Assembly (NCBI RefSeq): GCF_025751435.1
Contig: NZ_JAOWKY010000001.1
Location: 248,001-312,000, forward strand
Direction of reading: 5' to 3'
Length of the DNA: 64,000 nucleotides
Source of the DNA: Albidovulum marisflavi
Lineage (GTDB): Bacteria > Pseudomonadota > Alphaproteobacteria > Rhodobacterales > Rhodobacteraceae
The notes under the pieces were generated by a model that worked only from the letters and a program-made list of their open reading frames with translations, ran no database searches and was not told the DNA's origin. The translations under genes and the position numbers were made by a program. Shown here piece by piece: positions 1 through 64,000 of the stretch (positions are counted from its first letter, which is position 1; each line of letters opens with the position of its first letter).

Positions 1-96
1 CTTGGCGAGCTAGCCCAGACGCTTGCCCACCTGCCTGAACCGACCAACGCTGACCTCGCGCGTCTCAAGGACCATTCACCATGCCCGACGCCCTGA
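1..96 (+). CDS. 3' end of a probable aminoglycoside-phosphotransferase-family kinase (AmgK-like), partial
   Basis: Frame 1 is open from the first base of the window to a TGA at 94-96 and encodes the last 31 residues of a protein. The tail is too short to identify by motif. In related Rhodobacterales the gene directly upstream of murU is the sugar kinase AmgK (often fused to TsaE), which makes the MurNAc/GlcNAc 1-phosphate used by MurU, so I infer that identity from context only. It overlaps the murU start by 16 bases, which fits translational coupling in one operon. Confidence 0.45.
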   Translation, partial: LGELAQTLAHLPEPTNADLARLKDHSPCPTP

Positions 97-764
97 TGCT
101 GTTTGCGGCCGGGCTTGGCACCCGGATGCGCGAGTTGACCAGCAACCGCCCAAAGCCGCTGATCACGGTCGCGGGCCGTGCGCTTCTGGATCACGCGCTT
201 GATCTTGCGCGCGCCGCTGGTGTCGGTCGCATCGTCGCCAACGTCCACTACCTGGCCCCCCAGATCCGGACCCACCTTGCGGGACAGCCCGTCCTGATCT
301 CGGACGAAACCGACGCGCTTCTGGAAACCGGCGGCGGCTTGGCCCGCGCGCTGCCGCTTCTGGACGCCGATCCGGTTTTCACGCTGAACACGGACGCGGT
401 CTGGACCGGCGCCAATCCGCTGTCGGAGCTTCGCGCCGCCTGGCGCGACGGGGCCGAGGGGCTTTTGCTTCTGGTCCGGCGCGAGGCGGCCACCGGCCAC
501 ACCGGCAAGGGCGATTTCGACATGGACGACGCCGGGCGGCTGACGCGCGGGACGACCTATGTCTACACAGGGGCGCAGATCCTCAGCACACCGCGTTTCG
601 CTGCCCGCAAGGCCGGCGCCTTTTCAATCAACCCGGTCTGGGACGAGATGATCGCCTCAGGCACGCTTTTCGGCACGCTCCATCGAGGCGGATGGTGCGA
701 TGTCGGCCGCCCGGAAAGTATTGCGCTGGCGGAATCGATGCTCCAGTCTGACCGCGATGTTTGA
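81..764 (+). CDS. murU: N-acetylmuramate alpha-1-phosphate uridylyltransferase (MurU-like nucleotidyltransferase)
   Basis: A 227-residue sugar-1-phosphate nucleotidyltransferase. The family makes UDP-MurNAc from MurNAc-1-phosphate and UTP in a peptidoglycan recycling route that bypasses de novo synthesis. The N-terminal nucleotide-binding signature LFAAGLGTRM (residues 7-16) is followed by RPKPL (23-27), whose lysine contacts the phosphate, and a metal-binding aspartate lies in TLNTDA (about residue 105). The length matches MurU, which lacks the C-terminal beta-helix of GlmU. The preceding kinase tail and the 8-base overlap with addB suggest one transcript. Another NTP-transferase substrate such as mannose-1-phosphate cannot be excluded. 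Confidence 0.85.
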   Translation: MPDALMLFAAGLGTRMRELTSNRPKPLITVAGRALLDHALDLARAAGVGRIVANVHYLAPQIRTHLAGQPVLISDETDALLETGGGLARALPLLDADPVFTLNTDAVWTGANPLSELRAAWRDGAEGLLLLVRREAATGHTGKGDFDMDDAGRLTRGTTYVYTGAQILSTPRFAARKAGAFSINPVWDEMIASGTLFGTLHRGGWCDVGRPESIALAESMLQSDRDV

Positions 765-3711
765 ACCGGCTTCGTCGCCCCGAGTTTTCGCCCTGCCACC
801 CGGCGCGGATTTCCCGGCCCGGCTGGTCGAGGGGCTGATCGCGCGCATGGCCGACCAGCCGCCCGAGGCGATGGCGCGGGTGGACCTTTACCTCAACACG
901 GCCCGGATGCAGCGGCGCGTTCGATCGCTGTTCGACGACCACGGCGCGCGCTTTCTGCCGCGCCTCAGACTGGTCACCGACCTTGGCCGCGATCCGCTGG
1001 CAGGGCTTCCACCCGCCGCACCACCGCTGCGGCGCCGGCTTGAACTGGCAGAACTTGTCCGCGGCCTGGTGACCCGCCTGCCGGATTTCGCGCCGGGCAC
1101 TCCGGTCTTCGGACTGGCCGACAGCCTTGCCCGGCTTCTGGAAGAGATGGAGGGCGAGGGCATCACGCCTGCGGCGCTTGAAAACCCGGCGCTGGTTGAA
1201 AACCACGCGGCCCACTGGGAACGCAGCCTGGCCTTCCTGCGCATCATAGGGCGCTACTTCGTCTCTGATTCAGCCGAAACGTCGATTGGCCCCGAAGCAC
1301 GGCAACGCCGGATCATCACCACGCTTGCCCAACGCTGGCGCGAAATTCCGCCCCAACATCCCGTCATCGTCGCAGGATCTACCGGGTCGCGCGGAACGAC
1401 GGCCCTGTTCATGGCGGCGGTGGCGCGGCTGCCGCAGGGGGCGATCGTGCTGCCGGGACTGGATTTCGACATGCCCACCGCCGCATGGACCTGCCTTGAG
1501 GGCGGGGCGGCGCCGGCAGAGGATCATCCGCAGTACCGCTTCCTGAAGCTCGCGCACGATCTGGACCTGGCGCCCTGGGACATCCCCCCATGGGCGGAAC
1601 ACGCGGCCCCCGATCCGGCGCGCAACCGGCTTCTGTCCCTGGCGCTGCGACCGGCGCCCGTCACCGACCAGTGGATGGCCGAGGGCGCGCACCTTGGCGA
1701 TCTGCCCAGCGCGACGGAAGCCCTGACGCTGATCGAGGCGCCGTCACCCCGCACCGAGGCGCTGGCGCTGGCGCTTCGCCTGCGCGAAGCGGCCGAGCAG
1801 GGCACCCGCGCAGCTCTGATCACGCCCGACAGGACCCTCGCGCGGCGGGTTACCGCGGCGTTGGCACGCTGGGGCATATCCCCCGACGACAGCGCGGGCG
1901 AACCGCTGAACCAGACGGCGCCGGGCCGTTTCCTGCGCCATGTCGCGGGCCTCTTTGGCCGCAAGCTGAGCGCCGAGGCGCTGCTGGTTCTGCTCAAGCA
2001 CCCTCTGACGGCAACAGGATCGGGCGACCGTGGAAATCACCTGCGCTTCACGCGCGACCTGGAGCTCAAGATCCGCCGCTCAGGCCCGCCGTATCCCGCA
2101 GGGCTCGACATTGTCGCCTGGGCCAGGGCCAAGGGCGAACCCCTGCGCATCGCCTGGGCAGAATGGCTGGCTGACGCGATCCGCGGGCTGGATGATCCGG
2201 CCGAACTGCCGCTGGCGGACCGGGTCGCGGCGCATCTGGCCCTTGCCGAGACGCTGGCCGGGGGGCCGGGGGGTGACGTTACGGCAAGCGGGCTGTGGCG
2301 GGATGAGGCAGGGCGTGCGGCGCGGCTCGCCTTGGACGGCCTGGCACGAGAGGCCGATGGCGCCGGCCTTTATTCCGCGCAGCATTACGGCGAGCTGATC
2401 GCCGGCATCCTGTCATCGGAGATGGCGCGAAAGCCCGAGGGAACCCATCCGCGAATCGCGATCTGGGGCACGCTCGAGGCGCGCGTTCAGGGTGCCGAGC
2501 TCGTGCTTCTGGCGGGGCTGAACGAGGGCATCTGGCCGTCCCTGCCGGCCCCGGATCCCTGGCTTTCGCGGCAGATGCGGCTGAAGGCAGGGCTTCTTCT
2601 GCCCGAGCGCCGTGTCGGCCTGTCGGCCCACGATTTCCAGCAGGCTGCAGCCGCGCCCTTGGTCGTGCTGTCCCGCGCCACACGGGATGACGAGGCGGAA
2701 ACCATCCCTTCGCGCTGGCTGGCACGGCTCACGAACCTGCTGGCAGGACTGCCGGGGAATGGCGGGCCAGAGGCGCTGGCGGCCATGACCGGACGCGGCC
2801 AGGCGCTGGTCAGGCTGGCCGAGGCGCTGGAAACCCCGCAGCAGGCCACGCCCGCCCCGCGCCCCGCGCCGCAACCACCGGTCGACGTGCGCCCGTCCGA
2901 GCTGCCTGTGACCGCGATCCGCACACTGATCCGCGACCCCTACGCGATCTACGCGCAACGCATCCTGAGGCTGCGCAAGCTTGACCCGTTGCGCGCCGAG
3001 CCCGACGCGCGCAAGCGCGGCGAGGTTTTGCATGACATCGTCGAAGCCTTCATCCGGGGCCGTCCGGAAGGGGAAACACCTGTCGCGGCACGCGCGCGGC
3101 TGATGGAAGTCGCCAGGCGATTGCTCTGCGACACGATCCCCTGGCCCTCCGCGCAGCGGCTTTGGCTTGCCCGCGTGGATCGCATCGCCGACCGCTTCGT
3201 CGGCGCCGAGGAAAAGCGCGCGGGCAGAGGCACGCCTGCCGTGCTTGAGGAAAAGCACCGCCTGCCCATCCCGGAACTTGGCTTCACCCTGACGGCGAAG
3301 CCAGACCGGATCGACCTTTTGCAGGACGGGCGGGTTCATCTTTACGATTACAAGTCAGGCACACCGCCGACACCTGCCCAGCAGAAGCACTTCGACAAGC
3401 AATTGCAGCTTGAGGCGCTCATGGCCGAGCGGGGCGCCTTTGCAGAGCTTGGCCCGCGCGAGGTCGAAGGCGCCACCTATGTCTCCTTGGGCGGAAGGTC
3501 CGAAGACCGACCGGCGGATGTCGGGACCGAGGCGCTGGCGGCGACCTGGGACGGCCTTGTCAGGCTGATCCGCGCCTACCAGCGGCGCGATCGCGGGTAC
3601 GCCGCGCGCCGCGCCGTATTCGAAAGCCGGTTCGAGGGCGACTATGACCATCTGGCGCGCTTCGGCGAATGGGAAATGGGCGACCCCCCGGACCCGCAGG
3701 AGGTCGGATGA
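757..3711 (+). CDS. addB: Double-strand break repair protein AddB
   Basis: A 984-residue AddB subunit of the AddAB helicase-nuclease, the alphaproteobacterial counterpart of RecBCD that processes double-strand ends for RecA loading. The N-terminal part is an inactivated helicase-like fold without a convincing Walker A. The C-terminal part (from about residue 720) is a RecB-type nuclease: GEVLHDIVEAF near 755, a catalytic aspartate in the AKPDRIDLL segment, and YDYKSG near 863. I chose the ATG at 757, which overlaps the murU stop, over an in-frame ATG at 700 deep in murU, because the sequence after 757 looks like a normal AddB N-terminus. It is coupled to addA by an ATGATGA-type overlap. Confidence 0.93.
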   Translation: MFEPASSPRVFALPPGADFPARLVEGLIARMADQPPEAMARVDLYLNTARMQRRVRSLFDDHGARFLPRLRLVTDLGRDPLAGLPPAAPPLRRRLELAELVRGLVTRLPDFAPGTPVFGLADSLARLLEEMEGEGITPAALENPALVENHAAHWERSLAFLRIIGRYFVSDSAETSIGPEARQRRIITTLAQRWREIPPQHPVIVAGSTGSRGTTALFMAAVARLPQGAIVLPGLDFDMPTAAWTCLEGGAAPAEDHPQYRFLKLAHDLDLAPWDIPPWAEHAAPDPARNRLLSLALRPAPVTDQWMAEGAHLGDLPSATEALTLIEAPSPRTEALALALRLREAAEQGTRAALITPDRTLARRVTAALARWGISPDDSAGEPLNQTAPGRFLRHVAGLFGRKLSAEALLVLLKHPLTATGSGDRGNHLRFTRDLELKIRRSGPPYPAGLDIVAWARAKGEPLRIAWAEWLADAIRGLDDPAELPLADRVAAHLALAETLAGGPGGDVTASGLWRDEAGRAARLALDGLAREADGAGLYSAQHYGELIAGILSSEMARKPEGTHPRIAIWGTLEARVQGAELVLLAGLNEGIWPSLPAPDPWLSRQMRLKAGLLLPERRVGLSAHDFQQAAAAPLVVLSRATRDDEAETIPSRWLARLTNLLAGLPGNGGPEALAAMTGRGQALVRLAEALETPQQATPAPRPAPQPPVDVRPSELPVTAIRTLIRDPYAIYAQRILRLRKLDPLRAEPDARKRGEVLHDIVEAFIRGRPEGETPVAARARLMEVARRLLCDTIPWPSAQRLWLARVDRIADRFVGAEEKRAGRGTPAVLEEKHRLPIPELGFTLTAKPDRIDLLQDGRVHLYDYKSGTPPTPAQQKHFDKQLQLEALMAERGAFAELGPREVEGATYVSLGGRSEDRPADVGTEALAATWDGLVRLIRAYQRRDRGYAARRAVFESRFEGDYDHLARFGEWEMGDPPDPQEVG

Positions 3712-6700
3712 TGGACGACGCCACCCGCGCACAGGTCCGCGCTGCCGACCCGGAAGCCTCGACCTGGCTGTCCGCCAATGCCGGCTCGGGCAAGACGCGC
3801 GTACTGATCGACCGCGTGGCCCGGCTGCTGCTTGACGGCACCGAACCGCAGCGCATCCTGTGCCTGACCTACACCAAGGCCGCTGCAAGCGAGATGCAGA
3901 ACCGACTTTTCGGGCGGCTGGGCGAATGGGCGATGCTGCCCGAGCCCCAGCTTCGGGCGGCGCTGGCCAACCTTGGTGCGACGGGACCGGTCGACGCCGA
4001 AGCGCTGGCCCGGGCGCGCAGATTGTTCGCGCGCGCGATCGAAACGCCTGGCGGCCTGAAGATCCAGACGATCCACTCCTTCTGCGCCGCGCTTCTGCGC
4101 CGCTTTCCCGTCGAGGCGGGCGTGTCCCCCGACTTCACCGAGATGGACGACCGCACCGCAGCGCTGTTGCGCGCCGAAATCGTCGAGGAGCTTGCCGCGG
4201 GCGACGACATAGGGGCGGTCGACGCCCTTGCCTCGCTGGTTTCGGGCGACGACATCGACCCCTTCCTGGCCGATCTGGGCCGAAACAGTGACGCTTTTGC
4301 CCAGCCGCTGACGCGGGCCGAGGTCTTTGAACTGTTCGCCCTGCCGGCGGGCTTCGACCGCGCGGCGCTGTTGGCCGAGGTGTTCAAGGGAAGCGAGTCC
4401 TCGCTCTTCGGCGTCCTCGTCCCCTTGCTTGCCGCCAGCGGGCCCAACGATGCGAAGGCCGCGGCGAAACTGGCCGCGGCGAACTTCGCGGCGCCGGATG
4501 AACACGTGCTTACCGTTCTGGAATCCGTTCTGCTGACAGGCGAAGGTGCGAAGGCCCCCTTCAGCGCCAAGATCGGCAGCTTTCCCACGAAGGGCTTGCG
4601 CGAAGGCAAGGCCGCGGCCCTGATGCCCGAGCTTGACGCGTTGATGGAGCGGGTCGAAGCGGCGCGCCACCTGCGGATCGCCCTTGGCGCCGCCGAACGG
4701 ACCTTGGCCCTGCACCGCTTCGCCGGGGCGTTCCTGCCACGCTACGCGGCCCGAAAGGCGGGGCAGGGCCGGCTTGACTTCGACGACCTGATCACCCGTG
4801 CCGCCGCGCTTCTGGGGGACCGGTCAGTGGCCTCTTGGGTCCTGTTCCGCCTGGATGGCGGCATCGACCACGTGCTGGTGGACGAGGCACAGGACACAAG
4901 CCCCGCGCAGTGGAAGGTGATCGAGCGCCTGACCGAGGAGTTCACGGCCGGCGAGGGCGCGCGCGGAACGCTGCGCACGATCTTCGTCGTCGGCGACAAG
5001 AAACAGTCGATCTATTCCTTCCAGGGCGCGGACCTGAAGGAATTCGACGGTATGCGCAACCATTTCACCGCCAAGTTCGCGGCGCTTGGCCGCGCGATGG
5101 AGGATATGGAGCTTCTGCACTCCTTCCGGTCGGCCGATGCGATCCTGCGCGTCGTGGACCTGACCTTCGGCGACCAGACGAACCATGGCCTTGGCGGTGC
5201 GCCCCGTCACTTGGCCTTCCACGCCGGCAAGCCCGGCCGGGTTGATCTGTGGGACCCGATCCCCAAGCCGGAAAAGGTCGCGCCAGACGCATGGTACGAC
5301 CCCGTGGACATCCTGCCCGACGCGCATGAGCACGTGGTCCTGGCGCGCAAGATCGCCGCCGAGATCCGGCGGATGATCGATGCCGGCACGACGCTTCTGG
5401 AAAAGAGCGGCCCGCGCCGGATCCACGAGGGCGATTTCCTGATCCTCGTCCAACGGCGCGGTCCCCTGTTCGCCGAGATCATTCGCGCCTGCAAGGCCGA
5501 GCGGCTCGAAATCGCCGGCGCCGACCGGCTGAAGCTGGGTGGAGAGCTGGCGGTCAAGGACCTTGCGGCGCTGTTGAGCTTCCTTGCCCTTCAGGAAGAT
5601 GACCTGTCACTGGCGGCGGCCCTGCGCTCGCCGCTGTTCGGCTGGACCGAAGGACAGCTTTACGATCTGGCGCACAAGCGCCCTGCCAAGGTCTATCTGT
5701 GGGAGGCCCTGCGCAATCGCCGCGACGCGTTTCCGCAGACGCTGGCCGTTCTGGATGATCTGCGCAAATGGGCCGACTTCCTGCGCCCCTACGAACTGCT
5801 TGAACGGATCTTGACCCGGCATGGCGGGCGGCAGCGCCTGCTCGCGCGGCTGGGACCGGAGGCCGAGGACGGGATCGACGCGCTTCTTGCGCAGGCCCTG
5901 TCCTATGAGCGGACCGAGGTCCCGAGCCTGACCGGCTTTCTTGTCTGGATGCAGACGGACGAGGTGGAGGTGAAGCGCAGGCTCGACAGCGCAAGCCGTG
6001 CAATCCGCGTGATGACCGTTCATGGCGCCAAGGGGCTGGAGGCGCCGATCGTCATCCTTCCCGACACCGCCCGGCGCGGCGAGCAGTCCCGGGATGAAAT
6101 CTACGTGACCGGGCAGGGGATCGCGCTGTGGAAGACGCCCGCCGCCGAAAGCCCCGCCCTGATCTCGGACCTGAGGGACGAGTTCAGGGACCGCCAGCGG
6201 CAAGAGCGGATGCGGCTTCTATACGTCGCGATGACGCGCGCGGAAAGCTGGCTTATCGTCTGTGCCGCGGGTGAAACCGGCGCGGGCGAAGACAGCTGGT
6301 ACGCGCTGATAGATGCCGCGGTGGACAAGGCCGGGGCGGCGCCCGCGCGGGCGGACGGGGCGGCCTGGGACTTCGGCCCCGGCAAGCGATTCGAGCTTGG
6401 CGAATGGCCCCTGCCCGTCTCTTCCGAGCCAGGCGCGCCACAGGCCCCGGACACTCCACCGACGCCGCCGCGCTGGCTTCTGGCCCCGGCGCCGTCCGCG
6501 CCGGACGCGGCGCTGGCGCTTTCGCCCTCCGCTCTTGGCGGGGCCAAGGCGCTTGCCGGCGACGCCGGGCTGGATGAGGAACTGGCAATGCGCCGCGGCA
6601 CCCTGATCCATCTGCTTCTGGAGCACCTGCCGCTTTGGCCGCGCGCCGACTGGCCCGATATCGCCGAGGCGCTTCTGGCGGCGGAAACGGACGCGGATCC

Positions 6701-7094
6701 CTCTGAATCCGAAACCCTTCTTGCCGAGGCCACCAGCGTTCTCGACAGCCCGGCGCTGGCCCCGATCCTGGCGCGCGGCCTGCGCGAGGTCGAATTGACG
6801 GCTGCGCTGCCCGAACTGGGCGGTCGCCAGCTTCACGGGACCATCGACCTTCTGCTGGTCGAGGCCGACAGGGTTCTGGCCATCGACTACAAGTCGAACG
6901 CCAGCGTTCCCGACCGCCCCGAAACCGTTCCCGACGGGATCCTGCGCCAGATGGGCGCCTACGGACAGATGCTGTCGGCAATCTATCCCGACCGGCCCGT
7001 CCAGACCGCGATCCTGTGGACGCGGACGGGTCAGCTGATGGAGCTGCCTACCGATATCGTGCGGGCGGCACTGCAATCGACCACAACAGCTTGA
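3708..7094 (+). CDS. addA: Double-strand break repair helicase-nuclease AddA
   Basis: A 1128-residue UvrD/RecB-type superfamily 1 helicase with a C-terminal nuclease; the motor of AddAB. Visible motifs: Walker A NAGSGKT (about 24-30), motif II VDEAQD (about 389), [14 protein letters not shown] (motif III, about 429), [11 protein letters not shown] (motif V, about 768), [10 protein letters not shown] (motif VI, about 835), and the nuclease motif IDYKSN (about 1059). Two ATGs stand side by side at 3708 and 3711; the first overlaps the addB stop. Gene order addB-addA followed by trxA is typical of Rhodobacterales. Confidence 0.95.
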
Positions 7095-7153
7095 CGTCGG
7101 CGGCCCTTGTTCTTACCTTCAGTTGCAACGCATTCCCCGCATGGAGACAGATC

Positions 7154-7474
7154 ATGGCAACCGTTGCCGTCACCGATGACACCTTTGACGCCGAGGTGCG
7201 CCAGTCCGACATCCCGGTCGTCGTGGACTTCTGGGCCGAATGGTGCGGCCCGTGCAAGCAGATCGGCCCCGCGCTGGAAGAGCTTGCCGCGCAATATGAA
7301 GGCAAGGTGAAGATCGCCAAGGTGAACGTGGACGACAATCCGAATTCCCCCGCCCAGCTGGGCGTGCGCGGCATTCCGGCGCTGTTCCTGTTCAAAGGCG
7401 GTCAGGTGGTCTCGAACAAGGTCGGCGCCGCACCCAAGGCCGCGCTTCAGAACTGGATCGAGTCCTCGATCTGA
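7154..7474 (+). CDS. trxA: Thioredoxin
   Basis: A 106-residue cytoplasmic thioredoxin with the active-site motif WCGPC (cysteines 31 and 34), the buried aspartate of VVVDFWAEW, and the cis-proline of GIPALFLF. It supplies electrons to ribonucleotide reductase, methionine sulfoxide reductase and PAPS reductase. The ATG at 7154 is preceded by a GGAGA ribosome-binding site; in-frame upstream codons are not family-like. It lies 59 bases after addA and is followed by a strong intrinsic terminator, so it is probably the last gene of the addBA-trxA transcript, possibly with its own promoter. Confidence 0.96.
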
Positions 7475-7496
7475 TCAACGGAACGTCTCCAAGACT

Positions 7497-7520
7497 GGGG
7501 CGCCTTCGGGCGCCCCTTCT
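7497..7520 (+). terminator. Intrinsic terminator after trxA
   Basis: An 8-bp perfect GC stem, GGGGCGCC (7497-7504) and GGCGCCCC (7509-7516), with a TTCG tetraloop and a T-rich tail (TTCTGTTTG). The extra-stable UUCG loop and the position 23 bases after the trxA stop support a real terminator. Confidence 0.85.
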
Positions 7521-7531
7521 GTTTGTCGCGG

Positions 7532-7562
7532 TTGCGGCATTCCGCCCGGCCCGCCATATAGG
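7532..7562 (+). promoter_or_regulatory. Candidate hslV promoter
   Basis: TTGCGG at 7532-7537 and a CATATAGG segment around 7555-7562 could be -35 and -10 elements, upstream of the GGAGG ribosome-binding site at 7578. The CCGCCATAT stretch faintly resembles a sigma-32 -10 element, which would suit a heat-shock protease, but the match is imperfect. Confidence 0.3.
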
Positions 7563-7586
7563 ACCTTTAAGGAAATGGAGGGCGCG

Positions 7587-8144
7587 ATGGCCGAAGACAG
7601 GTTTCCCGGCTGGCACGGCACGACGATCATCGGCGTGCGCAGGGGCGGAGAAGTCGTGGTGGCGGGAGACGGGCAGGTGAGCCTGGGCCAAACCGTCATC
7701 AAGGGCACCGCGCGCAAGGTCCGCCGCCTGAGCCCCGGCGGGCGCGACGTGGTCGTGGGCTTCGCCGGATCCACGGCCGACGCCTTCACCCTGCTGGAAC
7801 GGCTGGAAAAGAAACTGGACGCGGCGCCCGGCCAGCTGACCCGCGCCTGCGTGGAACTGGCCAAGGACTGGCGCACGGACAAGTACCTGCAAAAGCTCGA
7901 GGCGATGCTGATCGTGACCGACGGCAAGACGCTGCTGGTCGTGACCGGCGCGGGCGATGTGCTTGAGCCGGAACATGACGTCGCTGCCATCGGGTCTGGC
8001 GGCAACTTCGCCCTGGCCGCCGCGCGCGGGCTGATGGAAACGGACCTTTCCGCGGAAGAGGTCGCGCGCAAGGCCATGGCGATCGCCGCCGACATCTGCG
8101 TCTACACCAACGGAAACCTCACGGTGGAGACCATCCGTGGCTGA
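7587..8144 (+). CDS. hslV: ATP-dependent protease proteolytic subunit HslV
   Basis: A 185-residue HslV, the threonine peptidase core of the HslVU (ClpQY) protease. The catalytic N-terminal threonine is the first T of GTTII after removal of an 11-residue propeptide, as in other alphaproteobacteria. [28 protein letters not shown] and DICVYTN are family signatures. The ATG at 7587 follows GGAGG at 7578-7582; an ATG at 7575 lacks such a site. In most bacteria hslU follows directly; here it starts 1.9 kb downstream beyond two other genes. Confidence 0.96.
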
Positions 8145-9219
8145 AACCCCCGAGCGCATGGATCCCGCCGATATCCGGGCGGCCGTCAAGGCGGGCATCC
8201 TGACCGAAGCGCAGGCGGCCGAGCTGAAGGCGCTCGGCGACAGCCGCGCCAATTACCGGGCAGAGCGCACACGCGAGGACGAGCCCTTCGAGTTCTTCAA
8301 GGGCTTTGCCGAGATCTTCGTCTCGGTCGGCCTTGCGATCCTCTTGGGCGGCATCGCGCTGTTGCTGGGCGTCATCGGCGGCGTCGGGATCCTGATCGCG
8401 ATTCCGGCGATCATGGCCGCGATTTCCTGGTGGATGGCGCGCTTCTTCACGCTGCGCTGGCGGATGAACCTGCCCTCGATGGTGCTGGCCAGCGCCTATT
8501 CGGGCGGCATCTACGTGTCGTCGCTGACGTTCCTTGGCCAATCCGACCTGGGGCTGAAGGCCGTGGCCTTCCTCTCTGCGACGATCGCCGCAGGAGCGAC
8601 GGCGCTATGGTTCCGCCGCTTCAAGCTGCCGTTTTCGATGTTCATCCTGGGCAGCTTTGCCTTGATGGCAACCTACGCGCTGTTCACCCGCTACAATCCC
8701 GGCGGCAGCTTTGACGACATCGATGGATGGGCCAGAAGTTTCGTTCCGCGCGCCAACCTGACGCTGGCGTCGCTTGTGTTCGGTGTGGCTGCCTTTGCCG
8801 GCGCGATGTTCTTTGACCTGAAGGACCCGCACCGTGTCGGAAGACACTCTGCCACGGCGTTCTGGCTGCACCTTCTGGCAGCCGGTGCACTTGTGAACGC
8901 GGTGGCGGGCAACATCTGGGCGCAGGCTGGCGGCACCAACATCCTGCCGACCGTCCTGGTCCTTGCCGCCTTCGCGCTTGTCGCCCTGGTGATCGACCGG
9001 CGGTCGTTCCTGACAGCGGGCATCATCTATATCGCCGCCATCATCTACTGGGCGGTTGCGGGCGAGGGCAGCGCCAGTCTGAAGGAGTGGGCGCTGATCC
9101 TCATCCTGCTGGGGCTGTTCTTCACCGTCCTGGGCACCTGGTGGATCCCGCTTCGCCGCCGTGTCATGCGCGCCCTGCCGGATTTCCCCGGCAAGAGCCG
9201 CCTGCCGCCAAGCTTCTAG
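8137..9219 (+). CDS. Multi-pass membrane protein of unknown function
   Basis: A 360-residue protein starting with GTG, which overlaps the hslV stop by 8 bases, so it is probably translated from the hslV message. The first 60 residues are a charged soluble stretch containing a short helical segment ([13 protein letters not shown]). The rest is about ten hydrophobic helices, starting with a glycine- and leucine-rich segment near residues 66-100, and the C-terminus is basic. The pattern resembles DUF2157-type membrane proteins, but I do not recognise a specific family and assign no function. An in-frame ATG at 8158 is an alternative start. Confidence 0.8.
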
Positions 9220-9240
9220 GCGCGAACCGGGGCGTCGGTT

Positions 9241-9927
9241 CTAACCTTCGTCCCAGTCATACTGCATGGTCTTCAGCGCCGCGCCCTTGCCGCCGCGCTG
9301 CTGCGTCTTGTTCTGGTTGTTCTTCTTTCCGGTAGCGACCACGTGCATCGTCTCGCCCTTCCAGAACCACGCGACGCTTTCGGTATTCGTGGCATGGGCA
9401 TGAAGCGCGCCGCCAAGATAGGGCACGCGGCCATGTCCGGTTTCCGTGGGTCCGGCCAGGGCGATCGACTCGATCTTGGTCTTCAGGTTCCTGTCGCCCT
9501 CGCAGGCGGACCTTACCTTGCCATTGGCATAGGTCACCTTGCAGGGCTCGGGCGCCGCGATCGGATCCTTGGCAAGGATCTCAAGCTCGCCCTTGATGCG
9601 GAACGTCTTGACCTCGCCCGCGACATCGGCCGACACCGTGAAGACCAGATCATAGCTGCCGATCTCGGTGAGCCGTCCCTGTAGGCCCGCCTTTCCCACA
9701 AGCGTCTTGGCCCCCGCCCCCGAAAGGCCGAATTCCTTGCCCGCCCAAAGCAGCAATTCCTTCCTGACATCGAAGTTCGATTTGATCTTCGTCGCGTTCA
9801 GATACTTGTCGGGCAGCGAAAAGGTCTTGGTCTTGCCCTTGACCTTGTCGGCGATCTTCTTGACGTCCTGCGCGGGCAGCGCGTCTTCGGGTTCAAGATA
9901 CAGATTGATCGTCGGCACGAAGGGCAC
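9241..9927 (-). CDS. Unknown lysine-rich soluble protein between hslV and hslU
   Basis: A 228-residue open frame on the strand opposite hslV and hslU. No signal peptide or membrane segment is visible. It is unusually rich in lysine and asparagine for this window, with clusters such as KKIADKVKGKTKT near residue 23 and KKNNQNKTQQ near 202. The ending is acidic (YDWDEG). A middle stretch (about 90-120) alternates like beta strands. I recognise no family. The start is GTG at 9927 or, with a better placed AGGGG, GTG at 9918. It converges on the membrane-protein gene (21-base gap) and diverges from hslU. Its composition suggests different ancestry from its neighbours. Confidence 0.7.
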   Translation of the reverse strand: MPFVPTINLYLEPEDALPAQDVKKIADKVKGKTKTFSLPDKYLNATKIKSNFDVRKELLLWAGKEFGLSGAGAKTLVGKAGLQGRLTEIGSYDLVFTVSADVAGEVKTFRIKGELEILAKDPIAAPEPCKVTYANGKVRSACEGDRNLKTKIESIALAGPTETGHGRVPYLGGALHAHATNTESVAWFWKGETMHVVATGKKNNQNKTQQRGGKGAALKTMQYDWDEG

Positions 9928-10030
9928 CCCTGTCTGGTTGTGTTACCGCTGCGGGCTTTGCTTTTGGTTGCGGAACAGTATCTACGCCTGCGTCCTGTCG
10001 GCAACTTCTTTCTGTCGTCGGCCCTTTGGG

Positions 10031-10059
10031 TTGCATCTTGTTCGCCGTTCGCCAATTAC
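10031..10059 (+). promoter_or_regulatory. Candidate hslU promoter
   Basis: TTGCAT at 10031-10036 and AATTAC at 10054-10059 are separated by 17 bases, 28 bases before the hslU start codon. This suggests hslU has its own promoter, as expected if it is no longer cotranscribed with hslV. Based only on resemblance to a sigma-70 promoter. Confidence 0.3.
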
Positions 10060-10086
10060 AAGGAAGCATGACAAGGGCACCAGAAC

Positions 10087-11385
10087 ATGACCAACCTGAC
10101 GCCGCGCGAAATCGTATCCGAGCTTGACCGCTTCATCATCGGCCAGAAGGACGCCAAGCGCGCCGTCGCAGTCGCGCTTCGAAACAGATGGCGGCGCAAG
10201 CAGCTTTCCGACGACATCCGGGAAGAGGTCTATCCCAAGAACATCCTGATGATCGGCCCGACCGGGGTCGGCAAGACCGAGATTTCGCGCAGGCTCGCGC
10301 GTCTTGCGAAGGCGCCGTTCCTGAAGGTCGAGGCGACCAAGTTCACCGAGGTCGGCTACGTCGGGCGCGATGTGGAACAGATCATCCGCGACCTCGCCGA
10401 CGCCGCGATGATCGAAACCCGCGAACGGATGCGCGACGAGGTGAAGGCGCGCGCCCACAAGGCCGCCGAAGAGCGCGTGATCGAGGCCATCGCCGGCGCC
10501 GATGCCCGCGAACAGACGCGCGATATGTTCCGCTCGCGGCTCAAGAAAGGCGAACTGGACAACACCGTGATCGAAGTTGAGGTCGCCGAGGCCACGCCGC
10601 AGATGCCGTTCGAAATGCCTGGCCAGCCCGGAATGGGCATGATGAACCTGGGCGATCTGCTGGGCAAGGCGCTTGGCGGGCGCCGCACGCGCAAGAAGAT
10701 GACGGTTGCCGAAAGCTACGAGATCCTGATCTCGGAAGAGGCAGACAAGCTGCTGGACGACGAACAGGTCAAGCAGGCCGCCCTGGAGGCGGTGCAGGAA
10801 AACGGCATCGTCTTTCTGGACGAAATCGACAAGATCTGCGCCCGCGCCGAAACCCGTGGCGCCGATGTCAGCCGCGAGGGCGTGCAGCGCGACCTTCTGC
10901 CGCTGATCGAGGGAACCACGGTTTCGACGAAATACGGGCCGGTAAAGACCGACCACATCCTTTTCATCGCATCGGGGGCGTTTCACATTGCCAAGCCCTC
11001 GGATCTGCTTCCCGAACTTCAGGGCCGTCTTCCGATCCGGGTTGAACTTCGCGCCCTGACGGAAGAGGACTTCGTTCGCATCCTGACCGAAACCGACAAC
11101 GCGCTGACCCGCCAGTACACCGCGCTGATGGGAACCGAGGACGTGACCGTGACGTTCAGCGAGGACGGGATCGCGGCCCTGGCCCGGATCGCGGCCGAGG
11201 TGAACCGCAGCGTCGAAAACATCGGCGCCCGCCGGCTTTACACGGTAATGGAGCGCGTCTTCGAAGAGCTGTCGTTCAACGCGCCGGACCGCGCAGGAGA
11301 CTCGGTCACAGTGGATGCGTCCTTTGTCGAGCTGCATCTTGGCGATCTGTCGCGCAGCGCCGATCTGTCGCGCTACGTACTCTAG
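10087..11385 (+). CDS. hslU: ATP-dependent protease ATPase subunit HslU
   Basis: A 432-residue AAA+ unfoldase that feeds substrates to HslV. Walker A is GPTGVGKTE (about 57-65), followed by the pore-loop motif GYVGRD; Walker B is IVFLDEIDK (about 241-249), and the sensor-2 arginine lies in [13 protein letters not shown]. The inserted I-domain (about 110-230) carries methionine- and glycine-rich residues. The C-terminus ends RYVL; these last residues insert between HslV subunits to activate them. It has the full family length, with an AAGGG ribosome-binding site upstream. Confidence 0.96.
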
Positions 11386-11448
11386 CCTGGCGGCGCGGCG
11401 GCGATTACAGGTAGACAGGCCGATGGGCCGAAGCCCGCGAGGAAACCG

Positions 11449-12558
11449 ATGCGCCGCATTTGTCTTGCCGTTCTGTCAGTCGGCCTGATTGCCGCCTGCG
11501 CCCCGCGCGGGGCGGTCGTCATCGACCCGGCGGCGGCGCGGACAGGCCAGGTGGAAAGCGTCTTCATCGGCACCACGCGCGCGCCGGACCCCGAAACCGG
11601 CACAACCTTCGGCTACGAACGAAGCGAGGATATCCGCTATGTCCGCCTGGACGTCGCGGTGCCACCGCAGCGCAGACCCGGTCAGATCGACTGGCCCCGG
11701 CCCGGACGCAAGCCGGACCTGACCCACGATTTCGTGGCGTCCGAGCAATATGTGATGGACGGTCCGACCGAGTTCCGCGCGCAGCTTTCGCGCGCGTTGC
11801 GGCAGATGCCGGCAGGCCGCCGGGATGCCTTCGTCTTTGTCCATGGTTTCAACACCACCTATGCCGAAGGGGCCTACCGGCTTGCGCAATTGGGGCACGA
11901 CCTGCAGCTCGACGCGGCATTCGTCCATTATTCGTGGCCATCGCGCGCGCATCCTCTTGGCTATGTCTATGACCGTGACAGCGTGCTTTATGCGCGCAAC
12001 GGTCTTCAGGACCTTCTTGAGCAGGTCGCGGCATCGGGCGCCGATCACATCCTGATCGCCGCGCATTCCATAGGATCCCTGCTGACGATGGAAACCCTGC
12101 GCCAGATGGCGGTCTCGGGCAGGCGCGACATCAGCAACCGGATATCGGGCGTCGTGCTGTTTTCCCCCGACATCGACGTCGACCTGTTCCATTCGCAGGT
12201 GACCACGATCGGGAACCTGCCGCAGCCCTTCGTGATCTTCACATCGAAGCGCGACAAGGCACTTGCCCTGTCCGCGCGCCTGACCGGCGAAAGCGAGCGG
12301 CTTGGAAACATCGAAAGCGCCGCAGAGGTCGCGGACCTTCCGGTGACGGTTCTGGACACCACGGCCTTTTCGACCGGCGCTGGCCATTTCGACGCGGCGG
12401 ACTCGGCATCGCTTTTGCTGATCCTGGGTCAGATCGCCACGGCCGGCGGGATCCTGGAGGGCGAAGGGCGGCTTGGCTTCCTTGCCGGAACGGTGGTGAC
12501 GGTGCGCAATGCGACACAGGTCATCATGTCCCCGGTCGCCGCGATCTCGGGCCTGTGA
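11449..12558 (+). CDS. Alpha/beta-hydrolase lipoprotein (DUF900 family)
   Basis: A 369-residue protein with a lipoprotein signal peptide: basic MRR, a hydrophobic core and the lipobox LIAAC, with the acylated cysteine at residue 17. The DUF900 alpha/beta-hydrolase fold follows: FVHGFNT (about 130) forms the oxyanion-hole strand, and AHSIGS (about 205) carries the predicted nucleophilic serine. The substrate is unknown for the family. It starts 63 bases after hslU on the same strand. The predicted location is the periplasmic face of a membrane. Confidence 0.85.
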   Translation: MRRICLAVLSVGLIAACAPRGAVVIDPAAARTGQVESVFIGTTRAPDPETGTTFGYERSEDIRYVRLDVAVPPQRRPGQIDWPRPGRKPDLTHDFVASEQYVMDGPTEFRAQLSRALRQMPAGRRDAFVFVHGFNTTYAEGAYRLAQLGHDLQLDAAFVHYSWPSRAHPLGYVYDRDSVLYARNGLQDLLEQVAASGADHILIAAHSIGSLLTMETLRQMAVSGRRDISNRISGVVLFSPDIDVDLFHSQVTTIGNLPQPFVIFTSKRDKALALSARLTGESERLGNIESAAEVADLPVTVLDTTAFSTGAGHFDAADSASLLLILGQIATAGGILEGEGRLGFLAGTVVTVRNATQVIMSPVAAISGL

Positions 12559-12564
12559 CGCCGG

Positions 12565-13155
12565 TCAACGGGCGCGGCGCAGATAGACATAATAGGCGCC
12601 GCTGCCCCCGTGCTTGAGATGTGCGGTCGCGATCTGCAACACCAGCGGACGCAGCGGCGGAAGGCCAAGCCAGTGCGGAACCTCGTGCCTCAGCGCGCCG
12701 ACGCGCGCGGGGATCGGGCCGTGGTCGTCCTTCCTTTTTCCCTTGCCGGTGATGACCAGAACCAGGCGGCGCCCCTCGGCATGGGCGTTCAGCACGAAGT
12801 AGACCAGCTCCCGCCGCGCCTCGGCCAGGGTCATTCCATGCAGGTCGATGCGCCCCTCGGGCGTGAGCTTGCCGCGCGTCATCGAACGGTAGGCGGCGTT
12901 ATCCATCCTTATCGGCTGCGCGGCGATCGCCTGTTCAAGTGCCGGCGCCAGATCGTGGCGGCCGGGCGTGCGGGCCGCTTCTCCGACGCGGAAGCTGGGC
13001 AGGGGTGCGCGCGGATTGCGCACCTCGGGCACAGCCGGCTTGGGCTCGGGGTCGATCTTCTTGGGGTGATCGGGACGCAGCGCCTGCGTCGTGCGCGCGA
13101 CCCGCTGCCACAGGTCGCGCTCTTCCGGGGTGACCGGGCGTGGACGACGCGTCAT
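12565..13155 (-). CDS. Smr/MutS2 C-terminal domain protein
   Basis: A 196-residue protein with a basic, disordered N-terminal 90 residues and a C-terminal Smr domain. The signatures are DLHGM (104-108), VITGKGK (about 134-140) and HGGSGAYYVYLRR near the end. Smr domains act on nucleic acids as nickases or ribosome-associated endonucleases; the target here is unknown. It lies 52 bases downstream of the Tim44-like gene on the same strand and converges with the DUF900 gene (6-base gap). In many relatives a murein transglycosylase gene (mltA) sits between this gene and the Tim44-like gene; none is present here. Confidence 0.9.
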   Translation of the reverse strand: MTRRPRPVTPEERDLWQRVARTTQALRPDHPKKIDPEPKPAVPEVRNPRAPLPSFRVGEAARTPGRHDLAPALEQAIAAQPIRMDNAAYRSMTRGKLTPEGRIDLHGMTLAEARRELVYFVLNAHAEGRRLVLVITGKGKRKDDHGPIPARVGALRHEVPHWLGLPPLRPLVLQIATAHLKHGGSGAYYVYLRRAR

Positions 13156-13207
13156 GCCAAGGCCCCTTCACGCAGCTTGGCCGCAGCCGAACGCCCTGCG
13201 CGCGGCG

Positions 13208-13867
13208 TCATTCGCCGGTCGCGACCAGTTGCCAGTTCGGGTCGCTTGCCCCCATCTTGCGCGCGAAGGTCCAGATGTCGCGCTGCTTGCGCGGCCGCTT
13301 CGGGTCGCCTTCGACCACCTCGCCCGAGCTGTCGCGGGCGGCGGAAATCAGTTCGCCGACGAAGCGCACGCTGATCTCGGCCTCGCGCGCGTCCTTGTCG
13401 AAGTCCGCGGAGTCGAGCGCCAGTTCGCGCAGGCCCAGGAATTCCGCGGTCACGGTCAGGCCGCGGCTGCGGCGCGCGCTGACCGCCTGGGAAAAGGCAT
13501 CGTAGACATCGTTGGACATGAAGGGGCGAACCTGGTCCAGATCGCCCTTCTCGAACGCCATCAGGATCATCTCATACGCGCCGCGCGCGCCCTGCAGGAA
13601 GCCCGAGACGCTGAAGTCAGGCTCGATCTGCTTCATCGCGGCCAGCGCGCGGGCGGAACTGCTGCCGTCGGGCGCATGATCGGTGATGTCGCGATCCGGC
13701 CCGCCTTCGATGACTTCGAAGTCGCGCTTGCCGCGGCGGTCAGGCAGGGGCGCCGGCGCGGGCGGCTTTTCGAAGCCCTCGCGCGTGCCCAAGACGCTTT
13801 TCAGCCTGAGTATGAGAAAGATCGCTATTCCCGCGAGAACAAGCAGCTGAATGATGGAACCGTTCAT
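13208..13867 (-). CDS. Tim44/TimA-family protein
   Basis: A 219-residue protein with one N-terminal membrane helix (about residues 4-20, IIQLLVLAGIAIFLIL), a proline- and charge-rich linker, and a C-terminal Tim44-like domain (about 80-219). Mitochondrial Tim44 tethers Hsp70 to the inner-membrane import channel; bacterial homologues are membrane-anchored adaptor-like proteins of uncertain role. The ATG at 13867 places the helix at the N-terminus; an in-frame codon eight residues upstream is less likely. It is divergent from fxsA and next to secB, so the area groups genes linked to membranes and export. Confidence 0.9.
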   Translation of the reverse strand: MNGSIIQLLVLAGIAIFLILRLKSVLGTREGFEKPPAPAPLPDRRGKRDFEVIEGGPDRDITDHAPDGSSSARALAAMKQIEPDFSVSGFLQGARGAYEMILMAFEKGDLDQVRPFMSNDVYDAFSQAVSARRSRGLTVTAEFLGLRELALDSADFDKDAREAEISVRFVGELISAARDSSGEVVEGDPKRPRKQRDIWTFARKMGASDPNWQLVATGE

Positions 13868-13976
13868 TTGCCTCAGAACCTCAGTGCGCACCGGGATTGG
13901 TATCTTTCCCGCTCCTCACCTATGTAAGTGACGGGTGGGGTCAAGTCCACTGCGCCCAAGAATATCGGAGTGTGCC

Positions 13977-14453
13977 ATGTGGCTTCTTGTTGCTTTCGTT
14001 CTGGTCCCGATGATCGAGATCGGATTGTTCATCAAGGTCGGCGGCCTGATCGGCATCGGCTGGACGCTGGTCATCGTGCTGGCGACCGCGATCGCCGGCA
14101 GCTGGCTGGTCCGCGTTCAGGGCCTGCGCGCCCTGGCGGACCTGCGCGGATCGCTGAACGATCTGCGCGACCCGACCGAGCCCATCGCGCACGGCGCGCT
14201 GATCCTTTTCGCCGGGGCGCTGCTGCTGACGCCCGGATTCTTCACCGATGCGATGGGCCTGTCGCTGCTGCTGCCGCCCGTTCGCGCCGCGCTGCTGCGC
14301 TATCTGGCCAAGAAGGTTCGCGTCGAACGCTTCACGGTTGGCGGCGGTCCGGAACGCCCGCGCCGGTCCGATGACGTGATCGATGGCGATTTCACCGTGG
14401 TCGACCCCGAAAAACGGCCCACGCACAAGCCATCGGGCTGGACCCGGCATTGA
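13977..14453 (+). CDS. fxsA: FxsA-family membrane protein
   Basis: A 158-residue FxsA/YggA-like inner-membrane protein. It begins with a membrane segment (residues 1-20), then a second helix near 22-42, and has the conserved LLTPGFFTD motif (about 84-92) followed by another hydrophobic stretch. The polar C-terminus carries DVIDGDFTVV, common in this family. In E. coli FxsA interferes with phage T7 exclusion by F plasmids; its normal role is unclear. The ATG at 13977 begins a good membrane N-terminus. secB follows. Confidence 0.88.
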   Translation: MWLLVAFVLVPMIEIGLFIKVGGLIGIGWTLVIVLATAIAGSWLVRVQGLRALADLRGSLNDLRDPTEPIAHGALILFAGALLLTPGFFTDAMGLSLLLPPVRAALLRYLAKKVRVERFTVGGGPERPRRSDDVIDGDFTVVDPEKRPTHKPSGWTRH

Positions 14454-14512
14454 GGCGGGCGGACCAAGCTGCTACACCGCCAGCAACCTTTCAAGATTAT
14501 CCGGAGACAGAC

Positions 14513-15019
14513 ATGGCCGATGCCAGCAACGGAGCCGCGCCCCAACAGGCCCCCCAACTCAAGATGCAGATCCTGGGTCAGTTCATCCGCGACCTTTCCT
14601 TCGAAAACATCCTGGTCCAGAAGGGTATCGGCGCGACGCAGGTCCAGCCCGAGATCCAGGTCCAGGTCAGCATCGACGGGCGCAAGCGCTCGGTCGAGAA
14701 CCAGTACGAGGTCGTGACCAAGTTCAAGGTCACCTCGAACAACGCCACCGACAAGTCGCCACTGTTCCTGCTCGAGCTCGAGTATGGCGGCATCTTCCAC
14801 ATCGAGGGCGTGCCGGAAGAGCAGATGCACCCCTTCCTGATGATTGAATGCCCGCGGATGCTGTTCCCCTTCGTCCGCCGCATCGTCAGCGACGTGACCA
14901 GCGACGGCGGCTTCCCGCAGCTGAACCTCGACACGGTGGATTTCGTGGCGCTCTACCGCCAGGAACTTGCGCGGCGCGCGGCCACGGCCCCGAGACCCGC
15001 CGATCAGCCGACCAACTGA
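14513..15019 (+). CDS. secB: Protein-export chaperone SecB
   Basis: A 168-residue SecB, the tetrameric cytosolic chaperone that keeps precursors unfolded and delivers them to SecA. Family signatures are YIRDLSFEN-like FIRDLSFENI (about 24-33), the strand EYGGIFHIEG and the C-terminal helix segment CPRMLFPFVR. The ATG at 14513 follows GGAGA. The acidic SecA-binding tail of enterobacterial SecB is replaced by a polar, proline-rich end, as usual in alphaproteobacteria. Confidence 0.95.
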   Translation: MADASNGAAPQQAPQLKMQILGQFIRDLSFENILVQKGIGATQVQPEIQVQVSIDGRKRSVENQYEVVTKFKVTSNNATDKSPLFLLELEYGGIFHIEGVPEEQMHPFLMIECPRMLFPFVRRIVSDVTSDGGFPQLNLDTVDFVALYRQELARRAATAPRPADQPTN

Positions 15020-15029
15020 CGGACCGGCG

Positions 15030-15566
15030 GTGACGTCCGGGCTTCACGATCGCATCCCCGCCTGGGTGGACGGGGCGCTTGCGCCCATGGGCAAGCTTGA
15101 CGTTCACCTGCGCGGATTGCGGCACAAGGCCGTCTCCGTCTTCGTTCTGCAGGGCCCCCTCGTGCTGATCCAGCGCCGCGCGCTGAGCAAGTATCACACG
15201 CCGGGGCTTTGGGCGAACACCTGCTGCACCCACCCGCACTGGAACGAGGCCCCGCGCGACTGCGCCTTGCGCCGCCTGCGCGAGGAACTGGGGATCGAGG
15301 GCCTCGATCCCGTTTCCGCCGATCAGGTGGAATATCGCGCCGATGTCGGTGGGGGCATGGTGGAACACGAGGTCGTCGACATCTTCGTGGCCAGCGCCCC
15401 GGCCGATCTGCCCATCCTGCCGAACCCGGACGAGGTGATGGAGACCCGCTGGCTGACGCTGGACGAGCTGTCGGCGGAGGTCGCCGCGGAACCGGCGCGC
15501 TTCACACCCTGGCTTCGAATCTACCTGTCGGACTACCGCGACCGGATATTCGGCAAGGCCGGCTAG
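15030..15566 (+). CDS. idi: Isopentenyl-diphosphate delta-isomerase (type I)
   Basis: A 178-residue Nudix-fold enzyme that interconverts isopentenyl and dimethylallyl diphosphate for isoprenoid synthesis (quinones, carotenoids, undecaprenol). NTCCTHPHW (63-71) carries the catalytic cysteine, RLREELG is the degenerate Nudix box, and the glutamate of VEHEVVDIF (about 114) is the second catalytic residue. The best start is GTG at 15030, 10 bases after secB; no ATG gives a full-length N-terminus. Confidence 0.93.
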   Translation: MTSGLHDRIPAWVDGALAPMGKLDVHLRGLRHKAVSVFVLQGPLVLIQRRALSKYHTPGLWANTCCTHPHWNEAPRDCALRRLREELGIEGLDPVSADQVEYRADVGGGMVEHEVVDIFVASAPADLPILPNPDEVMETRWLTLDELSAEVAAEPARFTPWLRIYLSDYRDRIFGKAG

Positions 15567-15569
15567 GGC

Positions 15570-15872
15570 TCAGCCGATCTCCATCTCCTCGATCAGCACG
15601 GACCAGCCCGCGCCGTGCATGTCGCGGTCGGCGGCGGTGCCCTGCACGGTCGGCCGCGGGAAGGAAAACTTCACTACGTTCAGTTCCGGGATATCGAAGC
15701 GACGCATCTGGGATACGTCCACGCGGTAAAGCGCGGCGACCCGTGCGCTGTCCAGCGCCGCCGAAAGGCGTTCAAACGCGTCACTGTCGCCGCAGAAGAT
15801 GTCGATCGTCAGCCAGAACGGACCCGCGTTCTTCGAGCGGACCTTCTGCGCGACCGCGCCCAGTTCAGCCAT
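15570..15872 (-). CDS. DUF4387 domain protein
   Basis: A 100-residue protein of the DUF4387 family, with the conserved VRSKNAGPFWLTIDIF segment near the N-terminus and FSFPRP near residue 69. Its biochemical role is not known to me. It overlaps the upstream DUF1446 gene by 8 bases. The two families are regular neighbours and sometimes fused, so they probably act together as a two-part enzyme. It is the last gene of the leftward tct cluster, so the likely substrate is whatever carboxylate TctABC imports. Confidence 0.88.
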   Translation of the reverse strand: MAELGAVAQKVRSKNAGPFWLTIDIFCGDSDAFERLSAALDSARVAALYRVDVSQMRRFDIPELNVVKFSFPRPTVQGTAADRDMHGAGWSVLIEEMEIG

Positions 15873-17223
15873 GACCGACCTCCGTCACTTCCAGCCGGAA
15901 GATGGCCATCGGATCGTCCAGCGCCATGATGTGGTGCAGGCAGAACTCGTAAACCGCGCCGCGGGTCATCTCGGCCGGCGAAAACGGGAAGGCGAAGGTC
16001 GGCATCGGTTCGTCTTCGGTCAGCGCGTGATGCAGAAGGTAGGGGTTGAGGATCTTGCCGATCTCGGCCGCCTGCGCCTCGGTAGGCGCGGTGACGATGG
16101 ACAGAACCCCGATCTCGGTCGGGACGATGCGCCCGGTTTCAAGGGGGCCCAGCGTGGCGTCCTGCCCGATCAGCCGCATCTCGATCGTGAATTCCGCCTG
16201 CGACAGGCCGGTCCGGTCCGCCGCGATCTGGCGGCAGCGGTTCGCGATGTCGTCGGCCCAGATACGGGCGTTTTCGACGTAGCGTCGGTCGCGCAGAAGG
16301 GTCAGGCTCACGACCTGACAGCCCGCGACGCGCGCACCTTCGAGCTTCACCGTGTAGAGGCCGGGAACCCAGACCGAACCCTCGACACGCACGCGCCGGT
16401 CATCGACCGCCGTGTAGCGCGATCCCGTGACGTCAAGGTGTCCGCCCGGTTCGTACAGGATGAAGGGATCCGTATTCTCGTAAAGCATGTGGGCCGAGAC
16501 GGTATAGGGCGTTGCCCGCGCGGTGCGGCCCAGGGGTTCGATCGTGAAACCGGTTTCGTCGAAGTCGATCTGGATGACGCCGGATGCGGGATTGGTCGTG
16601 GCAAGCGCCCCGCATTCACCGACCTTGGCGCCGTGCCAGGCAGCGCCCGCGTCGCAATTCCGCGCAATGGGCAGCGCCGCGATGATCGCCGTGTCGGTCG
16701 TGCGACCAGCGATGACGATGTCCGCGCCGGTGTCGATCGCCGCGCGGATCTGTTCCACCCCCGCCAGAGCGACGATGTTGGTGCAGGACCGAACCGTGTC
16801 CGCATCCACAAGGGGGGCGCCGCTCAGCGGGGTGACCGTGCCCGCCTGAAGCGCTTCGGCCACCGCTGATGGCATCTGGCCGGAATAGAGCCGCACGACC
16901 TTCAGCTTCTGGCCGAGCTCTGTCGCCAGTTCCACCGTGATCTCGTAAAGCCAGTCAACGGCGCTGTCGGCGCCGCATGTGCCGGCCGTGCCGATGACCA
17001 GGGGAACACCGGCCTCGGCGCGCGCCAGCATCAGGTCGCGCCATTCGGCCTTGGTGGTCGCGCGCGAATACTTCGACACCCCGCGCCCAAGGTAGGAGGG
17101 CCCGCTGTCCGTGGACCCTCCGTCAACCGCTATGATGTCGGGCCCGTTGGCCACGCCGCGGGCAAGCGCATCCCGATCGTAGGTCAGACCAAGGGCTCCG
17201 GTCGGTATCAGGACGCGCGTCAT
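15865..17223 (-). CDS. Acyclic terpene utilisation AtuA-like protein (DUF1446)
   Basis: A 452-residue DUF1446/AtuA-family protein. It has the family N-terminus with the DGGSTDSGP motif (about 33-41) and the conserved VIAGRTTDTA stretch near residue 178. AtuA is required for growth on acyclic terpenes in Pseudomonas, but most members have no proven reaction. The ATG at 17223 sits one base beyond the tctA stop. Because it is translated with a tripartite tricarboxylate transporter and a DUF4387 protein, it probably acts on the imported organic acid; this is inference from context. Confidence 0.88.
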   Translation of the reverse strand: MTRVLIPTGALGLTYDRDALARGVANGPDIIAVDGGSTDSGPSYLGRGVSKYSRATTKAEWRDLMLARAEAGVPLVIGTAGTCGADSAVDWLYEITVELATELGQKLKVVRLYSGQMPSAVAEALQAGTVTPLSGAPLVDADTVRSCTNIVALAGVEQIRAAIDTGADIVIAGRTTDTAIIAALPIARNCDAGAAWHGAKVGECGALATTNPASGVIQIDFDETGFTIEPLGRTARATPYTVSAHMLYENTDPFILYEPGGHLDVTGSRYTAVDDRRVRVEGSVWVPGLYTVKLEGARVAGCQVVSLTLLRDRRYVENARIWADDIANRCRQIAADRTGLSQAEFTIEMRLIGQDATLGPLETGRIVPTEIGVLSIVTAPTEAQAAEIGKILNPYLLHHALTEDEPMPTFAFPFSPAEMTRGAVYEFCLHHIMALDDPMAIFRLEVTEVGHG

Positions 17224-17224
17224 C

Positions 17225-18742
17225 TCAGTCCTCAATCGCACTTTCCGGCGCCTGCGGGCGCTTGAGCACGCCACGCAGGAACATCGGCGCTATAAACCCG
17301 ACTGCCGCCGCGATCCAGAGCACTGCCGCGATCGGCGAGGCGAACAGATAGGTCCAGTCACCGTCCGACAGCGTCATGGCGTGACGCAGGTTGTTTTCCA
17401 TCTGGTAGCCCAGAAGGATGCCCAGGATCACGGGTACGGTGGGAATGTCCATCTTGCGGAAGACATAGCCCATGACCCCGAAGACGATCATCAGGACAAG
17501 ATCGAAATAGCTGCCCGACAGCGAATAGATGCCGACGAAGGAAATCATGGTCACGCCCGGAAGCAGGATCGCAGGCGGCACCATCAGGACCTTCACGAAG
17601 ATCTTGACCATCGGCACGTTCATCGCCAGCAGGACGAAGTTCGCGATCAGGAGCGAGGCGATCAGGCCCCAGACGACCTCGGGCCGGTCCGCGAAAAGGG
17701 TCGGACCCGGCGTGATGTTCAGGGTCATCAGGACCGCAAGCAGCACCGCCGTCGTACCCGAACCGGGCACGCCCAGCGTGAGCATGGGCACCAGCGCACC
17801 GCCCGCCGCCGCATTGTTCCCGGCTTCGGGCGCGGCGACGCCCTTGGCAACGCCGGTTCCGAAGCCGCCCTTGTCGCCCGCGATGCCCTTTTCCATCATG
17901 TAGGTCATGAAGGATCCAAGCGAAGCGCCGGCGCCCGGCAGAACGCCCGCGACGAAGCCGACGGCGGAACAACGCAGCATCGTCCAGCGCGTGGACCACA
18001 TCTCGGCCCAGGGCACGGTCACCTTGCCAAGCTTGACGCCGACCGCGCTTGCCTTGCCGTGCGTTTCGATGAAGACGAAGACCTCGGACACCGCGAACAG
18101 ACCGACGATGGCAACCAGGAAGTCGACCCCGTCCGCCAGGTGAAGATTGCCGCCCGTGAAGCGGTAGAAGCCCGAGTTGTTGTCCAACCCGATCAGGGCG
18201 ATGGCAAGCCCGATGAAGGACGCGAGAGCCGCCTTGGCCTGGTTGTTCGACGCCATACCGCCGAGCGTGGCAAAGGCCAGCGCATAGAGCGCGAAGTATT
18301 CTGCCGGGCCGAACTTGTAGGCGATGCGCGCAAGGTAGGGTGCCACCATCGCCAGCGCGAGCGTCGCCAGCAGCGCACCCACGAAGGATGCGACGCCTGA
18401 GATCACCAGCGCATCACCCGCGCGCCCGGCCTTGGCCATCGGGTAGCCGTCGAGCGTGGTCATCATCGCCGGTTCGTCGCCGGGGATGTTCAGCAGGATC
18501 GAGGAGATCCGGCCGCCATACATCGCGCCGTAGTAGACCGAGGTCAGCAGGACAAGCGCCGCCGTGGCATCAAGACCCAGCGTGAAGGTTATGGGGATCA
18601 GGATCGCGACGCCGTTTGACGGGCCTAGCCCCGGCAGGGCGCCGATGATCGTGCCCAGAAAACAGCCGACGACCGCCAGGATAAGCGTCAGGGGCGAAAG
18701 GGCGACTCCGAACCCAAGCGCAAGGTTGGACAGAATTTCCAT
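17225..18742 (-). CDS. tctA: Tripartite tricarboxylate transporter large permease TctA
   Basis: A 505-residue, roughly 12-helix inner-membrane permease of the TctA family. It contains the glycine-rich GALPGLGPSNGVAILIP stretch (about 36-52) and the second conserved GVLPGAGASLGSFMTY and PGSGTTAVLLAVL segments typical of the family. It moves di- or tricarboxylates with a sodium or proton gradient, together with TctB and the binding protein TctC. Order tctC-tctB-tctA is standard. The substrate (citrate, tartrate, aromatic acid or other) cannot be read from sequence. Confidence 0.95.
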   Translation of the reverse strand: MEILSNLALGFGVALSPLTLILAVVGCFLGTIIGALPGLGPSNGVAILIPITFTLGLDATAALVLLTSVYYGAMYGGRISSILLNIPGDEPAMMTTLDGYPMAKAGRAGDALVISGVASFVGALLATLALAMVAPYLARIAYKFGPAEYFALYALAFATLGGMASNNQAKAALASFIGLAIALIGLDNNSGFYRFTGGNLHLADGVDFLVAIVGLFAVSEVFVFIETHGKASAVGVKLGKVTVPWAEMWSTRWTMLRCSAVGFVAGVLPGAGASLGSFMTYMMEKGIAGDKGGFGTGVAKGVAAPEAGNNAAAGGALVPMLTLGVPGSGTTAVLLAVLMTLNITPGPTLFADRPEVVWGLIASLLIANFVLLAMNVPMVKIFVKVLMVPPAILLPGVTMISFVGIYSLSGSYFDLVLMIVFGVMGYVFRKMDIPTVPVILGILLGYQMENNLRHAMTLSDGDWTYLFASPIAAVLWIAAAVGFIAPMFLRGVLKRPQAPESAIED

Positions 18743-18751
18743 GAGATATCC

Positions 18752-19195
18752 TCAGCCCATCAGGGCGCGCGGAAGGGCGACAAGCCCCAGACCCAACGCG
18801 TATTTGAAGATGACGTAAAGCCCGCCGGACAGACTGACGCCGATCAGCACCGCGCGAACGGGCTTGGGGTCGATCTGATAGCTCAGGATCCCCGCGACGA
18901 TCGCCGTCGGGATCAGGAAACCCGAGGGCTTGAGCGCATAGGCATAGCCGACCATGACCACCGTCGCGAAAGCCAGCGACAAGAGCGACCTGGCTTGCGG
19001 CCAGTCCGGCTCTGCGTCCGGCTTCATGATCATCGCCGCTGCGCTGATCGCCATTCCGACGCCGACGATGATCGGGAAGACCTTTGGGCCGAGCTTGTCG
19101 AAGATGTTTCCGGGCGGAAGGTTGTAGGCGCTCGCGATGAACGCGAGCGCCACAAGGATCACGACCACTCCGAAGATGCGGTCGGTTCTGATCAT
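18752..19195 (-). CDS. tctB: Tripartite tricarboxylate transporter small membrane subunit TctB
   Basis: A 147-residue membrane protein with four hydrophobic segments (about 8-27, 39-57, 72-90, 96-140), the size and topology of TctB. It starts at the ATG at 19195, overlapping the tctC stop, and ends 9 bases before tctA. It is needed for TctA function; sequence conservation in the family is low, so the call rests on topology and position. Confidence 0.9.
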   Translation of the reverse strand: MIRTDRIFGVVVILVALAFIASAYNLPPGNIFDKLGPKVFPIIVGVGMAISAAAMIMKPDAEPDWPQARSLLSLAFATVVMVGYAYALKPSGFLIPTAIVAGILSYQIDPKPVRAVLIGVSLSGGLYVIFKYALGLGLVALPRALMG

Positions 19196-20160
19196 TGGAT
19201 CACACCGATCTCTTTCGAAAGCGCCTCGGTGTCGGCCACGACCTGGTCGACCCAGGACTGGAAGTCGCCGCCGACCTTGGTGAAGGGCGCAAGCCCGTTC
19301 GCGGTCATGGTTTCCTTCCACTCGGCGCTGTCTGCGACGGCCTGGATCTTTTCGGCCCAGGCGTTGAATTCGTCGTCCGAGATGCCCTTGGGCACATAGA
19401 AGCCGCGCCAGTTCACGGCGATGACGTCGTAGCCCTGTTCACGCGCGGTCGGGATGTCCTCGAACCCTGGCACGCGGTCCTCGGTCAGGACGGCCAGAGC
19501 GCGCACTTCGCCAGACTGGATGAAGCCCACGATTTCGGACATGTCGCCGGTCATCGCCTGGGTGAACCCGCCGACCGTCTGGGTGATCGCATCCGCGCCG
19601 CCGTCGACGCCGATGTACTTGATCGAACCGATGTCGGTGAACCCGGCCGCCTTCATGATTTGAAGCGGCTTCATGTGGTCGAAGCCGCCTGCGGCCGAAC
19701 CGCCCGCGAAGGCCACCGACCCCGGATCGGCCTTGATCGCCTCGACCATGTCGCCCAGCGACTGGAAGGGGCTGTCCTTGGCCACGACGATCACGCCCGG
19801 ATCCGCACCGATCGCGCCGACGAAGCGCACCTGGTCCGCCGTCGCATCACCGAAGGCCTTTTGCGCCAGCCGCGTGGTGGTCGCCGAGGAAGCAGCCACG
19901 ATCAGGTCGGGATCGGTGTTACGCTCATTCACGACGTAGCTGTAGGCCAGACCGCCGCCGGCGCCGGCCATGTTGGTCACCTGGACGGGTTGGTCGACCA
20001 GCTGCAGATCGTAAAGAAGCTTGCCGACCTGGCGGCAGGTGAAATCCCAGCCGCCGCCAGGGTTGGCGGGCGCGATGCACTCGGCAGCCCAGGCCGACGA
20101 GGTCGTGACAAGAGCGATGACGGCGCTGGTGCCCAGCGCCTTGAGAGCGGTGAATTTCAT
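19192..20160 (-). CDS. tctC: Tripartite tricarboxylate transporter substrate-binding protein TctC
   Basis: A 322-residue periplasmic binding protein of the Bug/TctC family. The signal peptide runs to SSAWA (about residue 25). The mature protein begins with AECIAPANPGGGWDF, which contains the family's first binding loop PGGGWD; AGAGGG (about 65) is the second loop, and the carboxylate is held between them. The ATG at 20160 follows an AGGA site; the ATG 15 codons upstream would spoil the signal peptide. It is the first gene of the leftward operon and diverges from the regulator genes. Confidence 0.95.
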   Translation of the reverse strand: MKFTALKALGTSAVIALVTTSSAWAAECIAPANPGGGWDFTCRQVGKLLYDLQLVDQPVQVTNMAGAGGGLAYSYVVNERNTDPDLIVAASSATTTRLAQKAFGDATADQVRFVGAIGADPGVIVVAKDSPFQSLGDMVEAIKADPGSVAFAGGSAAGGFDHMKPLQIMKAAGFTDIGSIKYIGVDGGADAITQTVGGFTQAMTGDMSEIVGFIQSGEVRALAVLTEDRVPGFEDIPTAREQGYDVIAVNWRGFYVPKGISDDEFNAWAEKIQAVADSAEWKETMTANGLAPFTKVGGDFQSWVDQVVADTEALSKEIGVIQ

Positions 20161-20178
20161 GCTGTCCTCCCAGACATA

Positions 20179-20246
20179 TTCCGCTGGTTCGAGTTTCCGC
20201 GACATTTGCGGATCCCTCCCCTTGCAGAGCAGACGATTCGCGGAAA
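20179..20246. promoter_or_regulatory. Candidate operator between tctC and tctD (TTTCCGCGA inverted repeat)
   Basis: TTTCCGCGA (20194-20202) and its exact reverse complement TCGCGGAAA (20238-20246) lie in the 117-bp divergent gap. A further TTCCGC copy lies at 20179-20184, 16 bases from the copy inside the first arm. Repeats of this kind in a regulator's divergent promoter suggest binding sites for the OmpR-type regulator encoded next door. Confidence 0.45.
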
Positions 20247-20277
20247 AGCTGACACGAACCTGTCACCCCGAGGTCCG

Positions 20278-20943
20278 ATGCGCTTCCTCCTGGTCGAAGA
20301 TAACGCCGAACTTGCCCGATCCGTCGAAGAGCGGTTGCGGCTGGACGGGCACGCGGTCGACTGGGCGCCCAGCCTTGCTGATGCGCGCGATTGCCTTGCC
20401 GGCGCTACCTATGACCTGATCCTGCTGGATATCTCTCTGCCCGATGGCGATGGCCGCGACTTCCTGAAATCGGAACGCCGGGCCGGGCGCGACACCCCGA
20501 TCATCGTCATGACAGCGCGTGCCGCGGTTTCGGATCGCGTCGACGTTCTTGACCTCGGGGCCGACGACTATGTGACAAAGCCGTTCGATTTCGCCGAACT
20601 GGAGGCGCGATGCCGCGCGGTCCTGCGGCGACGGGGCGGCGCGATCCAGACGGTCAGAAGCTTTGCGGGGCTGACGTTCAATCCCCTGACCGCGACGCTT
20701 TGCGTTGGCGACGAGGTTCGCGAACTGCGCAACCGCGAGCTGCGCCTGATGGAGATCCTTCTGTCGGCACCCGATCGGATCTATTCCAAGGCGCAACTCT
20801 GCGACCGTCTCTTTTCCTATGCCGAGGCGGTCACGGACAACGCGATCGAGGTCTATGTCGGCCGGCTGCGCAAGAAGCTGGAGGGGACGGGCGCGCGAAT
20901 CGAAACCGTGCGGGGTATCGGTTACCGGCTGGTCGCCGAATGA
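20278..20943 (+). CDS. tctD: OmpR-family response regulator (TctD-like)
   Basis: A 221-residue two-domain regulator. The receiver domain has acidic residues E7-D8, phospho-acceptor D51 in LLDISLPDG, T79 and K101 in TKPFD. The C-terminal winged helix ends with IETVRGIGYRLV, the usual OmpR wing. It should bind the divergent tctC promoter when phosphorylated by the adjacent kinase. The stop overlaps the kinase start (ATGA). The name follows from the transporter context and the order tctD-tctE. Confidence 0.9.
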   Translation: MRFLLVEDNAELARSVEERLRLDGHAVDWAPSLADARDCLAGATYDLILLDISLPDGDGRDFLKSERRAGRDTPIIVMTARAAVSDRVDVLDLGADDYVTKPFDFAELEARCRAVLRRRGGAIQTVRSFAGLTFNPLTATLCVGDEVRELRNRELRLMEILLSAPDRIYSKAQLCDRLFSYAEAVTDNAIEVYVGRLRKKLEGTGARIETVRGIGYRLVAE

Positions 20944-22316
20944 ACGTGGCCCCGATGTCCCTGCGACGGCGGCTGGTTCTGCAGCTTCTGGGGATTGCCG
21001 CGGTTCTGGCCATCCTTCTGTACCTGACGGTTCGCACGGTTGCGAACTCTGCCGCAGAGGCAACGCAGGACGGGGTTCTGGGTGCGGCGACCCTGGCCAT
21101 CGCGGAACGGCTTCAGGGGGGCGAAACAGGAGTCAGCCTTGACCTTCCGTATGAGGCCTTCTCGATCCTGGGATCGATCAGCGACGACCGCATCTTCTAC
21201 CGCGTCGATGCGAACGGCGAGACTCTGACGGGATATGCCGACCTTCCGATGCCGTTCGACCCCGAGGCTGCTGTCGAGCCCGCCTTCTACTCCGCGACAT
21301 TCCGGGGCGCGGCTGTCCGCATCGCGGCGACCTCGCGCACGGTGCTGGTGAACCGCCAGCCCCTTCTGGTCAGCGTGGCCGTCGCGCAGACACGGCAGGG
21401 ACAAGAGGCCATCGCCCAGCGTACCGCGAACCTCGCGGCGGCGATCGGCCTTGGCGTCTTTGCCTTCGCGGCGATGCTGTCGATGCTCACGGCCGGCAGC
21501 GTCCTGGGGCCGATAAACCGCCTGGCCGAGGCCGTCGGCCGCCGGGGCCCGCATGATCTGCGCGCCGTCGATCATCCCTCGCCGCAGGAACTTCGGCCGC
21601 TCGTGTCCTCGCTCAACGGGTTCATCGCGCGGCTCAGGGGTGCGCTCAGCCGGACCGAAACCTTCATTGCCGAGGCGGCCCACCACATCCGCACGCCGCT
21701 TGCCACCGTCCGGACCCGCGCGGAGATCGCGCTGCGGACATCCGAAACCGATGCCGCCCGCGAAACCCTTCGCGCGGTGATCCGGGCGGTCGAGGAAAGC
21801 AGCCGGTCAGCGACGCAGCTTCTGGACCACGCGACGGTGGTCTATCGCTCGGACCGGCTGGCGGACGGCCCCGTCGATCTGGCAAAACTGTTGCACGGGC
21901 TGACCCGCTTCTACGGCCCGACCGCCGAATTGCGGGACCTGACGCTGACACTTTCGGGCGCGGACGGCCCCGTCATGGTGCAGGGCGATCAGCTTCTGGT
22001 CGAAAGCGCACTGCGCAACCTGATCGACAACGCGATCAAGTATTCGCCGCCGGAGGGAGAGATCGAGCTTGGCCTCGAACCTAGGGGTGATCGTGTGGCG
22101 ATCATGGTCAAGGACAGGGGGCGCGGCCTGGGGGGGCGCAAAAGCTCGGACCTGACACGCAGGTTTGCCCGCGGCGACAATGTCGGGGATGTGGTCGGAT
22201 CGGGGCTTGGCCTGACGATCGTCGAAGAGGTCGCGGACATTCATGGCGGCGCGTTCGAGCTGACGGAACGGAAAGGGGGCGGCACATGCGCCGAACTGCT
22301 ATTGCCCTTGCGGTGA
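20940..22316 (+). CDS. tctE: Sensor histidine kinase (TctE-like)
   Basis: A 458-residue membrane kinase. Two membrane helices (about 12-35 and 163-187) flank a roughly 125-residue periplasmic sensor. A HAMP-like region follows, then the dimerisation/phosphoacceptor motif AAHHIRTPLAT (His 248), an N box NLIDNAIKYS and a G box GSGLGLTIVEE. The first G box (DRGRGL) is present and the F box is weak. It probably senses the carboxylate or its complex with a binding protein. The next gene, encoding such a protein, starts inside its last codons. Confidence 0.92.
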   Translation: MNVAPMSLRRRLVLQLLGIAAVLAILLYLTVRTVANSAAEATQDGVLGAATLAIAERLQGGETGVSLDLPYEAFSILGSISDDRIFYRVDANGETLTGYADLPMPFDPEAAVEPAFYSATFRGAAVRIAATSRTVLVNRQPLLVSVAVAQTRQGQEAIAQRTANLAAAIGLGVFAFAAMLSMLTAGSVLGPINRLAEAVGRRGPHDLRAVDHPSPQELRPLVSSLNGFIARLRGALSRTETFIAEAAHHIRTPLATVRTRAEIALRTSETDAARETLRAVIRAVEESSRSATQLLDHATVVYRSDRLADGPVDLAKLLHGLTRFYGPTAELRDLTLTLSGADGPVMVQGDQLLVESALRNLIDNAIKYSPPEGEIELGLEPRGDRVAIMVKDRGRGLGGRKSSDLTRRFARGDNVGDVVGSGLGLTIVEEVADIHGGAFELTERKGGGTCAELLLPLR

Positions 22317-23320
22317 TCATGCTGACCCTGCGGCCTGCGGCGGCCTTCGTGACCGAGGAGGAGGCGTTCTTCCCGGCGGCCGGCGCCGAGGCCAAGACCG
22401 TGTCGGTCCTTTCCACGACGGACACCGACGTGCTGCGCCCGGCTATCGAGGCCTTTCAAGCCGTGCATCCCGACACCGCGGTTCGCTATGTCGTCGCCTC
22501 GAGCCAAGAGGTCTATGCGGCGCTGGCCGATGACCGCGCCGCCTTCGACCTGGTGATTTCCTCGGCCATGGATCTTCAGATGAAGCTGGCAAACGATGGT
22601 TTCGCCGCGACCTACACCTCGCCCCAGACCTCTCGGCTGCCGGCCTGGGCGCGCTGGCGGGACCAGGTCTTTGCCTTTGCCCAGGAAAGTGTCGTGCTGA
22701 TCGCGTCGCGCCGGGGATTCAAGGGCCTGGTGATTCCCCAGACGCGGCGTGACCTGACGGAATTGCTGCGGGATCATCCAGATGTCTTCCGCGGGCGTAT
22801 CGGCACCTACGACCCGCGCGCCTCGGGCGCGGGCTATCTGTTCGCCACGCAAGAGGCCAGGCAGTCCGACAGCTTCTGGCGGCTGGCCGAGGTCGCAGGC
22901 AGTCTTTCGCCCCGCCTTTACAGCTCATCGCTCGACATGATCTCGGACCTGAAATCGGGCAGGCTCGCGCTCGCCTACAACGTCCTGGGAAGCTACGCTG
23001 GCCCGCGCCTTGAATCGGATGCCGACGGTGTCGTGGTCGAGTTCGCGGATTTCACGCTGACGCTTCTTCGCACGGGGTTCATACCGGCGGACGCAATCAA
23101 CCCCGAGGCCGGCGGCGCGTTCCTGGACTTTCTTCTAAGCACGCGGGGCCAGGCGCTGATCCGCGATCGCGCGGGCCTTCCGCCCATTGACGAAGCCGCG
23201 CTTTCGTCGCGCCCGCACCTTCGGCCCATCCGCCTGGACGCGGGCCTTCTGGTCTATCTCGATCGGCTCAAGCGCAAGGCGTTCCTGGAAGAGTGGTCGT
23301 CGGCCATGTCGCAGGACTGA
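22286..23320 (+). CDS. Periplasmic binding protein of an ABC/iron type, linked to the TctDE system
   Basis: A 344-residue exported protein with a signal peptide (cleavage likely after PAAA near residue 20). Its fold pattern is that of iron/polyamine-type extracellular solute-binding proteins (VLSTTDTDVLRPAIEAF at about 41-57; GIYTYDPR-like IGTYDPRASGAGY at about 172-184). No ABC permease or ATPase genes accompany it. It overlaps tctE by 31 bases, so it is translated with the kinase. I infer an accessory periplasmic sensor making a three-component signalling system. Family assignment is firm, role tentative. Confidence 0.85.
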   Translation: MRRTAIALAVIMLTLRPAAAFVTEEEAFFPAAGAEAKTVSVLSTTDTDVLRPAIEAFQAVHPDTAVRYVVASSQEVYAALADDRAAFDLVISSAMDLQMKLANDGFAATYTSPQTSRLPAWARWRDQVFAFAQESVVLIASRRGFKGLVIPQTRRDLTELLRDHPDVFRGRIGTYDPRASGAGYLFATQEARQSDSFWRLAEVAGSLSPRLYSSSLDMISDLKSGRLALAYNVLGSYAGPRLESDADGVVVEFADFTLTLLRTGFIPADAINPEAGGAFLDFLLSTRGQALIRDRAGLPPIDEAALSSRPHLRPIRLDAGLLVYLDRLKRKAFLEEWSSAMSQD

Positions 23321-23418
23321 TCGGCGGCGGAAAGCCGCCAGCGCGCCGGGGCCGCTGGTAATCCGCCGGGAAACTTGCATGATGGTGGGGCTGTTCGCGA
23401 AGGATTGCGGGGGAATAC

Positions 23419-25236
23419 TTGCGCGCCCGTCGACCATATCGGCGCCTGTTCGGCTGCGCCGCTCTGTCAGCCTTTCTGATCACCGGCGCGGTCCTGCCCG
23501 CCGGTGCGCTTGAGCAGTTCGAATTCCTGACGCCCGCGGCGGACGACACCCTTCGGGATGATCTGCGCTCGGCGTCGCTTCTGCTTCGCCTGCACGAGGA
23601 CGGGCGCGGCGATGCCGCGGAAATTCTGGCGGCGGCGCGCGAAGACTATGCGCGCCTGACCGGCGCGCTTTACGCGGAAGGATACTATGGCGGCGTGATC
23701 CACATCACGCTGGACGGGGCCGAAGCGTCCGAGATTGCCCCTCTGGATGTGCCCGACCGGATCGCCGCAGCGGTGATCCGTGTCGATCCCGGCCCCCGGT
23801 TTCACTTCGGCGCCGCAAGGATGCGGCCCTATGCCAAAGGGACCAAGCTTCCGCCGGATTACCGCGATACAAGGCCCGCCTATTCCACGGCGATCGCCGA
23901 GGCCGCCGAGGCCGGGGTCGATGGCTGGCGGGCGATCGGCCATGCCAAGGCGCGCGTTTCGGGCGAAGAGATCGTCGCCGACCACGACAGCCGGACACTT
24001 GACGCCCTTATCCTGCTCGAGCCTGGTCCGAAGCTGAGGTTCGGACGCCTTTCGATCGACGGGCAGGAAAGAATGCGCACCGACCGCATGTACGAGATCG
24101 CGGGCTTTCCGGAAGGCGAGGTCTTCGATCCGGAGGCGCTGCAAAGGGTCGTGACGCGGCTGAGACGCACGGATGTGTTCCGCGCGGTCTCGGCGACCGA
24201 GGCGGATCAGCCGAACCCGGACGGAACGCTGGATGTCGCCATCTCGGTCGCAGAGGACCTTCCCAGACGTTTCGGTTTCGGCGCCGAGCTTTCCAGTTCA
24301 GAGGGGATCGCCCTGAGCGGCTTCTGGCTTCACCGGAACCTGTTCGGCGGCGCCGAACGGCTGCGGTTCGATGGCGAGGTCGAAAACATCGCGGGCGATA
24401 CCAACGCGACCGGCTATCGCCTGGCCGCGCGTTTCGAACGCCCGGCGACATTCACTCCGGACACGTCGTTCTTTGTGACGGCAGAGGCGGAACGCTACAA
24501 TCTTGTCGATCTGACGATCGACGGATACGCGGTTGGCGCTGGATTCAGCCATATCTTCAGCCCGGAACTCAGCGGCGAGGCGAGCCTGGAATACGCCTAC
24601 GCCCGCAGCGACGTTCTTGGCATCACCTCCGAATTCAAGCAATTGGCGCTGCCCGTCTCGATCGAATGGGACCGGCGCGACAGCAAGCTGGACGCGACGT
24701 CGGGCTTTTACCTGAACGCCGGGACAACGCCGTTCCTTGGCTTCGGGACCACCGGTTCCGGCGCGCAGATCAAGGCGGATGCCCGCATCTATCGCGGCTT
24801 CGGCACGGACGACCGCGTGGTTCTGGCCGGACGCGGCCAGATCGGCGCCGTCCTTGGGCCTTCGCTGGCTGAAACGCCGCCCGACTACCTGTTCTTTTCC
24901 GGGGGCGGGGGCACGGTTCGCGGCCAACCGTACCAGTCGCTGGGCGTGACCCAGACCGTGGGGCCGGACACCTATGAAACCGGTGGCCAAAGCTTTGCCG
25001 CGCTGTCCGCAGAGATCCGGGCAAGGGTGAACGAAACCTTCTCGGTCGTGGGGTTCTACGACGCGGGGTTCGTCGGCGCCGAGGGTTTCGACGACGGTCA
25101 GTGGCATTCGGGCGCAGGCCTTGGGGTGCGCTACAACACCGGACTTGGACCCATACGGTTTGACGTCGCCTTGCCCGTTTCCGGCGATACAGGCGACGGG
25201 GTGCAACTTTACATCGGTATCGGGCAGGCTTTCTGA
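23419..25236 (+). CDS. tamA: TamA-like Omp85-family outer membrane assembly protein
   Basis: A 605-residue protein with a signal peptide (basic RARRPYRRLF, a hydrophobic core, cleavage near PAGA). POTRA-like repeats fill about residues 35-275, and an Omp85/BamA-type beta-barrel follows, with the FFSGGGGTVRGQPYQSLG lid-like motif near 494 and a terminal aromatic residue (YIGIGQAF). With TamB it helps insert outer-membrane proteins or move lipids. The start must be TTG at 23419 (preceded by GGGGGA), because no in-frame ATG or GTG lies near the signal peptide. The stop shares one base with the tamB start. Confidence 0.92.
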   Translation: MRARRPYRRLFGCAALSAFLITGAVLPAGALEQFEFLTPAADDTLRDDLRSASLLLRLHEDGRGDAAEILAAAREDYARLTGALYAEGYYGGVIHITLDGAEASEIAPLDVPDRIAAAVIRVDPGPRFHFGAARMRPYAKGTKLPPDYRDTRPAYSTAIAEAAEAGVDGWRAIGHAKARVSGEEIVADHDSRTLDALILLEPGPKLRFGRLSIDGQERMRTDRMYEIAGFPEGEVFDPEALQRVVTRLRRTDVFRAVSATEADQPNPDGTLDVAISVAEDLPRRFGFGAELSSSEGIALSGFWLHRNLFGGAERLRFDGEVENIAGDTNATGYRLAARFERPATFTPDTSFFVTAEAERYNLVDLTIDGYAVGAGFSHIFSPELSGEASLEYAYARSDVLGITSEFKQLALPVSIEWDRRDSKLDATSGFYLNAGTTPFLGFGTTGSGAQIKADARIYRGFGTDDRVVLAGRGQIGAVLGPSLAETPPDYLFFSGGGGTVRGQPYQSLGVTQTVGPDTYETGGQSFAALSAEIRARVNETFSVVGFYDAGFVGAEGFDDGQWHSGAGLGVRYNTGLGPIRFDVALPVSGDTGDGVQLYIGIGQAF

Positions 25237-28200
25237 TGCGGGCACGTATTCTTTCCGTCGTGCTCGCTCTCTGGCCCCTCGCCAGCCTGGCGCAGGACAG
25301 CGCGACGGCATCCGAGGACAAGGGCTTTCTCACCAACTTCCTGGAAGAAAGCCTTTCCGGCGCGGGACGAAACGTCCGGATCGACGGGTTTGCCGGCGCC
25401 CTGTCGTCGCGCGCAACCTTCGATCTGCTGTCCATCGCCGATGACCAGGGTGTTTGGCTGACGATCCGCGACGGGGCCATATCCTGGAACCGCTCGGCGT
25501 TGCTTTCGGGCCGGGTCGAGATCGCCGAGATGTCGGCCGGGGACATTGCCGTCGCGCGCAAACCCGTGCTGGCCGACACGGGGGAAGCGGCGGCCGGAGG
25601 CCAGCGCTTCGCCTTGCCGGATCTGCCGGTCGCGGTCCGCATCGGCCTTTTGCAGGCGGAGAACGTCAGCCTTGGAGAAGATATCCTGGGTGAACCGCTT
25701 CAGTTCCGGGCAGAGGGTTCGGCCAGCCTGGAAGGTGGCGAGGGACAGGCGAATTTTTCCGCCACGCGCACGGGCGAGGGTCCGTCGGGCGAGTTTTCCC
25801 TCACCGCCAGCTATTCCAACGCGTCGCGTCTGGCTTCGATCGATCTTCTGGCTTCCGAGGGGCGCGGTGGCATCGTCGCGCGCCTCGCGGGTCTGCCGGG
25901 GCAGCCATCGATCGTGCTGGCGCTGAACGGCAACGGTCCGACAACGGACTTCATTGCCGATGTCGCCCTGTCCACCAATGGGGCGCCGCGGCTGACGGGC
26001 AAGATCGGCCTTGGCGCCGAGGGCGGTGACCTTGACCAGGGACAGCGCGTGACCCTTGACCTTTCGGGCGATGTGCGGCCGCTGTTTGAGCCCAGTTACC
26101 AGGCGTTCTTCGGCGAAAACGCCCGGCTTCAGGCGCGTGGCCACCATTTCGCGGACGGGCGAATCGAACTGTCCACGCTGGACATAACTTCGCAGGCGTT
26201 GCGGGTGTCGGGGCAGGCAGCCCTTGCCCCGGATGGCACGCCGCGCCGCCTGAAGGCCGAGATCTCGCTGACCGGTGCGGAGGACACACCGGTAATCCTG
26301 CCGGTCCCCGGCCCCGAAACAACCCTGGTGGGCGCCGATCTGCGTGTAAACTTCGACGCCGCAGAGGATGAAGGCTGGGCACTGGATGGATCCTTGCGCG
26401 GCCTGAGGAGGGCTGAGCTTTCCGTCGGGAACGTCGACCTTGAAGGCTCGGGCCGGATAGCCCCGACGCGCGCAGGGGGATCCGTCAGGCTTGCCGTCAC
26501 CGAACTGGCGGCGGGGGATGAGAGACTTGCGGCGGCCGTGGGACGGACGCTGCAGGGACGGATGGTCTTTTCCTGGCGGAAGGGTGCCGCGCTGCGCATC
26601 CCGGTCCTACTGTTCTCCGGAGAGGATTACAGCCTGTCCGGGCGCGCCTCTTCGGACGGCGAGGTGATCGACGCCAATCTGAATGCCGTCGCGCAAGACC
26701 TTGCGCGGCTTGCCCCGATCACCGGCCTTGATCTTGCGGGCAGTGTAAACCTGGCGCTTTCCGGCACCTATGACCTGTCCCGCAGCCGGTTCGATGCGCG
26801 ACTGGGTGGATCGGGCACGGACCTTGGCGTCGGCATGACCGAGATCGACAGGCTACTTGCTGGATCGACCGTGTTCCGTGCCGAAGCCGAGGGCCGAGCG
26901 GACGACCTTGAACTGCGCAGTGCGGCCGTCGAGGGGTCCGGTTTCACCGCAAGCGCCAGTGGCCGCATCGCGTCCGGGTCCACCGCGCTGACCGTCAACG
27001 CGGCGATCGACGATCTGGGACGGCTGCGCGCGGAATATGCAGGATCGGTCAACACGAAGATCACGCTCAGCGAAGACGACGAGGTCCGCATGCTTGATGG
27101 ATCGCTTCGCACGAAGGATGTGAAGCTTGGAAATCCGACCCTGAACAGCCTTCTGGCCGGAGAGGGCAAGGCGGATGTCGCGCTTGTCCAAAGCGGCCGG
27201 CGCATCCTCCTGTCGGGCCTTGAGCTTTCGACCCGGCAGGTGAGTGCAAGCCTTCAGCCAAGTCCGAACGATCCGGGTTCCCTGACAGTTCAGGCGCGGC
27301 TTGCAGACACGGCCATTCTTGCGTCCGAGTTCCTGGGCGAAACCCGCCTGTCCGGGACGCTTCGTCAGGGAGACACCTATCAGTTTGATCTGGACGTGAC
27401 TGGTCCCGGCGGCATGGATGCCAGCCTTTCGGGCGAGGTTGCCGATGATCTTTCGCGCGTGGACCTTGAGGCCGAAGGCGAACTGCGCGCCGAGGTCGCC
27501 AACGCCTTCGTGGCGCCGCGTGCCGCCTCCGGAACCTTGCGCTTCGATCTGAGCATGGAGGGCGCGCCAAGCCTGTCGTCGCTGTCCGGAACGGTTTCGA
27601 CCCAGGGTGCACGCATCGCCGATCCGACGGTCTTTGTCGCCGTCGAAGGCCTGAACGCGACGGCCGATCTGGCGGGCGGCAGGGTTCAGGTTTCGGCGAC
27701 GGGCGGCTTCCGCGACGGGGGCAGGATCGACACCCGCGGCACCATCGCGCTGACGCCCGGATTTGACGCGGACCTGTCGGTGACGCTTGACCGCGCGATT
27801 CTGCGCGATCCGCAGCTGTTCGAGACCGAGGCCAGCGGCACAATCCGCATATCGGGGCGGCTTGCCTCGGGCGGTGCGATTTCCGGGGCGATCGACCTGG
27901 CACAGACAGAAATCCGGGTTGCGACGGCAAGCTTCGGCGCCACGCGGACAATCCCCGAGATCACCCATGTCGGCGAACCCGCGCGCGTACGCGCAAGCCG
28001 CACCCGCGCGGGCCTTGCCGGCAAGGCTGCCGAAACAAGGGGGCCGCGCCGCGCCATGAGCATCGATCTGAGGATCAGCGCACTGCAAAGGATCTTCGTG
28101 CGCGGCCGCGGGCTGGACGCAGAACTGGGTGGGACGCTCCTGCTTGGCGGAACCACGGCCAACATCGTCCCCTCGGGCCAGTTCGAGCTGATCCGGGGGC

Positions 28201-28748
28201 GGCTCGATATCCTGACCAAGCGGCTGAACATCAGCGAGGGGCTGGTCGAAATGCGTGGCGCGCTTGAGCCCTATCTGCGTTTCGTAGCCGTCCACCAAGG
28301 CGAAGAGGTCACGACCACCATCACAATCGAGGGGCCGGCATCCGCACCAGAAATCCGCTTCTCGTCGTCCCCCGAATTGCCGGAGGAGGAGGTACTGTCG
28401 CAGCTTTTGTTCGGCCGCGGCGTGCAGACCCTGTCGGTCTTCCAGGCGGCGGAGCTTGCCTCGGCCGTCGCGACGCTGTCTGGGCGCGGGGGCGAAGGGA
28501 TCATCAGCCGCGTGCGCAATTCCCTGGGTGTGGATGACCTTGACGTGTCGACCGACGAAGACGGCGGCACGACACTCCGCGCGGGCAAGTACCTTTCCGA
28601 AAGGGTCTATACCGACCTGTCGGTCGACAGCGAGGGCAAGACCGAAATCAACCTGAACCTCGATATCCGGAAGGGGCTGAAGGCGCGCGGAACGGTAGGA
28701 TCCGAAGGAACGACCGGGATCGGCATCTTCTTCGAAAGAGACTACTAA
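25236..28748 (+). CDS. tamB: Translocation and assembly module protein TamB
   Basis: A 1170-residue protein with an N-terminal signal/anchor and a very long beta-rich body of repeating strands, the AsmA/TamB-like groove that spans the periplasm. The C-terminal TamB domain (DUF490) is recognisable: GGTTANIVPSGQFELIRG near 970, SSPELPEEEVLSQLLFGR near 1045, and the end GIGIFFERDY. The start codon overlaps the tamA stop (TGATG). The stop codon overlaps the stop of the convergent yihY gene. Confidence 0.93.
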   Translation: MRARILSVVLALWPLASLAQDSATASEDKGFLTNFLEESLSGAGRNVRIDGFAGALSSRATFDLLSIADDQGVWLTIRDGAISWNRSALLSGRVEIAEMSAGDIAVARKPVLADTGEAAAGGQRFALPDLPVAVRIGLLQAENVSLGEDILGEPLQFRAEGSASLEGGEGQANFSATRTGEGPSGEFSLTASYSNASRLASIDLLASEGRGGIVARLAGLPGQPSIVLALNGNGPTTDFIADVALSTNGAPRLTGKIGLGAEGGDLDQGQRVTLDLSGDVRPLFEPSYQAFFGENARLQARGHHFADGRIELSTLDITSQALRVSGQAALAPDGTPRRLKAEISLTGAEDTPVILPVPGPETTLVGADLRVNFDAAEDEGWALDGSLRGLRRAELSVGNVDLEGSGRIAPTRAGGSVRLAVTELAAGDERLAAAVGRTLQGRMVFSWRKGAALRIPVLLFSGEDYSLSGRASSDGEVIDANLNAVAQDLARLAPITGLDLAGSVNLALSGTYDLSRSRFDARLGGSGTDLGVGMTEIDRLLAGSTVFRAEAEGRADDLELRSAAVEGSGFTASASGRIASGSTALTVNAAIDDLGRLRAEYAGSVNTKITLSEDDEVRMLDGSLRTKDVKLGNPTLNSLLAGEGKADVALVQSGRRILLSGLELSTRQVSASLQPSPNDPGSLTVQARLADTAILASEFLGETRLSGTLRQGDTYQFDLDVTGPGGMDASLSGEVADDLSRVDLEAEGELRAEVANAFVAPRAASGTLRFDLSMEGAPSLSSLSGTVSTQGARIADPTVFVAVEGLNATADLAGGRVQVSATGGFRDGGRIDTRGTIALTPGFDADLSVTLDRAILRDPQLFETEASGTIRISGRLASGGAISGAIDLAQTEIRVATASFGATRTIPEITHVGEPARVRASRTRAGLAGKAAETRGPRRAMSIDLRISALQRIFVRGRGLDAELGGTLLLGGTTANIVPSGQFELIRGRLDILTKRLNISEGLVEMRGALEPYLRFVAVHQGEEVTTTITIEGPASAPEIRFSSSPELPEEEVLSQLLFGRGVQTLSVFQAAELASAVATLSGRGGEGIISRVRNSLGVDDLDVSTDEDGGTTLRAGKYLSERVYTDLSVDSEGKTEINLNLDIRKGLKARGTVGSEGTTGIGIFFERDY

Positions 28749-29599
28749 CTACGCCGGCTTCGGGTCAGTTCCGCGTTCACGACGGCGCCGAACAGGACGA
28801 TGTAGGCCGACATGTAAAGCCAGACCAGAAGCGCTACGACCGCGCCGATCGAGCCGTAGATCCGGTTGTAATTCGCGAAATAGGTCAGGTAAGCGGAAAA
28901 ACCTACCGATCCGGCTGCCCAGGTCAGCGCGGCAAGCACGGCTCCGGGCAGGACATAGGTTCTACGCACGCGCGTGGCGCTTAGCCCGAAGCGGTAGAAG
29001 ATCAAGAGCGCGGACAGCACCACCAGCATGAGAACCGCCCAGGGCAGCACGGTCAGGATCGCTCCCTCGAGGGGTCCGACCGTTACGAAGTTGAGCGCGA
29101 TGGGAACGGCCACGACGGTTGCCAAAGCAGCGAACAACAAGACAAAAATCCCACCCGTCAGCGCGATCGTCCCGACAAGGCGCAGCAGGAGCGTGCGCCT
29201 TTTCTGTTCGTGCGCTGCATGAAGTCCCGCGACCAGGGCGTCGACACCGGAATGGACCGAATAGAGCGCGATCAGCATCGACAGCGTCGTCGTCCATCCG
29301 CTGGTTCCGCTTCCCGTCGCCAGAAGCGCCTTGAGCTGGCCCTCGATCACCTGGTAGGCGGCGACGGGAATAAGATCATGGATCGATTGCAGGTAGTAAT
29401 CTATGACAAGCGGGTCTGCGAAGATGCTCCAGAATGCGATCAGCGCGACCATTCCCGGAAAGATCGCCAGCATGGTGTAGAAGGCGACACCGGCAGAGAT
29501 CAGGGCCAGGTTCCGATCACCGGTGGCGACCCAGATCGCGTGAAGCAGTTCGGCAATGCCGAACCCCTCGGACTTATCCGAAGCGTTTCCAGACCGCAC
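28745..29599 (-). CDS. YihY/BrkB-family inner membrane protein
   Basis: A 284-residue integral membrane protein with about six helices and the family motifs ALISAGVAFYTMLAIFPG (about 32-49) and the C-terminal NYNRIYGSIGAVVALLVWLYMS. Once annotated as ribonuclease BN, the family has no settled function. I prefer GTG at 29599, preceded by GGGGA; a TTG at 29608 is possible. Either start lies inside the end of dnaQ, so it is the last gene of the maf-aroE-coaE-dnaQ operon. Confidence 0.88.
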   Translation of the reverse strand: MRSGNASDKSEGFGIAELLHAIWVATGDRNLALISAGVAFYTMLAIFPGMVALIAFWSIFADPLVIDYYLQSIHDLIPVAAYQVIEGQLKALLATGSGTSGWTTTLSMLIALYSVHSGVDALVAGLHAAHEQKRRTLLLRLVGTIALTGGIFVLLFAALATVVAVPIALNFVTVGPLEGAILTVLPWAVLMLVVLSALLIFYRFGLSATRVRRTYVLPGAVLAALTWAAGSVGFSAYLTYFANYNRIYGSIGAVVALLVWLYMSAYIVLFGAVVNAELTRSRRS

Positions 29600-30269
29600 C
29601 GTCCCCAAGCCCCGCGACGAATTTGCTGTGCGCCGCGGCCTCTGCCTCGGTCAGGCGCGAGGGCAGCGGAACCAGGCGCGGACGCGGACGCCAGCCTGCA
29701 TCCGCGACCGGACCTTCCGCGGCCGCGATTTCAACCGAAAGCGCGAAATCCGGCTGCCGGCCTCCGATCAGCTCAAGATAGACCTCGGCCAGAAGTTCGC
29801 TGTCCAGAAGTGCGCCGTGCTTTTCGCGGGCCGAGTTATCGATACCGAACCGGCGGCACAGCGCATCCAGCGAGGCGGGAGAGCCCGGAAACTTGCGCCG
29901 GGCCATGGCCACCGTGTCCAGCGCCCGGTCCATCGCGATTATTCCGTGACCTGCCCAGTTCAACTCGGCGTTCAGGAACTTCATGTCGAAGGCGGCATTG
30001 TGGATCACCAGGCGGGAATCCGTCCCGATGAAGTCGAGAAACGCCAGTGCGACCTGTCCGAACTTGGGCTTGTCACGCAAAAAGTCGTCGCCCAGGCCGT
30101 GCACCTCGAATGCCTCGGTCGGCATCATCCGTTCGGGGTTGATGTACTGATGATAGGTGCGCCCCGTCGGAACGTGATTGAACAGCTCGATCGCGCCGAT
30201 CTCGACGATCCTGTGGCCCTCGGCCGGTTCGAAACCCGTGGTTTCGGTATCCAGAACGATTTCACGCAT
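29574..30269 (-). CDS. dnaQ: DNA polymerase III subunit epsilon (proofreading 3'-5' exonuclease)
   Basis: A 231-residue DEDDh exonuclease: DTETTG (residues 7-12, first D and E), HNAAFD (second D, about 90-95), and the third motif [18 protein letters not shown] with its catalytic histidine and aspartate. The polymerase-binding C-terminal tail is proline-rich. It proofreads as part of the replicase core. The ATG at 30269 overlaps coaE by 8 bases. A position a few kb from the putative origin fits a replication gene. Confidence 0.95.
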
Positions 30270-30864
30270 CGTTGCCCCCGATCCTCCGGATCAGGTTTCG
30301 CACGTCGGCACGGGTCTGTTCAAGATCTCGCGTCTCGATGACGTGGGTCGCGCGGGCGCGCTTCTCGGCGTCGGGCATTTGTCGGGCAAGGATAATGTCC
30401 AGTTGCGCCGGCGTCATTCCCGGACGCGACAGCACGCGTTCCCGCTGAACCGCTGCCGGAACCGATACGACCAGCGTCGCGTCCATTCCGGCGTCCGCCC
30501 CGGTTTCGAAAAGCAGCGGGATATCCAGCACCACAAGCGGCGCGCCAGAGCGCGCAGCAGCCTTGATGAAGCCCGCGCGGTCCGCCGCGACCAGGGGATG
30601 CACCGCCGCTTCGATCCGTTTCAACGCGGTCGGGTCTTGGGCGATCCACTCCTTCAGCCGCGCACGATCCACGAAACCGTCCACGATGGCCGCCGGGCAA
30701 AGCGCGCCGATTGCCGGGACCGCGGCGCCGTCCTTTGCGTAAAGCCTGTGAACGGCGGCGTCGGCATCCCAGACTGGCACGCCCTCATCGCGGAACATGG
30801 CTGCTGTTGTCGATTTGCCCATGCCGATCGAGCCGGTGAGGCCCAGAAGGAAGGGTTGGCTCAT
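30262..30864 (-). CDS. coaE: Dephospho-CoA kinase
   Basis: A 200-residue P-loop kinase that performs the last step of coenzyme A synthesis. The Walker A variant GSIGMGKST (about 11-19) is followed by [12 protein letters not shown], the CoA-site motif, and a lid region rich in arginine. The ATG at 30864 overlaps the aroE stop (ATGA). Full length. Confidence 0.94.
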
Positions 30865-31700
30865 CCCTTCAGAACCACGTCGCGGGTGTGCTGGTCCACC
30901 TCTGGGCGCTTTCCGAACCAGCGTTCGAAACCGGGCGCGGCTTGGTGCAGCAGCATGCCAAGGCCGTCGACGGTCGTGCAGCCGATTTCGGCGGCGGCTT
31001 CAAGGAATGCCGTCCGAAGTGGGGTATAGACGAGGTCGTTGACCACCGCCTTCGGAGAAAGCGCGTCAAGCGGAACCCGAAGATCGGGCTTGCCGACCAT
31101 TCCCAGGGAAGAGGTGTTCACGACGGTGACCGCATCCTCCATCATGTTCCCGGCCTTGACCCAATCGTAGACGACAACCCGGGCGCCGAACTCGGATCGG
31201 ATCACGTCGGCGCGCGCGCGGGTCCGGTTCGCGATCCGAACCTCCGGGGCACCGGCATCCAGCAATGCGGACACCACGGCGCGCGCCGCGCCGCCGGCGC
31301 CGATGACGGCCGCCGGTCCGGATGCGGGTGCCCAGTCCGGCGCATATTGCCTCAGGTTGGCGGCGAAGCCGTGACCGTCGGTGTTGTCGGCATGGATCTT
31401 GCCGTCGGCGCGGAAGATCAGCGTGTTCGCGGCCCCGATCAGCGCCGCGCGATCGGTCACGATATCAGCCAGCGCCAGCACGCTTTCCTTGTGCGGGATC
31501 GTGACGTTCAACCCCACGAACCCCGCTTTGGGCAGGGCGTGCAGCACTTCCTTCAGATCGGCCTGCGCCACGTCCATCGGGATATAGTATCCCTTGATCC
31601 CGTAGGTCTTCAGCCAGTAGCCGTGCAAAAGCGGCGACTTCGAATGCGCGATCGGGGACCCGATGACGCCGGCAAGCGGTATGCGAGGATGGTCGGTCAT
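30861..31700 (-). CDS. aroE: Shikimate dehydrogenase (NADP+)
   Basis: A 279-residue shikimate pathway enzyme that reduces 3-dehydroshikimate. Substrate-site motifs [11 protein letters not shown] (about 13-23) and LNVTIPHKE (about 64-72, with the catalytic lysine) are present, then NADP-binding GAGGAARAV (about 135-143) and NRTRARAD. Its ATG overlaps the maf stop by four bases. Confidence 0.95.
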
Positions 31701-32293
31701 GATGCGATGTCGCCCCGAACGGAAAGCCAGGTCAAGAGTTCCAGAAGCGGAAGGCCCAAGACATTGAAATAATCGCCTTCCACGCGTGCCATCAGGCGCA
31801 CGCCCTCTTCCTCAAGCTTGTAGGCGCCGACGCTATGGCGGATGCTTTCCCAGTTTCGCGCCAGATAAGCGTCCATGTAATCGTCGGAAAAATCCCGCAT
31901 CGTCATTCTTACGATGCCGACGTGACGCCAAAGCGGCTGACCGTCGCGGCACACGACCGCCGCCGAAAGCAGGCGGTGCGTCCGCCCGCGCATTTCGCCA
32001 AGCTGCCGGCGCGCGTGCTCAAGACTTTCGGGCTTCGAATAGAGACGCCCGTCCATTTCAAGAACCTGATCCGCACCCAGGACCAGCATTCCTGGCCTGC
32101 GCGCGGAAACCTTGGTCGCCTTGGCTTCGGCCAGCGCGTCGGCGATATCCCGCGGCCTTGCGGCTTCGGCCTGAAGCGCGGCGCGAATGGTCTCTTCATC
32201 GACCCTCGGCACCTCGGTTTCGATGGCAAGGCCGGCATTCCCAAGAAGCGCCGCGCGGATTTGGGAACCAGAGGCAAGGATGAGATCTGTCAT
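31697..32293 (-). CDS. maf: Maf-family nucleoside triphosphate pyrophosphatase
   Basis: A 198-residue house-cleaning pyrophosphatase that hydrolyses non-canonical or modified nucleoside triphosphates. It has the N-terminal motif [12 protein letters not shown] (about 6-17; the commoner form is LASGSP.R), the conserved [12 protein letters not shown] (about 71-82) with the catalytic aspartate, and the C-terminal [11 protein letters not shown]. The ATG at 32293 is the first in the family frame. It is the first gene of the leftward operon beside the putative origin. Confidence 0.93.
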
Positions 32294-32298
32294 CGGTC

Positions 32299-32307
32299 TG
32301 TGGATAT
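32299..32307 (-). promoter_or_regulatory. DnaA-box-like site
   Basis: Reads ATATCCACA on the minus strand, one mismatch from TTATCCACA. It is the leftmost site of the cluster, just upstream of maf. Confidence 0.5.
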
Positions 32308-32575
32308 TTCCGGGGATCACTGAACCGCAAACCTGCGCAAATCCCGCCCTGTTTTCAACACCTGGCCGAGGTGTGTGGGAAACACGAGGCTTGTCAAGCC
32401 GTCCGGGGCCATCATCCCACATGTGCGCGATGTTTTCCCGCGACTGTGCAGAACGTTTCGCCGATCTGCCCCGGCGGATTTCATGCACAGCCATAGAGTT
32501 TTTGTATGACGAGCAAGCCATTGATTTAATGTAACAAATATTAGGATATCCGAAGCAGGGAAAGTTTTACTGCGG

Positions 32576-32584
32576 TTATCCGCA
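32576..32584 (+). promoter_or_regulatory. DnaA-box-like site
   Basis: TTATCCGCA, one mismatch from the consensus box, directly right of the most AT-rich part of the gap. Confidence 0.55.
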
Positions 32585-32622
32585 GGATGTTCCGCCTGTG
32601 GACAGTTTGTGTCCGGATGGCA

Positions 32623-32640
32623 TTATCCAACGTATCCACA
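32623..32640 (+). promoter_or_regulatory. Two adjacent DnaA-box-like sites
   Basis: TTATCCAAC (32623-32631) abuts GTATCCACA (32632-32640); the second has one mismatch from TTATCCACA. Head-to-tail boxes with no spacer suit cooperative DnaA binding. Confidence 0.55.
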
Positions 32641-32723
32641 GGCCCAACATCATCATCATTCTTTTCTTTTCTATTTGTATTTTTGTAGGAAGAGGCATCG
32701 CGCTCTTGTGGACACTGACCGAC

Positions 32724-33173
32724 ATGACGGATCTGCTCGCTTCGATTTACCCTTGGACCAAGGCGCTTCATGTGGTCTCGGTGGTGGCCTGGATGGCGGG
32801 GCTATTCTATCTGCCCAGGCTGTTCGTCTACCACGTGGAAGCGGTATCGGGCGGATCGGAGACGGACAGCCTGTTCCAGACGATGGAGCGGCGGTTGCTG
32901 CGGGCCATCATGAATCCGGCAATGATTGCTACCTGGATTTTCGGGCTGATGCTGGTGTTCACGCCCGGCATTGTCGATTGGTCCGAAGTCTGGCCGTGGA
33001 CCAAGGCCGCAGCGGTGCTGGGAATGACCTGGTTTCACCATTGGCTGGGACGCAGACGGAAGGAGTTCGTCGCTGGAAAAAACACGCGGACTGGCCGTCG
33101 TTACCGGTTGATGAACGAGGTGCCGACGCTTCTTCTGCTGGTGATCGTCTTTTCGGTGATCGTCAAATTCTGA
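32724..33173 (+). CDS. hemJ: Protoporphyrinogen oxidase HemJ
   Basis: A 149-residue, four-helix membrane protein of the HemJ family, which oxidises protoporphyrinogen IX to protoporphyrin IX in many proteobacteria. The signature LHVVSVVAWMAGLFYLPRLFVYH includes the conserved histidine (H16) that binds heme. WTKAAAVLGMTWFHHWLGRRRKEF is the second conserved block. The ATG at 32724 is chosen because upstream in-frame codons lie in the AT-rich putative origin. First rightward gene beside oriC; a heme gene (often hemE) near the origin is a known alphaproteobacterial pattern. Confidence 0.92.
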   Translation: MTDLLASIYPWTKALHVVSVVAWMAGLFYLPRLFVYHVEAVSGGSETDSLFQTMERRLLRAIMNPAMIATWIFGLMLVFTPGIVDWSEVWPWTKAAAVLGMTWFHHWLGRRRKEFVAGKNTRTGRRYRLMNEVPTLLLLVIVFSVIVKF

Positions 33174-33180
33174 GGCTTTG

Positions 33181-33210
33181 TTGACTCCGGACCCATGAAC
33201 GGTGTATCCG
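33181..33210 (+). promoter_or_regulatory. Possible rho promoter
   Basis: TTGACT at 33181-33186 and TATCCG at 33205-33210 (18-base spacing) lie in the 122-bp leader between hemJ and rho. The -35 match is good and the -10 poor. A long leader is usual for rho, which controls its own level. Confidence 0.3.
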
Positions 33211-33295
33211 CGGTACAGCCCGGCCGTCCGGCCATCGGCTTTTCCCCATTGACCAAGCCCTGCGCCCGACGTTGGCGCCGCGATGTGAGTTTTCC

Positions 33296-34567
33296 ATGCA
33301 CCAGGACCGCCTGAACCTTGCCGACCTGAAGGCAAAAAGCCCCGCCGATCTGCTTGCGATGGCCGAGGAGCTGGAGATCGAAAACGCCTCGACCATGCGC
33401 AAGGGCGAGATGATGTTCTCCATCCTGCGCGAATACGCGGACGAGGGATACGAGGTCGGCGGCGATGGCGTTCTGGAGGTGCTTCAGGACGGGTTCGGCT
33501 TCCTGCGGTCGCCGGAGGCGAACTACCTGCCGGGTCCGGACGATATCTACGTCAGCCCCGACATGATCCGGCAGTATTCCATCCGCACCGGCGACACGGT
33601 CGAAGGGGTGATCCGCGCGCCCGGCGACAATGAACGCTACTTTGCGCTGACCAAGGTCACGCGCATCAATTTCGAGGATCCGGACAAGGCGCGCCACAAG
33701 GTCGCATTTGACAACCTGACGCCGCTTTACCCGGACGAACGCCTGAAGATGGAGATCGAGGATCCCACCATCCGCGACCGTTCGGCCCGGATCATCGACC
33801 TGGTGGCGCCGATCGGGAAGGGGCAGCGCGGCCTGATCGTGGCGCCGCCGCGGACCGGCAAGACGGTTCTGCTCCAGAACATTGCCCATTCGATTGAGAA
33901 GAACCATCCGGAGTGCTACCTGATCGTCCTTCTGATCGACGAACGCCCCGAGGAAGTCACCGACATGCAGCGCAGCGTGCGCGGCGAGGTCATTTCGTCG
34001 ACCTTCGATGAACCGGCGACGCGGCACGTGGCCGTCGCAGAGATGGTGATCGAAAAGGCCAAGCGTCTGGTCGAGCACAAGCGCGACGTCGTCATCCTAC
34101 TGGACTCGATCACCCGTCTTGGCCGCGCCTACAATACCGTGGTGCCGTCGTCGGGCAAGGTCCTGACCGGCGGCGTCGATGCGAACGCACTGCAGCGCCC
34201 CAAGCGCTTTTTCGGTGCCGCGCGCAACATCGAAGAGGGCGGTTCGCTGACCATCATCGCGACCGCGCTGATCGATACCGGCAGCCGGATGGACGAAGTC
34301 ATCTTTGAAGAGTTCAAGGGTACCGGCAACTCCGAGATCGTGCTGGACCGCAAGGTCGCGGACAAGCGGGTGTTCCCGGCCATGGACATTCTCAAGTCCG
34401 GCACGCGGAAGGAAGACCTTCTGGTCGATTCGAAGGACCTGCAGAAGACCTATGTCCTGCGCCGCATCCTGAACCCGATGGGGACAACGGATGCGATCGA
34501 GTTCCTGATCTCGAAGCTGAAGCAAACCAAGACGAACGGCGAGTTCTTCGATTCCATGAACGCCTGA
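33296..34567 (+). CDS. rho: Transcription termination factor Rho
   Basis: A 423-residue hexameric RNA helicase. The N-terminal Rho_N domain ([25 protein letters not shown] region) leads into the cold-shock-like RNA-binding fold with [23 protein letters not shown]. The ATPase has Walker A PPRTGKT (about 184-190), [12 protein letters not shown], Walker [16 protein letters not shown], and the Q/R loops. The ATG at 33296 gives the standard N-terminus. Confidence 0.97.
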
Positions 34568-34598
34568 CTTGTTGTTCTAAAACAATAGGTTACACGAA

Positions 34599-35888
34599 AT
34601 GGACACGATCTATGCCCTTGCTTCGGCGCGGGGGAAATCGGGCGTTGCGGTCATTCGGATTTCAGGATCCGCAGCCTTTGACGCTGGGCGTTCGCTGGTT
34701 GGCGTCCTGCCCCAGCCGCGGCGTGCGGCATTGCGCAAGATCGTCGAAGAGGGAGAGATCCTGGACGAGGCCATCGTTCTGTGTTTTGCGGCGGACGGCA
34801 GTTTCACCGGCGAGGAGACCGTGGAACTGCACACGCATGGGGCCACGGCAACGGTTGCGGCCGTTCTTGCAGCCCTGTCCCGGATCAATGGTCTTCGCCT
34901 GGCTGAAGCAGGAGAGTTCACGCGCCGCGCCCTCGAGAACGGCAGAGTGGACCTGGCGCAGGTTGAAGGCCTGTCCGACCTGATCGAGGCTGAAACCGAG
35001 GCGCAACGCAGGCAGGCGCTGCGTGTATTTTCCGGGAAAGTTGGCGCAAAGGCGGAAGACTGGCGATCAAATCTGATCCGGGCCGCAGCCCTGATCGAGG
35101 CGACGATCGATTTCGCCGACGAAGACGTACCCGTCAACGTGGCGCCGGAGGTGTTGACCTTGGTGTCCGAGGTAGACCGTGACCTTAAGGCGCAGCTGGC
35201 GGGTTACGGTGCGGCGGAAGTCATCCGAGAGGGGTTCGAGGTTGCCATCGTTGGCCGGCCGAACGCCGGAAAATCGACCTTGCTGAACGCACTGGCTGGC
35301 CGCGAAGCCGCGATCACTTCGGAACATGCCGGCACGACGCGGGATGTGATCGAGGTTCGAATGGATCTGGGGGGATTTGCCGTCACGCTTCTCGACACTG
35401 CGGGACTGCGAGAAACCGAGGACGTGGTTGAGGGCATCGGAATCGAGAGGGCGCTGCAGCGGGCAGAACTGGCTGACCTTCGGGTCTTTCTTGGTGACGG
35501 AGCCGAAACACCGCTGCTGCAACCGCGCGCGGATGACATCGTTCTACGCGGGAAGGCCGATCTGCACGGCGCGGTGACGGACGGCTTGTCCGTTTCGGGA
35601 AAGACGGGCCAAGGTCTGGATCGGCTGATCGAGGAGATCGGCAGGCGCGCCGCCGAAAGGGCGTCCGGCGCGGGTCTGATCACGCGGGAGCGTCACCGGA
35701 CCGCGATCAGCCGCGCGCTTGTTGCTTTGGAATCGGCGGCGATTGAGGTAAAGAGCGGTCCTGATCGGGCGGAACTGGCGGCGGAGGATCTGCGCCGGGC
35801 GATTCGGGCGCTGGATTCGCTGGTCGGGCGGGTTGATGTAGAAGATCTTCTGGACCAGATATTCGCCAGCTTCTGCATCGGCAAGTAA
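34599..35888 (+). CDS. mnmE: tRNA uridine-5-carboxymethylaminomethyl modification GTPase MnmE
   Basis: A 429-residue GTPase that works with MnmG to modify U34 of certain tRNAs. It has the N-terminal tetrahydrofolate-binding domain, a central helical domain, and an inserted G domain with GRPNAGKST (about 219-227), DTAGLRE (about 265) and the G4 lysine-aspartate region (GKAD). The C-terminal FCIGK motif with the catalytic cysteine is intact. It starts 31 bases after rho, with an AT-rich spacer. Its end is 3 bases from mnmG, its partner. Confidence 0.96.
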
Positions 35889-35891
35889 GGA

Positions 35892-37766
35892 GTGTTTCAC
35901 GTGAAACAATTCGATGTCATCGTTGTGGGCGGCGGGCATGCCGGCACCGAGGCTGCGCACGCCTCGGCGCGGCTGGGCGCGCGCACGGCGCTTGTCACGC
36001 TTCGAACCGACAGCATTGGCGTCATGTCGTGCAATCCCGCGATCGGCGGCCTTGGAAAGGGCCACCTGGTGCGGGAGATCGATGCGTTGGACGGGGTCAT
36101 GGGCCAGGCGGCGGATCGCGCCGGCATCCAGTTCCGTCTATTGAACCGTCGAAAGGGACCAGCCGTTCAGGGGCCAAGAACGCAGGCCGACCGCAAGCTG
36201 TACCGTCAGGCTGTTCAGAGAATGCTCGCCGACAGAGCGGGCCTTTCCTTGATCGAGGGGGAGGTTTCGGACCTGTTGATGCAGGGCGCCAGGGTTTCGG
36301 GCGTCGTTCTGGCCGATGGAAGCGAGATCACTTCGGATTCGGTTATCCTCACGACCGGTACATTCCTGCGCGGCACAATCCACATCGGAGACCAACGCCG
36401 TCCTGGGGGTAGGGTCGGTGACAATCCCTCGGTGCCGCTGGCGGAACGACTTGAAGCGCTGGCGCTTCCCCTTGGCAGGCTGAAAACCGGAACGCCACCC
36501 CGCCTGAATGGCCGGACGATCGACTGGACGCGGTTGGAAGCGCAACCGGGTGACGATGACCCCGTGCTGTTCTCGTTCCTGAACCGGAAGCCCTTCGTTC
36601 AGCAGGTATCATGCGGCATCACGCACACCAACGAAAAGACGCACGACATCATTCGCGCGAACCTGAGTCGTTCGGCGATGTATGGTGGCCACATCGAAGG
36701 GGTGGGGCCGCGCTACTGCCCCTCGGTCGAGGACAAGGTGGTCCGCTTCGCGGACAAGGCGTCACATCAGGTGTTTCTTGAACCGGAGGGGCTGGACGAC
36801 GACACCGTGTATCCGAACGGGATCTCAACATCTCTGCCGGCCGAGGTGCAGGAGGCCTATGTCCACACGATCGCAGGGCTTGAAAGCGCAGAGATCCTGC
36901 AGCCTGGCTATGCCATCGAATACGACTATGTCGATCCGCGCGCTTTGCGCAGCACTTTGGAGTTGAAGGCGCTGAGCGGGCTATATCTTGCGGGCCAGAT
37001 CAACGGAACCACCGGATATGAGGAGGCGGGAGCTCAAGGTCTTGTGGCTGGCTTGAATGCGGCCCTTGCTTCGCAGGGGCGCGAACCCGTGGTCTTCGGC
37101 AGATCGGACAGCTACATCGGCGTGATGATCGACGATCTCGTGACGCGCGGTGTCGCAGAACCCTATCGGATGTTCACGTCCCGGGCAGAGTTTCGCTTGT
37201 CTCTCCGCGCGGATAATGCGGATCAACGGCTCACGCCGTTGGGCTTGCGGGTCGGATGTGTCGGCGGCATCCGCGAAAGGGCATTCTCCTATAAGATGGA
37301 GGCAATCTCTGAGGGGCGCTCTCTGCTGGGACAGCTTCGGCTGACCCCAAAAGAGGCTTCCGATCGCGGAATTCGCGTCAGCCAGGATGGTGTTCGCCGG
37401 GATGGGTTCACCTTGCTTGCCTTTCCGGACGTAACATTTGCTGATCTGGAGAAAATTCACCCGCCGCTGGCTTCTGTCCCGCCGGAGGTGCGGGCGCAGA
37501 TTGAGCGTGACGCGCTTTACGCGCAGTATCTTGAGCGTCAATCGTCGGACGTGGCCCAGATGAAGCGCGACGAAGGCCACGAGATTCCCGACGACTTCGA
37601 TTTTTCGGCTCTTTCCGGTCTATCCGCCGAACTCAAGGGTAAGCTGACCCGCATTCGACCCAGGGATCTGTCTCAGGCTGCAAGGGTAGATGGAATGACC
37701 CCGGCGGCCCTGACGCTGATTCTCGCGCGGTTGAAGCAGGCCGAGCGGCGGCGGTCGGCTGGATGA
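35892..37766 (+). CDS. mnmG: tRNA uridine-5-carboxymethylaminomethyl modification enzyme MnmG (GidA)
   Basis: A 624-residue FAD-dependent partner of MnmE. FAD-binding [19 protein letters not shown] begins near residue 11; [24 protein letters not shown] and [13 protein letters not shown] are family signatures, and the second conserved cysteine motif [13 protein letters not shown] lies near 238. Start is GTG at 35892 or GTG at 35901; the latter has AAGGAG at better spacing. The first codons are formed by a parS palindrome (35893-35908), so the N-terminal FHVKQ is dictated by a DNA-binding site. Confidence 0.96.
35893..35908. promoter_or_regulatory. parS centromere site 1
   Basis: A perfect 16-bp palindrome, TGTTTCACGTGAAACA, identical to the canonical bacterial parS recognised by chromosomal ParB. 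It covers the first codons of mnmG and sits about 3.3 kb right of the putative origin. Confidence 0.95.
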
Positions 37767-38383
37767 GCGCTGAGCAGTTCCTGGAAAGGCGCAGTGTTTC
37801 ACGTGAAACATTGGAAAGGCTGACCGCTTTCAGCGCGTTGCTAGACAGGTGGAATCCCGCGATAAACCTCGTTTCGGCCGCGACGCTGAAACAAGTATGG
37901 ACGCGCCACTTTCTTGATTCTGCGCAGATTCTGGATCTGACCAACATCCGATCCGGCCTTTGGGCCGATTTGGGTTCCGGCGGCGGATTTCCTGGGCTGG
38001 TCCTGGCAATCCTCGCAGCAGAGGAGCGGCCAGATCTTCACTTCACACTTGTCGAATCGGATCAGCGCAAGGCAGCCTTTCTGACAACGGCGGCGCGTTC
38101 CCTTGCCGTTTCGGCGAGAGTCCTTTCGGATCGCATCGAACACCTTCCCGGACTGGGCGCGAACATGTTGTCGGCGCGTGCGCTTGCACCACTCGACACA
38201 CTTCTTGATTACGCGGACCTTCATTTGGCGCCGGCGGGGCGGGCAGTATTTCCCAAGGGTGCGAGATACCGCCAGGAAATCGAACAGGCGCTTGAAAAAT
38301 GGCGCTTTTCATACGAGATGCATGCCAGCTTGACGGATCCTGACGCCGTCATCCTGACAGTCGGGGAGATTTCGCGTGCTTGA
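37763..38383 (+). CDS. rsmG: 16S rRNA (guanine(527)-N7)-methyltransferase RsmG (GidB)
   Basis: A 206-residue SAM-dependent methyltransferase for m7G527 of 16S rRNA. The SAM motif I is [14 protein letters not shown] (about 69-82), followed by [12 protein letters not shown] (about 97) and the conserved RALAPL stretch. The start overlaps the mnmG stop (ATGA), and parA starts inside its end. Codons 11-16 lie over a second parS site and read VSRET, a common N-terminal motif in alphaproteobacterial RsmG. Loss of this enzyme gives low-level streptomycin resistance in other bacteria. Confidence 0.95.
37795..37810. promoter_or_regulatory. parS centromere site 2
   Basis: A second perfect TGTTTCACGTGAAACA palindrome, inside the 5' end of rsmG and 566 bp before parA. 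It is read in a different codon phase from site 1 (VSRET instead of FHVKQ). Confidence 0.95.
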
Positions 38384-39182
38384 TCCAACCCGCCCGCCGG
38401 GCCCCAGGATAATTGCGATCGCCAATCAGAAGGGCGGTGTCGGAAAGACGACAACGGCCATCAACCTGGCCGCCGCGCTCGCCGAGGACGGATTGCGCGT
38501 GCTGCTGGTCGATCTGGATCCCCAAGGAAACGCCTCGACCGGACTTGGGATCGAATCAACCCAACGCGGCCTGACGACCTATGACCTGCTGATCGAGGAC
38601 GCGGCATTGTCCGATGTTGTCCGCAAGACCGAGGTTCCCGGAATCTGGATCTGCCCGGCGACGACAGACCTGTCGTCGGCCGATATCGAGCTTGTCGCCA
38701 ACGAAAAGCGCAGTTTTCTTCTTTACGACGCGCTTCGGCAGCCGGCGATCGATGCCTATGCCTTCGACTATGTCCTGATCGATTGCCCGCCGTCGCTGAG
38801 CCTTCTGACGGTAAACGCGATGATTGCCGCCCAATCTGTCCTGATACCCCTGCAGGCAGAGTTCTTCGCCCTTGAGGGTCTGTCGCAACTGATGCTGACC
38901 GTGCGCCAGGTGCGCCAGACGGCCAACAAGGACTTGCGGATCGAGGGAATCGTGCTCACGATGTATGATGGCAGGAACAACTTGGCACAACAGGTAGAGG
39001 CCGACGCGCGGGAGAACCTTGGAGAGCTTGTGTTTCGCACCATCGTGCCCCGCAATGTCCGCATCAGCGAGGCGCCGTCCTATTCCGTGCCTGTCCTGAC
39101 CTACGATACGACGTCAAAGGGCAGCCTTGCCTATCGCGCGCTGGCGCAAGAGCTTCTGGCACGGCACGCCCGCGCAGCCTGA
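38376..39182 (+). CDS. parA: Chromosome partitioning ATPase ParA
   Basis: A 268-residue Walker-type ATPase that forms the DNA-bound gradient along which ParB-parS complexes move. The deviant Walker [10 protein letters not shown] (about 19-27) carries the signature lysine, DLDPQGNAS is the A' motif, and [12 protein letters not shown] is Walker B. The start is GTG at 38376, eight bases inside rsmG and after GGGGAG. Its stop lies 10 bases before parB. Confidence 0.96.
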
Positions 39183-39192
39183 GAGGATTTCG

Positions 39193-40086
39193 ATGAGCGA
39201 CAAGAAAACCGAGCGCCGTGGGCTGGGAAGGGGACTTTCCGCCCTCATGGCTGATGTAAGCTTGGCGCCAGGCCGCGATGAGCAGGCTACCCCTCGTCGG
39301 GCCGAGGCTTTCATCCCCATCGAAAAGATTGAACCCAATCCCAACCAGCCCCGCAGGGACTTCGCGCCCGAGGCCCTTGAAGAACTTGCACAGTCGATTC
39401 GTGAAAAGGGCGTCATACTTCCGCTTCTGGTCAGGAAAAGCCCCGTAAAACCCGACTTCTACGAAATCGTTGCGGGCGAGCGGCGTTGGAGGGCGGCACA
39501 GGCGGCCCAGCTTCATGAAGTTCCGGTCCTGATTCGCGATTTCAACGACACCGAGGTTCTGGAAGTCGCGATCATCGAGAACATCCAGCGGGCCGACCTG
39601 AATCCGGTGGAGGAGGCGATGGCCTATCGTCAACTCATGGATCGCTTCGGTCACACGCAGGAAAAGATGGCCGAGGCGCTTTCCAAAAGCCGAAGCCACA
39701 TCGCAAACCTGCTTCGCCTTCTTCAACTGCCGGCGGAAGTCCTGACCTGGCTGCGGGAAGGGAAACTGTCGGCCGGTCACGCCCGTGCGTTGATTACCTG
39801 TCCAGATCCCGTGTCGCTCGCGCGCGACGTCATCTCTCGCGGTCTGTCCGTCCGTCAGACCGAAGAGCTTGCCCGCAAGAGCCAGGGCGGCGAAAGCCGC
39901 AAGCCGCGCGCCAAGGCCGAGTCAAAGGATGCCGACACGAAGGCGCTGGAGGGCGATCTGAGCGCAAACCTTGGTATGCGCGTCAGTATTTACCACAAGG
40001 GATTGGATGGTGGGGATCTGGTCATCAGTTACCGGTCGCTTGATGAGCTTGACGAACTTTGCCAGAAGCTTTCGGGATTTTCCTAG
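39193..40086 (+). CDS. parB: Chromosome partitioning protein ParB
   Basis: A 297-residue parS-binding CTPase. It has an N-terminal RGLGRGLSALM motif (ParA-interacting region, about 9-19), the CTP-binding GERRWRAA (about 95-102) and ENIQRADLNP motifs, a helix-turn-helix around 150-175 (LSKSRSHIANLLRLLQLP) that reads parS, and a C-terminal dimerisation domain after a basic linker. Two perfect parS sites lie 1.4 and 3.3 kb upstream. The stop codon overlaps that of the convergent ybaN gene in a CTAG. Confidence 0.96.
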   Translation: MSDKKTERRGLGRGLSALMADVSLAPGRDEQATPRRAEAFIPIEKIEPNPNQPRRDFAPEALEELAQSIREKGVILPLLVRKSPVKPDFYEIVAGERRWRAAQAAQLHEVPVLIRDFNDTEVLEVAIIENIQRADLNPVEEAMAYRQLMDRFGHTQEKMAEALSKSRSHIANLLRLLQLPAEVLTWLREGKLSAGHARALITCPDPVSLARDVISRGLSVRQTEELARKSQGGESRKPRAKAESKDADTKALEGDLSANLGMRVSIYHKGLDGGDLVISYRSLDELDELCQKLSGFS

Positions 40087-40439
40087 GCGTCCGGCCGCGT
40101 CCACAGGAAGGTCATGACACCGCAAAGCGCGGTGGACTGGATCAGCAGAACGGTCACGCCGAACCCCAAGCCCCACGTCAGCACGAGGGACGCAAGAACG
40201 GAGGCCGTGGCAAACAGTTTCGCGCGTCTGCTGACCGCGCCGCGCAGTTGCCAGTCCCTGATCGGCGGACCGAAGGTTTCATGGCCAACCAGCCAGTCGT
40301 GCAGCCTTTCGGACGATCGTGCGAAGCAGAAGGCCGACAAGAGCAGAAAGGGAACGGTCGGGAGCAGCGGCAGGAAAAGCCCGATGACCCCCAGCCCAAG
40401 CGACAGCAAGCCCGCGCCGATCCAAAGCGGTCGGATCAT
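40083..40439 (-). CDS. YbaN-family (DUF454) inner membrane protein
   Basis: A 118-residue membrane protein with the DUF454 signature GVIGLFLPLLPTVPFLLLSAFCFARSSERLH-type region (quoted in part: LPLLPTVPFLLL, about 24-35) and two C-terminal hydrophobic helices. The function of the family is unknown. It overlaps the hemW stop by four bases on the same strand, so it is the last gene of the rph-rdgB-ridA-hemW-ybaN operon. Confidence 0.88.
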   Translation of the reverse strand: MIRPLWIGAGLLSLGLGVIGLFLPLLPTVPFLLLSAFCFARSSERLHDWLVGHETFGPPIRDWQLRGAVSRRAKLFATASVLASLVLTWGLGFGVTVLLIQSTALCGVMTFLWTRPDA

Positions 40440-41593
40440 GGCAGAAGCTCCCGAATGACACCATTCAAGACGGCGCGCCCCGAGGCCGTGGCGCGCAACT
40501 GATCCGTCTCTTGCGTGACAAGGCCAAGCTCCGCGAGCCGCGCGACCGCGACCTGGTCAAGCGGGCTGCCCGAGATGGCGCGGTAGCGGGCAAGATCCAT
40601 GCCCTCGGCCAACCGCAGCGCCATCATCAAGTACTCGACCGCCTGTTCCTCGCGCGAGACATCCTGCGCGCTGGACTCGCCGGACCCCCGGCACTCGACG
40701 CTTTCCAGCCATGCCGAAGGCGACAGCGGTGTTTCGGTCGCAAGACGGCGCCCCCCCAATGTCAGGCGGCCATGTGCGCCCGGTCCAACCCCCGCATAGT
40801 CGCCGCAGCGCCAGTAAATCAGGTTGTGCCGGCTTTCCGATCCGGCGGCGGCGTGGTTCGAAACCTCATAGCCCGGCATCCCCGATGCAGCGCAAATATC
40901 CTGTGTTTCCAAGTACATATCAGCGGCCAGATCGTCATCTGGAAGCCCGCGCAGCCCGCCTGCCGCGTGCCGGGCGCCAAAGGCCGTCCCATCCTCGATC
41001 GTCAGCTGGTAAAGCGACAAGTGGTCGATCGCCATGCCCAACGCCTCGCGAAGTTCCCGCCGCCAGGCCTGGGCGTCTTGGTTTTGTCGGGCGTAGATCA
41101 GATCGAAGCTGACTCGGGAAAAGGTGTTGCGGGCGACATCGAAGGCGGCGCGAGCCTCGGCGACCGAATGCAGCCTTCCCAGTCGGCGCAGATCCTCGTC
41201 GTTCAGCGCCTGGACCCCCATCGAGATTCGATTGACGCCCGCATCGGCGTAACCGCGAAAACGTCCGGCCTCGACAGAGCCCGGATTCGCTTCCAGCGTC
41301 ACCTCCAGATCGTTGGCGGGAACCCACAGGGCGCGCACGCGGTCCAGAATCGCGAAAACGGTCTCGGGCTCCATCAACGAAGGCGTGCCGCCGCCAAAGA
41401 AAACCGTGTTCAATACCCGCGGCCCCGTCAGCGCGGCGACCCGGTCCAGTTCCGCCAGATAGGCCGATTGCCACCGCCGCTGGTCAATCGTCGCCGCGAC
41501 ATGGCTGTTGAAGTCGCAATAGGGGCACTTGGAGGCGCAGAACGGCCAGTGCAGGTACAGGCCGAAACCGCCGTGCCGCCAGTCTTCCACCAT
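40436..41593 (-). CDS. hemW: Radical SAM heme chaperone HemW
   Basis: A 385-residue radical SAM protein with CASKCPYC (cysteines 19, 23, 26), which binds the 4Fe-4S cluster, preceded by the LYLHWPFC context typical of HemW/HemN. FFGGGTPSL follows. Unlike true oxygen-independent coproporphyrinogen oxidases, HemW acts in heme delivery to respiratory enzymes; older annotations call it HemN-like. The ATG at 41593 overlaps the ridA stop. Confidence 0.93.
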   Translation of the reverse strand: MVEDWRHGGFGLYLHWPFCASKCPYCDFNSHVAATIDQRRWQSAYLAELDRVAALTGPRVLNTVFFGGGTPSLMEPETVFAILDRVRALWVPANDLEVTLEANPGSVEAGRFRGYADAGVNRISMGVQALNDEDLRRLGRLHSVAEARAAFDVARNTFSRVSFDLIYARQNQDAQAWRRELREALGMAIDHLSLYQLTIEDGTAFGARHAAGGLRGLPDDDLAADMYLETQDICAASGMPGYEVSNHAAAGSESRHNLIYWRCGDYAGVGPGAHGRLTLGGRRLATETPLSPSAWLESVECRGSGESSAQDVSREEQAVEYLMMALRLAEGMDLARYRAISGSPLDQVAVARLAELGLVTQETDQLRATASGRAVLNGVIRELLP

Positions 41594-41973
41594 CAACCCT
41601 TGAATGCCGTGACTTCGATTTCGATCTTCATCTCGGGCTTGATCAGACCGGCGACGACCATCGTTGCAGCGGGACGAATGTCGCCAAGATGTTCGCCCAG
41701 AACCGGCACGACGGCATCGACCAGCGCTGTGTCGATGATCGTGTACTGCACGCGGACGATATCCTGCATGGTGAAACCACCTTCATTCAGCGCCCAGGCG
41801 ATTGTCGCAAAGCAGTTGCGCGCCTGGTCTTCGACACCCTCGGGCATCGTCATGGTCGCGTAATCGTATCCCGTGACGCCTGAAACGAAGCACCAGCCGC
41901 CCTTGACGACGGCTCGGCTGTAACCAAAGGTTTTCTCGAACGGAGATCCCGTCGAAATCAGCGTCGCGGTCAT
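41593..41973 (-). CDS. RidA-family enamine/imine deaminase-like protein
   Basis: A 126-residue Rid-family protein (YjgF fold). The arginine that binds the carboxylate of enamine intermediates is present in DIRPAATMVV (about 99-108). It differs from canonical RidA in the N-terminal half, so it may belong to another Rid subgroup. It overlaps rdgB (ATGA) and hemW. Confidence 0.9.
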   Translation of the reverse strand: MTATLISTGSPFEKTFGYSRAVVKGGWCFVSGVTGYDYATMTMPEGVEDQARNCFATIAWALNEGGFTMQDIVRVQYTIIDTALVDAVVPVLGEHLGDIRPAATMVVAGLIKPEMKIEIEVTAFKG

Positions 41974-42584
41974 TTCGCCCCCTCTATACAGGTCATCAAC
42001 TTGCGAAACGCATCGGCGCGGTGGCTGATGCTGTTCTTGAGGCCCGGATCCATTTCTCCGAACGTAATATCATGGCCTTCGGGCTGAAACATGGGGTCGT
42101 AGCCATGCCCTTGCATCCCACGCATCGGCCAGACGACCTGACCTTCGACCTTGCCTTCGAAAACCGCATCGCTCCCATCCGGCCATGCCAGCACAAGCGT
42201 CGAGCGGAAACGAGCGGTGCGCGGGTAGGGGGCGCTTGCAGCCTCCAGCTCGGACCAGGTGCGCGTCATGGCCTGCACGAAGTCGCGCCCGTTCGGGGTT
42301 TCGGCCCAGTCCGCCGTGTAAACGCCGGGCGCGCCGCCAAGACCATCCACCTCGATCCCGCTGTCGTCGGCCAGCGCGGGAAGGCCGGTCGCGCGCGCTG
42401 CGGCATGCGCCTTGATCCGCGCGTTGCCCACGAAGGTGGTTTCGGTCTCCTCCGGCTCCGGCAGACGCATTTCGGCGGCGCCCACACAGGCGATGCCGAA
42501 GGGCGCCAGCATCGCCGCGATCTCCTCAAGCTTGCCCTTGTTGTGAGTCGCGACCAGCAGGCGGTCACCGGTGAACGTCCGCAT
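41970..42584 (-). CDS. rdgB: RdgB/HAM1-family non-canonical purine NTP pyrophosphatase
   Basis: A 204-residue enzyme that removes dITP, XTP and similar mutagenic nucleotides. Family motifs: ATHNKGKLEE (about 12-21), ADDSGIEVDGLGGAPGVY (about 75-92) with the catalytic aspartate, GHGYDPMFQPEG, and SHRADAFRKL near the end. Its ATG shares one base with the rph stop. Confidence 0.95.
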   Translation of the reverse strand: MRTFTGDRLLVATHNKGKLEEIAAMLAPFGIACVGAAEMRLPEPEETETTFVGNARIKAHAAARATGLPALADDSGIEVDGLGGAPGVYTADWAETPNGRDFVQAMTRTWSELEAASAPYPRTARFRSTLVLAWPDGSDAVFEGKVEGQVVWPMRGMQGHGYDPMFQPEGHDITFGEMDPGLKNSISHRADAFRKLMTCIEGAK

Positions 42585-43294
42585 CAGATCGCCGCCTTCT
42601 GCGCCTCGACCAGCCTTGCGACCCCGGCCTCGGACAGGTCCAGAAGCGTTCCCATCTCTTCCCGGCTGAAAGTCGCGCCCTCGGCCGACATCTGCACCTC
42701 GATCAGCCGCCCGCGTCCGGTCAGGATGAAATTGCCATCTGTTCCCGCCTCACTGTCCTCGGCGTAGTCGAGGTCAAGGACCGGCTGGCCGGCGTAGATG
42801 CCGCAGGATACCGCCGCCACGTGATCCACGATCGGATCGCTGGAGATCGCGCCGGTCTTCAGCAGCTTGTTGACCGCAAGCCGAAGCGCGACCCATCCAC
42901 CGGTGATCGAGGCGCAGCGCGTGCCGCCGTCCGCTTGGATTACGTCGCAGTCAACGACGATCTGGCGTTCGCCCAAGGCCACACGATCGATGCCAGCGCG
43001 CAGAGCTCGACCAATAAGCCTTTGAATTTCTTGTGTTCTTCCGGATTGCTTGCCCGCCGCCGCCTCGCGCCGGTTTCGCGTGTTGGTCGCCCGTGGCAGC
43101 ATTCCGTATTCCGCCGTCACCCAGCCAAGTCCAGTGCCCTTCAGGAACGACGGCGCCTTGTCCTCAATCGTGGCGGTGCACAGGACGTGCGTGTCGCCGC
43201 AGCGGATCAGGCAAGACCCCTCCGCGTGCTTGGTGACGCCCGTTTCGATCGATATCACGCGCATTTCATCCAGCTTGCGGCCAGAGGGTCTCAT
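42584..43294 (-). CDS. rph: Ribonuclease PH
   Basis: A 236-residue phosphorolytic exoribonuclease that trims tRNA 3' ends. It starts with the family's [12 protein letters not shown] at the ATG at 43294, and has [14 protein letters not shown] and the phosphate-site [15 protein letters not shown] (about 84-98), plus [13 protein letters not shown]. First gene of the leftward rph-rdgB-ridA-hemW-ybaN operon, divergent from hrcA. The rph/hrcA arrangement is common in alphaproteobacteria. Confidence 0.96.
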
Positions 43295-43356
43295 GTCATC
43301 GTCCTTTCCTTGCTTGCCGCCACATATCGCCCGTCGGCGCGTTCTTGCAACCCCGA

Positions 43357-43393
43357 TTGACGCCCGGCCCGGCAACTCCTTAATTTCAAGGAG
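43357..43393 (+). promoter_or_regulatory. hrcA upstream region: possible promoter and short inverted repeat
   Basis: TTGACG (43357-43362) could be a -35 element with a weak AT-rich -10 around 43380-43386. CTCCTT (43376-43381) and AAGGAG (43388-43393) form a 6-bp inverted repeat around AATTTC, placing a Shine-Dalgarno-like AAGGAG in a stem. No CIRCE element, the usual HrcA operator, is visible. Confidence 0.35.
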
Positions 43394-43409
43394 GGAAGCG
43401 CGAACCGAC

Positions 43410-44486
43410 ATGCATACGACACCGGAAATTCTGTCAGAACTCAACGAACGCTCGCGCGAGGTCTTCCGGCGCGTGGTCGAGGGATATCTCGATACCGGGG
43501 ATCCCGTTGGATCGCGCACCCTGACGCGATCGATGACGGAAAAGCTTTCGGCTGCGACGATCCGCAACGTGATGCAGGACCTGGAATATCTGGGCCTGCT
43601 GGACAGTCCGCATGTGTCGGCCGGGCGCGTGCCCACGCAGCTTGGTCTTCGGCTGTTCGTCGACGGGTTGATGGAGGTCGGCTCCGTCTCTGCCGAGGAC
43701 CGGCAGACAATCGAGGCGACCCTGGGCGGGAACGAGCCGGGCGTCAGCGCCATGCTGGACCGGGTCGGCGCGGCGCTGTCCGGCATTACTCACGGCGCCA
43801 GCCTGGTTCTGACACCGAAGCACGAGGCGCCAATCCGCCATATCGAGTTCGTGTCGCTGTCGCCGGATCGCGCGCTGGTCGTTCTGGTCTTTGCCGACGG
43901 TCACGTCGAAAACCGTATCTTCACCCCGCCGGTTGGGCAGACCCCCTCGTCGATGCGGGAGGCCGCGAACTTCCTGAACGCCCTTGCCGAGGGCCGGACG
44001 TTGTCCGAGTTGCGAAGCCACATTCGCCAGGAAATCGTCCGACGCCGGCAGGAGCTGGATACCCTTGCGCAGGAATTGGTCGAAAGCGGGCTCGCGCTCT
44101 GGGAAAATGCCGGGGAATCATACGAAAGGCTGATCGTTCGCGGCCGGTCCAACCTGGTCGATCAGACCGAAGCGGGCGATCTTGAGCGCATCCGGACGCT
44201 TTTCGACGACCTCGAACGCAAGCGGGACATCGCCGAATTCCTGGAACTGGCCGAAAGCGGCGATGGGGTGCGCATTTTCATTGGGTCGGAGAACAAACTT
44301 TTCTCACTTTCCGGTTCCTCTTTGGTGGTCTCTCCCTATATGAACGCTGACCGTAAGATCATCGGCGCCGTGGGCGTGATCGGTCCGACGCGGCTCAACT
44401 ACGGGCGCATCGTCCCGATCGTGGACTACACGGCGCAGCTTGTCGGGCGGCTTCTGTCCGGCGGGCGCAAAGGACAAGACTTATGA
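43410..44486 (+). CDS. hrcA: Heat-inducible transcription repressor HrcA
   Basis: A 358-residue HrcA repressor. The N-terminal winged helix includes [13 protein letters not shown] (about 26-38), [17 protein letters not shown] and HVSAGRVPT, all family signatures. The C-terminal GAF-like dimerisation domain has the conserved [19 protein letters not shown] (about 331-349). HrcA represses groESL and often dnaK operons through CIRCE. The start overlaps nothing upstream; its stop overlaps the grpE start by four bases. Confidence 0.95.
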
Positions 44487-45031
44487 GTGACATGAAGAAA
44501 GACGAGATTGCCGAGGACCAGGCCCTGATGGGCGAAGAGGGGATCGACGCGGAGCCCGCGGCGGCCGAGATCGAAGCGCTGCGCGCCGAGCGCGACGATT
44601 ACCGTGACCGGTTCATGCGCGCGCTGGCCGATGCGGAAAACGCCCGCAAGCGGGGCGAGCGGGATCGCAGAGAGGCGGAACAATACGGCGGATCGAAGCT
44701 GGCCCGTGACCTGCTGCCGGTCTACGACAACCTGAGGCGCGCGCTGGACGCGGTCGGAGAGGAACAGCGGGACTCCGCCAAAGCCCTGATCGAAGGCGTG
44801 GAGCTGACGCTGCGCGAGCTTGTGAATGTGCTGACCCGGCACGGGGTCACGCCGGTGGCGCCCGCGGTGGGCGACCCGTTCGATCCGCAAGTCCATCAGG
44901 CGATGTTCGAGGCGCCGGTGCCAGGAACCAAGGCCGGCGACATCATTCAGGTCATGACCGAGGGATTCATGCTGCACGAGCGGCTTTTGCGGCCGGCGCA
45001 GGTGGGTGTCAGCTCGACCCCCAAATCGTAG
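44483..45031 (+). CDS. grpE: GrpE nucleotide exchange factor
   Basis: A 182-residue DnaK co-chaperone. An acidic N-terminus leads to a long coiled-coil helix (about 30-80) with the conserved DRFMRALADAENARKR, then LLPVYDNLRRAL and the beta domain with HQAMFEAPVPGT and GFMLHERLLRPAQVGVS. ATGA overlap with hrcA. dnaK and dnaJ are not in the window. A terminator follows. Confidence 0.96.
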   Translation: MSDMKKDEIAEDQALMGEEGIDAEPAAAEIEALRAERDDYRDRFMRALADAENARKRGERDRREAEQYGGSKLARDLLPVYDNLRRALDAVGEEQRDSAKALIEGVELTLRELVNVLTRHGVTPVAPAVGDPFDPQVHQAMFEAPVPGTKAGDIIQVMTEGFMLHERLLRPAQVGVSSTPKS

Positions 45032-45041
45032 CACGGAAAAA

Positions 45042-45061
45042 CGGGGGCCGCAGGGCCCCCG
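45042..45061. terminator. Bidirectional terminator between grpE and tmpB
   Basis: An 8-bp perfect stem, CGGGGGCC (45042-45049) and GGCCCCCG (45054-45061), with a GCAG loop. The flanks are A-rich on the left and CTTTG on the right, so it can serve both the rightward grpE and the leftward tmpB transcript. Confidence 0.8.
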
Positions 45062-45068
45062 CGCTTTG

Positions 45069-46889
<1,821 letters not shown>

Positions 46890-46900
46890 CGGTTTTGGTT

Positions 46901-47773
46901 ATGGATGGGCGTAACTTCGACAACTTGCCGCTGGAATGGGTCCGCGCGTTCGAGGCCGCCGGGCGAACGGGCAGCTTTTCGGCTGCCGCGCGCGATCTTG
47001 GGCTGACCCAGGCCGCCGTTAGCCAGCGGATCGGCAATCTCGAGGCGCGGCTGGGCGCCCCCCTGTTCCTGCGGCAGCCGCGCGGCGTTGTCCTGACGGT
47101 CGAGGGGGAAGCCTGGCTGCCGGCCGTCTCGGACGCGCTGACGACCTTGCGCCAAAGCGCCGAGGAGCTGTTTGCCGCGCGGCGCAGGCGCATCGCCATT
47201 TCGGCCAGCGCCTCGGTCACGGAACTTTGGATCGCGCCCCGTCTGGCCGGATTGCCGCCTGAGCAGCGGCCGGAACTGGTGTTCCAGACGATGGTGCTTT
47301 CGGCGGCTGAAGCCGGGTCCGGGCCACAACCCGTGCGCATTCGATATGGCGCTGGCGGCTGGCGCGAACCGTTCCAATCGCCGCTTTATCCCGAAGCGCT
47401 TTGTCCCGTGGCCGCGCCTGGCCTTGTCGCTCTCGGCGGGGAGTGGAGCCGCCTGCCCACAATCGGTCTCACGGGACCTAGGGCAGGCTGGAAAGAGTGG
47501 TGCGCGATGGCCAAGCGCCCCTCGCTTCCCGCCCCGTCAGTCCGGTTCGACAGTTTCGCCGCAGCGCTTGCCGCCGCGCGCGAAGGGGCCGGGGTGCTTC
47601 TTGCCTCGCTGCCGCTATGCGCACGGGAAATCAGTCAGGGCAGGCTGGTCAAGCTTTGCGACACAGTCCTGCGCCCGCGCGAAACATACTGGATTCTGGC
47701 TGGAACAGAGACTGTTTCACGTCGTCAGTGGTCGATGTTGACGGATCTTTTGTGCGAATTCGGGCCTGCCTAG
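46901..47773 (+). CDS. LysR-family transcriptional regulator of the tmp genes
   Basis: A 290-residue LysR regulator. The N-terminal winged helix (about 7-65) has AAGRTGSFSAAARDLGLTQAAVSQRIGNLE-type residues; the rest is a type 2 periplasmic-binding-like effector domain closest in style to GcvA regulators. It is divergent from tmpAB and likely controls them in response to a quaternary-ammonium phosphonate or its product. The ATG at 46901 is used; a TTG two codons upstream is possible. The stop codon overlaps that of mutS in CTAG. Confidence 0.88.
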   Translation: MDGRNFDNLPLEWVRAFEAAGRTGSFSAAARDLGLTQAAVSQRIGNLEARLGAPLFLRQPRGVVLTVEGEAWLPAVSDALTTLRQSAEELFAARRRRIAISASASVTELWIAPRLAGLPPEQRPELVFQTMVLSAAEAGSGPQPVRIRYGAGGWREPFQSPLYPEALCPVAAPGLVALGGEWSRLPTIGLTGPRAGWKEWCAMAKRPSLPAPSVRFDSFAAALAAAREGAGVLLASLPLCAREISQGRLVKLCDTVLRPRETYWILAGTETVSRRQWSMLTDLLCEFGPA

Positions 47774-50415
47774 CGATCGAGCAGTCCTTTCAGATCATAA
47801 AGCGCCTTCAAAGCCTCCAAAGGGCTCATCTCGTCGGGATGCAGACCGCGAAGCTGCTCTTCGACCGGCGAGGTGCCCTTGACGGGGCGCGGTGGCGCGA
47901 CCGTGGCGGCACTGAAGAGCGGCAGGTCGTCGATCAGCGCATGCTTGCGCGTGCCCCCTTCGCGCTCGCCCTTCTCAAGCGCCTCAAGCACGACCTTTGC
48001 GCGCTCGACCACGCTGGCGGGCAGGCCGGCAAGCCGCGCAACCTGAACTCCGTAGCTACGATCCGCGGCTCCCTTGCGTACCTCGTGCAGGAAGATGACC
48101 TCACCCTCCCACTCCTTGACGGCGACTGTGGCGTTTTCCACCCCATGAAGCTTCTGCGAGAGCGCCGTCATCTCGTGGTAGTGGGTGGCGAACAGCGCGC
48201 GGCAACGGTTGCTTTCGTGCAGGTGTTCAAGCGTGGCCCAGGCGATCGAAAGCCCGTCATAGGTCGCGGTGCCGCGCCCGATTTCGTCCAGGATCACCAG
48301 TGCGCGGTCATCGGCCTGGTTGAGGATTGCGGCAGTTTCCACCATTTCCACCATGAAGGTGGATCGTCCCCGCGCCAGGTCGTCGGCGGCGCCAACGCGG
48401 CTGAACAGCTGGCTCACCAGTCCGATATGGGCGCTGCGTGCGGGAACGAAGCTGCCCGCCTGAGCCAGAAGCGCGATCAGCGCATTCTGCCTGAGGAAGG
48501 TCGACTTGCCCGCCATGTTCGGACCGGTCAGCAGCCAGATCGCCGGCGTCTGATCGTCCGTCAGCGCGCAGTCGTTGGCGACGAAGCTTTCACCCGAACG
48601 GCGCAGCGCCCGCTCAACGACCGGGTGCCGCCCGCCCCGTATCTCGAATGCACGGCTGTCATCGACCTTCGGTTCGCACCAGTCCTCCCCCCGTGCCAGA
48701 TCGGCAAAGGCCGCGGTCAGGTCGATTTCCGCCAATGCGCGGGCCGCCGTGGATATTTGCGCCGCGGCGTTCAGCACCTGGGCCCTGAGTTCTTCGAACA
48801 GGCGCTTCTCGATCTCGAGCGCCAGGTTTCCGGCATTCAGGATGCGGGTTTCCATCTCTGACAGCGGAACCGTCGTGAAGCGGACCTGGTTCGCGGTCGT
48901 CTGCCGGTGGATGAAGGTTTCGTTCAGCGGCGCGGAAAGCATCCGTTCCGCATGGGTCGCCGTGGTTTCGACGAAATAGCCCAGCACGTTGTTGTGCTTG
49001 ATCTTCAGGCTCTGGATCCCGGTCAGTTCCGCGTATTCCGCCTGCATCCGGCCGATTACGCCGCGGCCACGGTCACGCAGTTCTCGCGCATCGTCCAGTT
49101 CGCTGTCATGCCCCGTCGCGATGAACCCTCCGTCACGGATCAGAAGCGGGGGTTCCGCGACCAGTGCCGCCTCGAGCAGATCGACAAGCTCACGAAAACC
49201 CAGAAGGTTGCGGGCCTCCTCGGCCAGGCGTGACGGGGTGCCGGTGGACAATTGCCCGGAGATGATTTCCGCCTCGGCCAGCCCGGCCCGGATCGCAGCA
49301 AGGTCGCGCGGCCCACCGCGTTCCAGTGCAAGCCGCGACAGCGCCCTGTCGATGTCCGGAACCTTGCGCAGCTGTATCCGCAGCGCCTCGGTCAGCTGGG
49401 AGGCATCAACCAGGTGCCTTACGCCCTCCAGGCGGTCATGTATGACCCCAAGATCGCGCGAAGGCGCGGCAAGCCGGCGCTCAAGAAGCCGTGCGCCGGC
49501 TGCCGTCACGGTCCGGTCGATGGCAGCGATCAGCGATCCCTCGCGCCCGCCCGAAAGCGCCTGAGTGATCTCGAGGTTGCGGCGCGTCGCGGCGTCGATC
49601 TGGACCACGCCGCCCGGCATCTCCTTGACCGGGCGCCGCAACAGGGGAAGCTTCCCACGCTGGGTCAGGTCCAGGTATTCGACGATCGCCCCCATCGCGG
49701 CGGTTTCCGCGCGGTCGAAGGTTCCGAACCCTTCAGCGGTGGCGACGTCGTATAGCGCGCAAAGCCTGCGTTGGGCTCCCGCGCTGTCGAAGGCGGCGCG
49801 CGCAAGCGGGGTGACCGGCAGGCCGGTATCCCCGATGAGGTCGGCGCGATCCTGCGACAGTGCCTCGCTTACCAGAAGTTCGCGCGGGGCCAGTCGCGCC
49901 AGTTCCGGTCCAAGGCGCGGGGCCGGGCAGGGCACAACGCGGAACTCGCCGGTCGATATGTCGACCCAGGCCAGGGCCGCCGCATCGCGGACCTCGGCCC
50001 AGGCGGCAAGGTAGTTGTGACGCCGCGCTTCAAGCAGCGTCTCCTCGGTCAGGGTGCCGGGCGTGACCAGCCGCACGACATCGCGTGCGACCACGGATTT
50101 CGACCCGCGCTTCTTCGCCTCGGCCGGGTCTTCCATCTGCTCGGCGATGGCCACGCGGAACCCCTTGCGGATCAGCGTTAGCAGGTAGCCTTCCGCAGCA
50201 TGGACCGGCACGCCGCACATCGGGATGTCCTTGCCCAGGTGCTGGCCGCGCTTGGTCAGCGCGATGTCGAGCGCCGCCGCCGCCGCTTCCGCGTCGTCAA
50301 AGAACATCTCGTAGAAGTCGCCCATCCGGTAGAACAGCAGCGCGTCGGCATAGCGCCCCTTGATCTCCAGATACTGCGCCATCATTGGCGTCACGATGCC
50401 GTCGCTTGCGTTCAC
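47770..50415 (-). CDS. mutS: DNA mismatch repair protein MutS
   Basis: An 881-residue mismatch-recognition ATPase. The N-terminal mismatch-binding motif is FYRMGDFYEMF (about 28-38, with the F-x-E pair). The C-terminal ABC-type ATPase has GPNMAGKST, the Q loop, Walker B VILDEIGRGTATYDGLS and the FATHYHEMTAL histidine switch. Start is GTG at 50415 after GGGGG; an in-frame ATG ten codons downstream is the alternative. It is divergent from maeB. Confidence 0.96.
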   Translation of the reverse strand: MNASDGIVTPMMAQYLEIKGRYADALLFYRMGDFYEMFFDDAEAAAAALDIALTKRGQHLGKDIPMCGVPVHAAEGYLLTLIRKGFRVAIAEQMEDPAEAKKRGSKSVVARDVVRLVTPGTLTEETLLEARRHNYLAAWAEVRDAAALAWVDISTGEFRVVPCPAPRLGPELARLAPRELLVSEALSQDRADLIGDTGLPVTPLARAAFDSAGAQRRLCALYDVATAEGFGTFDRAETAAMGAIVEYLDLTQRGKLPLLRRPVKEMPGGVVQIDAATRRNLEITQALSGGREGSLIAAIDRTVTAAGARLLERRLAAPSRDLGVIHDRLEGVRHLVDASQLTEALRIQLRKVPDIDRALSRLALERGGPRDLAAIRAGLAEAEIISGQLSTGTPSRLAEEARNLLGFRELVDLLEAALVAEPPLLIRDGGFIATGHDSELDDARELRDRGRGVIGRMQAEYAELTGIQSLKIKHNNVLGYFVETTATHAERMLSAPLNETFIHRQTTANQVRFTTVPLSEMETRILNAGNLALEIEKRLFEELRAQVLNAAAQISTAARALAEIDLTAAFADLARGEDWCEPKVDDSRAFEIRGGRHPVVERALRRSGESFVANDCALTDDQTPAIWLLTGPNMAGKSTFLRQNALIALLAQAGSFVPARSAHIGLVSQLFSRVGAADDLARGRSTFMVEMVETAAILNQADDRALVILDEIGRGTATYDGLSIAWATLEHLHESNRCRALFATHYHEMTALSQKLHGVENATVAVKEWEGEVIFLHEVRKGAADRSYGVQVARLAGLPASVVERAKVVLEALEKGEREGGTRKHALIDDLPLFSAATVAPPRPVKGTSPVEEQLRGLHPDEMSPLEALKALYDLKGLLDR

Positions 50416-50479
50416 GGTGCCCCCCTGATCCGCCGCGACCCTACAAAAGCCCGACGGGGGCGGAAAGGGGCAAGTCTTT

Positions 50480-50509
50480 TTGCGCTAACTTTGGGGGCGC
50501 TGTTATTGT
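50480..50509 (+). promoter_or_regulatory. Possible maeB promoter
   Basis: TTGCGC (50480-50485) and TATTGT (50504-50509) in the 147-bp mutS/maeB gap could be -35 and -10 elements with an 18-base spacer. The match is moderate. Confidence 0.3.
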
Positions 50510-50562
50510 GGATGCACTGCCCGCTCGCTATGACGACGCAAAGGCACAAGGAAACGTCGCAA

Positions 50563-52824
50563 ATGGCCAGCAAGAACCGCATCACTCCGGAAGAGGCGCT
50601 TTCGTATCACCTCAATCCCACGCCGGGGAAGTACGAGATCAACGCGTCGAAGCCGATGGCCACGCAGCGGGATCTTTCGCTGGCCTATTCGCCCGGCGTG
50701 GCGGTTCCGGTCGAGGCGATCGCCGCGGCGCCCGAAACCGCCTATGACTACACGACCAAGGGCAACATGGTGGCCGTCATCTCGAACGGCACCGCCATCC
50801 TTGGCCTTGGCAACCTGGGCGCGCTGGCCTCGAAGCCGGTGATGGAGGGGAAGGCGGTCCTGTTCAAGCGCTTCGCCGACGTGAACGCCATCGACATCGA
50901 GCTTGATACGGAAGATCCGGACGAGATCATCAAGGCGGTCAGCCTGATGGGCCCCACCTTCGGCGGCATCAACCTTGAGGACATCAAGGCCCCGGAATGC
51001 TTCATCATCGAACAGCGCCTGAAGGAGATCATGGACATTCCGGTGTTCCATGACGACCAGCATGGCACGGCGGTCATCTGCGCCGCGGGCCTGATCAACG
51101 CGCTGGAGATCAGCGGCAAGAAGATCGAGGACTGCAAGATCGTCCTCAACGGCGCTGGCGCGGCGGGCATCGCCTGTCTGGAGCTGATCAAGGCCATGGG
51201 CGCGCGGCATGACAACTGCATCATGTGCGACACCAAGGGCGTCATCTACCAGGGCCGGGCCGAGGGGATGAACCAGTGGAAGTCCGCGCACGCCGCAAGG
51301 ACCGAAGCGCGTACACTGGAAGACGCGATGAAGGACGCCGATGTCTTCCTCGGGGTCTCCGCGAAAGGCGCCGTGACGCAGGCCATGGTCGAAAGCATGG
51401 CCCCAAATCCGGTGATCTTCGCCATGGCCAACCCGGATCCGGAGATTACCCCGGAAGAGGCGCACGCCGTCCGCCCCGACGCCATCGTCGCCACAGGCCG
51501 GTCCGACTATCCCAACCAGGTCAACAACGTCTTGGGCTTCCCCTACCTTTTCCGCGGCGCGCTCGACATCCATGCGCGCGCGATCAACGACGAGATGAAG
51601 ATCGCCTGTGCCCAGGCGCTGGCCCGGCTCGCGCGCGAAGACGTGCCCGACGAGGTGGCGATGGCCTATGGCCGCAAGCTGACCTTCGGGCGCGACTACA
51701 TCATTCCCACGCCGTTCGACCCCCGGCTCATCTACGTGATCCCCCCGGCGGTGGCCAAGGCGGGAATGGACACCGGCGTGGCGCGGCGTCCGATCATCGA
51801 CATGCCCGGCTACGAACTTAGCCTGAAGTCGCGGATGGACCCGACGGCGTCGATCCTTCAGGGTATCCACGCCCGCGCGCGTCAGGCGCAGGCGCGGATG
51901 ATCTTCGCGGAAGGGGACGATCCCCGGGTTCTGCGCGCCGCCGTCGCCTATCAGCGCGCGGGCCTGGGCAGGGCGCTGGTCGTCGGCCGTGACCAGGACG
52001 TCAGGGAAAAGCTGACCGCAGAGGGCCTTGCCGACGCGGTCAAGGAAATCGAGGTCGTGAACGCCGCCAACACCCGGCACCTGAGCGAATACAAGGACTT
52101 CCTGTATGCGCGTCTTCAGCGCAAGGGTTTCGACCGCCACGACATTCACCGCCTTGCAGCGCGCGACCGGCACGTCTTTTCGGCGCTGATGCTGGCGCAC
52201 GGCCATGGCGACGGGTTGGTAACAGGGGCGACCCGGAAGTCGGCGCATGTTCTTGAACTGATCGGCAGGGTCTTCGACGTAAAGGACACCGACGGGGCTG
52301 TGGGCATCACCGCGGTTCTGCACAAGGGCAAGATCGTGCTGATCGGGGACACCCTGGTGCAGGAGTGGCCGGACGAGAACAACCTGGCCGACATCGCCGA
52401 GCGCGGCGTGTCGGTCGCGCGCGGACTTGGGCTGGAACCCCGTGTGGCGTTCCTGTCGTTTTCGACCTTCGGCTATCCGGTCAGCGAGCGGGCGACAAAG
52501 ATGCACCGCGCGCCGCAAGTGCTGGACAAGCGGGGCGTCGATTTCGAATACGAAGGCGAGATGACGGTGGACGTGGCCCTGAACGTCGATCAGATGGCGC
52601 ATTATCCCTTCTGCCGCCTGACCGGCCCGGCCAACGTTCTGGTCGTGCCCGCACGCCATTCGGCGTCGATCTCGGTCAAGCTGATGCAGGAAATGGCAGG
52701 CGCCACGGTGATCGGACCGATCCTGACGGGCGTGGACAAGCCGATTCAGATCTGCTCGACCGGTTCGACCGTCAACGACATCCTGAACATGGCGGTGATC
52801 GCGGCCTGTCGGCTCGGGCACTAG
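50563..52824 (+). CDS. maeB: NADP-dependent malic enzyme (MaeB type, with phosphotransacetylase-like domain)
   Basis: A 753-residue hybrid malic enzyme converting malate to pyruvate, CO2 and NADPH. The N-terminal half has the family motifs AYSPGVAVP, VISNGTAILGLGNLG and FHDDQHGTA (metal site), and the Rossmann NGAGAAG. The C-terminal 320 residues resemble phosphate acetyltransferase (RMIFAEGDDPRVLRAA near 446), a regulatory domain without known transferase activity. The ATG at 50563 gives the usual N-terminus; an ATG at 50530 is possible. It feeds pyruvate and NADPH to biosynthesis during growth on organic acids. Confidence 0.95.
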   Translation: MASKNRITPEEALSYHLNPTPGKYEINASKPMATQRDLSLAYSPGVAVPVEAIAAAPETAYDYTTKGNMVAVISNGTAILGLGNLGALASKPVMEGKAVLFKRFADVNAIDIELDTEDPDEIIKAVSLMGPTFGGINLEDIKAPECFIIEQRLKEIMDIPVFHDDQHGTAVICAAGLINALEISGKKIEDCKIVLNGAGAAGIACLELIKAMGARHDNCIMCDTKGVIYQGRAEGMNQWKSAHAARTEARTLEDAMKDADVFLGVSAKGAVTQAMVESMAPNPVIFAMANPDPEITPEEAHAVRPDAIVATGRSDYPNQVNNVLGFPYLFRGALDIHARAINDEMKIACAQALARLAREDVPDEVAMAYGRKLTFGRDYIIPTPFDPRLIYVIPPAVAKAGMDTGVARRPIIDMPGYELSLKSRMDPTASILQGIHARARQAQARMIFAEGDDPRVLRAAVAYQRAGLGRALVVGRDQDVREKLTAEGLADAVKEIEVVNAANTRHLSEYKDFLYARLQRKGFDRHDIHRLAARDRHVFSALMLAHGHGDGLVTGATRKSAHVLELIGRVFDVKDTDGAVGITAVLHKGKIVLIGDTLVQEWPDENNLADIAERGVSVARGLGLEPRVAFLSFSTFGYPVSERATKMHRAPQVLDKRGVDFEYEGEMTVDVALNVDQMAHYPFCRLTGPANVLVVPARHSASISVKLMQEMAGATVIGPILTGVDKPIQICSTGSTVNDILNMAVIAACRLGH

Positions 52825-52827
52825 GCG

Positions 52828-53697
52828 ATGGCGATCCACAACCTTGGCTCGATCAACATAGACCACTTCTACAGCGTGCCGCACCTGCCCGCACCCGGTG
52901 AAACCCTGGCCGCCACGGCTTACGGCATCGGGCTTGGCGGCAAGGGCGCCAACCAGTCCACCGCCGCCGCAAAGGCCGGCGCGCGGACGGTGCACATCGG
53001 CGCGGTCGGGCCCGAGGGCGCCTGGACTGTGGAACGGTTGAATGGGGCGGGCGTCGACACGACGCATGTCTCGGTTCTGGAAACGCCGACGGGTCACGCG
53101 ATCATCAACGTGGACGCAACGGGAGAGAACGCCATTGTGCTGTTTCCGGGCGCCAATCTTGCGCTGCCGTTTCCCAAGGTCGTCTCCGCTCTGTCCGAGG
53201 CCGCGCCAGGCGACACACTCTTGCTGCAGAACGAAACAGCACACCAGGAAAAGGCCGCACGCCACGGCCGCGACCTTGGCCTGCGCGTCGTCTATTCCGC
53301 AGCGCCCTTCGACCCGACGGCCGTGCGCGCCGTCCTTCCGTTCACGACGCTTCTGATCCTAAACGCGGTCGAGGCCGAGCAGCTTTGCGCCGCGCTCGAC
53401 ACCACGATCGAGGCGCTGGACGTGCCCGAGATCCTGATCACGCGAGGCGCCCAGGGCGCCGAGTGGCGGCACCGTGACGGCAACCGCGCCTTCGCCCCGG
53501 CGCTGTCGGTCAAGGCGCAGGACACCACGGGTGCGGGCGACACCTTCGCGGGCTATTTCTGTGCGGGGCTCGATCTGGGGCAAAAGCCCCAGGCGGCGCT
53601 GGCCTGGGCTGCGAAGGCCGCGGCGCTGAAGGTCACGCGCCGGGGGACGGCAGATGCGATCCCATCCGCCGCAGAGGTTGCGGCGTTCGGGACCTGA
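52828..53697 (+). CDS. PfkB-family sugar kinase, ribokinase-like
   Basis: A 289-residue PfkB carbohydrate kinase. GGKGANQSTAAAKAG (about 37-51) is the N-terminal signature, NAVEAEQL lies near 179, and the catalytic DTTGAGDTFAGYF stretch (about 230-242) holds the anion hole and the base aspartate. The overall pattern is closest to ribokinase, but the sugar is not proven and no ribose transporter is adjacent. It starts three bases after maeB and is probably cotranscribed. Confidence 0.85.
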   Translation: MAIHNLGSINIDHFYSVPHLPAPGETLAATAYGIGLGGKGANQSTAAAKAGARTVHIGAVGPEGAWTVERLNGAGVDTTHVSVLETPTGHAIINVDATGENAIVLFPGANLALPFPKVVSALSEAAPGDTLLLQNETAHQEKAARHGRDLGLRVVYSAAPFDPTAVRAVLPFTTLLILNAVEAEQLCAALDTTIEALDVPEILITRGAQGAEWRHRDGNRAFAPALSVKAQDTTGAGDTFAGYFCAGLDLGQKPQAALAWAAKAAALKVTRRGTADAIPSAAEVAAFGT

Positions 53698-53736
53698 TGC
53701 GCGCCTGATGGCCTTCTCGAGGGCCGGGCGAAGTGA

Positions 53737-54360
53737 TCAGTGCACGAAGGGTGCCGCATCGCCCCAAAGCTGTTTCACCCGCTGATCGCGGCCGCAGGCC
53801 TCCCGGTAGAAGTCGTAGGCGCTGGACTGCACCTTTGGCCCGCGCCGGGTCAGCACGATGCTTGATCCCTTGTAGTAATCCTGGTGGTAGTCCTCTGCCC
53901 GCCAGAACGGCGCGGTGTCCAGGATCGGCGTCACGATCTTCTGGCCCAAGGCCGCCTCGGCCTCTGCCTTCGCCCTTTCGGCGATGGCCCGCTGTTCCGC
54001 GTTCTTCACGAAGATCGCGGTGCGGTAGCTTTCGCCGCGGTCACAGAACTGCCCGCCCGCATCGGTCGGATCGATCGAGCGGAAGAACATGTCGATCAGC
54101 TGGCCATAGCTGACCTTCGTGTCGTCGAAGCGGATCTCGACCGCCTCGTAATGCCCGGTGCCGCCGCGGCTGACCTGCTTGTAGGTCGGGTTATCCACCG
54201 TGCCGCCGGTATAGCCCGAAACCACCTCCTTGACGCCCGGCACGCCTTCGAAATCGCTTTCGACGCACCAGAAGCAACCACCAGCCACGATGGCTGTCTC
54301 CGTCGCGGCAGATGCCGGACCGGCTAGGGCAAGGCCGAGGGCCAGAACCAGGAAACGCAT
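53737..54360 (-). CDS. msrA: Peptide-methionine (S)-S-oxide reductase, exported
   Basis: A 207-residue MsrA with an N-terminal signal peptide (cleavage near PASAA, residue 19), so it should repair oxidised methionines in the periplasm. GGCFWCVE carries the catalytic cysteine C29; DYHQDYY and the [10 protein letters not shown] block complete the active site. The ATG at 54360 follows AAGGAGG. Divergent from the aminotransferase gene; a 39-base gap separates it from the kinase gene it converges with. Confidence 0.93.
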
Positions 54361-54502
54361 GACAACCTCCTTCTGTTGCGGCAATCCTGCGGACATGCCC
54401 CGCGGAAGCAACTCATCTTCGCGTGAGCTCATCGTCACGTGAACACCCCTTTCCCCGAGCTGGCGGCCCCGATAGGGTCCTGCCAGCAGCGAGGGAAACA
54501 CA

Positions 54503-55408
54503 ATGACCGACCATGTGAGCACCCATCAGGCCGAGGAAGACGCCCGCAACGAGGACATCCTGATCTACCTGAACGGCCGCATTGTGCCGAAACGGGACGC
54601 GATGGTCAGCGTGTACGATTCAGGCTTCATGCTGGGCGACGGCGTGTGGGAGGGCCTGCGGCTTTACGACGGGCGCTGGGCGTTCCTGGAAGAGCATCTG
54701 GACCGGCTGTTCGAGGCCGCCAAGGCGATCGATCTGGACATCGGGATGGACCGCGAAGGTGTGAAGCAGGCGCTGTTCGACACGCAGGCCGCCAACGCCA
54801 TGCAGAGCGACGCCCACGCCCGGCTGATGGTCACGCGCGGGGTGAAAGCCAGGCCGTTCCAGCATCCCGCACTGTCGCGCTCGGGTCCGACCATGGCGAT
54901 CATCATGGAACATTCGCGCCCCAGGCTGCCCCGGCCGATCCGTTTGGCGACCGTTCCGCACATGCGCGGCCTGCCGATGACGCAGGACCCCAAGCTGAAT
55001 TCTCACTCCAAGCTGAACTGCATCCTGGCCTGCATCGCCGCGGAAAAGGCCGGGGCGGACGAGGCGCTGATGCTGGACGTGCATGGCTTTGTGAACACCA
55101 CCAATGCCTGCAACTTCTTCATCGTCCGCAAGGACGAGGTGTGGACCTCGACCGGGGACTACTGCATGAACGGCATCACGCGGCAGAAGGTGATCGATGT
55201 CTGCCGTGCGAACGGGATCCCGGTGTTCGAGCGCAACTTCAGCCTGGTCGACGCCTATTCGGCGGACGAGGCTTTCCTGACCGGCACGTTCGGCGCACAA
55301 ACGCCAGTCGGGCAGATCGACGGCCGTACCATCGGGACCGGAGAGCTTGGTCCGATGACCGAAAGGATCCGCGCGCTTTACAAGGCGCTGGTCGCGGCAG
55401 GGAGGTAG
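54503..55408 (+). CDS. Aminotransferase class IV (branched-chain/D-amino-acid type)
   Basis: A 301-residue fold-type IV PLP enzyme. The PLP lysine is K170 in [31 protein letters not shown] (about 35-55) and the phosphate-cup [10 protein letters not shown] (about 268) are family motifs. The substrate may be a branched-chain or D-amino acid, or aminodeoxychorismate; the sequence does not decide. It is followed after 4 bases by a sulfotransferase-like gene whose GGAGG ribosome-binding site overlaps its stop, so the two are coupled. Confidence 0.87.
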
Positions 55409-55412
55409 GGCG

Positions 55413-56180
55413 ATGGAACAGGCCGCGACCTTGCCCGAGCCCCGCCGCATCGCCATGTGGTCCGGCCCCCGGAATCTTTCGACCGCGATGATGTACGCTT
55501 TTGCCGCGCGCGGCGACTGTGCCGTCTGGGACGAACCGTTCTATGCGGCCTATCTAAAGGCGACCGGCATCGACCACCCCATGCGGCAAGAGATCATGAC
55601 CGCGCATGACGCCGATCCCGATCGCGTGGCTGCGGCCTGTCGTGGACCGGCGCCGGACGGGCAGGCGATCTTCTACCAGAAGCATATGACGCTGCACATG
55701 ATCGACGGCTTCGATCGCGGCTTCATGCGGGACTGCACGAATGTCTTCCTGATCCGCCATCCGGCGCGTGTCGTTGCAAGCTACGCGCAAAAGCGCGAAG
55801 GTCCCACCCTTGCCGACATCGGGTTCGTGCAGCAGGCGGAACTTTTCGATCAGGTGGCCGACTGGCTTGGCCGCGCGCCGGCGGTCATCGACAGCCACGA
55901 TATCCGCACCAATCCGAGAGATGCGCTGGAAAGCCTTTGTCACACGCTTCAGCTTCCGTTCACCGAGCGGATGCTGTCATGGCCGGCAGGTCCGAAGCCG
56001 TTCGACGGGATCTGGGCATCACATTGGTACAACGCTGTCCACGCATCGACCGGGTTCGGTGCGCCCGAGGGTCCGCTGCCAGAGTTGGCTGCCGACTACC
56101 GGCGCCTCGTTGATCAGGCGATGCCGTACTATGAGCGCATCCTGCGTGAAAGCGGGCGCAATCCGAACAGTCCGGCCTGA
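55413..56180 (+). CDS. Sulfotransferase-family protein coupled to an aminotransferase
   Basis: A 255-residue P-loop sulfotransferase-like protein. The 5'-phosphosulfate loop is MWSGPRNLSTAMMYAF (about 15-30). The 3'-phosphate binding motif is RHPARVVASY (about 115-124). A conserved SHDIRTNPRDALESLC helix follows. No substrate is known. It would transfer sulfuryl from PAPS to a hydroxyl or amine if active. The tight pairing with a class IV aminotransferase suggests a shared small-molecule pathway. Confidence 0.82.
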   Translation: MEQAATLPEPRRIAMWSGPRNLSTAMMYAFAARGDCAVWDEPFYAAYLKATGIDHPMRQEIMTAHDADPDRVAAACRGPAPDGQAIFYQKHMTLHMIDGFDRGFMRDCTNVFLIRHPARVVASYAQKREGPTLADIGFVQQAELFDQVADWLGRAPAVIDSHDIRTNPRDALESLCHTLQLPFTERMLSWPAGPKPFDGIWASHWYNAVHASTGFGAPEGPLPELAADYRRLVDQAMPYYERILRESGRNPNSPA

Positions 56181-56239
56181 GCCACCCGCATGGGTCTGCC
56201 TCAGGCCGGTTTCTGTCGTTTCGACCGGCTTCCGGCCTG
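56172..56239. terminator. Convergent-gene hairpins between the sulfotransferase and barrel genes
   Basis: CCGGCCTGAG (56172-56181) pairs with CTCAGGCCGG (56200-56209), a 10-bp stem that begins in the last codons of the sulfotransferase gene. The right arm can alternatively pair with CCGGCCTG at 56232-56239, next to the stop of the opposing gene. No T-run is present, so it may terminate weakly or protect 3' ends. Confidence 0.45.
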
Positions 56240-57610
56240 TCAGGGGCGGAAGCTGTAGTTGCGCGAAAGGGTGACGAATACGGCCGTCGAGTCCGCATCG
56301 CCGTCATCCGTGTCCGAACGGTCGCGATAGGTCACGCCTCCGGTCAGGTCCCAGTCCGCGTTCAGGTCACGCGTATAGGCGGCGCTGATCCGGGTGAACT
56401 CCGTCTCGTCCTCCGGTCCGCCGGACGAACGGTCGACAAGGCTCCAGGCGACGCCGAAGTCGAGGCGCGAAACCGCGTTGATCTCGTGCCGGTAGCTCGC
56501 GCTCGCGCTTGTGTCGATGACGTTGTCCTCATCGTCCGAATAGGTCGTGCGCGCCAGGATGACCGTAAGCTCGCCCGTCCGCGTCCGCTGAACGTAGGCA
56601 AGGCTGCCGATGGCATCCACGTCCCCGTTCGGGGCGCGGCTGGCGCCGATCGTGGCCGCGAAGGTGCCTGTCGGCAGTTCCATTTCACGGCCGAAGGTCA
56701 GATTGCTCCGACGCCCCTCGGTTTCGAGCGCGGTTTCAAGACGGGCGGTTGCGATGCCGTTGGTCATCGCGCGCGTCGCACCGACGAAGCCGACGAGGCC
56801 AGAGGTGATGGTGGTGAGGCCCGCTTCTTCGTCCTCGATCCGGGCATGGCCCAGCCCAAGATCCAGCGTGTAGACCTGATCAAGCTCATGCTCCAGCCTG
56901 GCCAGGTAGGTCGTCGTCGTCGTGCGGTCGGTCTGGATGGGGGTCACATCTTCTTCGTAGCGCCGCTCGGACGCGGAAAGCGTGACTGTGCTGACCGGGG
57001 ATACGTTCATCCGGGCCGCGATCTCGGCGCGGTCTGTCCGGTTGTCGTCCAGGTCCGGATCGGTCGTGTCGCTGTAGTCGACCTTGTTGTGGCTCAGGTC
57101 GATCCAGAAGCCGAGCGGATCCTGCAGCCCGGTTTCATAGCGCAAGCCCAGATCGGTCGTCGCAACCGAGCCGCCGCTGCCGGAATCCGATGTGTCGACG
57201 AACGGATCGATGAAATCACGGTCGACGTCGCTGTAGCTTGCCGTGAGGTCCAGCCGGCTGTTCAGGCTTTCGCGCTGATAGCCGAAACGCAGGCGCGTAT
57301 CCTCAAGGCCGAAATCGGTGTCGCCCCCGGAATCGATGTAGCGGAGAACCCCGCTGGCCACCAGGTCGAGACGCTGGTTGGCGGCGACGCTGGACAGCGC
57401 GAAGGTCAGTCCGGTGTCCCAGATCGACGCGTCATCTCCGCCGGGATCCAGCGACAGGTTGCTGTCGTAGGTCAAACCCGTCGACACGCCGACGTCGATC
57501 TGAAGGCCTCCAGGATTGCCATCGCCGCCACCCGTCTGGGCAGCGGCGAAAGTTGGCGCGAGGGTTATTATGGTCGCGGCGGCCGCGATCCGTTTGCCTG
57601 TATTCCCCAC
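56240..57610 (-). CDS. Outer-membrane beta-barrel protein of the exopolysaccharide locus
   Basis: A 456-residue exported protein. The signal peptide ends near FAAAQ (about 25). The rest is a run of amphipathic beta strands separated by acidic turns, and it ends with the aromatic/proline signal YSFRP, all typical of a large outer-membrane barrel. The style matches barrel proteins encoded with exopolysaccharide operons (EpsL or PEP-CTERM-linked type), which may form the export pore or attach polymer. GTG at 57610 follows GGGGA. It begins 12 bases after the export-protein gene. Confidence 0.8.
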   Translation of the reverse strand: MGNTGKRIAAAATIITLAPTFAAAQTGGGDGNPGGLQIDVGVSTGLTYDSNLSLDPGGDDASIWDTGLTFALSSVAANQRLDLVASGVLRYIDSGGDTDFGLEDTRLRFGYQRESLNSRLDLTASYSDVDRDFIDPFVDTSDSGSGGSVATTDLGLRYETGLQDPLGFWIDLSHNKVDYSDTTDPDLDDNRTDRAEIAARMNVSPVSTVTLSASERRYEEDVTPIQTDRTTTTTYLARLEHELDQVYTLDLGLGHARIEDEEAGLTTITSGLVGFVGATRAMTNGIATARLETALETEGRRSNLTFGREMELPTGTFAATIGASRAPNGDVDAIGSLAYVQRTRTGELTVILARTTYSDDEDNVIDTSASASYRHEINAVSRLDFGVAWSLVDRSSGGPEDETEFTRISAAYTRDLNADWDLTGGVTYRDRSDTDDGDADSTAVFVTLSRNYSFRP

Positions 57611-57622
57611 TCTGTCCCCGTC

Positions 57623-58216
57623 CTATTCAAACAGTCGGCGCTCCGGCACGACGATCACATCTCCGCTGCTCAGAACGATGTTTGATGCCGAACCGCCATT
57701 CTGAACCGCTTTGTAGTTGAAAGCATATACCTTCACTTCACCGGATTTGCGATCCGTCCTTTGAACTTGGATTCGTTTTGTTGCAGCAAAGCGCGTAAAT
57801 CCACCGCTTTCGGCCAGGAACTGCAGCAGGGTCGTTCCCTTGGCGATGCGCATCTTACCCGGATTGGCGACTTCGCCCATGATGTAGACGGGGATCGTCG
57901 CGCCGCCACCCGACACCGCCGGGGCAACCTGGCCAACCGCAAGATAGACGGTCGGAGTGGATGCGAAATTGGGTGCAAGAGCGCCCTGAATCGCAGAGCG
58001 GATCGAGTCGATCGACTGTCCGGCGGCCCTGACGGTGCCGACGGTGGGGACGGAAACGCTGCCGTCGGGCAGAACCAGAAGGCTGCGGTTGAGGGAGGGA
58101 TCCTCGACCACCTCCATCTGGAGGACGTCACCGGAGCGGATCGTGTAGGAGTTCTGAGCCCAGGCAACAGGGGCGGTCAGTGCGGCCATGACGAGGCCAA
58201 GAATAAGCTTATACAT
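57623..58216 (-). CDS. Polysaccharide export protein (Wza-like, short)
   Basis: A 197-residue periplasmic protein with a poly_export domain (YTIRSGDVLQMEVVEDPSL-type start, about 24-42) followed by an SLBB-like beta-grasp (PVYIMGEVANPG, about 111-122). The signal peptide ends AWAQ and has no lipobox cysteine. It also lacks the long C-terminal part of Wza, so it cannot form the outer-membrane helix barrel alone; the adjacent barrel protein may supply that function. The ATG at 58216 is preceded by a good promoter. Confidence 0.85.
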   Translation of the reverse strand: MYKLILGLVMAALTAPVAWAQNSYTIRSGDVLQMEVVEDPSLNRSLLVLPDGSVSVPTVGTVRAAGQSIDSIRSAIQGALAPNFASTPTVYLAVGQVAPAVSGGGATIPVYIMGEVANPGKMRIAKGTTLLQFLAESGGFTRFAATKRIQVQRTDRKSGEVKVYAFNYKAVQNGGSASNIVLSSGDVIVVPERRLFE

Positions 58217-58247
58217 GAGGGCACCCAATCTGACAGGAACTATGGCA

Positions 58248-58275
58248 AGAATACGGCATATCGCGGGACTGACAA
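58248..58275 (-). promoter_or_regulatory. Candidate promoter of the export-protein/barrel genes
   Basis: On the minus strand TTGTCA (58275-58270) and TATTCT (58253-58248) are spaced by 16 bases and lie about 32 bases before the start codon. The surrounding 131-bp gap is AT-rich near 58330-58350. Confidence 0.45.
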
Positions 58276-58347
58276 ACGGCAATGTTGTTGTCCTGGGTCG
58301 ACATTTGCAGGGCCAAGATTTCTCAAGGCATTGATTTTAAATAATTG

Positions 58348-60741
58348 TTACTCGATCAGGCCCGGCTGCTTGTCGGCGTCGAGAAAAGCGCGCGCCTTCA
58401 GGACGAACTCTCTCGTGTCATTCGGGGCGACAATGCCCGCGAGCATTTCGTATTGTTCGCGGGCTTCGCGAATCTGGCCAAGCGCCTCGTAGGTCAGCGC
58501 CAGATGGTAGCGGACAAGCGGGTCGGAACCCAGTGATGCCGCGGCATCCTCAAAGACCTCGCGCGCGGTTTCGTAGTTGCCCGACAGATAGGCGACCCAG
58601 CCATAGGTGCTCCGATCGCGCGGCTCGGGGCTGCCGCGCAGGCGCCGCGCGACCACGCGGGCCCGTGCCAGGCTGTCCGGATCCTCGGCGCGCCGGTTCG
58701 AAAGAAGGCTGGCCAGATTGTTTGCGGCGGTCATGCTGTAGCCATCCAGCGCATAGAGAAGCTCGTAGATCCTGATGGCGGAGTCATATTCCTGCCGGCT
58801 CTCATGCACGCCCGCGCGGATCCACAGAAGCGCGGGATTGCCGGGAAAGGCACCAAGCGCCCGGTCCAGAACCGCCGCGGCCTCGTCAAGGCGGCCTGGC
58901 AGAAGCGTCAGCACGCGTGCAAGTCCGGTCCAGACCTCCGGGTTGGCCTGGCCGGACTCGATGATCGCCCGGTAGCCCGATGCCGCGGCGGCAAGTTGGC
59001 CGGCCCGCTCCCGCGCCATCGCGGAGACAAAGAGAAGCTGCGTGTTTCCCGGCTCTGCCTGAAGAAGCCGGTCGGCAATCCTCAAGGCCCCACCCGGCTG
59101 ACCGGCGTCAAGATACGCCTTCACGATCGCAAGCTGGACCGAGCTTGAATCCGCAGCGGCCCGCGAAAGCGTGTCGAGATAGGTCAAAACGGCGCCTTCG
59201 GGCCCCTCTGCGGCGTGAACGGCCGTCCAGATCGGCACGGACAGGGCGCGCGCGCGATCTTCGTCCGACCTGTCGAGTGCGCGGGCAACGTCGCGGGCGC
59301 GCGGCCAATCCTTCATCTCGATGTAGACGCGGCCAAGTTCGTCAAGCAGGGCAATATCCCCATGCGCGCGGCGCAGGGCGGCGATAAGGACGCTTTCCGC
59401 AGCCAGGCCATCGCCTTCGGTCGAAAGATAGCGCGCATAGCGCAGCGTTTCCGCCGGAGCCAGACCGGAGGCGCGCGCCGCCAGGGACAACATCTGGCGC
59501 GCGCGATCGCGGTCTCCGTCCCGGCTATGCGCCTCTGACAGCAGAGTCATCACCTCCGGGTCCTGCGGCGCGATCCCGATCGCGCCGTGCAGGATACCGA
59601 TCGCCTCGCCCGTCTGGTCATCCGCAATGAGCCAGCCGGCCTTGAGCTTCAGCGCCTCGGTTTCCTGCGGCTCGCGTGCGAGGATGTCCTGGACCTCGGC
59701 AAGCATCTCGGCGTCGTGTCCGGTCGCCTTCAGCATATGCGCCAGCGCCAGCTTCAGCGTGATCACGTCCTCATCCGGGCCGGCGGCGGCGACAGCCGCG
59801 CGCAGGGCGCGAAGCCCATCGTCATGGTGGCCGTAATCGAATTGGATGGAAGCCAAGGCCGCCTGCAGAAAGCTTGTGCTTCCCTCCGTTTCGATGCGGT
59901 TGTCGAGTTCCCGAAGCGCGGCGTCAAGCCCGCGCCTTTCCACAAGGAATCGCAGCAGCGCGCCCAGAGCCGCCTGGTCGTCGCGCCGGGCATTCGCGCG
60001 CTGGCGAAGGTAGTCCTCTGCCAGATCGAACGCACCGCGTTCCTCGTACCAGGCTACGACCGACTGCGTCATGCCCGGATCGTCGGGAAAATGTTCGGTC
60101 AGGGACGCGATCTCGGCCTGCACCGCATCGATGTCGTCCGCCTGCATGTGAACCGACAGTCTGAGGGCGTGCAGCGATCTGTCCTCGGGCGACTGGAGAA
60201 TGGCGATGTTCAGTTCTTCGATCACGCCGGCAAGGTCGTGCCGACGCAGCCCTTCCGAGATCGCCATGCGGCGCAAGAGCATGTCATCGGGCTTGGCGGC
60301 GCGAAGTTCGGGGATGCGCTCGGCCACCTTCGACAGCTCGGCGCCATCACCAGCGTTGACCGCGCGCGTGTAGTCAAGCACGAGCCGGACGATCCTGGCC
60401 GGAACATGCGCCGGGTCGATGCCAAGCGCCGCCTGTGTGTAACGTTCTGCATCCGCCCACCTTCCTGCAACGACGGACATCTCCGCGAGCGCGGCAAGCG
60501 CACGGGCATTGCCGGGAAACAGGTCTGCGAGCTTTGCGTACTGCGCATAGGCATCCGCATGACTGCCGCCCGCGCGCAGTTGATCCGCATACATGGTCCG
60601 CGCCATCCTGTGGACATCGTCCAGATCGAAGCGATCGCGAAGCGCGGCCATGGCGGCGCGGGATTGCCCGTGCGCGGTGTCGCAGCCGGACAGCATCAGG
60701 CTGCAGAGTGCAATCGTTGCGATCGACGAACGGATGGACAT
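58348..60741 (-). CDS. TPR-repeat lipoprotein of the exopolysaccharide locus
   Basis: A 797-residue lipoprotein: the signal peptide ends in LMLSGC, with acylated cysteine at residue 20. The mature protein is a solenoid of roughly 20 tetratricopeptide helix pairs (repeats such as GNARALAALAEMSVVAGRW and NPALLWIRAGVHESRQEYD). Large TPR proteins of this kind occur in PEP-CTERM/exosortase-type polysaccharide operons and may scaffold polymer synthesis and export. No exosortase gene is in the window. It is separated by 131 bases from the export-protein gene downstream. Confidence 0.85.
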   Translation of the reverse strand: MSIRSSIATIALCSLMLSGCDTAHGQSRAAMAALRDRFDLDDVHRMARTMYADQLRAGGSHADAYAQYAKLADLFPGNARALAALAEMSVVAGRWADAERYTQAALGIDPAHVPARIVRLVLDYTRAVNAGDGAELSKVAERIPELRAAKPDDMLLRRMAISEGLRRHDLAGVIEELNIAILQSPEDRSLHALRLSVHMQADDIDAVQAEIASLTEHFPDDPGMTQSVVAWYEERGAFDLAEDYLRQRANARRDDQAALGALLRFLVERRGLDAALRELDNRIETEGSTSFLQAALASIQFDYGHHDDGLRALRAAVAAAGPDEDVITLKLALAHMLKATGHDAEMLAEVQDILAREPQETEALKLKAGWLIADDQTGEAIGILHGAIGIAPQDPEVMTLLSEAHSRDGDRDRARQMLSLAARASGLAPAETLRYARYLSTEGDGLAAESVLIAALRRAHGDIALLDELGRVYIEMKDWPRARDVARALDRSDEDRARALSVPIWTAVHAAEGPEGAVLTYLDTLSRAAADSSSVQLAIVKAYLDAGQPGGALRIADRLLQAEPGNTQLLFVSAMARERAGQLAAAASGYRAIIESGQANPEVWTGLARVLTLLPGRLDEAAAVLDRALGAFPGNPALLWIRAGVHESRQEYDSAIRIYELLYALDGYSMTAANNLASLLSNRRAEDPDSLARARVVARRLRGSPEPRDRSTYGWVAYLSGNYETAREVFEDAAASLGSDPLVRYHLALTYEALGQIREAREQYEMLAGIVAPNDTREFVLKARAFLDADKQPGLIE

Positions 60742-60801
60742 CCCAAGCCCTCACGATCGGGTCGGCGCGGACTGGGCCGCGCCGGGCGTTGAGGAAGGTG
60801 T

Positions 60802-61500
60802 TCAGCAGCCGGTGCCCTTGACCACGACGCGCAGCGTGGCCGCGAGGATCAGCAGGTCACCCGGCAGAGACAGGTCGCGTTCATACTGCCGGTCAAACTC
60901 CGCGCGGCGCGCGAATTCGCAGGTGTTGCGCTCGGACACCTGCCACAGCCCGGTTACGCCCGGGCGCAGAGCATAATAGGAAAGGCCGCTGTAAAGGTCG
61001 CGCTGCTCGGGCAGCATCGGACGGGGCCCGACCAGCGACATCTCTCCTACCAGCACGTTCCAAAGCTGGGGAAGCTCGTCCAGCGACGACTTGCGAAGGA
61101 AGCGGCCGATGCGTGTGATCCGGGGATCCGAGCTCAGCTTCTGCTTGCTTTCCCATTCCCGGCGGGCTGCTTCGTTCTGCGCCAGGTAATCCCTGAGCAT
61201 CCGGTCGGCGCCGGGTACCATCGTGCGCAACTTGAGCATGTGAAAGGTTCGACCGTTTCTACCCACGCGGTCGGAGCGGTAGAACGGACTATGCCCATCC
61301 ACCGCGACCAGGATCGCAAGAAAGCCGATCAGCGGAAGCACGATCACGGACCCCGCAAGCACGAGCATGATGTCCATGACGCGCTTGAAGATGTTCCGGT
61401 AGAGCCCCGATTGATGGGGAACGTGAACCAAGCCAGCAGGCGCAACCTTTTGCGCAAGAGCCTCGGAAAGATTGTTCATTTGCAAAGTCATACAGCACAT
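60802..61500 (-). CDS. Undecaprenyl-phosphate sugar phosphotransferase (ExoY/WcaJ-type bacterial sugar transferase)
   Basis: A 232-residue initiating glycosyltransferase that puts the first sugar-1-phosphate of the repeat unit on the lipid carrier. One membrane helix (about 45-68) precedes the catalytic domain with FHMLKLRTMVPGA, RKSSLDELPQLWNVLVGEMSLVGPRP and RPGVTGLWQVSERN, all family signatures. Being short, it resembles ExoY rather than the long WcaJ with extra helices. The start may be the ATG at 61500, 61491 or 61479. Divergent from the ATPase gene across the regulatory gap. Confidence 0.92.
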   Translation of the reverse strand: MCCMTLQMNNLSEALAQKVAPAGLVHVPHQSGLYRNIFKRVMDIMLVLAGSVIVLPLIGFLAILVAVDGHSPFYRSDRVGRNGRTFHMLKLRTMVPGADRMLRDYLAQNEAARREWESKQKLSSDPRITRIGRFLRKSSLDELPQLWNVLVGEMSLVGPRPMLPEQRDLYSGLSYYALRPGVTGLWQVSERNTCEFARRAEFDRQYERDLSLPGDLLILAATLRVVVKGTGC

Positions 61501-61774
61501 ATCCGGGGGCAGCTCCCGGATCCCTGGGGCGTAGTTGCCCTAAACTCATTACACCTGCGAAAGATCAAACTCGCCTCCGCGCGATCTTAGCATTCAGAGG
61601 GAGTCGCACAAATCCGCAATTGGGCCGAACGGCAAATTTGTCAAAAAAAAGGCTTTAATGAGGCGTGTGTGGGACATAGCTGATTGGTCGATCGGCGATC
61701 AGGCAGCGACTCGGTTTCTAAATGGTAAACACAAGTTAACACTTGTCGATAATTGTTTCCGCAGAGGGATCAGA
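61501..61774. promoter_or_regulatory. Divergent regulatory region of the exopolysaccharide locus
   Basis: A 274-bp AT-rich gap between two divergent exopolysaccharide operons. AAGATC (61561-61566) and GATCTT (61583-61588) form an inverted repeat near the sugar transferase. ACAAGT (61731-61736) and ACTTGT (61741-61746) form a tight perfect palindrome around TAAC, 29 bases before the small frame at 61775. An A-run lies at about 61642-61650. It should hold promoters for both directions and binding sites for an unidentified regulator. Confidence 0.55.
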
Positions 61775-61909
61775 ATGGCTTGCATGAACAAGACTTCGAT
61801 TCGATTTCAGGCTAACAAGGTACAAGTGATTCCGGTGTCAGGGGACCCCGTCTGCCGGCAGAGTGCGCCGGTCTTGCCCTACCCCCTTGTGATGAGTGAA
61901 AGACGTTGA
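61775..61909 (+). CDS. Possible 44-residue leader or small protein upstream of the ATPase gene
   Basis: A short frame with ATG at 61775, a GAGGGA ribosome-binding site six bases upstream, and a stop overlapping the start region of the ATPase gene. The peptide is basic with two N-terminal methionine-cysteine turns (MACMNKTS) and a proline-rich end (PVLPYPLV). No homologue is known to me. It may simply couple translation into the ATPase gene. Confidence 0.35.
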   Translation: MACMNKTSIRFQANKVQVIPVSGDPVCRQSAPVLPYPLVMSERR

Positions 61910-61914
61910 GCACG

Positions 61915-62814
61915 ATGAGCCGACCGCACGAGATGACGGGCAGCGACCACAATGATGGTTCGGCGATCGGATTCTATCTCGATTTCTTCGGGTTCCGCGA
62001 ACGTCCCTTCACGCTGGTGCCAGACCCGGATTTCCTGTTCTGGTCGCCGCAACACCGCCGTGCCTATTCGGTGCTGGAGTTCGGCATCATGTCACGCGCG
62101 CCGATCACTCTGGTCACGGGCGGCGTAGGCTGCGGGAAGACGACGCTGCTGCGCGAACTCCTTCGCCAGTTCGAGGCCCGAGCGACTGTTGGCCTGATCT
62201 CGAACGCGCAGGGCGGGCGCGGGGAACTGATCCAATGGGTTCTGAACGCTCTCGGGGTCAGCTTCGATGCATCCGAAGGTTATGTGCGGATGTTCCAGCG
62301 GCTTCAGGACTTCCTGATCGACGAATATTCCGCGGGCCGCAGGGTCGTGCTGATCTTCGACGAAGCGCAGAACCTGTCGGGCGAAAGCCTTGAAGAACTC
62401 CGGATGCTGACGAACATCAACACCGGCAAGGACGAGGTGATCCAACTGGTGCTGGTTGGTCAGCCCGAACTTAGAGAGATGGTGCTCGATCCCTCGTTGC
62501 GTCAACTCGCGCAGCGGATCGCGGCGAGCTTCCATCTCAAGCCCCTGGACGAAGCCGGCGCTGTGGAAATGGTGGCGCACAGGCTGACCGCAGCGGGCGG
62601 AACCGGCAAGGAAATCACCCGCGCCGCGATCAAGCGGATCTTTGGCGTGACGAAGGGCGTTCCACGTCTGATGAACCAGCTCTGCGACATGTCGCTGCTT
62701 TATGCCTGGACAACCGACAATTACCGGGTGGACGAACACGTGGTCCAGTCCGTCCTGGATGACGGCGTGTTCTTTGCCGCGCAGATCCAGGCAGAGGATG
62801 AGAAACGGAAATGA
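61915..62814 (+). CDS. ExeA-like AAA ATPase of the exopolysaccharide locus
   Basis: A 299-residue ATPase of the ExeA/XrtA-associated type. FYLDFFGFRERPFTLVPDPDFLFWS near residues 20-44 is the family start, Walker A is GGVGCGKTT (69-77), Walker B VVLIFDEAQN (144-153), and LVGQPELREML-like LVGQPELREMV lies near 183. Such ATPases sit beside Wzc-type genes in exopolysaccharide operons. I use the ATG at 61915; a TTG at 61906 is in frame. It overlaps the next gene's start (ATGA). Confidence 0.87.
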   Translation: MSRPHEMTGSDHNDGSAIGFYLDFFGFRERPFTLVPDPDFLFWSPQHRRAYSVLEFGIMSRAPITLVTGGVGCGKTTLLRELLRQFEARATVGLISNAQGGRGELIQWVLNALGVSFDASEGYVRMFQRLQDFLIDEYSAGRRVVLIFDEAQNLSGESLEELRMLTNINTGKDEVIQLVLVGQPELREMVLDPSLRQLAQRIAASFHLKPLDEAGAVEMVAHRLTAAGGTGKEITRAAIKRIFGVTKGVPRLMNQLCDMSLLYAWTTDNYRVDEHVVQSVLDDGVFFAAQIQAEDEKRK

Positions 62815-64000
62815 ATCTGGATCTGGCCTTCTACCTCGCCGTCTTTCGCAGGCGCCTGCCGATCTTCCTGGCGACGGTAATCGTCATCACCGCGTTCTCG
62901 GTGGCGCTCGCGCTCGTGCTGCCGCGCCAGTATGAGTCGGAAGCGAAGCTGCTGCTTGAATCGTCCCAGATCCCCGACGCAATGGCCGCGCCGACGGTCA
63001 GATCCGCTTCGCTGGAAAAGTTGCAGGTCCTCGAGCAGCGGCTGATGACACGGGAAAACCTGCTTGGGATCGCCAGGGAGCATGACGTCTTCGAGAACAT
63101 CGACAACATGACCCCGAATGAGATCGTGGCGGCGATGATCGGTCAGACCGACATCTTCATCCGCGGCGGCCAGCAGCAGGCGACGCTCATGACTGTCGCC
63201 TTTGCCGCAAGGACGGGGGAAATCGCCACGGCGGTGGTCGGTGACTACGTGTCCATCGTGCTTGAGGCTGACGTGGATGTCCGCATCGCGGCAGCGCAGG
63301 ACACGCTGGAATTCTTCCAGCAGGAAACAAGCCGCCTGTCCGAAAGGCTGTCCTATCTGAGCGCGGAAATCCTTCAGTACCAGAACGCCAACTCCGATGC
63401 GCTGCCCGATACGCTGCAGTTTCGGATGACGCAGCTTGCCCAGCTTCAGGAGCGGTTGGCGGCGGCGGAACGGGACATCGAGTTGTCGAACGACCAGAAG
63501 GATCGGCTTGTGGCGATCTACGACGCTGCTGTGACCGCTGGCGTGGGAGCGTTGCCCCAGACCGATGAGGCGCGTCAGCTTACGCTGCTGCGCGACCAAC
63601 TGGCGCAGGCGCGCATCATCTATTCCGAAAGCAATCCACGTATCCGCATTCTGGAGGAGAAGGTCGAGGTGCTTGAGCGAACCGTGCGCGAGCAGACCGA
63701 AACGGGCGCCTTCGACAACGGACCTGGCGGCGCGACCACGACACTCAAGTTCCAGATCGCCGACATCGAAACGAGGCTGTCGCAGCTTGAGGCCCAAAGG
63801 GCCGAGCTGTCCCACCAGATCGCCACTTTGCGTGACACGATCGAACGCACGCCGGAGGTCAAGATCGGCTTGGACGGGCTCGAACGCGAGTACGAGAACA
63901 TCCAGCAGCAGTACAACACCGCCGTCGCGAACCTGGCCGCCGCATCGACGGGCGAACGCATCGAGGTTCTGTCCAAGGGTGCCCGCGTTTCCCTTCTGGA
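62811..64000 (+). CDS. Polysaccharide chain-length determinant / Wzc-type protein, 3' end beyond the window
   Basis: The first 396 codons of a Wzz/Wzc-family inner-membrane protein. An N-terminal membrane helix (about 16-37) is followed by the Wzz domain (LPRQYESEAKLLLE near 38-51) and a long periplasmic coiled-coil region (about 160-380) rich in glutamine and leucine heptads. The second membrane helix, and a possible C-terminal tyrosine kinase domain, would lie past base 64000. It controls polymer length and export together with the outer-membrane proteins of the locus. The start overlaps the ATPase stop. Confidence 0.9.
   Translation, partial: MNLDLAFYLAVFRRRLPIFLATVIVITAFSVALALVLPRQYESEAKLLLESSQIPDAMAAPTVRSASLEKLQVLEQRLMTRENLLGIAREHDVFENIDNMTPNEIVAAMIGQTDIFIRGGQQQATLMTVAFAARTGEIATAVVGDYVSIVLEADVDVRIAAAQDTLEFFQQETSRLSERLSYLSAEILQYQNANSDALPDTLQFRMTQLAQLQERLAAAERDIELSNDQKDRLVAIYDAAVTAGVGALPQTDEARQLTLLRDQLAQARIIYSESNPRIRILEEKVEVLERTVREQTETGAFDNGPGGATTTLKFQIADIETRLSQLEAQRAELSHQIATLRDTIERTPEVKIGLDGLEREYENIQQQYNTAVANLAAASTGERIEVLSKGARVSLL

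Follow-up and report, generated by a model that had tools for sequence, protein, structure and literature searches.

We analysed a window of 64,000 nucleotides of the Albidovulum marisflavi chromosome (C2:248001-312000 of a 3.82-Mb, ten-contig genome) in which two gene clusters run away from each other. Family models place maf, aroE, coaE and an RNase_T-type exonuclease to the left of the point of divergence, and hemJ, rho, mnmE, mnmG, rsmG, parA and parB to its right. The start codons of maf (minus strand) and hemJ (plus strand) bound a gap that begins at C2:280294 and extends for exactly 430 bp, flush with the maf start on one side and with the hemJ ATG on the other. The main features, in window coordinates, are:

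30262 to 30864, minus strand: coaE (family model)
30861 to 31700, minus strand: aroE (family model)
31697 to 32293, minus strand: maf, Maf family nucleotide pyrophosphatase (family models)
32294 to 32723, unstranded: the whole maf-hemJ gap, predicted oriC (gap extent, conservation in relatives, box clustering)
32724 to 33173, plus strand: hemJ, protoporphyrinogen oxidase HemJ, TIGR00701 (family model)
33296 to 34567, plus strand: rho (family models)
35894 to 35907, unstranded: putative parS core (GTTTCACGTGAAAC) at the start of mnmG (pattern match)
37796 to 37809, unstranded: putative parS core (GTTTCACGTGAAAC) near the start of rsmG (pattern match)
38376 to 39182, plus strand: parA (family model)
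39193 to 40086, plus strand: parB, start not settled (family models)

The gap has a GC content of 50.5%, against 59-71% in 2-kb windows across the 64 kb, those overlapping the gap included, and its AT content is above the genome average (20-kb samples of the genome are mostly 60-68% GC). The coordinates and these values agree with an earlier, sequence-only reading of the locus, which had described a 430-bp AT-rich gap between divergent genes in a GC-rich region. Within the gap the AT-richness is patchy, with AT fractions of 0.62-0.75 in 40-nt windows only around 32494-32573 and 32634-32693. Some open reading frames extend mechanically into it, for example that at 32187-32534 (plus strand). Elsewhere in the window, GC falls to 0.59 at 61001-63000, the lowest 2-kb value apart from the gap's, and the AT skew has its strongest peaks at 8001-10000 (-0.21) and 17001-19000 (+0.21).

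Using TTATCCACA as the DnaA box consensus, we found the following principal matches in the gap:

32299 to 32307, minus strand: one-mismatch box (ATATCCACA) at the maf-side end
32576 to 32584, plus strand: one-mismatch box (TTATCCGCA)
32597 to 32605, minus strand: two-mismatch box (CTGTCCACA), its columns partly conserved in the 80-gap alignment described below
32623 to 32631, plus strand: two-mismatch box (TTATCCAAC), abutting the next
32632 to 32640, plus strand: one-mismatch box (GTATCCACA) beside the predicted unwinding element

The cluster of boxes, six of which had been listed from the sequence, thus stands and is larger than first noted: three matches have one mismatch (32299, minus; 32576 and 32632, plus), ten in all have two or fewer, and the pair at 32623-32631 and 32632-32640 abuts head to tail. 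Mononucleotide shuffles of the gap gave three one-mismatch boxes once in 5000 and ten two-mismatch boxes in none of 5000. We read 830 kb of the 1.81-Mb contig, window included, and among the 45 one-mismatch matches there, the gap is the only 430-bp stretch to hold at least three; it is likewise the only one with at least eight matches at two mismatches. A perfect box is absent from the gap, and the two perfect ones in the 830 kb sit singly elsewhere (C2 397096 and 559889).

We then used similarity to HemJ to fetch 80 loci, a sample that is biased to genomes keeping hemJ. One of these, L086, was left out of the gap counts because its stretch has no maf; in all 79 relatives where both genes could be read, maf and hemJ are divergent and separated by 382-481 bp. 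The first in the search were Rhodobacter ruber and Defluviimonas sediminis, both at 83%. Taking these 79 gaps together with the window's own, the median length is 415 bp and the median GC content 49%, compared with 59% for the whole loci, while one-mismatch boxes occur at 7.2 per kb in the gaps and 0.15 per kb elsewhere in those loci, a roughly 47-fold difference. Counted per gap, there are no such boxes in 3 gaps, one in 5, two in 18, three in 24, four in 23, five in 6 and six in 1. A hemE match was found in none of the 80 relative loci. The earlier suggestion of an unusually compact origin is therefore not upheld, given that maf and hemJ flank the gap with neither hemE nor the dikinase regulator in 79 of 79 HemJ relatives (there are exceptions in the family, described below) and that its length is like that of the 404-bp Caulobacter origin. 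In D. sediminis the genes touching the gap are more diverged than their neighbours, with rho 97% and aroE 92% identical to those of the window and maf and hemJ only 79% and 83%. A HemJ match is absent from 14 of 120 family genomes and weak in 14 others (best E above 1e-10), so hemJ was probably lost from beside the origin in part of the family.

Another way to view the locus is against the class as a whole. We picked 20 stretches from 105 genomes of the class with a HemJ match, fifteen from the highest scorers (skipping G079 and G016) and five from single-contig genomes. The one stretch from the same family has the order maf, gap, hemJ. The 19 others all carry hemE upstream of hemJ, and in 16 of them maf was found beyond it, an arrangement that matches the position of Caulobacter crescentus Cori between hemE and COG1806 (PMC1914354). 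At least three one-mismatch boxes fall within 430 bp in 8 of the 20 stretches, and each such cluster starts 212-675 bp upstream of hemE (seven) or hemJ (one); in another 8 there are at most one or two within that distance, and in 4 there are none at all. In L169 the dikinase regulator lies between maf and the gap and a ferrochelatase between hemE and hemJ, leaving a gap of ~380 bp between regulator and hemE. The regulator's family, PF03618, was found in 6 of 100 genomes of the window's own family as against 54 of 96 across the class. Four of these six (G142, G156, G198 and G215) have 408-473 bp between the PF03618 and HemJ matches, and two (G145 and G195) have ~1.46 kb, which leaves room for hemE. 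Conversely, the single-contig family genome G234 is without PF03618 and keeps hemE between the gap and hemJ, with ~350 bp separating maf from hemE. Such intermediate states suggest that the losses of the regulator gene and of hemE were independent events on the two sides of a gap that was itself retained, a history that we draw from the gene states rather than from a tree.

These comparisons bear on a different account of the gap, namely that it is no more than an extended promoter region for the divergent maf and hemJ operons, in which DnaA boxes regulate transcription. The genes on both sides do diverge, and there is one sigma-70-like match at 32599-32626, where shuffles average 0.4. However, the density of boxes in the 80 gaps is far above that of their surroundings, and a gap of similar length is found beside other neighbours, whether PF03618 and HemJ (four family genomes), maf and hemE (G234) or regulator and hemE (L169). 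We regard the promoter account as very improbable.

Cori, identified experimentally, is described as a 404-bp region between hemE and COG1806 carrying DnaA boxes and CtrA sites, five of each, and a single IHF site (PMC1914354). The window's gap shares with it, as so described, the syntenic point of divergence, a similar length, an AT content above that of the genome and the presence of DnaA boxes; it differs in having neither hemE nor the COG1806 dikinase regulator at its flanks, and in lacking a TTAA-N7-TTAA CtrA site where Cori has five (PMC1914354). In this genome hemE lies ~415 kb away and PF03618 was not found. Since there is no hemE in the 80 relative loci and PF03618 is present in only 6 of 100 family genomes, these boundary genes fail as a criterion for most of the family and not for this locus alone.

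Partition genes are a second landmark of origins in this class, with parAB near the origin in almost all of 179 alphaproteobacterial genomes, the exceptions named including Rhodobacterales (PMC8116508). In the A. marisflavi genome parA and parB lie close to the gap. Searching the whole genome with up to one mismatch for GTTTCACGTGAAAC, which we take to be the parS core, gave only two matches, both perfect, at 3.2 and 5.1 kb from the gap; as a control, the pattern read backwards matches once.

A minimum of GC skew at the gap had been proposed as a check on the origin, and in the genome itself it was not obtained cleanly. The skew is weak: 12 of 13 20-kb bins left of 260 kb are negative, four are positive and three negative between 260 and 400 kb, and most are positive from 400 kb. 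A change-point fitted to the raw skew falls at 408 kb (bootstrap 5-95%: 380-436 kb), 128 kb to the right of the gap at 280.3 kb. A fit to fourfold sites corrected for gene strand falls instead at 215 kb (bootstrap 120-860 kb), 65 kb to its left; the corrected fits use genes that have at least 20 fourfold G/C sites and, in this genome, the sequence up to 1.02 Mb. At 280.5 kb the corrected skew shows a significant step (t 4.35), though not the best-fitting one. The skew of this genome thus gives estimates on both sides of the gap without locating the origin.

Taken at face value, the fits at 215 and 408 kb would favour a true origin elsewhere within ~130 kb, the gap then being an old or accessory cluster of DnaA boxes. 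The two fits, however, disagree in direction. Moreover, the contiguous 150-440 kb that we read holds no second cluster of three one-mismatch boxes, the genome's only parS-core matches are by this gap, and the skew of the relative G186 switches near the gap, so that we give a displaced origin slightly less credence even than the promoter account. In other bacteria dnaA or hemE mark origins, and the bootstrap range of the corrected fit (120-860 kb) is wide enough to hold hemE, at C2:695849. Nevertheless, we rejected both dnaA (C2:34978) and hemE as the site of the origin and judge that either has a negligible chance of being it, as the skew is negative in samples around dnaA, ~244 kb from the gap, and positive in those on either side of hemE, ~415 kb from it. 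Furthermore, hemE adjoins frames that we presume to be coproporphyrinogen-oxidase-like and hemC-like, and not the maf-rho cluster.

We also sampled the skew of relatives. In G186 (single contig), 7 of 9 samples to the right of hemJ are positive and 8 of 10 to the left negative, with the local stretch positive. At 1-kb resolution the bins at 3219, 3220 and 3221 kb, the last of which contains the gap, have values of -0.10, +0.04 and +0.22, so the sign turns within ~1 kb of the gap, a local step that is not independent of gene direction because the coding strand also turns there. In G234 (single contig), 9 of 9 samples on the right are positive and 7 of 10 on the left negative, the local stretch is slightly negative and, after correction, the skew fits best with a change point 56-96 kb to the right of the gap. 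The switch in these two relatives is a further point against a mere promoter region. For G245, of which we treated the largest of three contigs as a circle, the raw skew does not switch cleanly, 15 of 20 samples being positive. After correction the best-fitting change points fall 166-214 kb to the left, and the step at hemJ is also significant (t 5.6). The skews of G245:C1 are very large and change sign (+0.19 to -0.21 in 20-kb samples), exceeding those of G000, G234 and G186.

Box clustering, the proximity of parS and parAB, the conservation of the gap in relatives and the skew switch in two single-contig relatives all support the proposal, made originally from the sequence, that the maf-hemJ gap is oriC, and we hold this to be very probably correct. 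The part of the gap that is most recognisable across relatives is its hemJ end, where a tandem box, a GC-starting spacer, ATC repeats and a T-rich run follow one another. In the window this end reads TTATCCAAC GTATCCACA GGCCCAAC ATC ATC ATC ATT CTT TTC TTT, and the elements of interest for unwinding are:

32641 to 32648, plus strand: GC-starting spacer of 8 nt between box and triplets (8 being the commonest length, in 17 of 43 gaps)
32649 to 32669, plus strand: seven triplets with T in the middle, DnaA-trio-like
32649 to 32690, unstranded: AT/T-rich tract, predicted DNA unwinding element (sequence, AT profile)
32494 to 32553, unstranded: second AT-rich block, alternative unwinding site, overlapping an 18-nt imperfect direct repeat (32489/32516)

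Of the 80 gaps, 47 contain the word CATCATC in the 115 nt that precede hemJ, as compared with 1 of 80 that has it elsewhere in the gap and 0.45 of 80 after shuffling; the reverse word GATGAT occurs in 5 of 80. ATCATC is present near hemJ in 50 gaps, 43 of which have a box (up to two mismatches) within 30 nt upstream; the spacer between them is 8 nt in 17 of these 43 and 8-14 nt in 34, the remainder being 18-21 nt.

This order resembles the DnaA-box/DnaA-trio system of Bacillus subtilis and others, which is described as having tandem boxes, a short GC-starting spacer, triplets with a conserved middle A on the bottom strand and then AT-rich DNA (PMC8287927, PMC8235120). A published rule for the basal unwinding system comprises a box with up to two mismatches, a spacer of 0-16 and at least three NAN triplets (PMC8287927), and the window's gap contains such an arrangement in the form of a one-mismatch box, a spacer of 8 and seven triplets. 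Applied anywhere in the gap and on either strand, the rule with a one-mismatch box finds 41 of 80 gaps against 15 of 800 shuffles, the pattern being missing in the other 39, and with a two-mismatch box 62 of 80 gaps against 81 of 400 shuffles. Full shuffles of the window's gap gave seven triplets in 0 of 1000, a control that overstates the case for the triplets because it also destroys the boxes. In a fairer control, which leaves the box intact and shuffles only the 70 nt following it, seven triplets arose in 155 of 10000 and five in 1131 of 10000, so chance would seldom, but sometimes, produce such a run in T-rich DNA. The commonest triplet in the described systems is CTA, or 3'-GAT-5' on the bottom strand (PMC8287927, PMC8235120), whereas the window has ATC on top and 3'-TAG-5' below. 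Should these triplets act as a trio, they would therefore be a variant form of a motif that both sources call degenerate (PMC8235120, PMC8287927).

The sequence of events that we propose at the origin is as follows. DnaA would load on boxes throughout the gap, the tandem pair at 32623-32640 being the decisive one, and from there would extend over the GC-starting spacer onto the ATC/YTT triplets at 32649-32669. The adjacent T-rich tract on the hemJ side would then be pulled apart and helicase loaded there, and, with the origin firing in vivo, two forks would leave. The copied origin would be segregated by ParB acting on the two putative parS sites 3-5 kb away. More tentatively, and with somewhat less than even confidence, we propose that Rhodobacteraceae origins have an unwinding form of their own, in which a tandem DnaA box is followed by a GC-starting spacer, mostly 8-14 nt long, and by directional ATC repeats that present 3'-TAG-5' rather than 3'-GAT-5' on the bound strand. 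On this view it is the element that has been kept constant and not its neighbouring genes, hemE and the dikinase regulator having each disappeared independently from one side of the origin.

Origins in this family have been placed before. A set of 101 Rhodobacteraceae chromosome origins consists of Ori-Finder predictions curated by skew, GC minimum and parAB, with eight strains not assigned unambiguously (PMC6699656), and for those of Rhodobacter sphaeroides the location came from skew, with Ori-Finder as a check (PMC6315104). The former set concerns the same family and relies on the same kinds of evidence as apply here (DnaA boxes, a local GC minimum, proximity to parAB), but its main text does not name hemE, maf or hemJ, and so does not give a match between the predicted sites and the maf-hemJ gap (PMC6699656). 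Nor is maf-hemJ named as an origin site in the titles or abstract openings of the open-licence literature that we searched. The maf-hemJ gap is thus the usual arrangement of the family and not an oddity, with an unwinding element that is possibly lineage-specific. For draft Rhodobacteraceae genomes, a divergent maf-hemJ gap of ~400 bp offers a simple rule for oriC, useful where skew can be weak and the standard boundary gene hemE is usually missing, and the short conserved element at its hemJ end provides a named candidate for the unwinding site.

We also searched the gap for other elements. The CtrA form TTAA-N7-TTAA is absent from the window's gap, which has one loose TTWW-N7-TTWW, and the strict form occurs in 8 of the 80 gaps. 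The loose form occurs in 56 of 80 at a mean of 1.44 against 0.28 in mononucleotide shuffles, an excess that might be explained by AT clustering, which shuffles do not keep. What we assume to be the IHF consensus has one match in the window's gap, at 32514 (minus strand), and is matched in 7 of the 80 gaps. We rejected an RNA element within the gap, since Rfam gave one sub-threshold match and that outside the gap, and GGGNAGGG as a replichore marker gave counts in genome samples too sparse for use. GANTC methylation sites were likewise rejected as a feature of the gap, numbering zero in the window's own and averaging 3.02 per gap across the 80 (3.06 after shuffling); over the window as a whole, GANTC is about twice as frequent in 32501-64000 as in 1-32500 (61 against 27).
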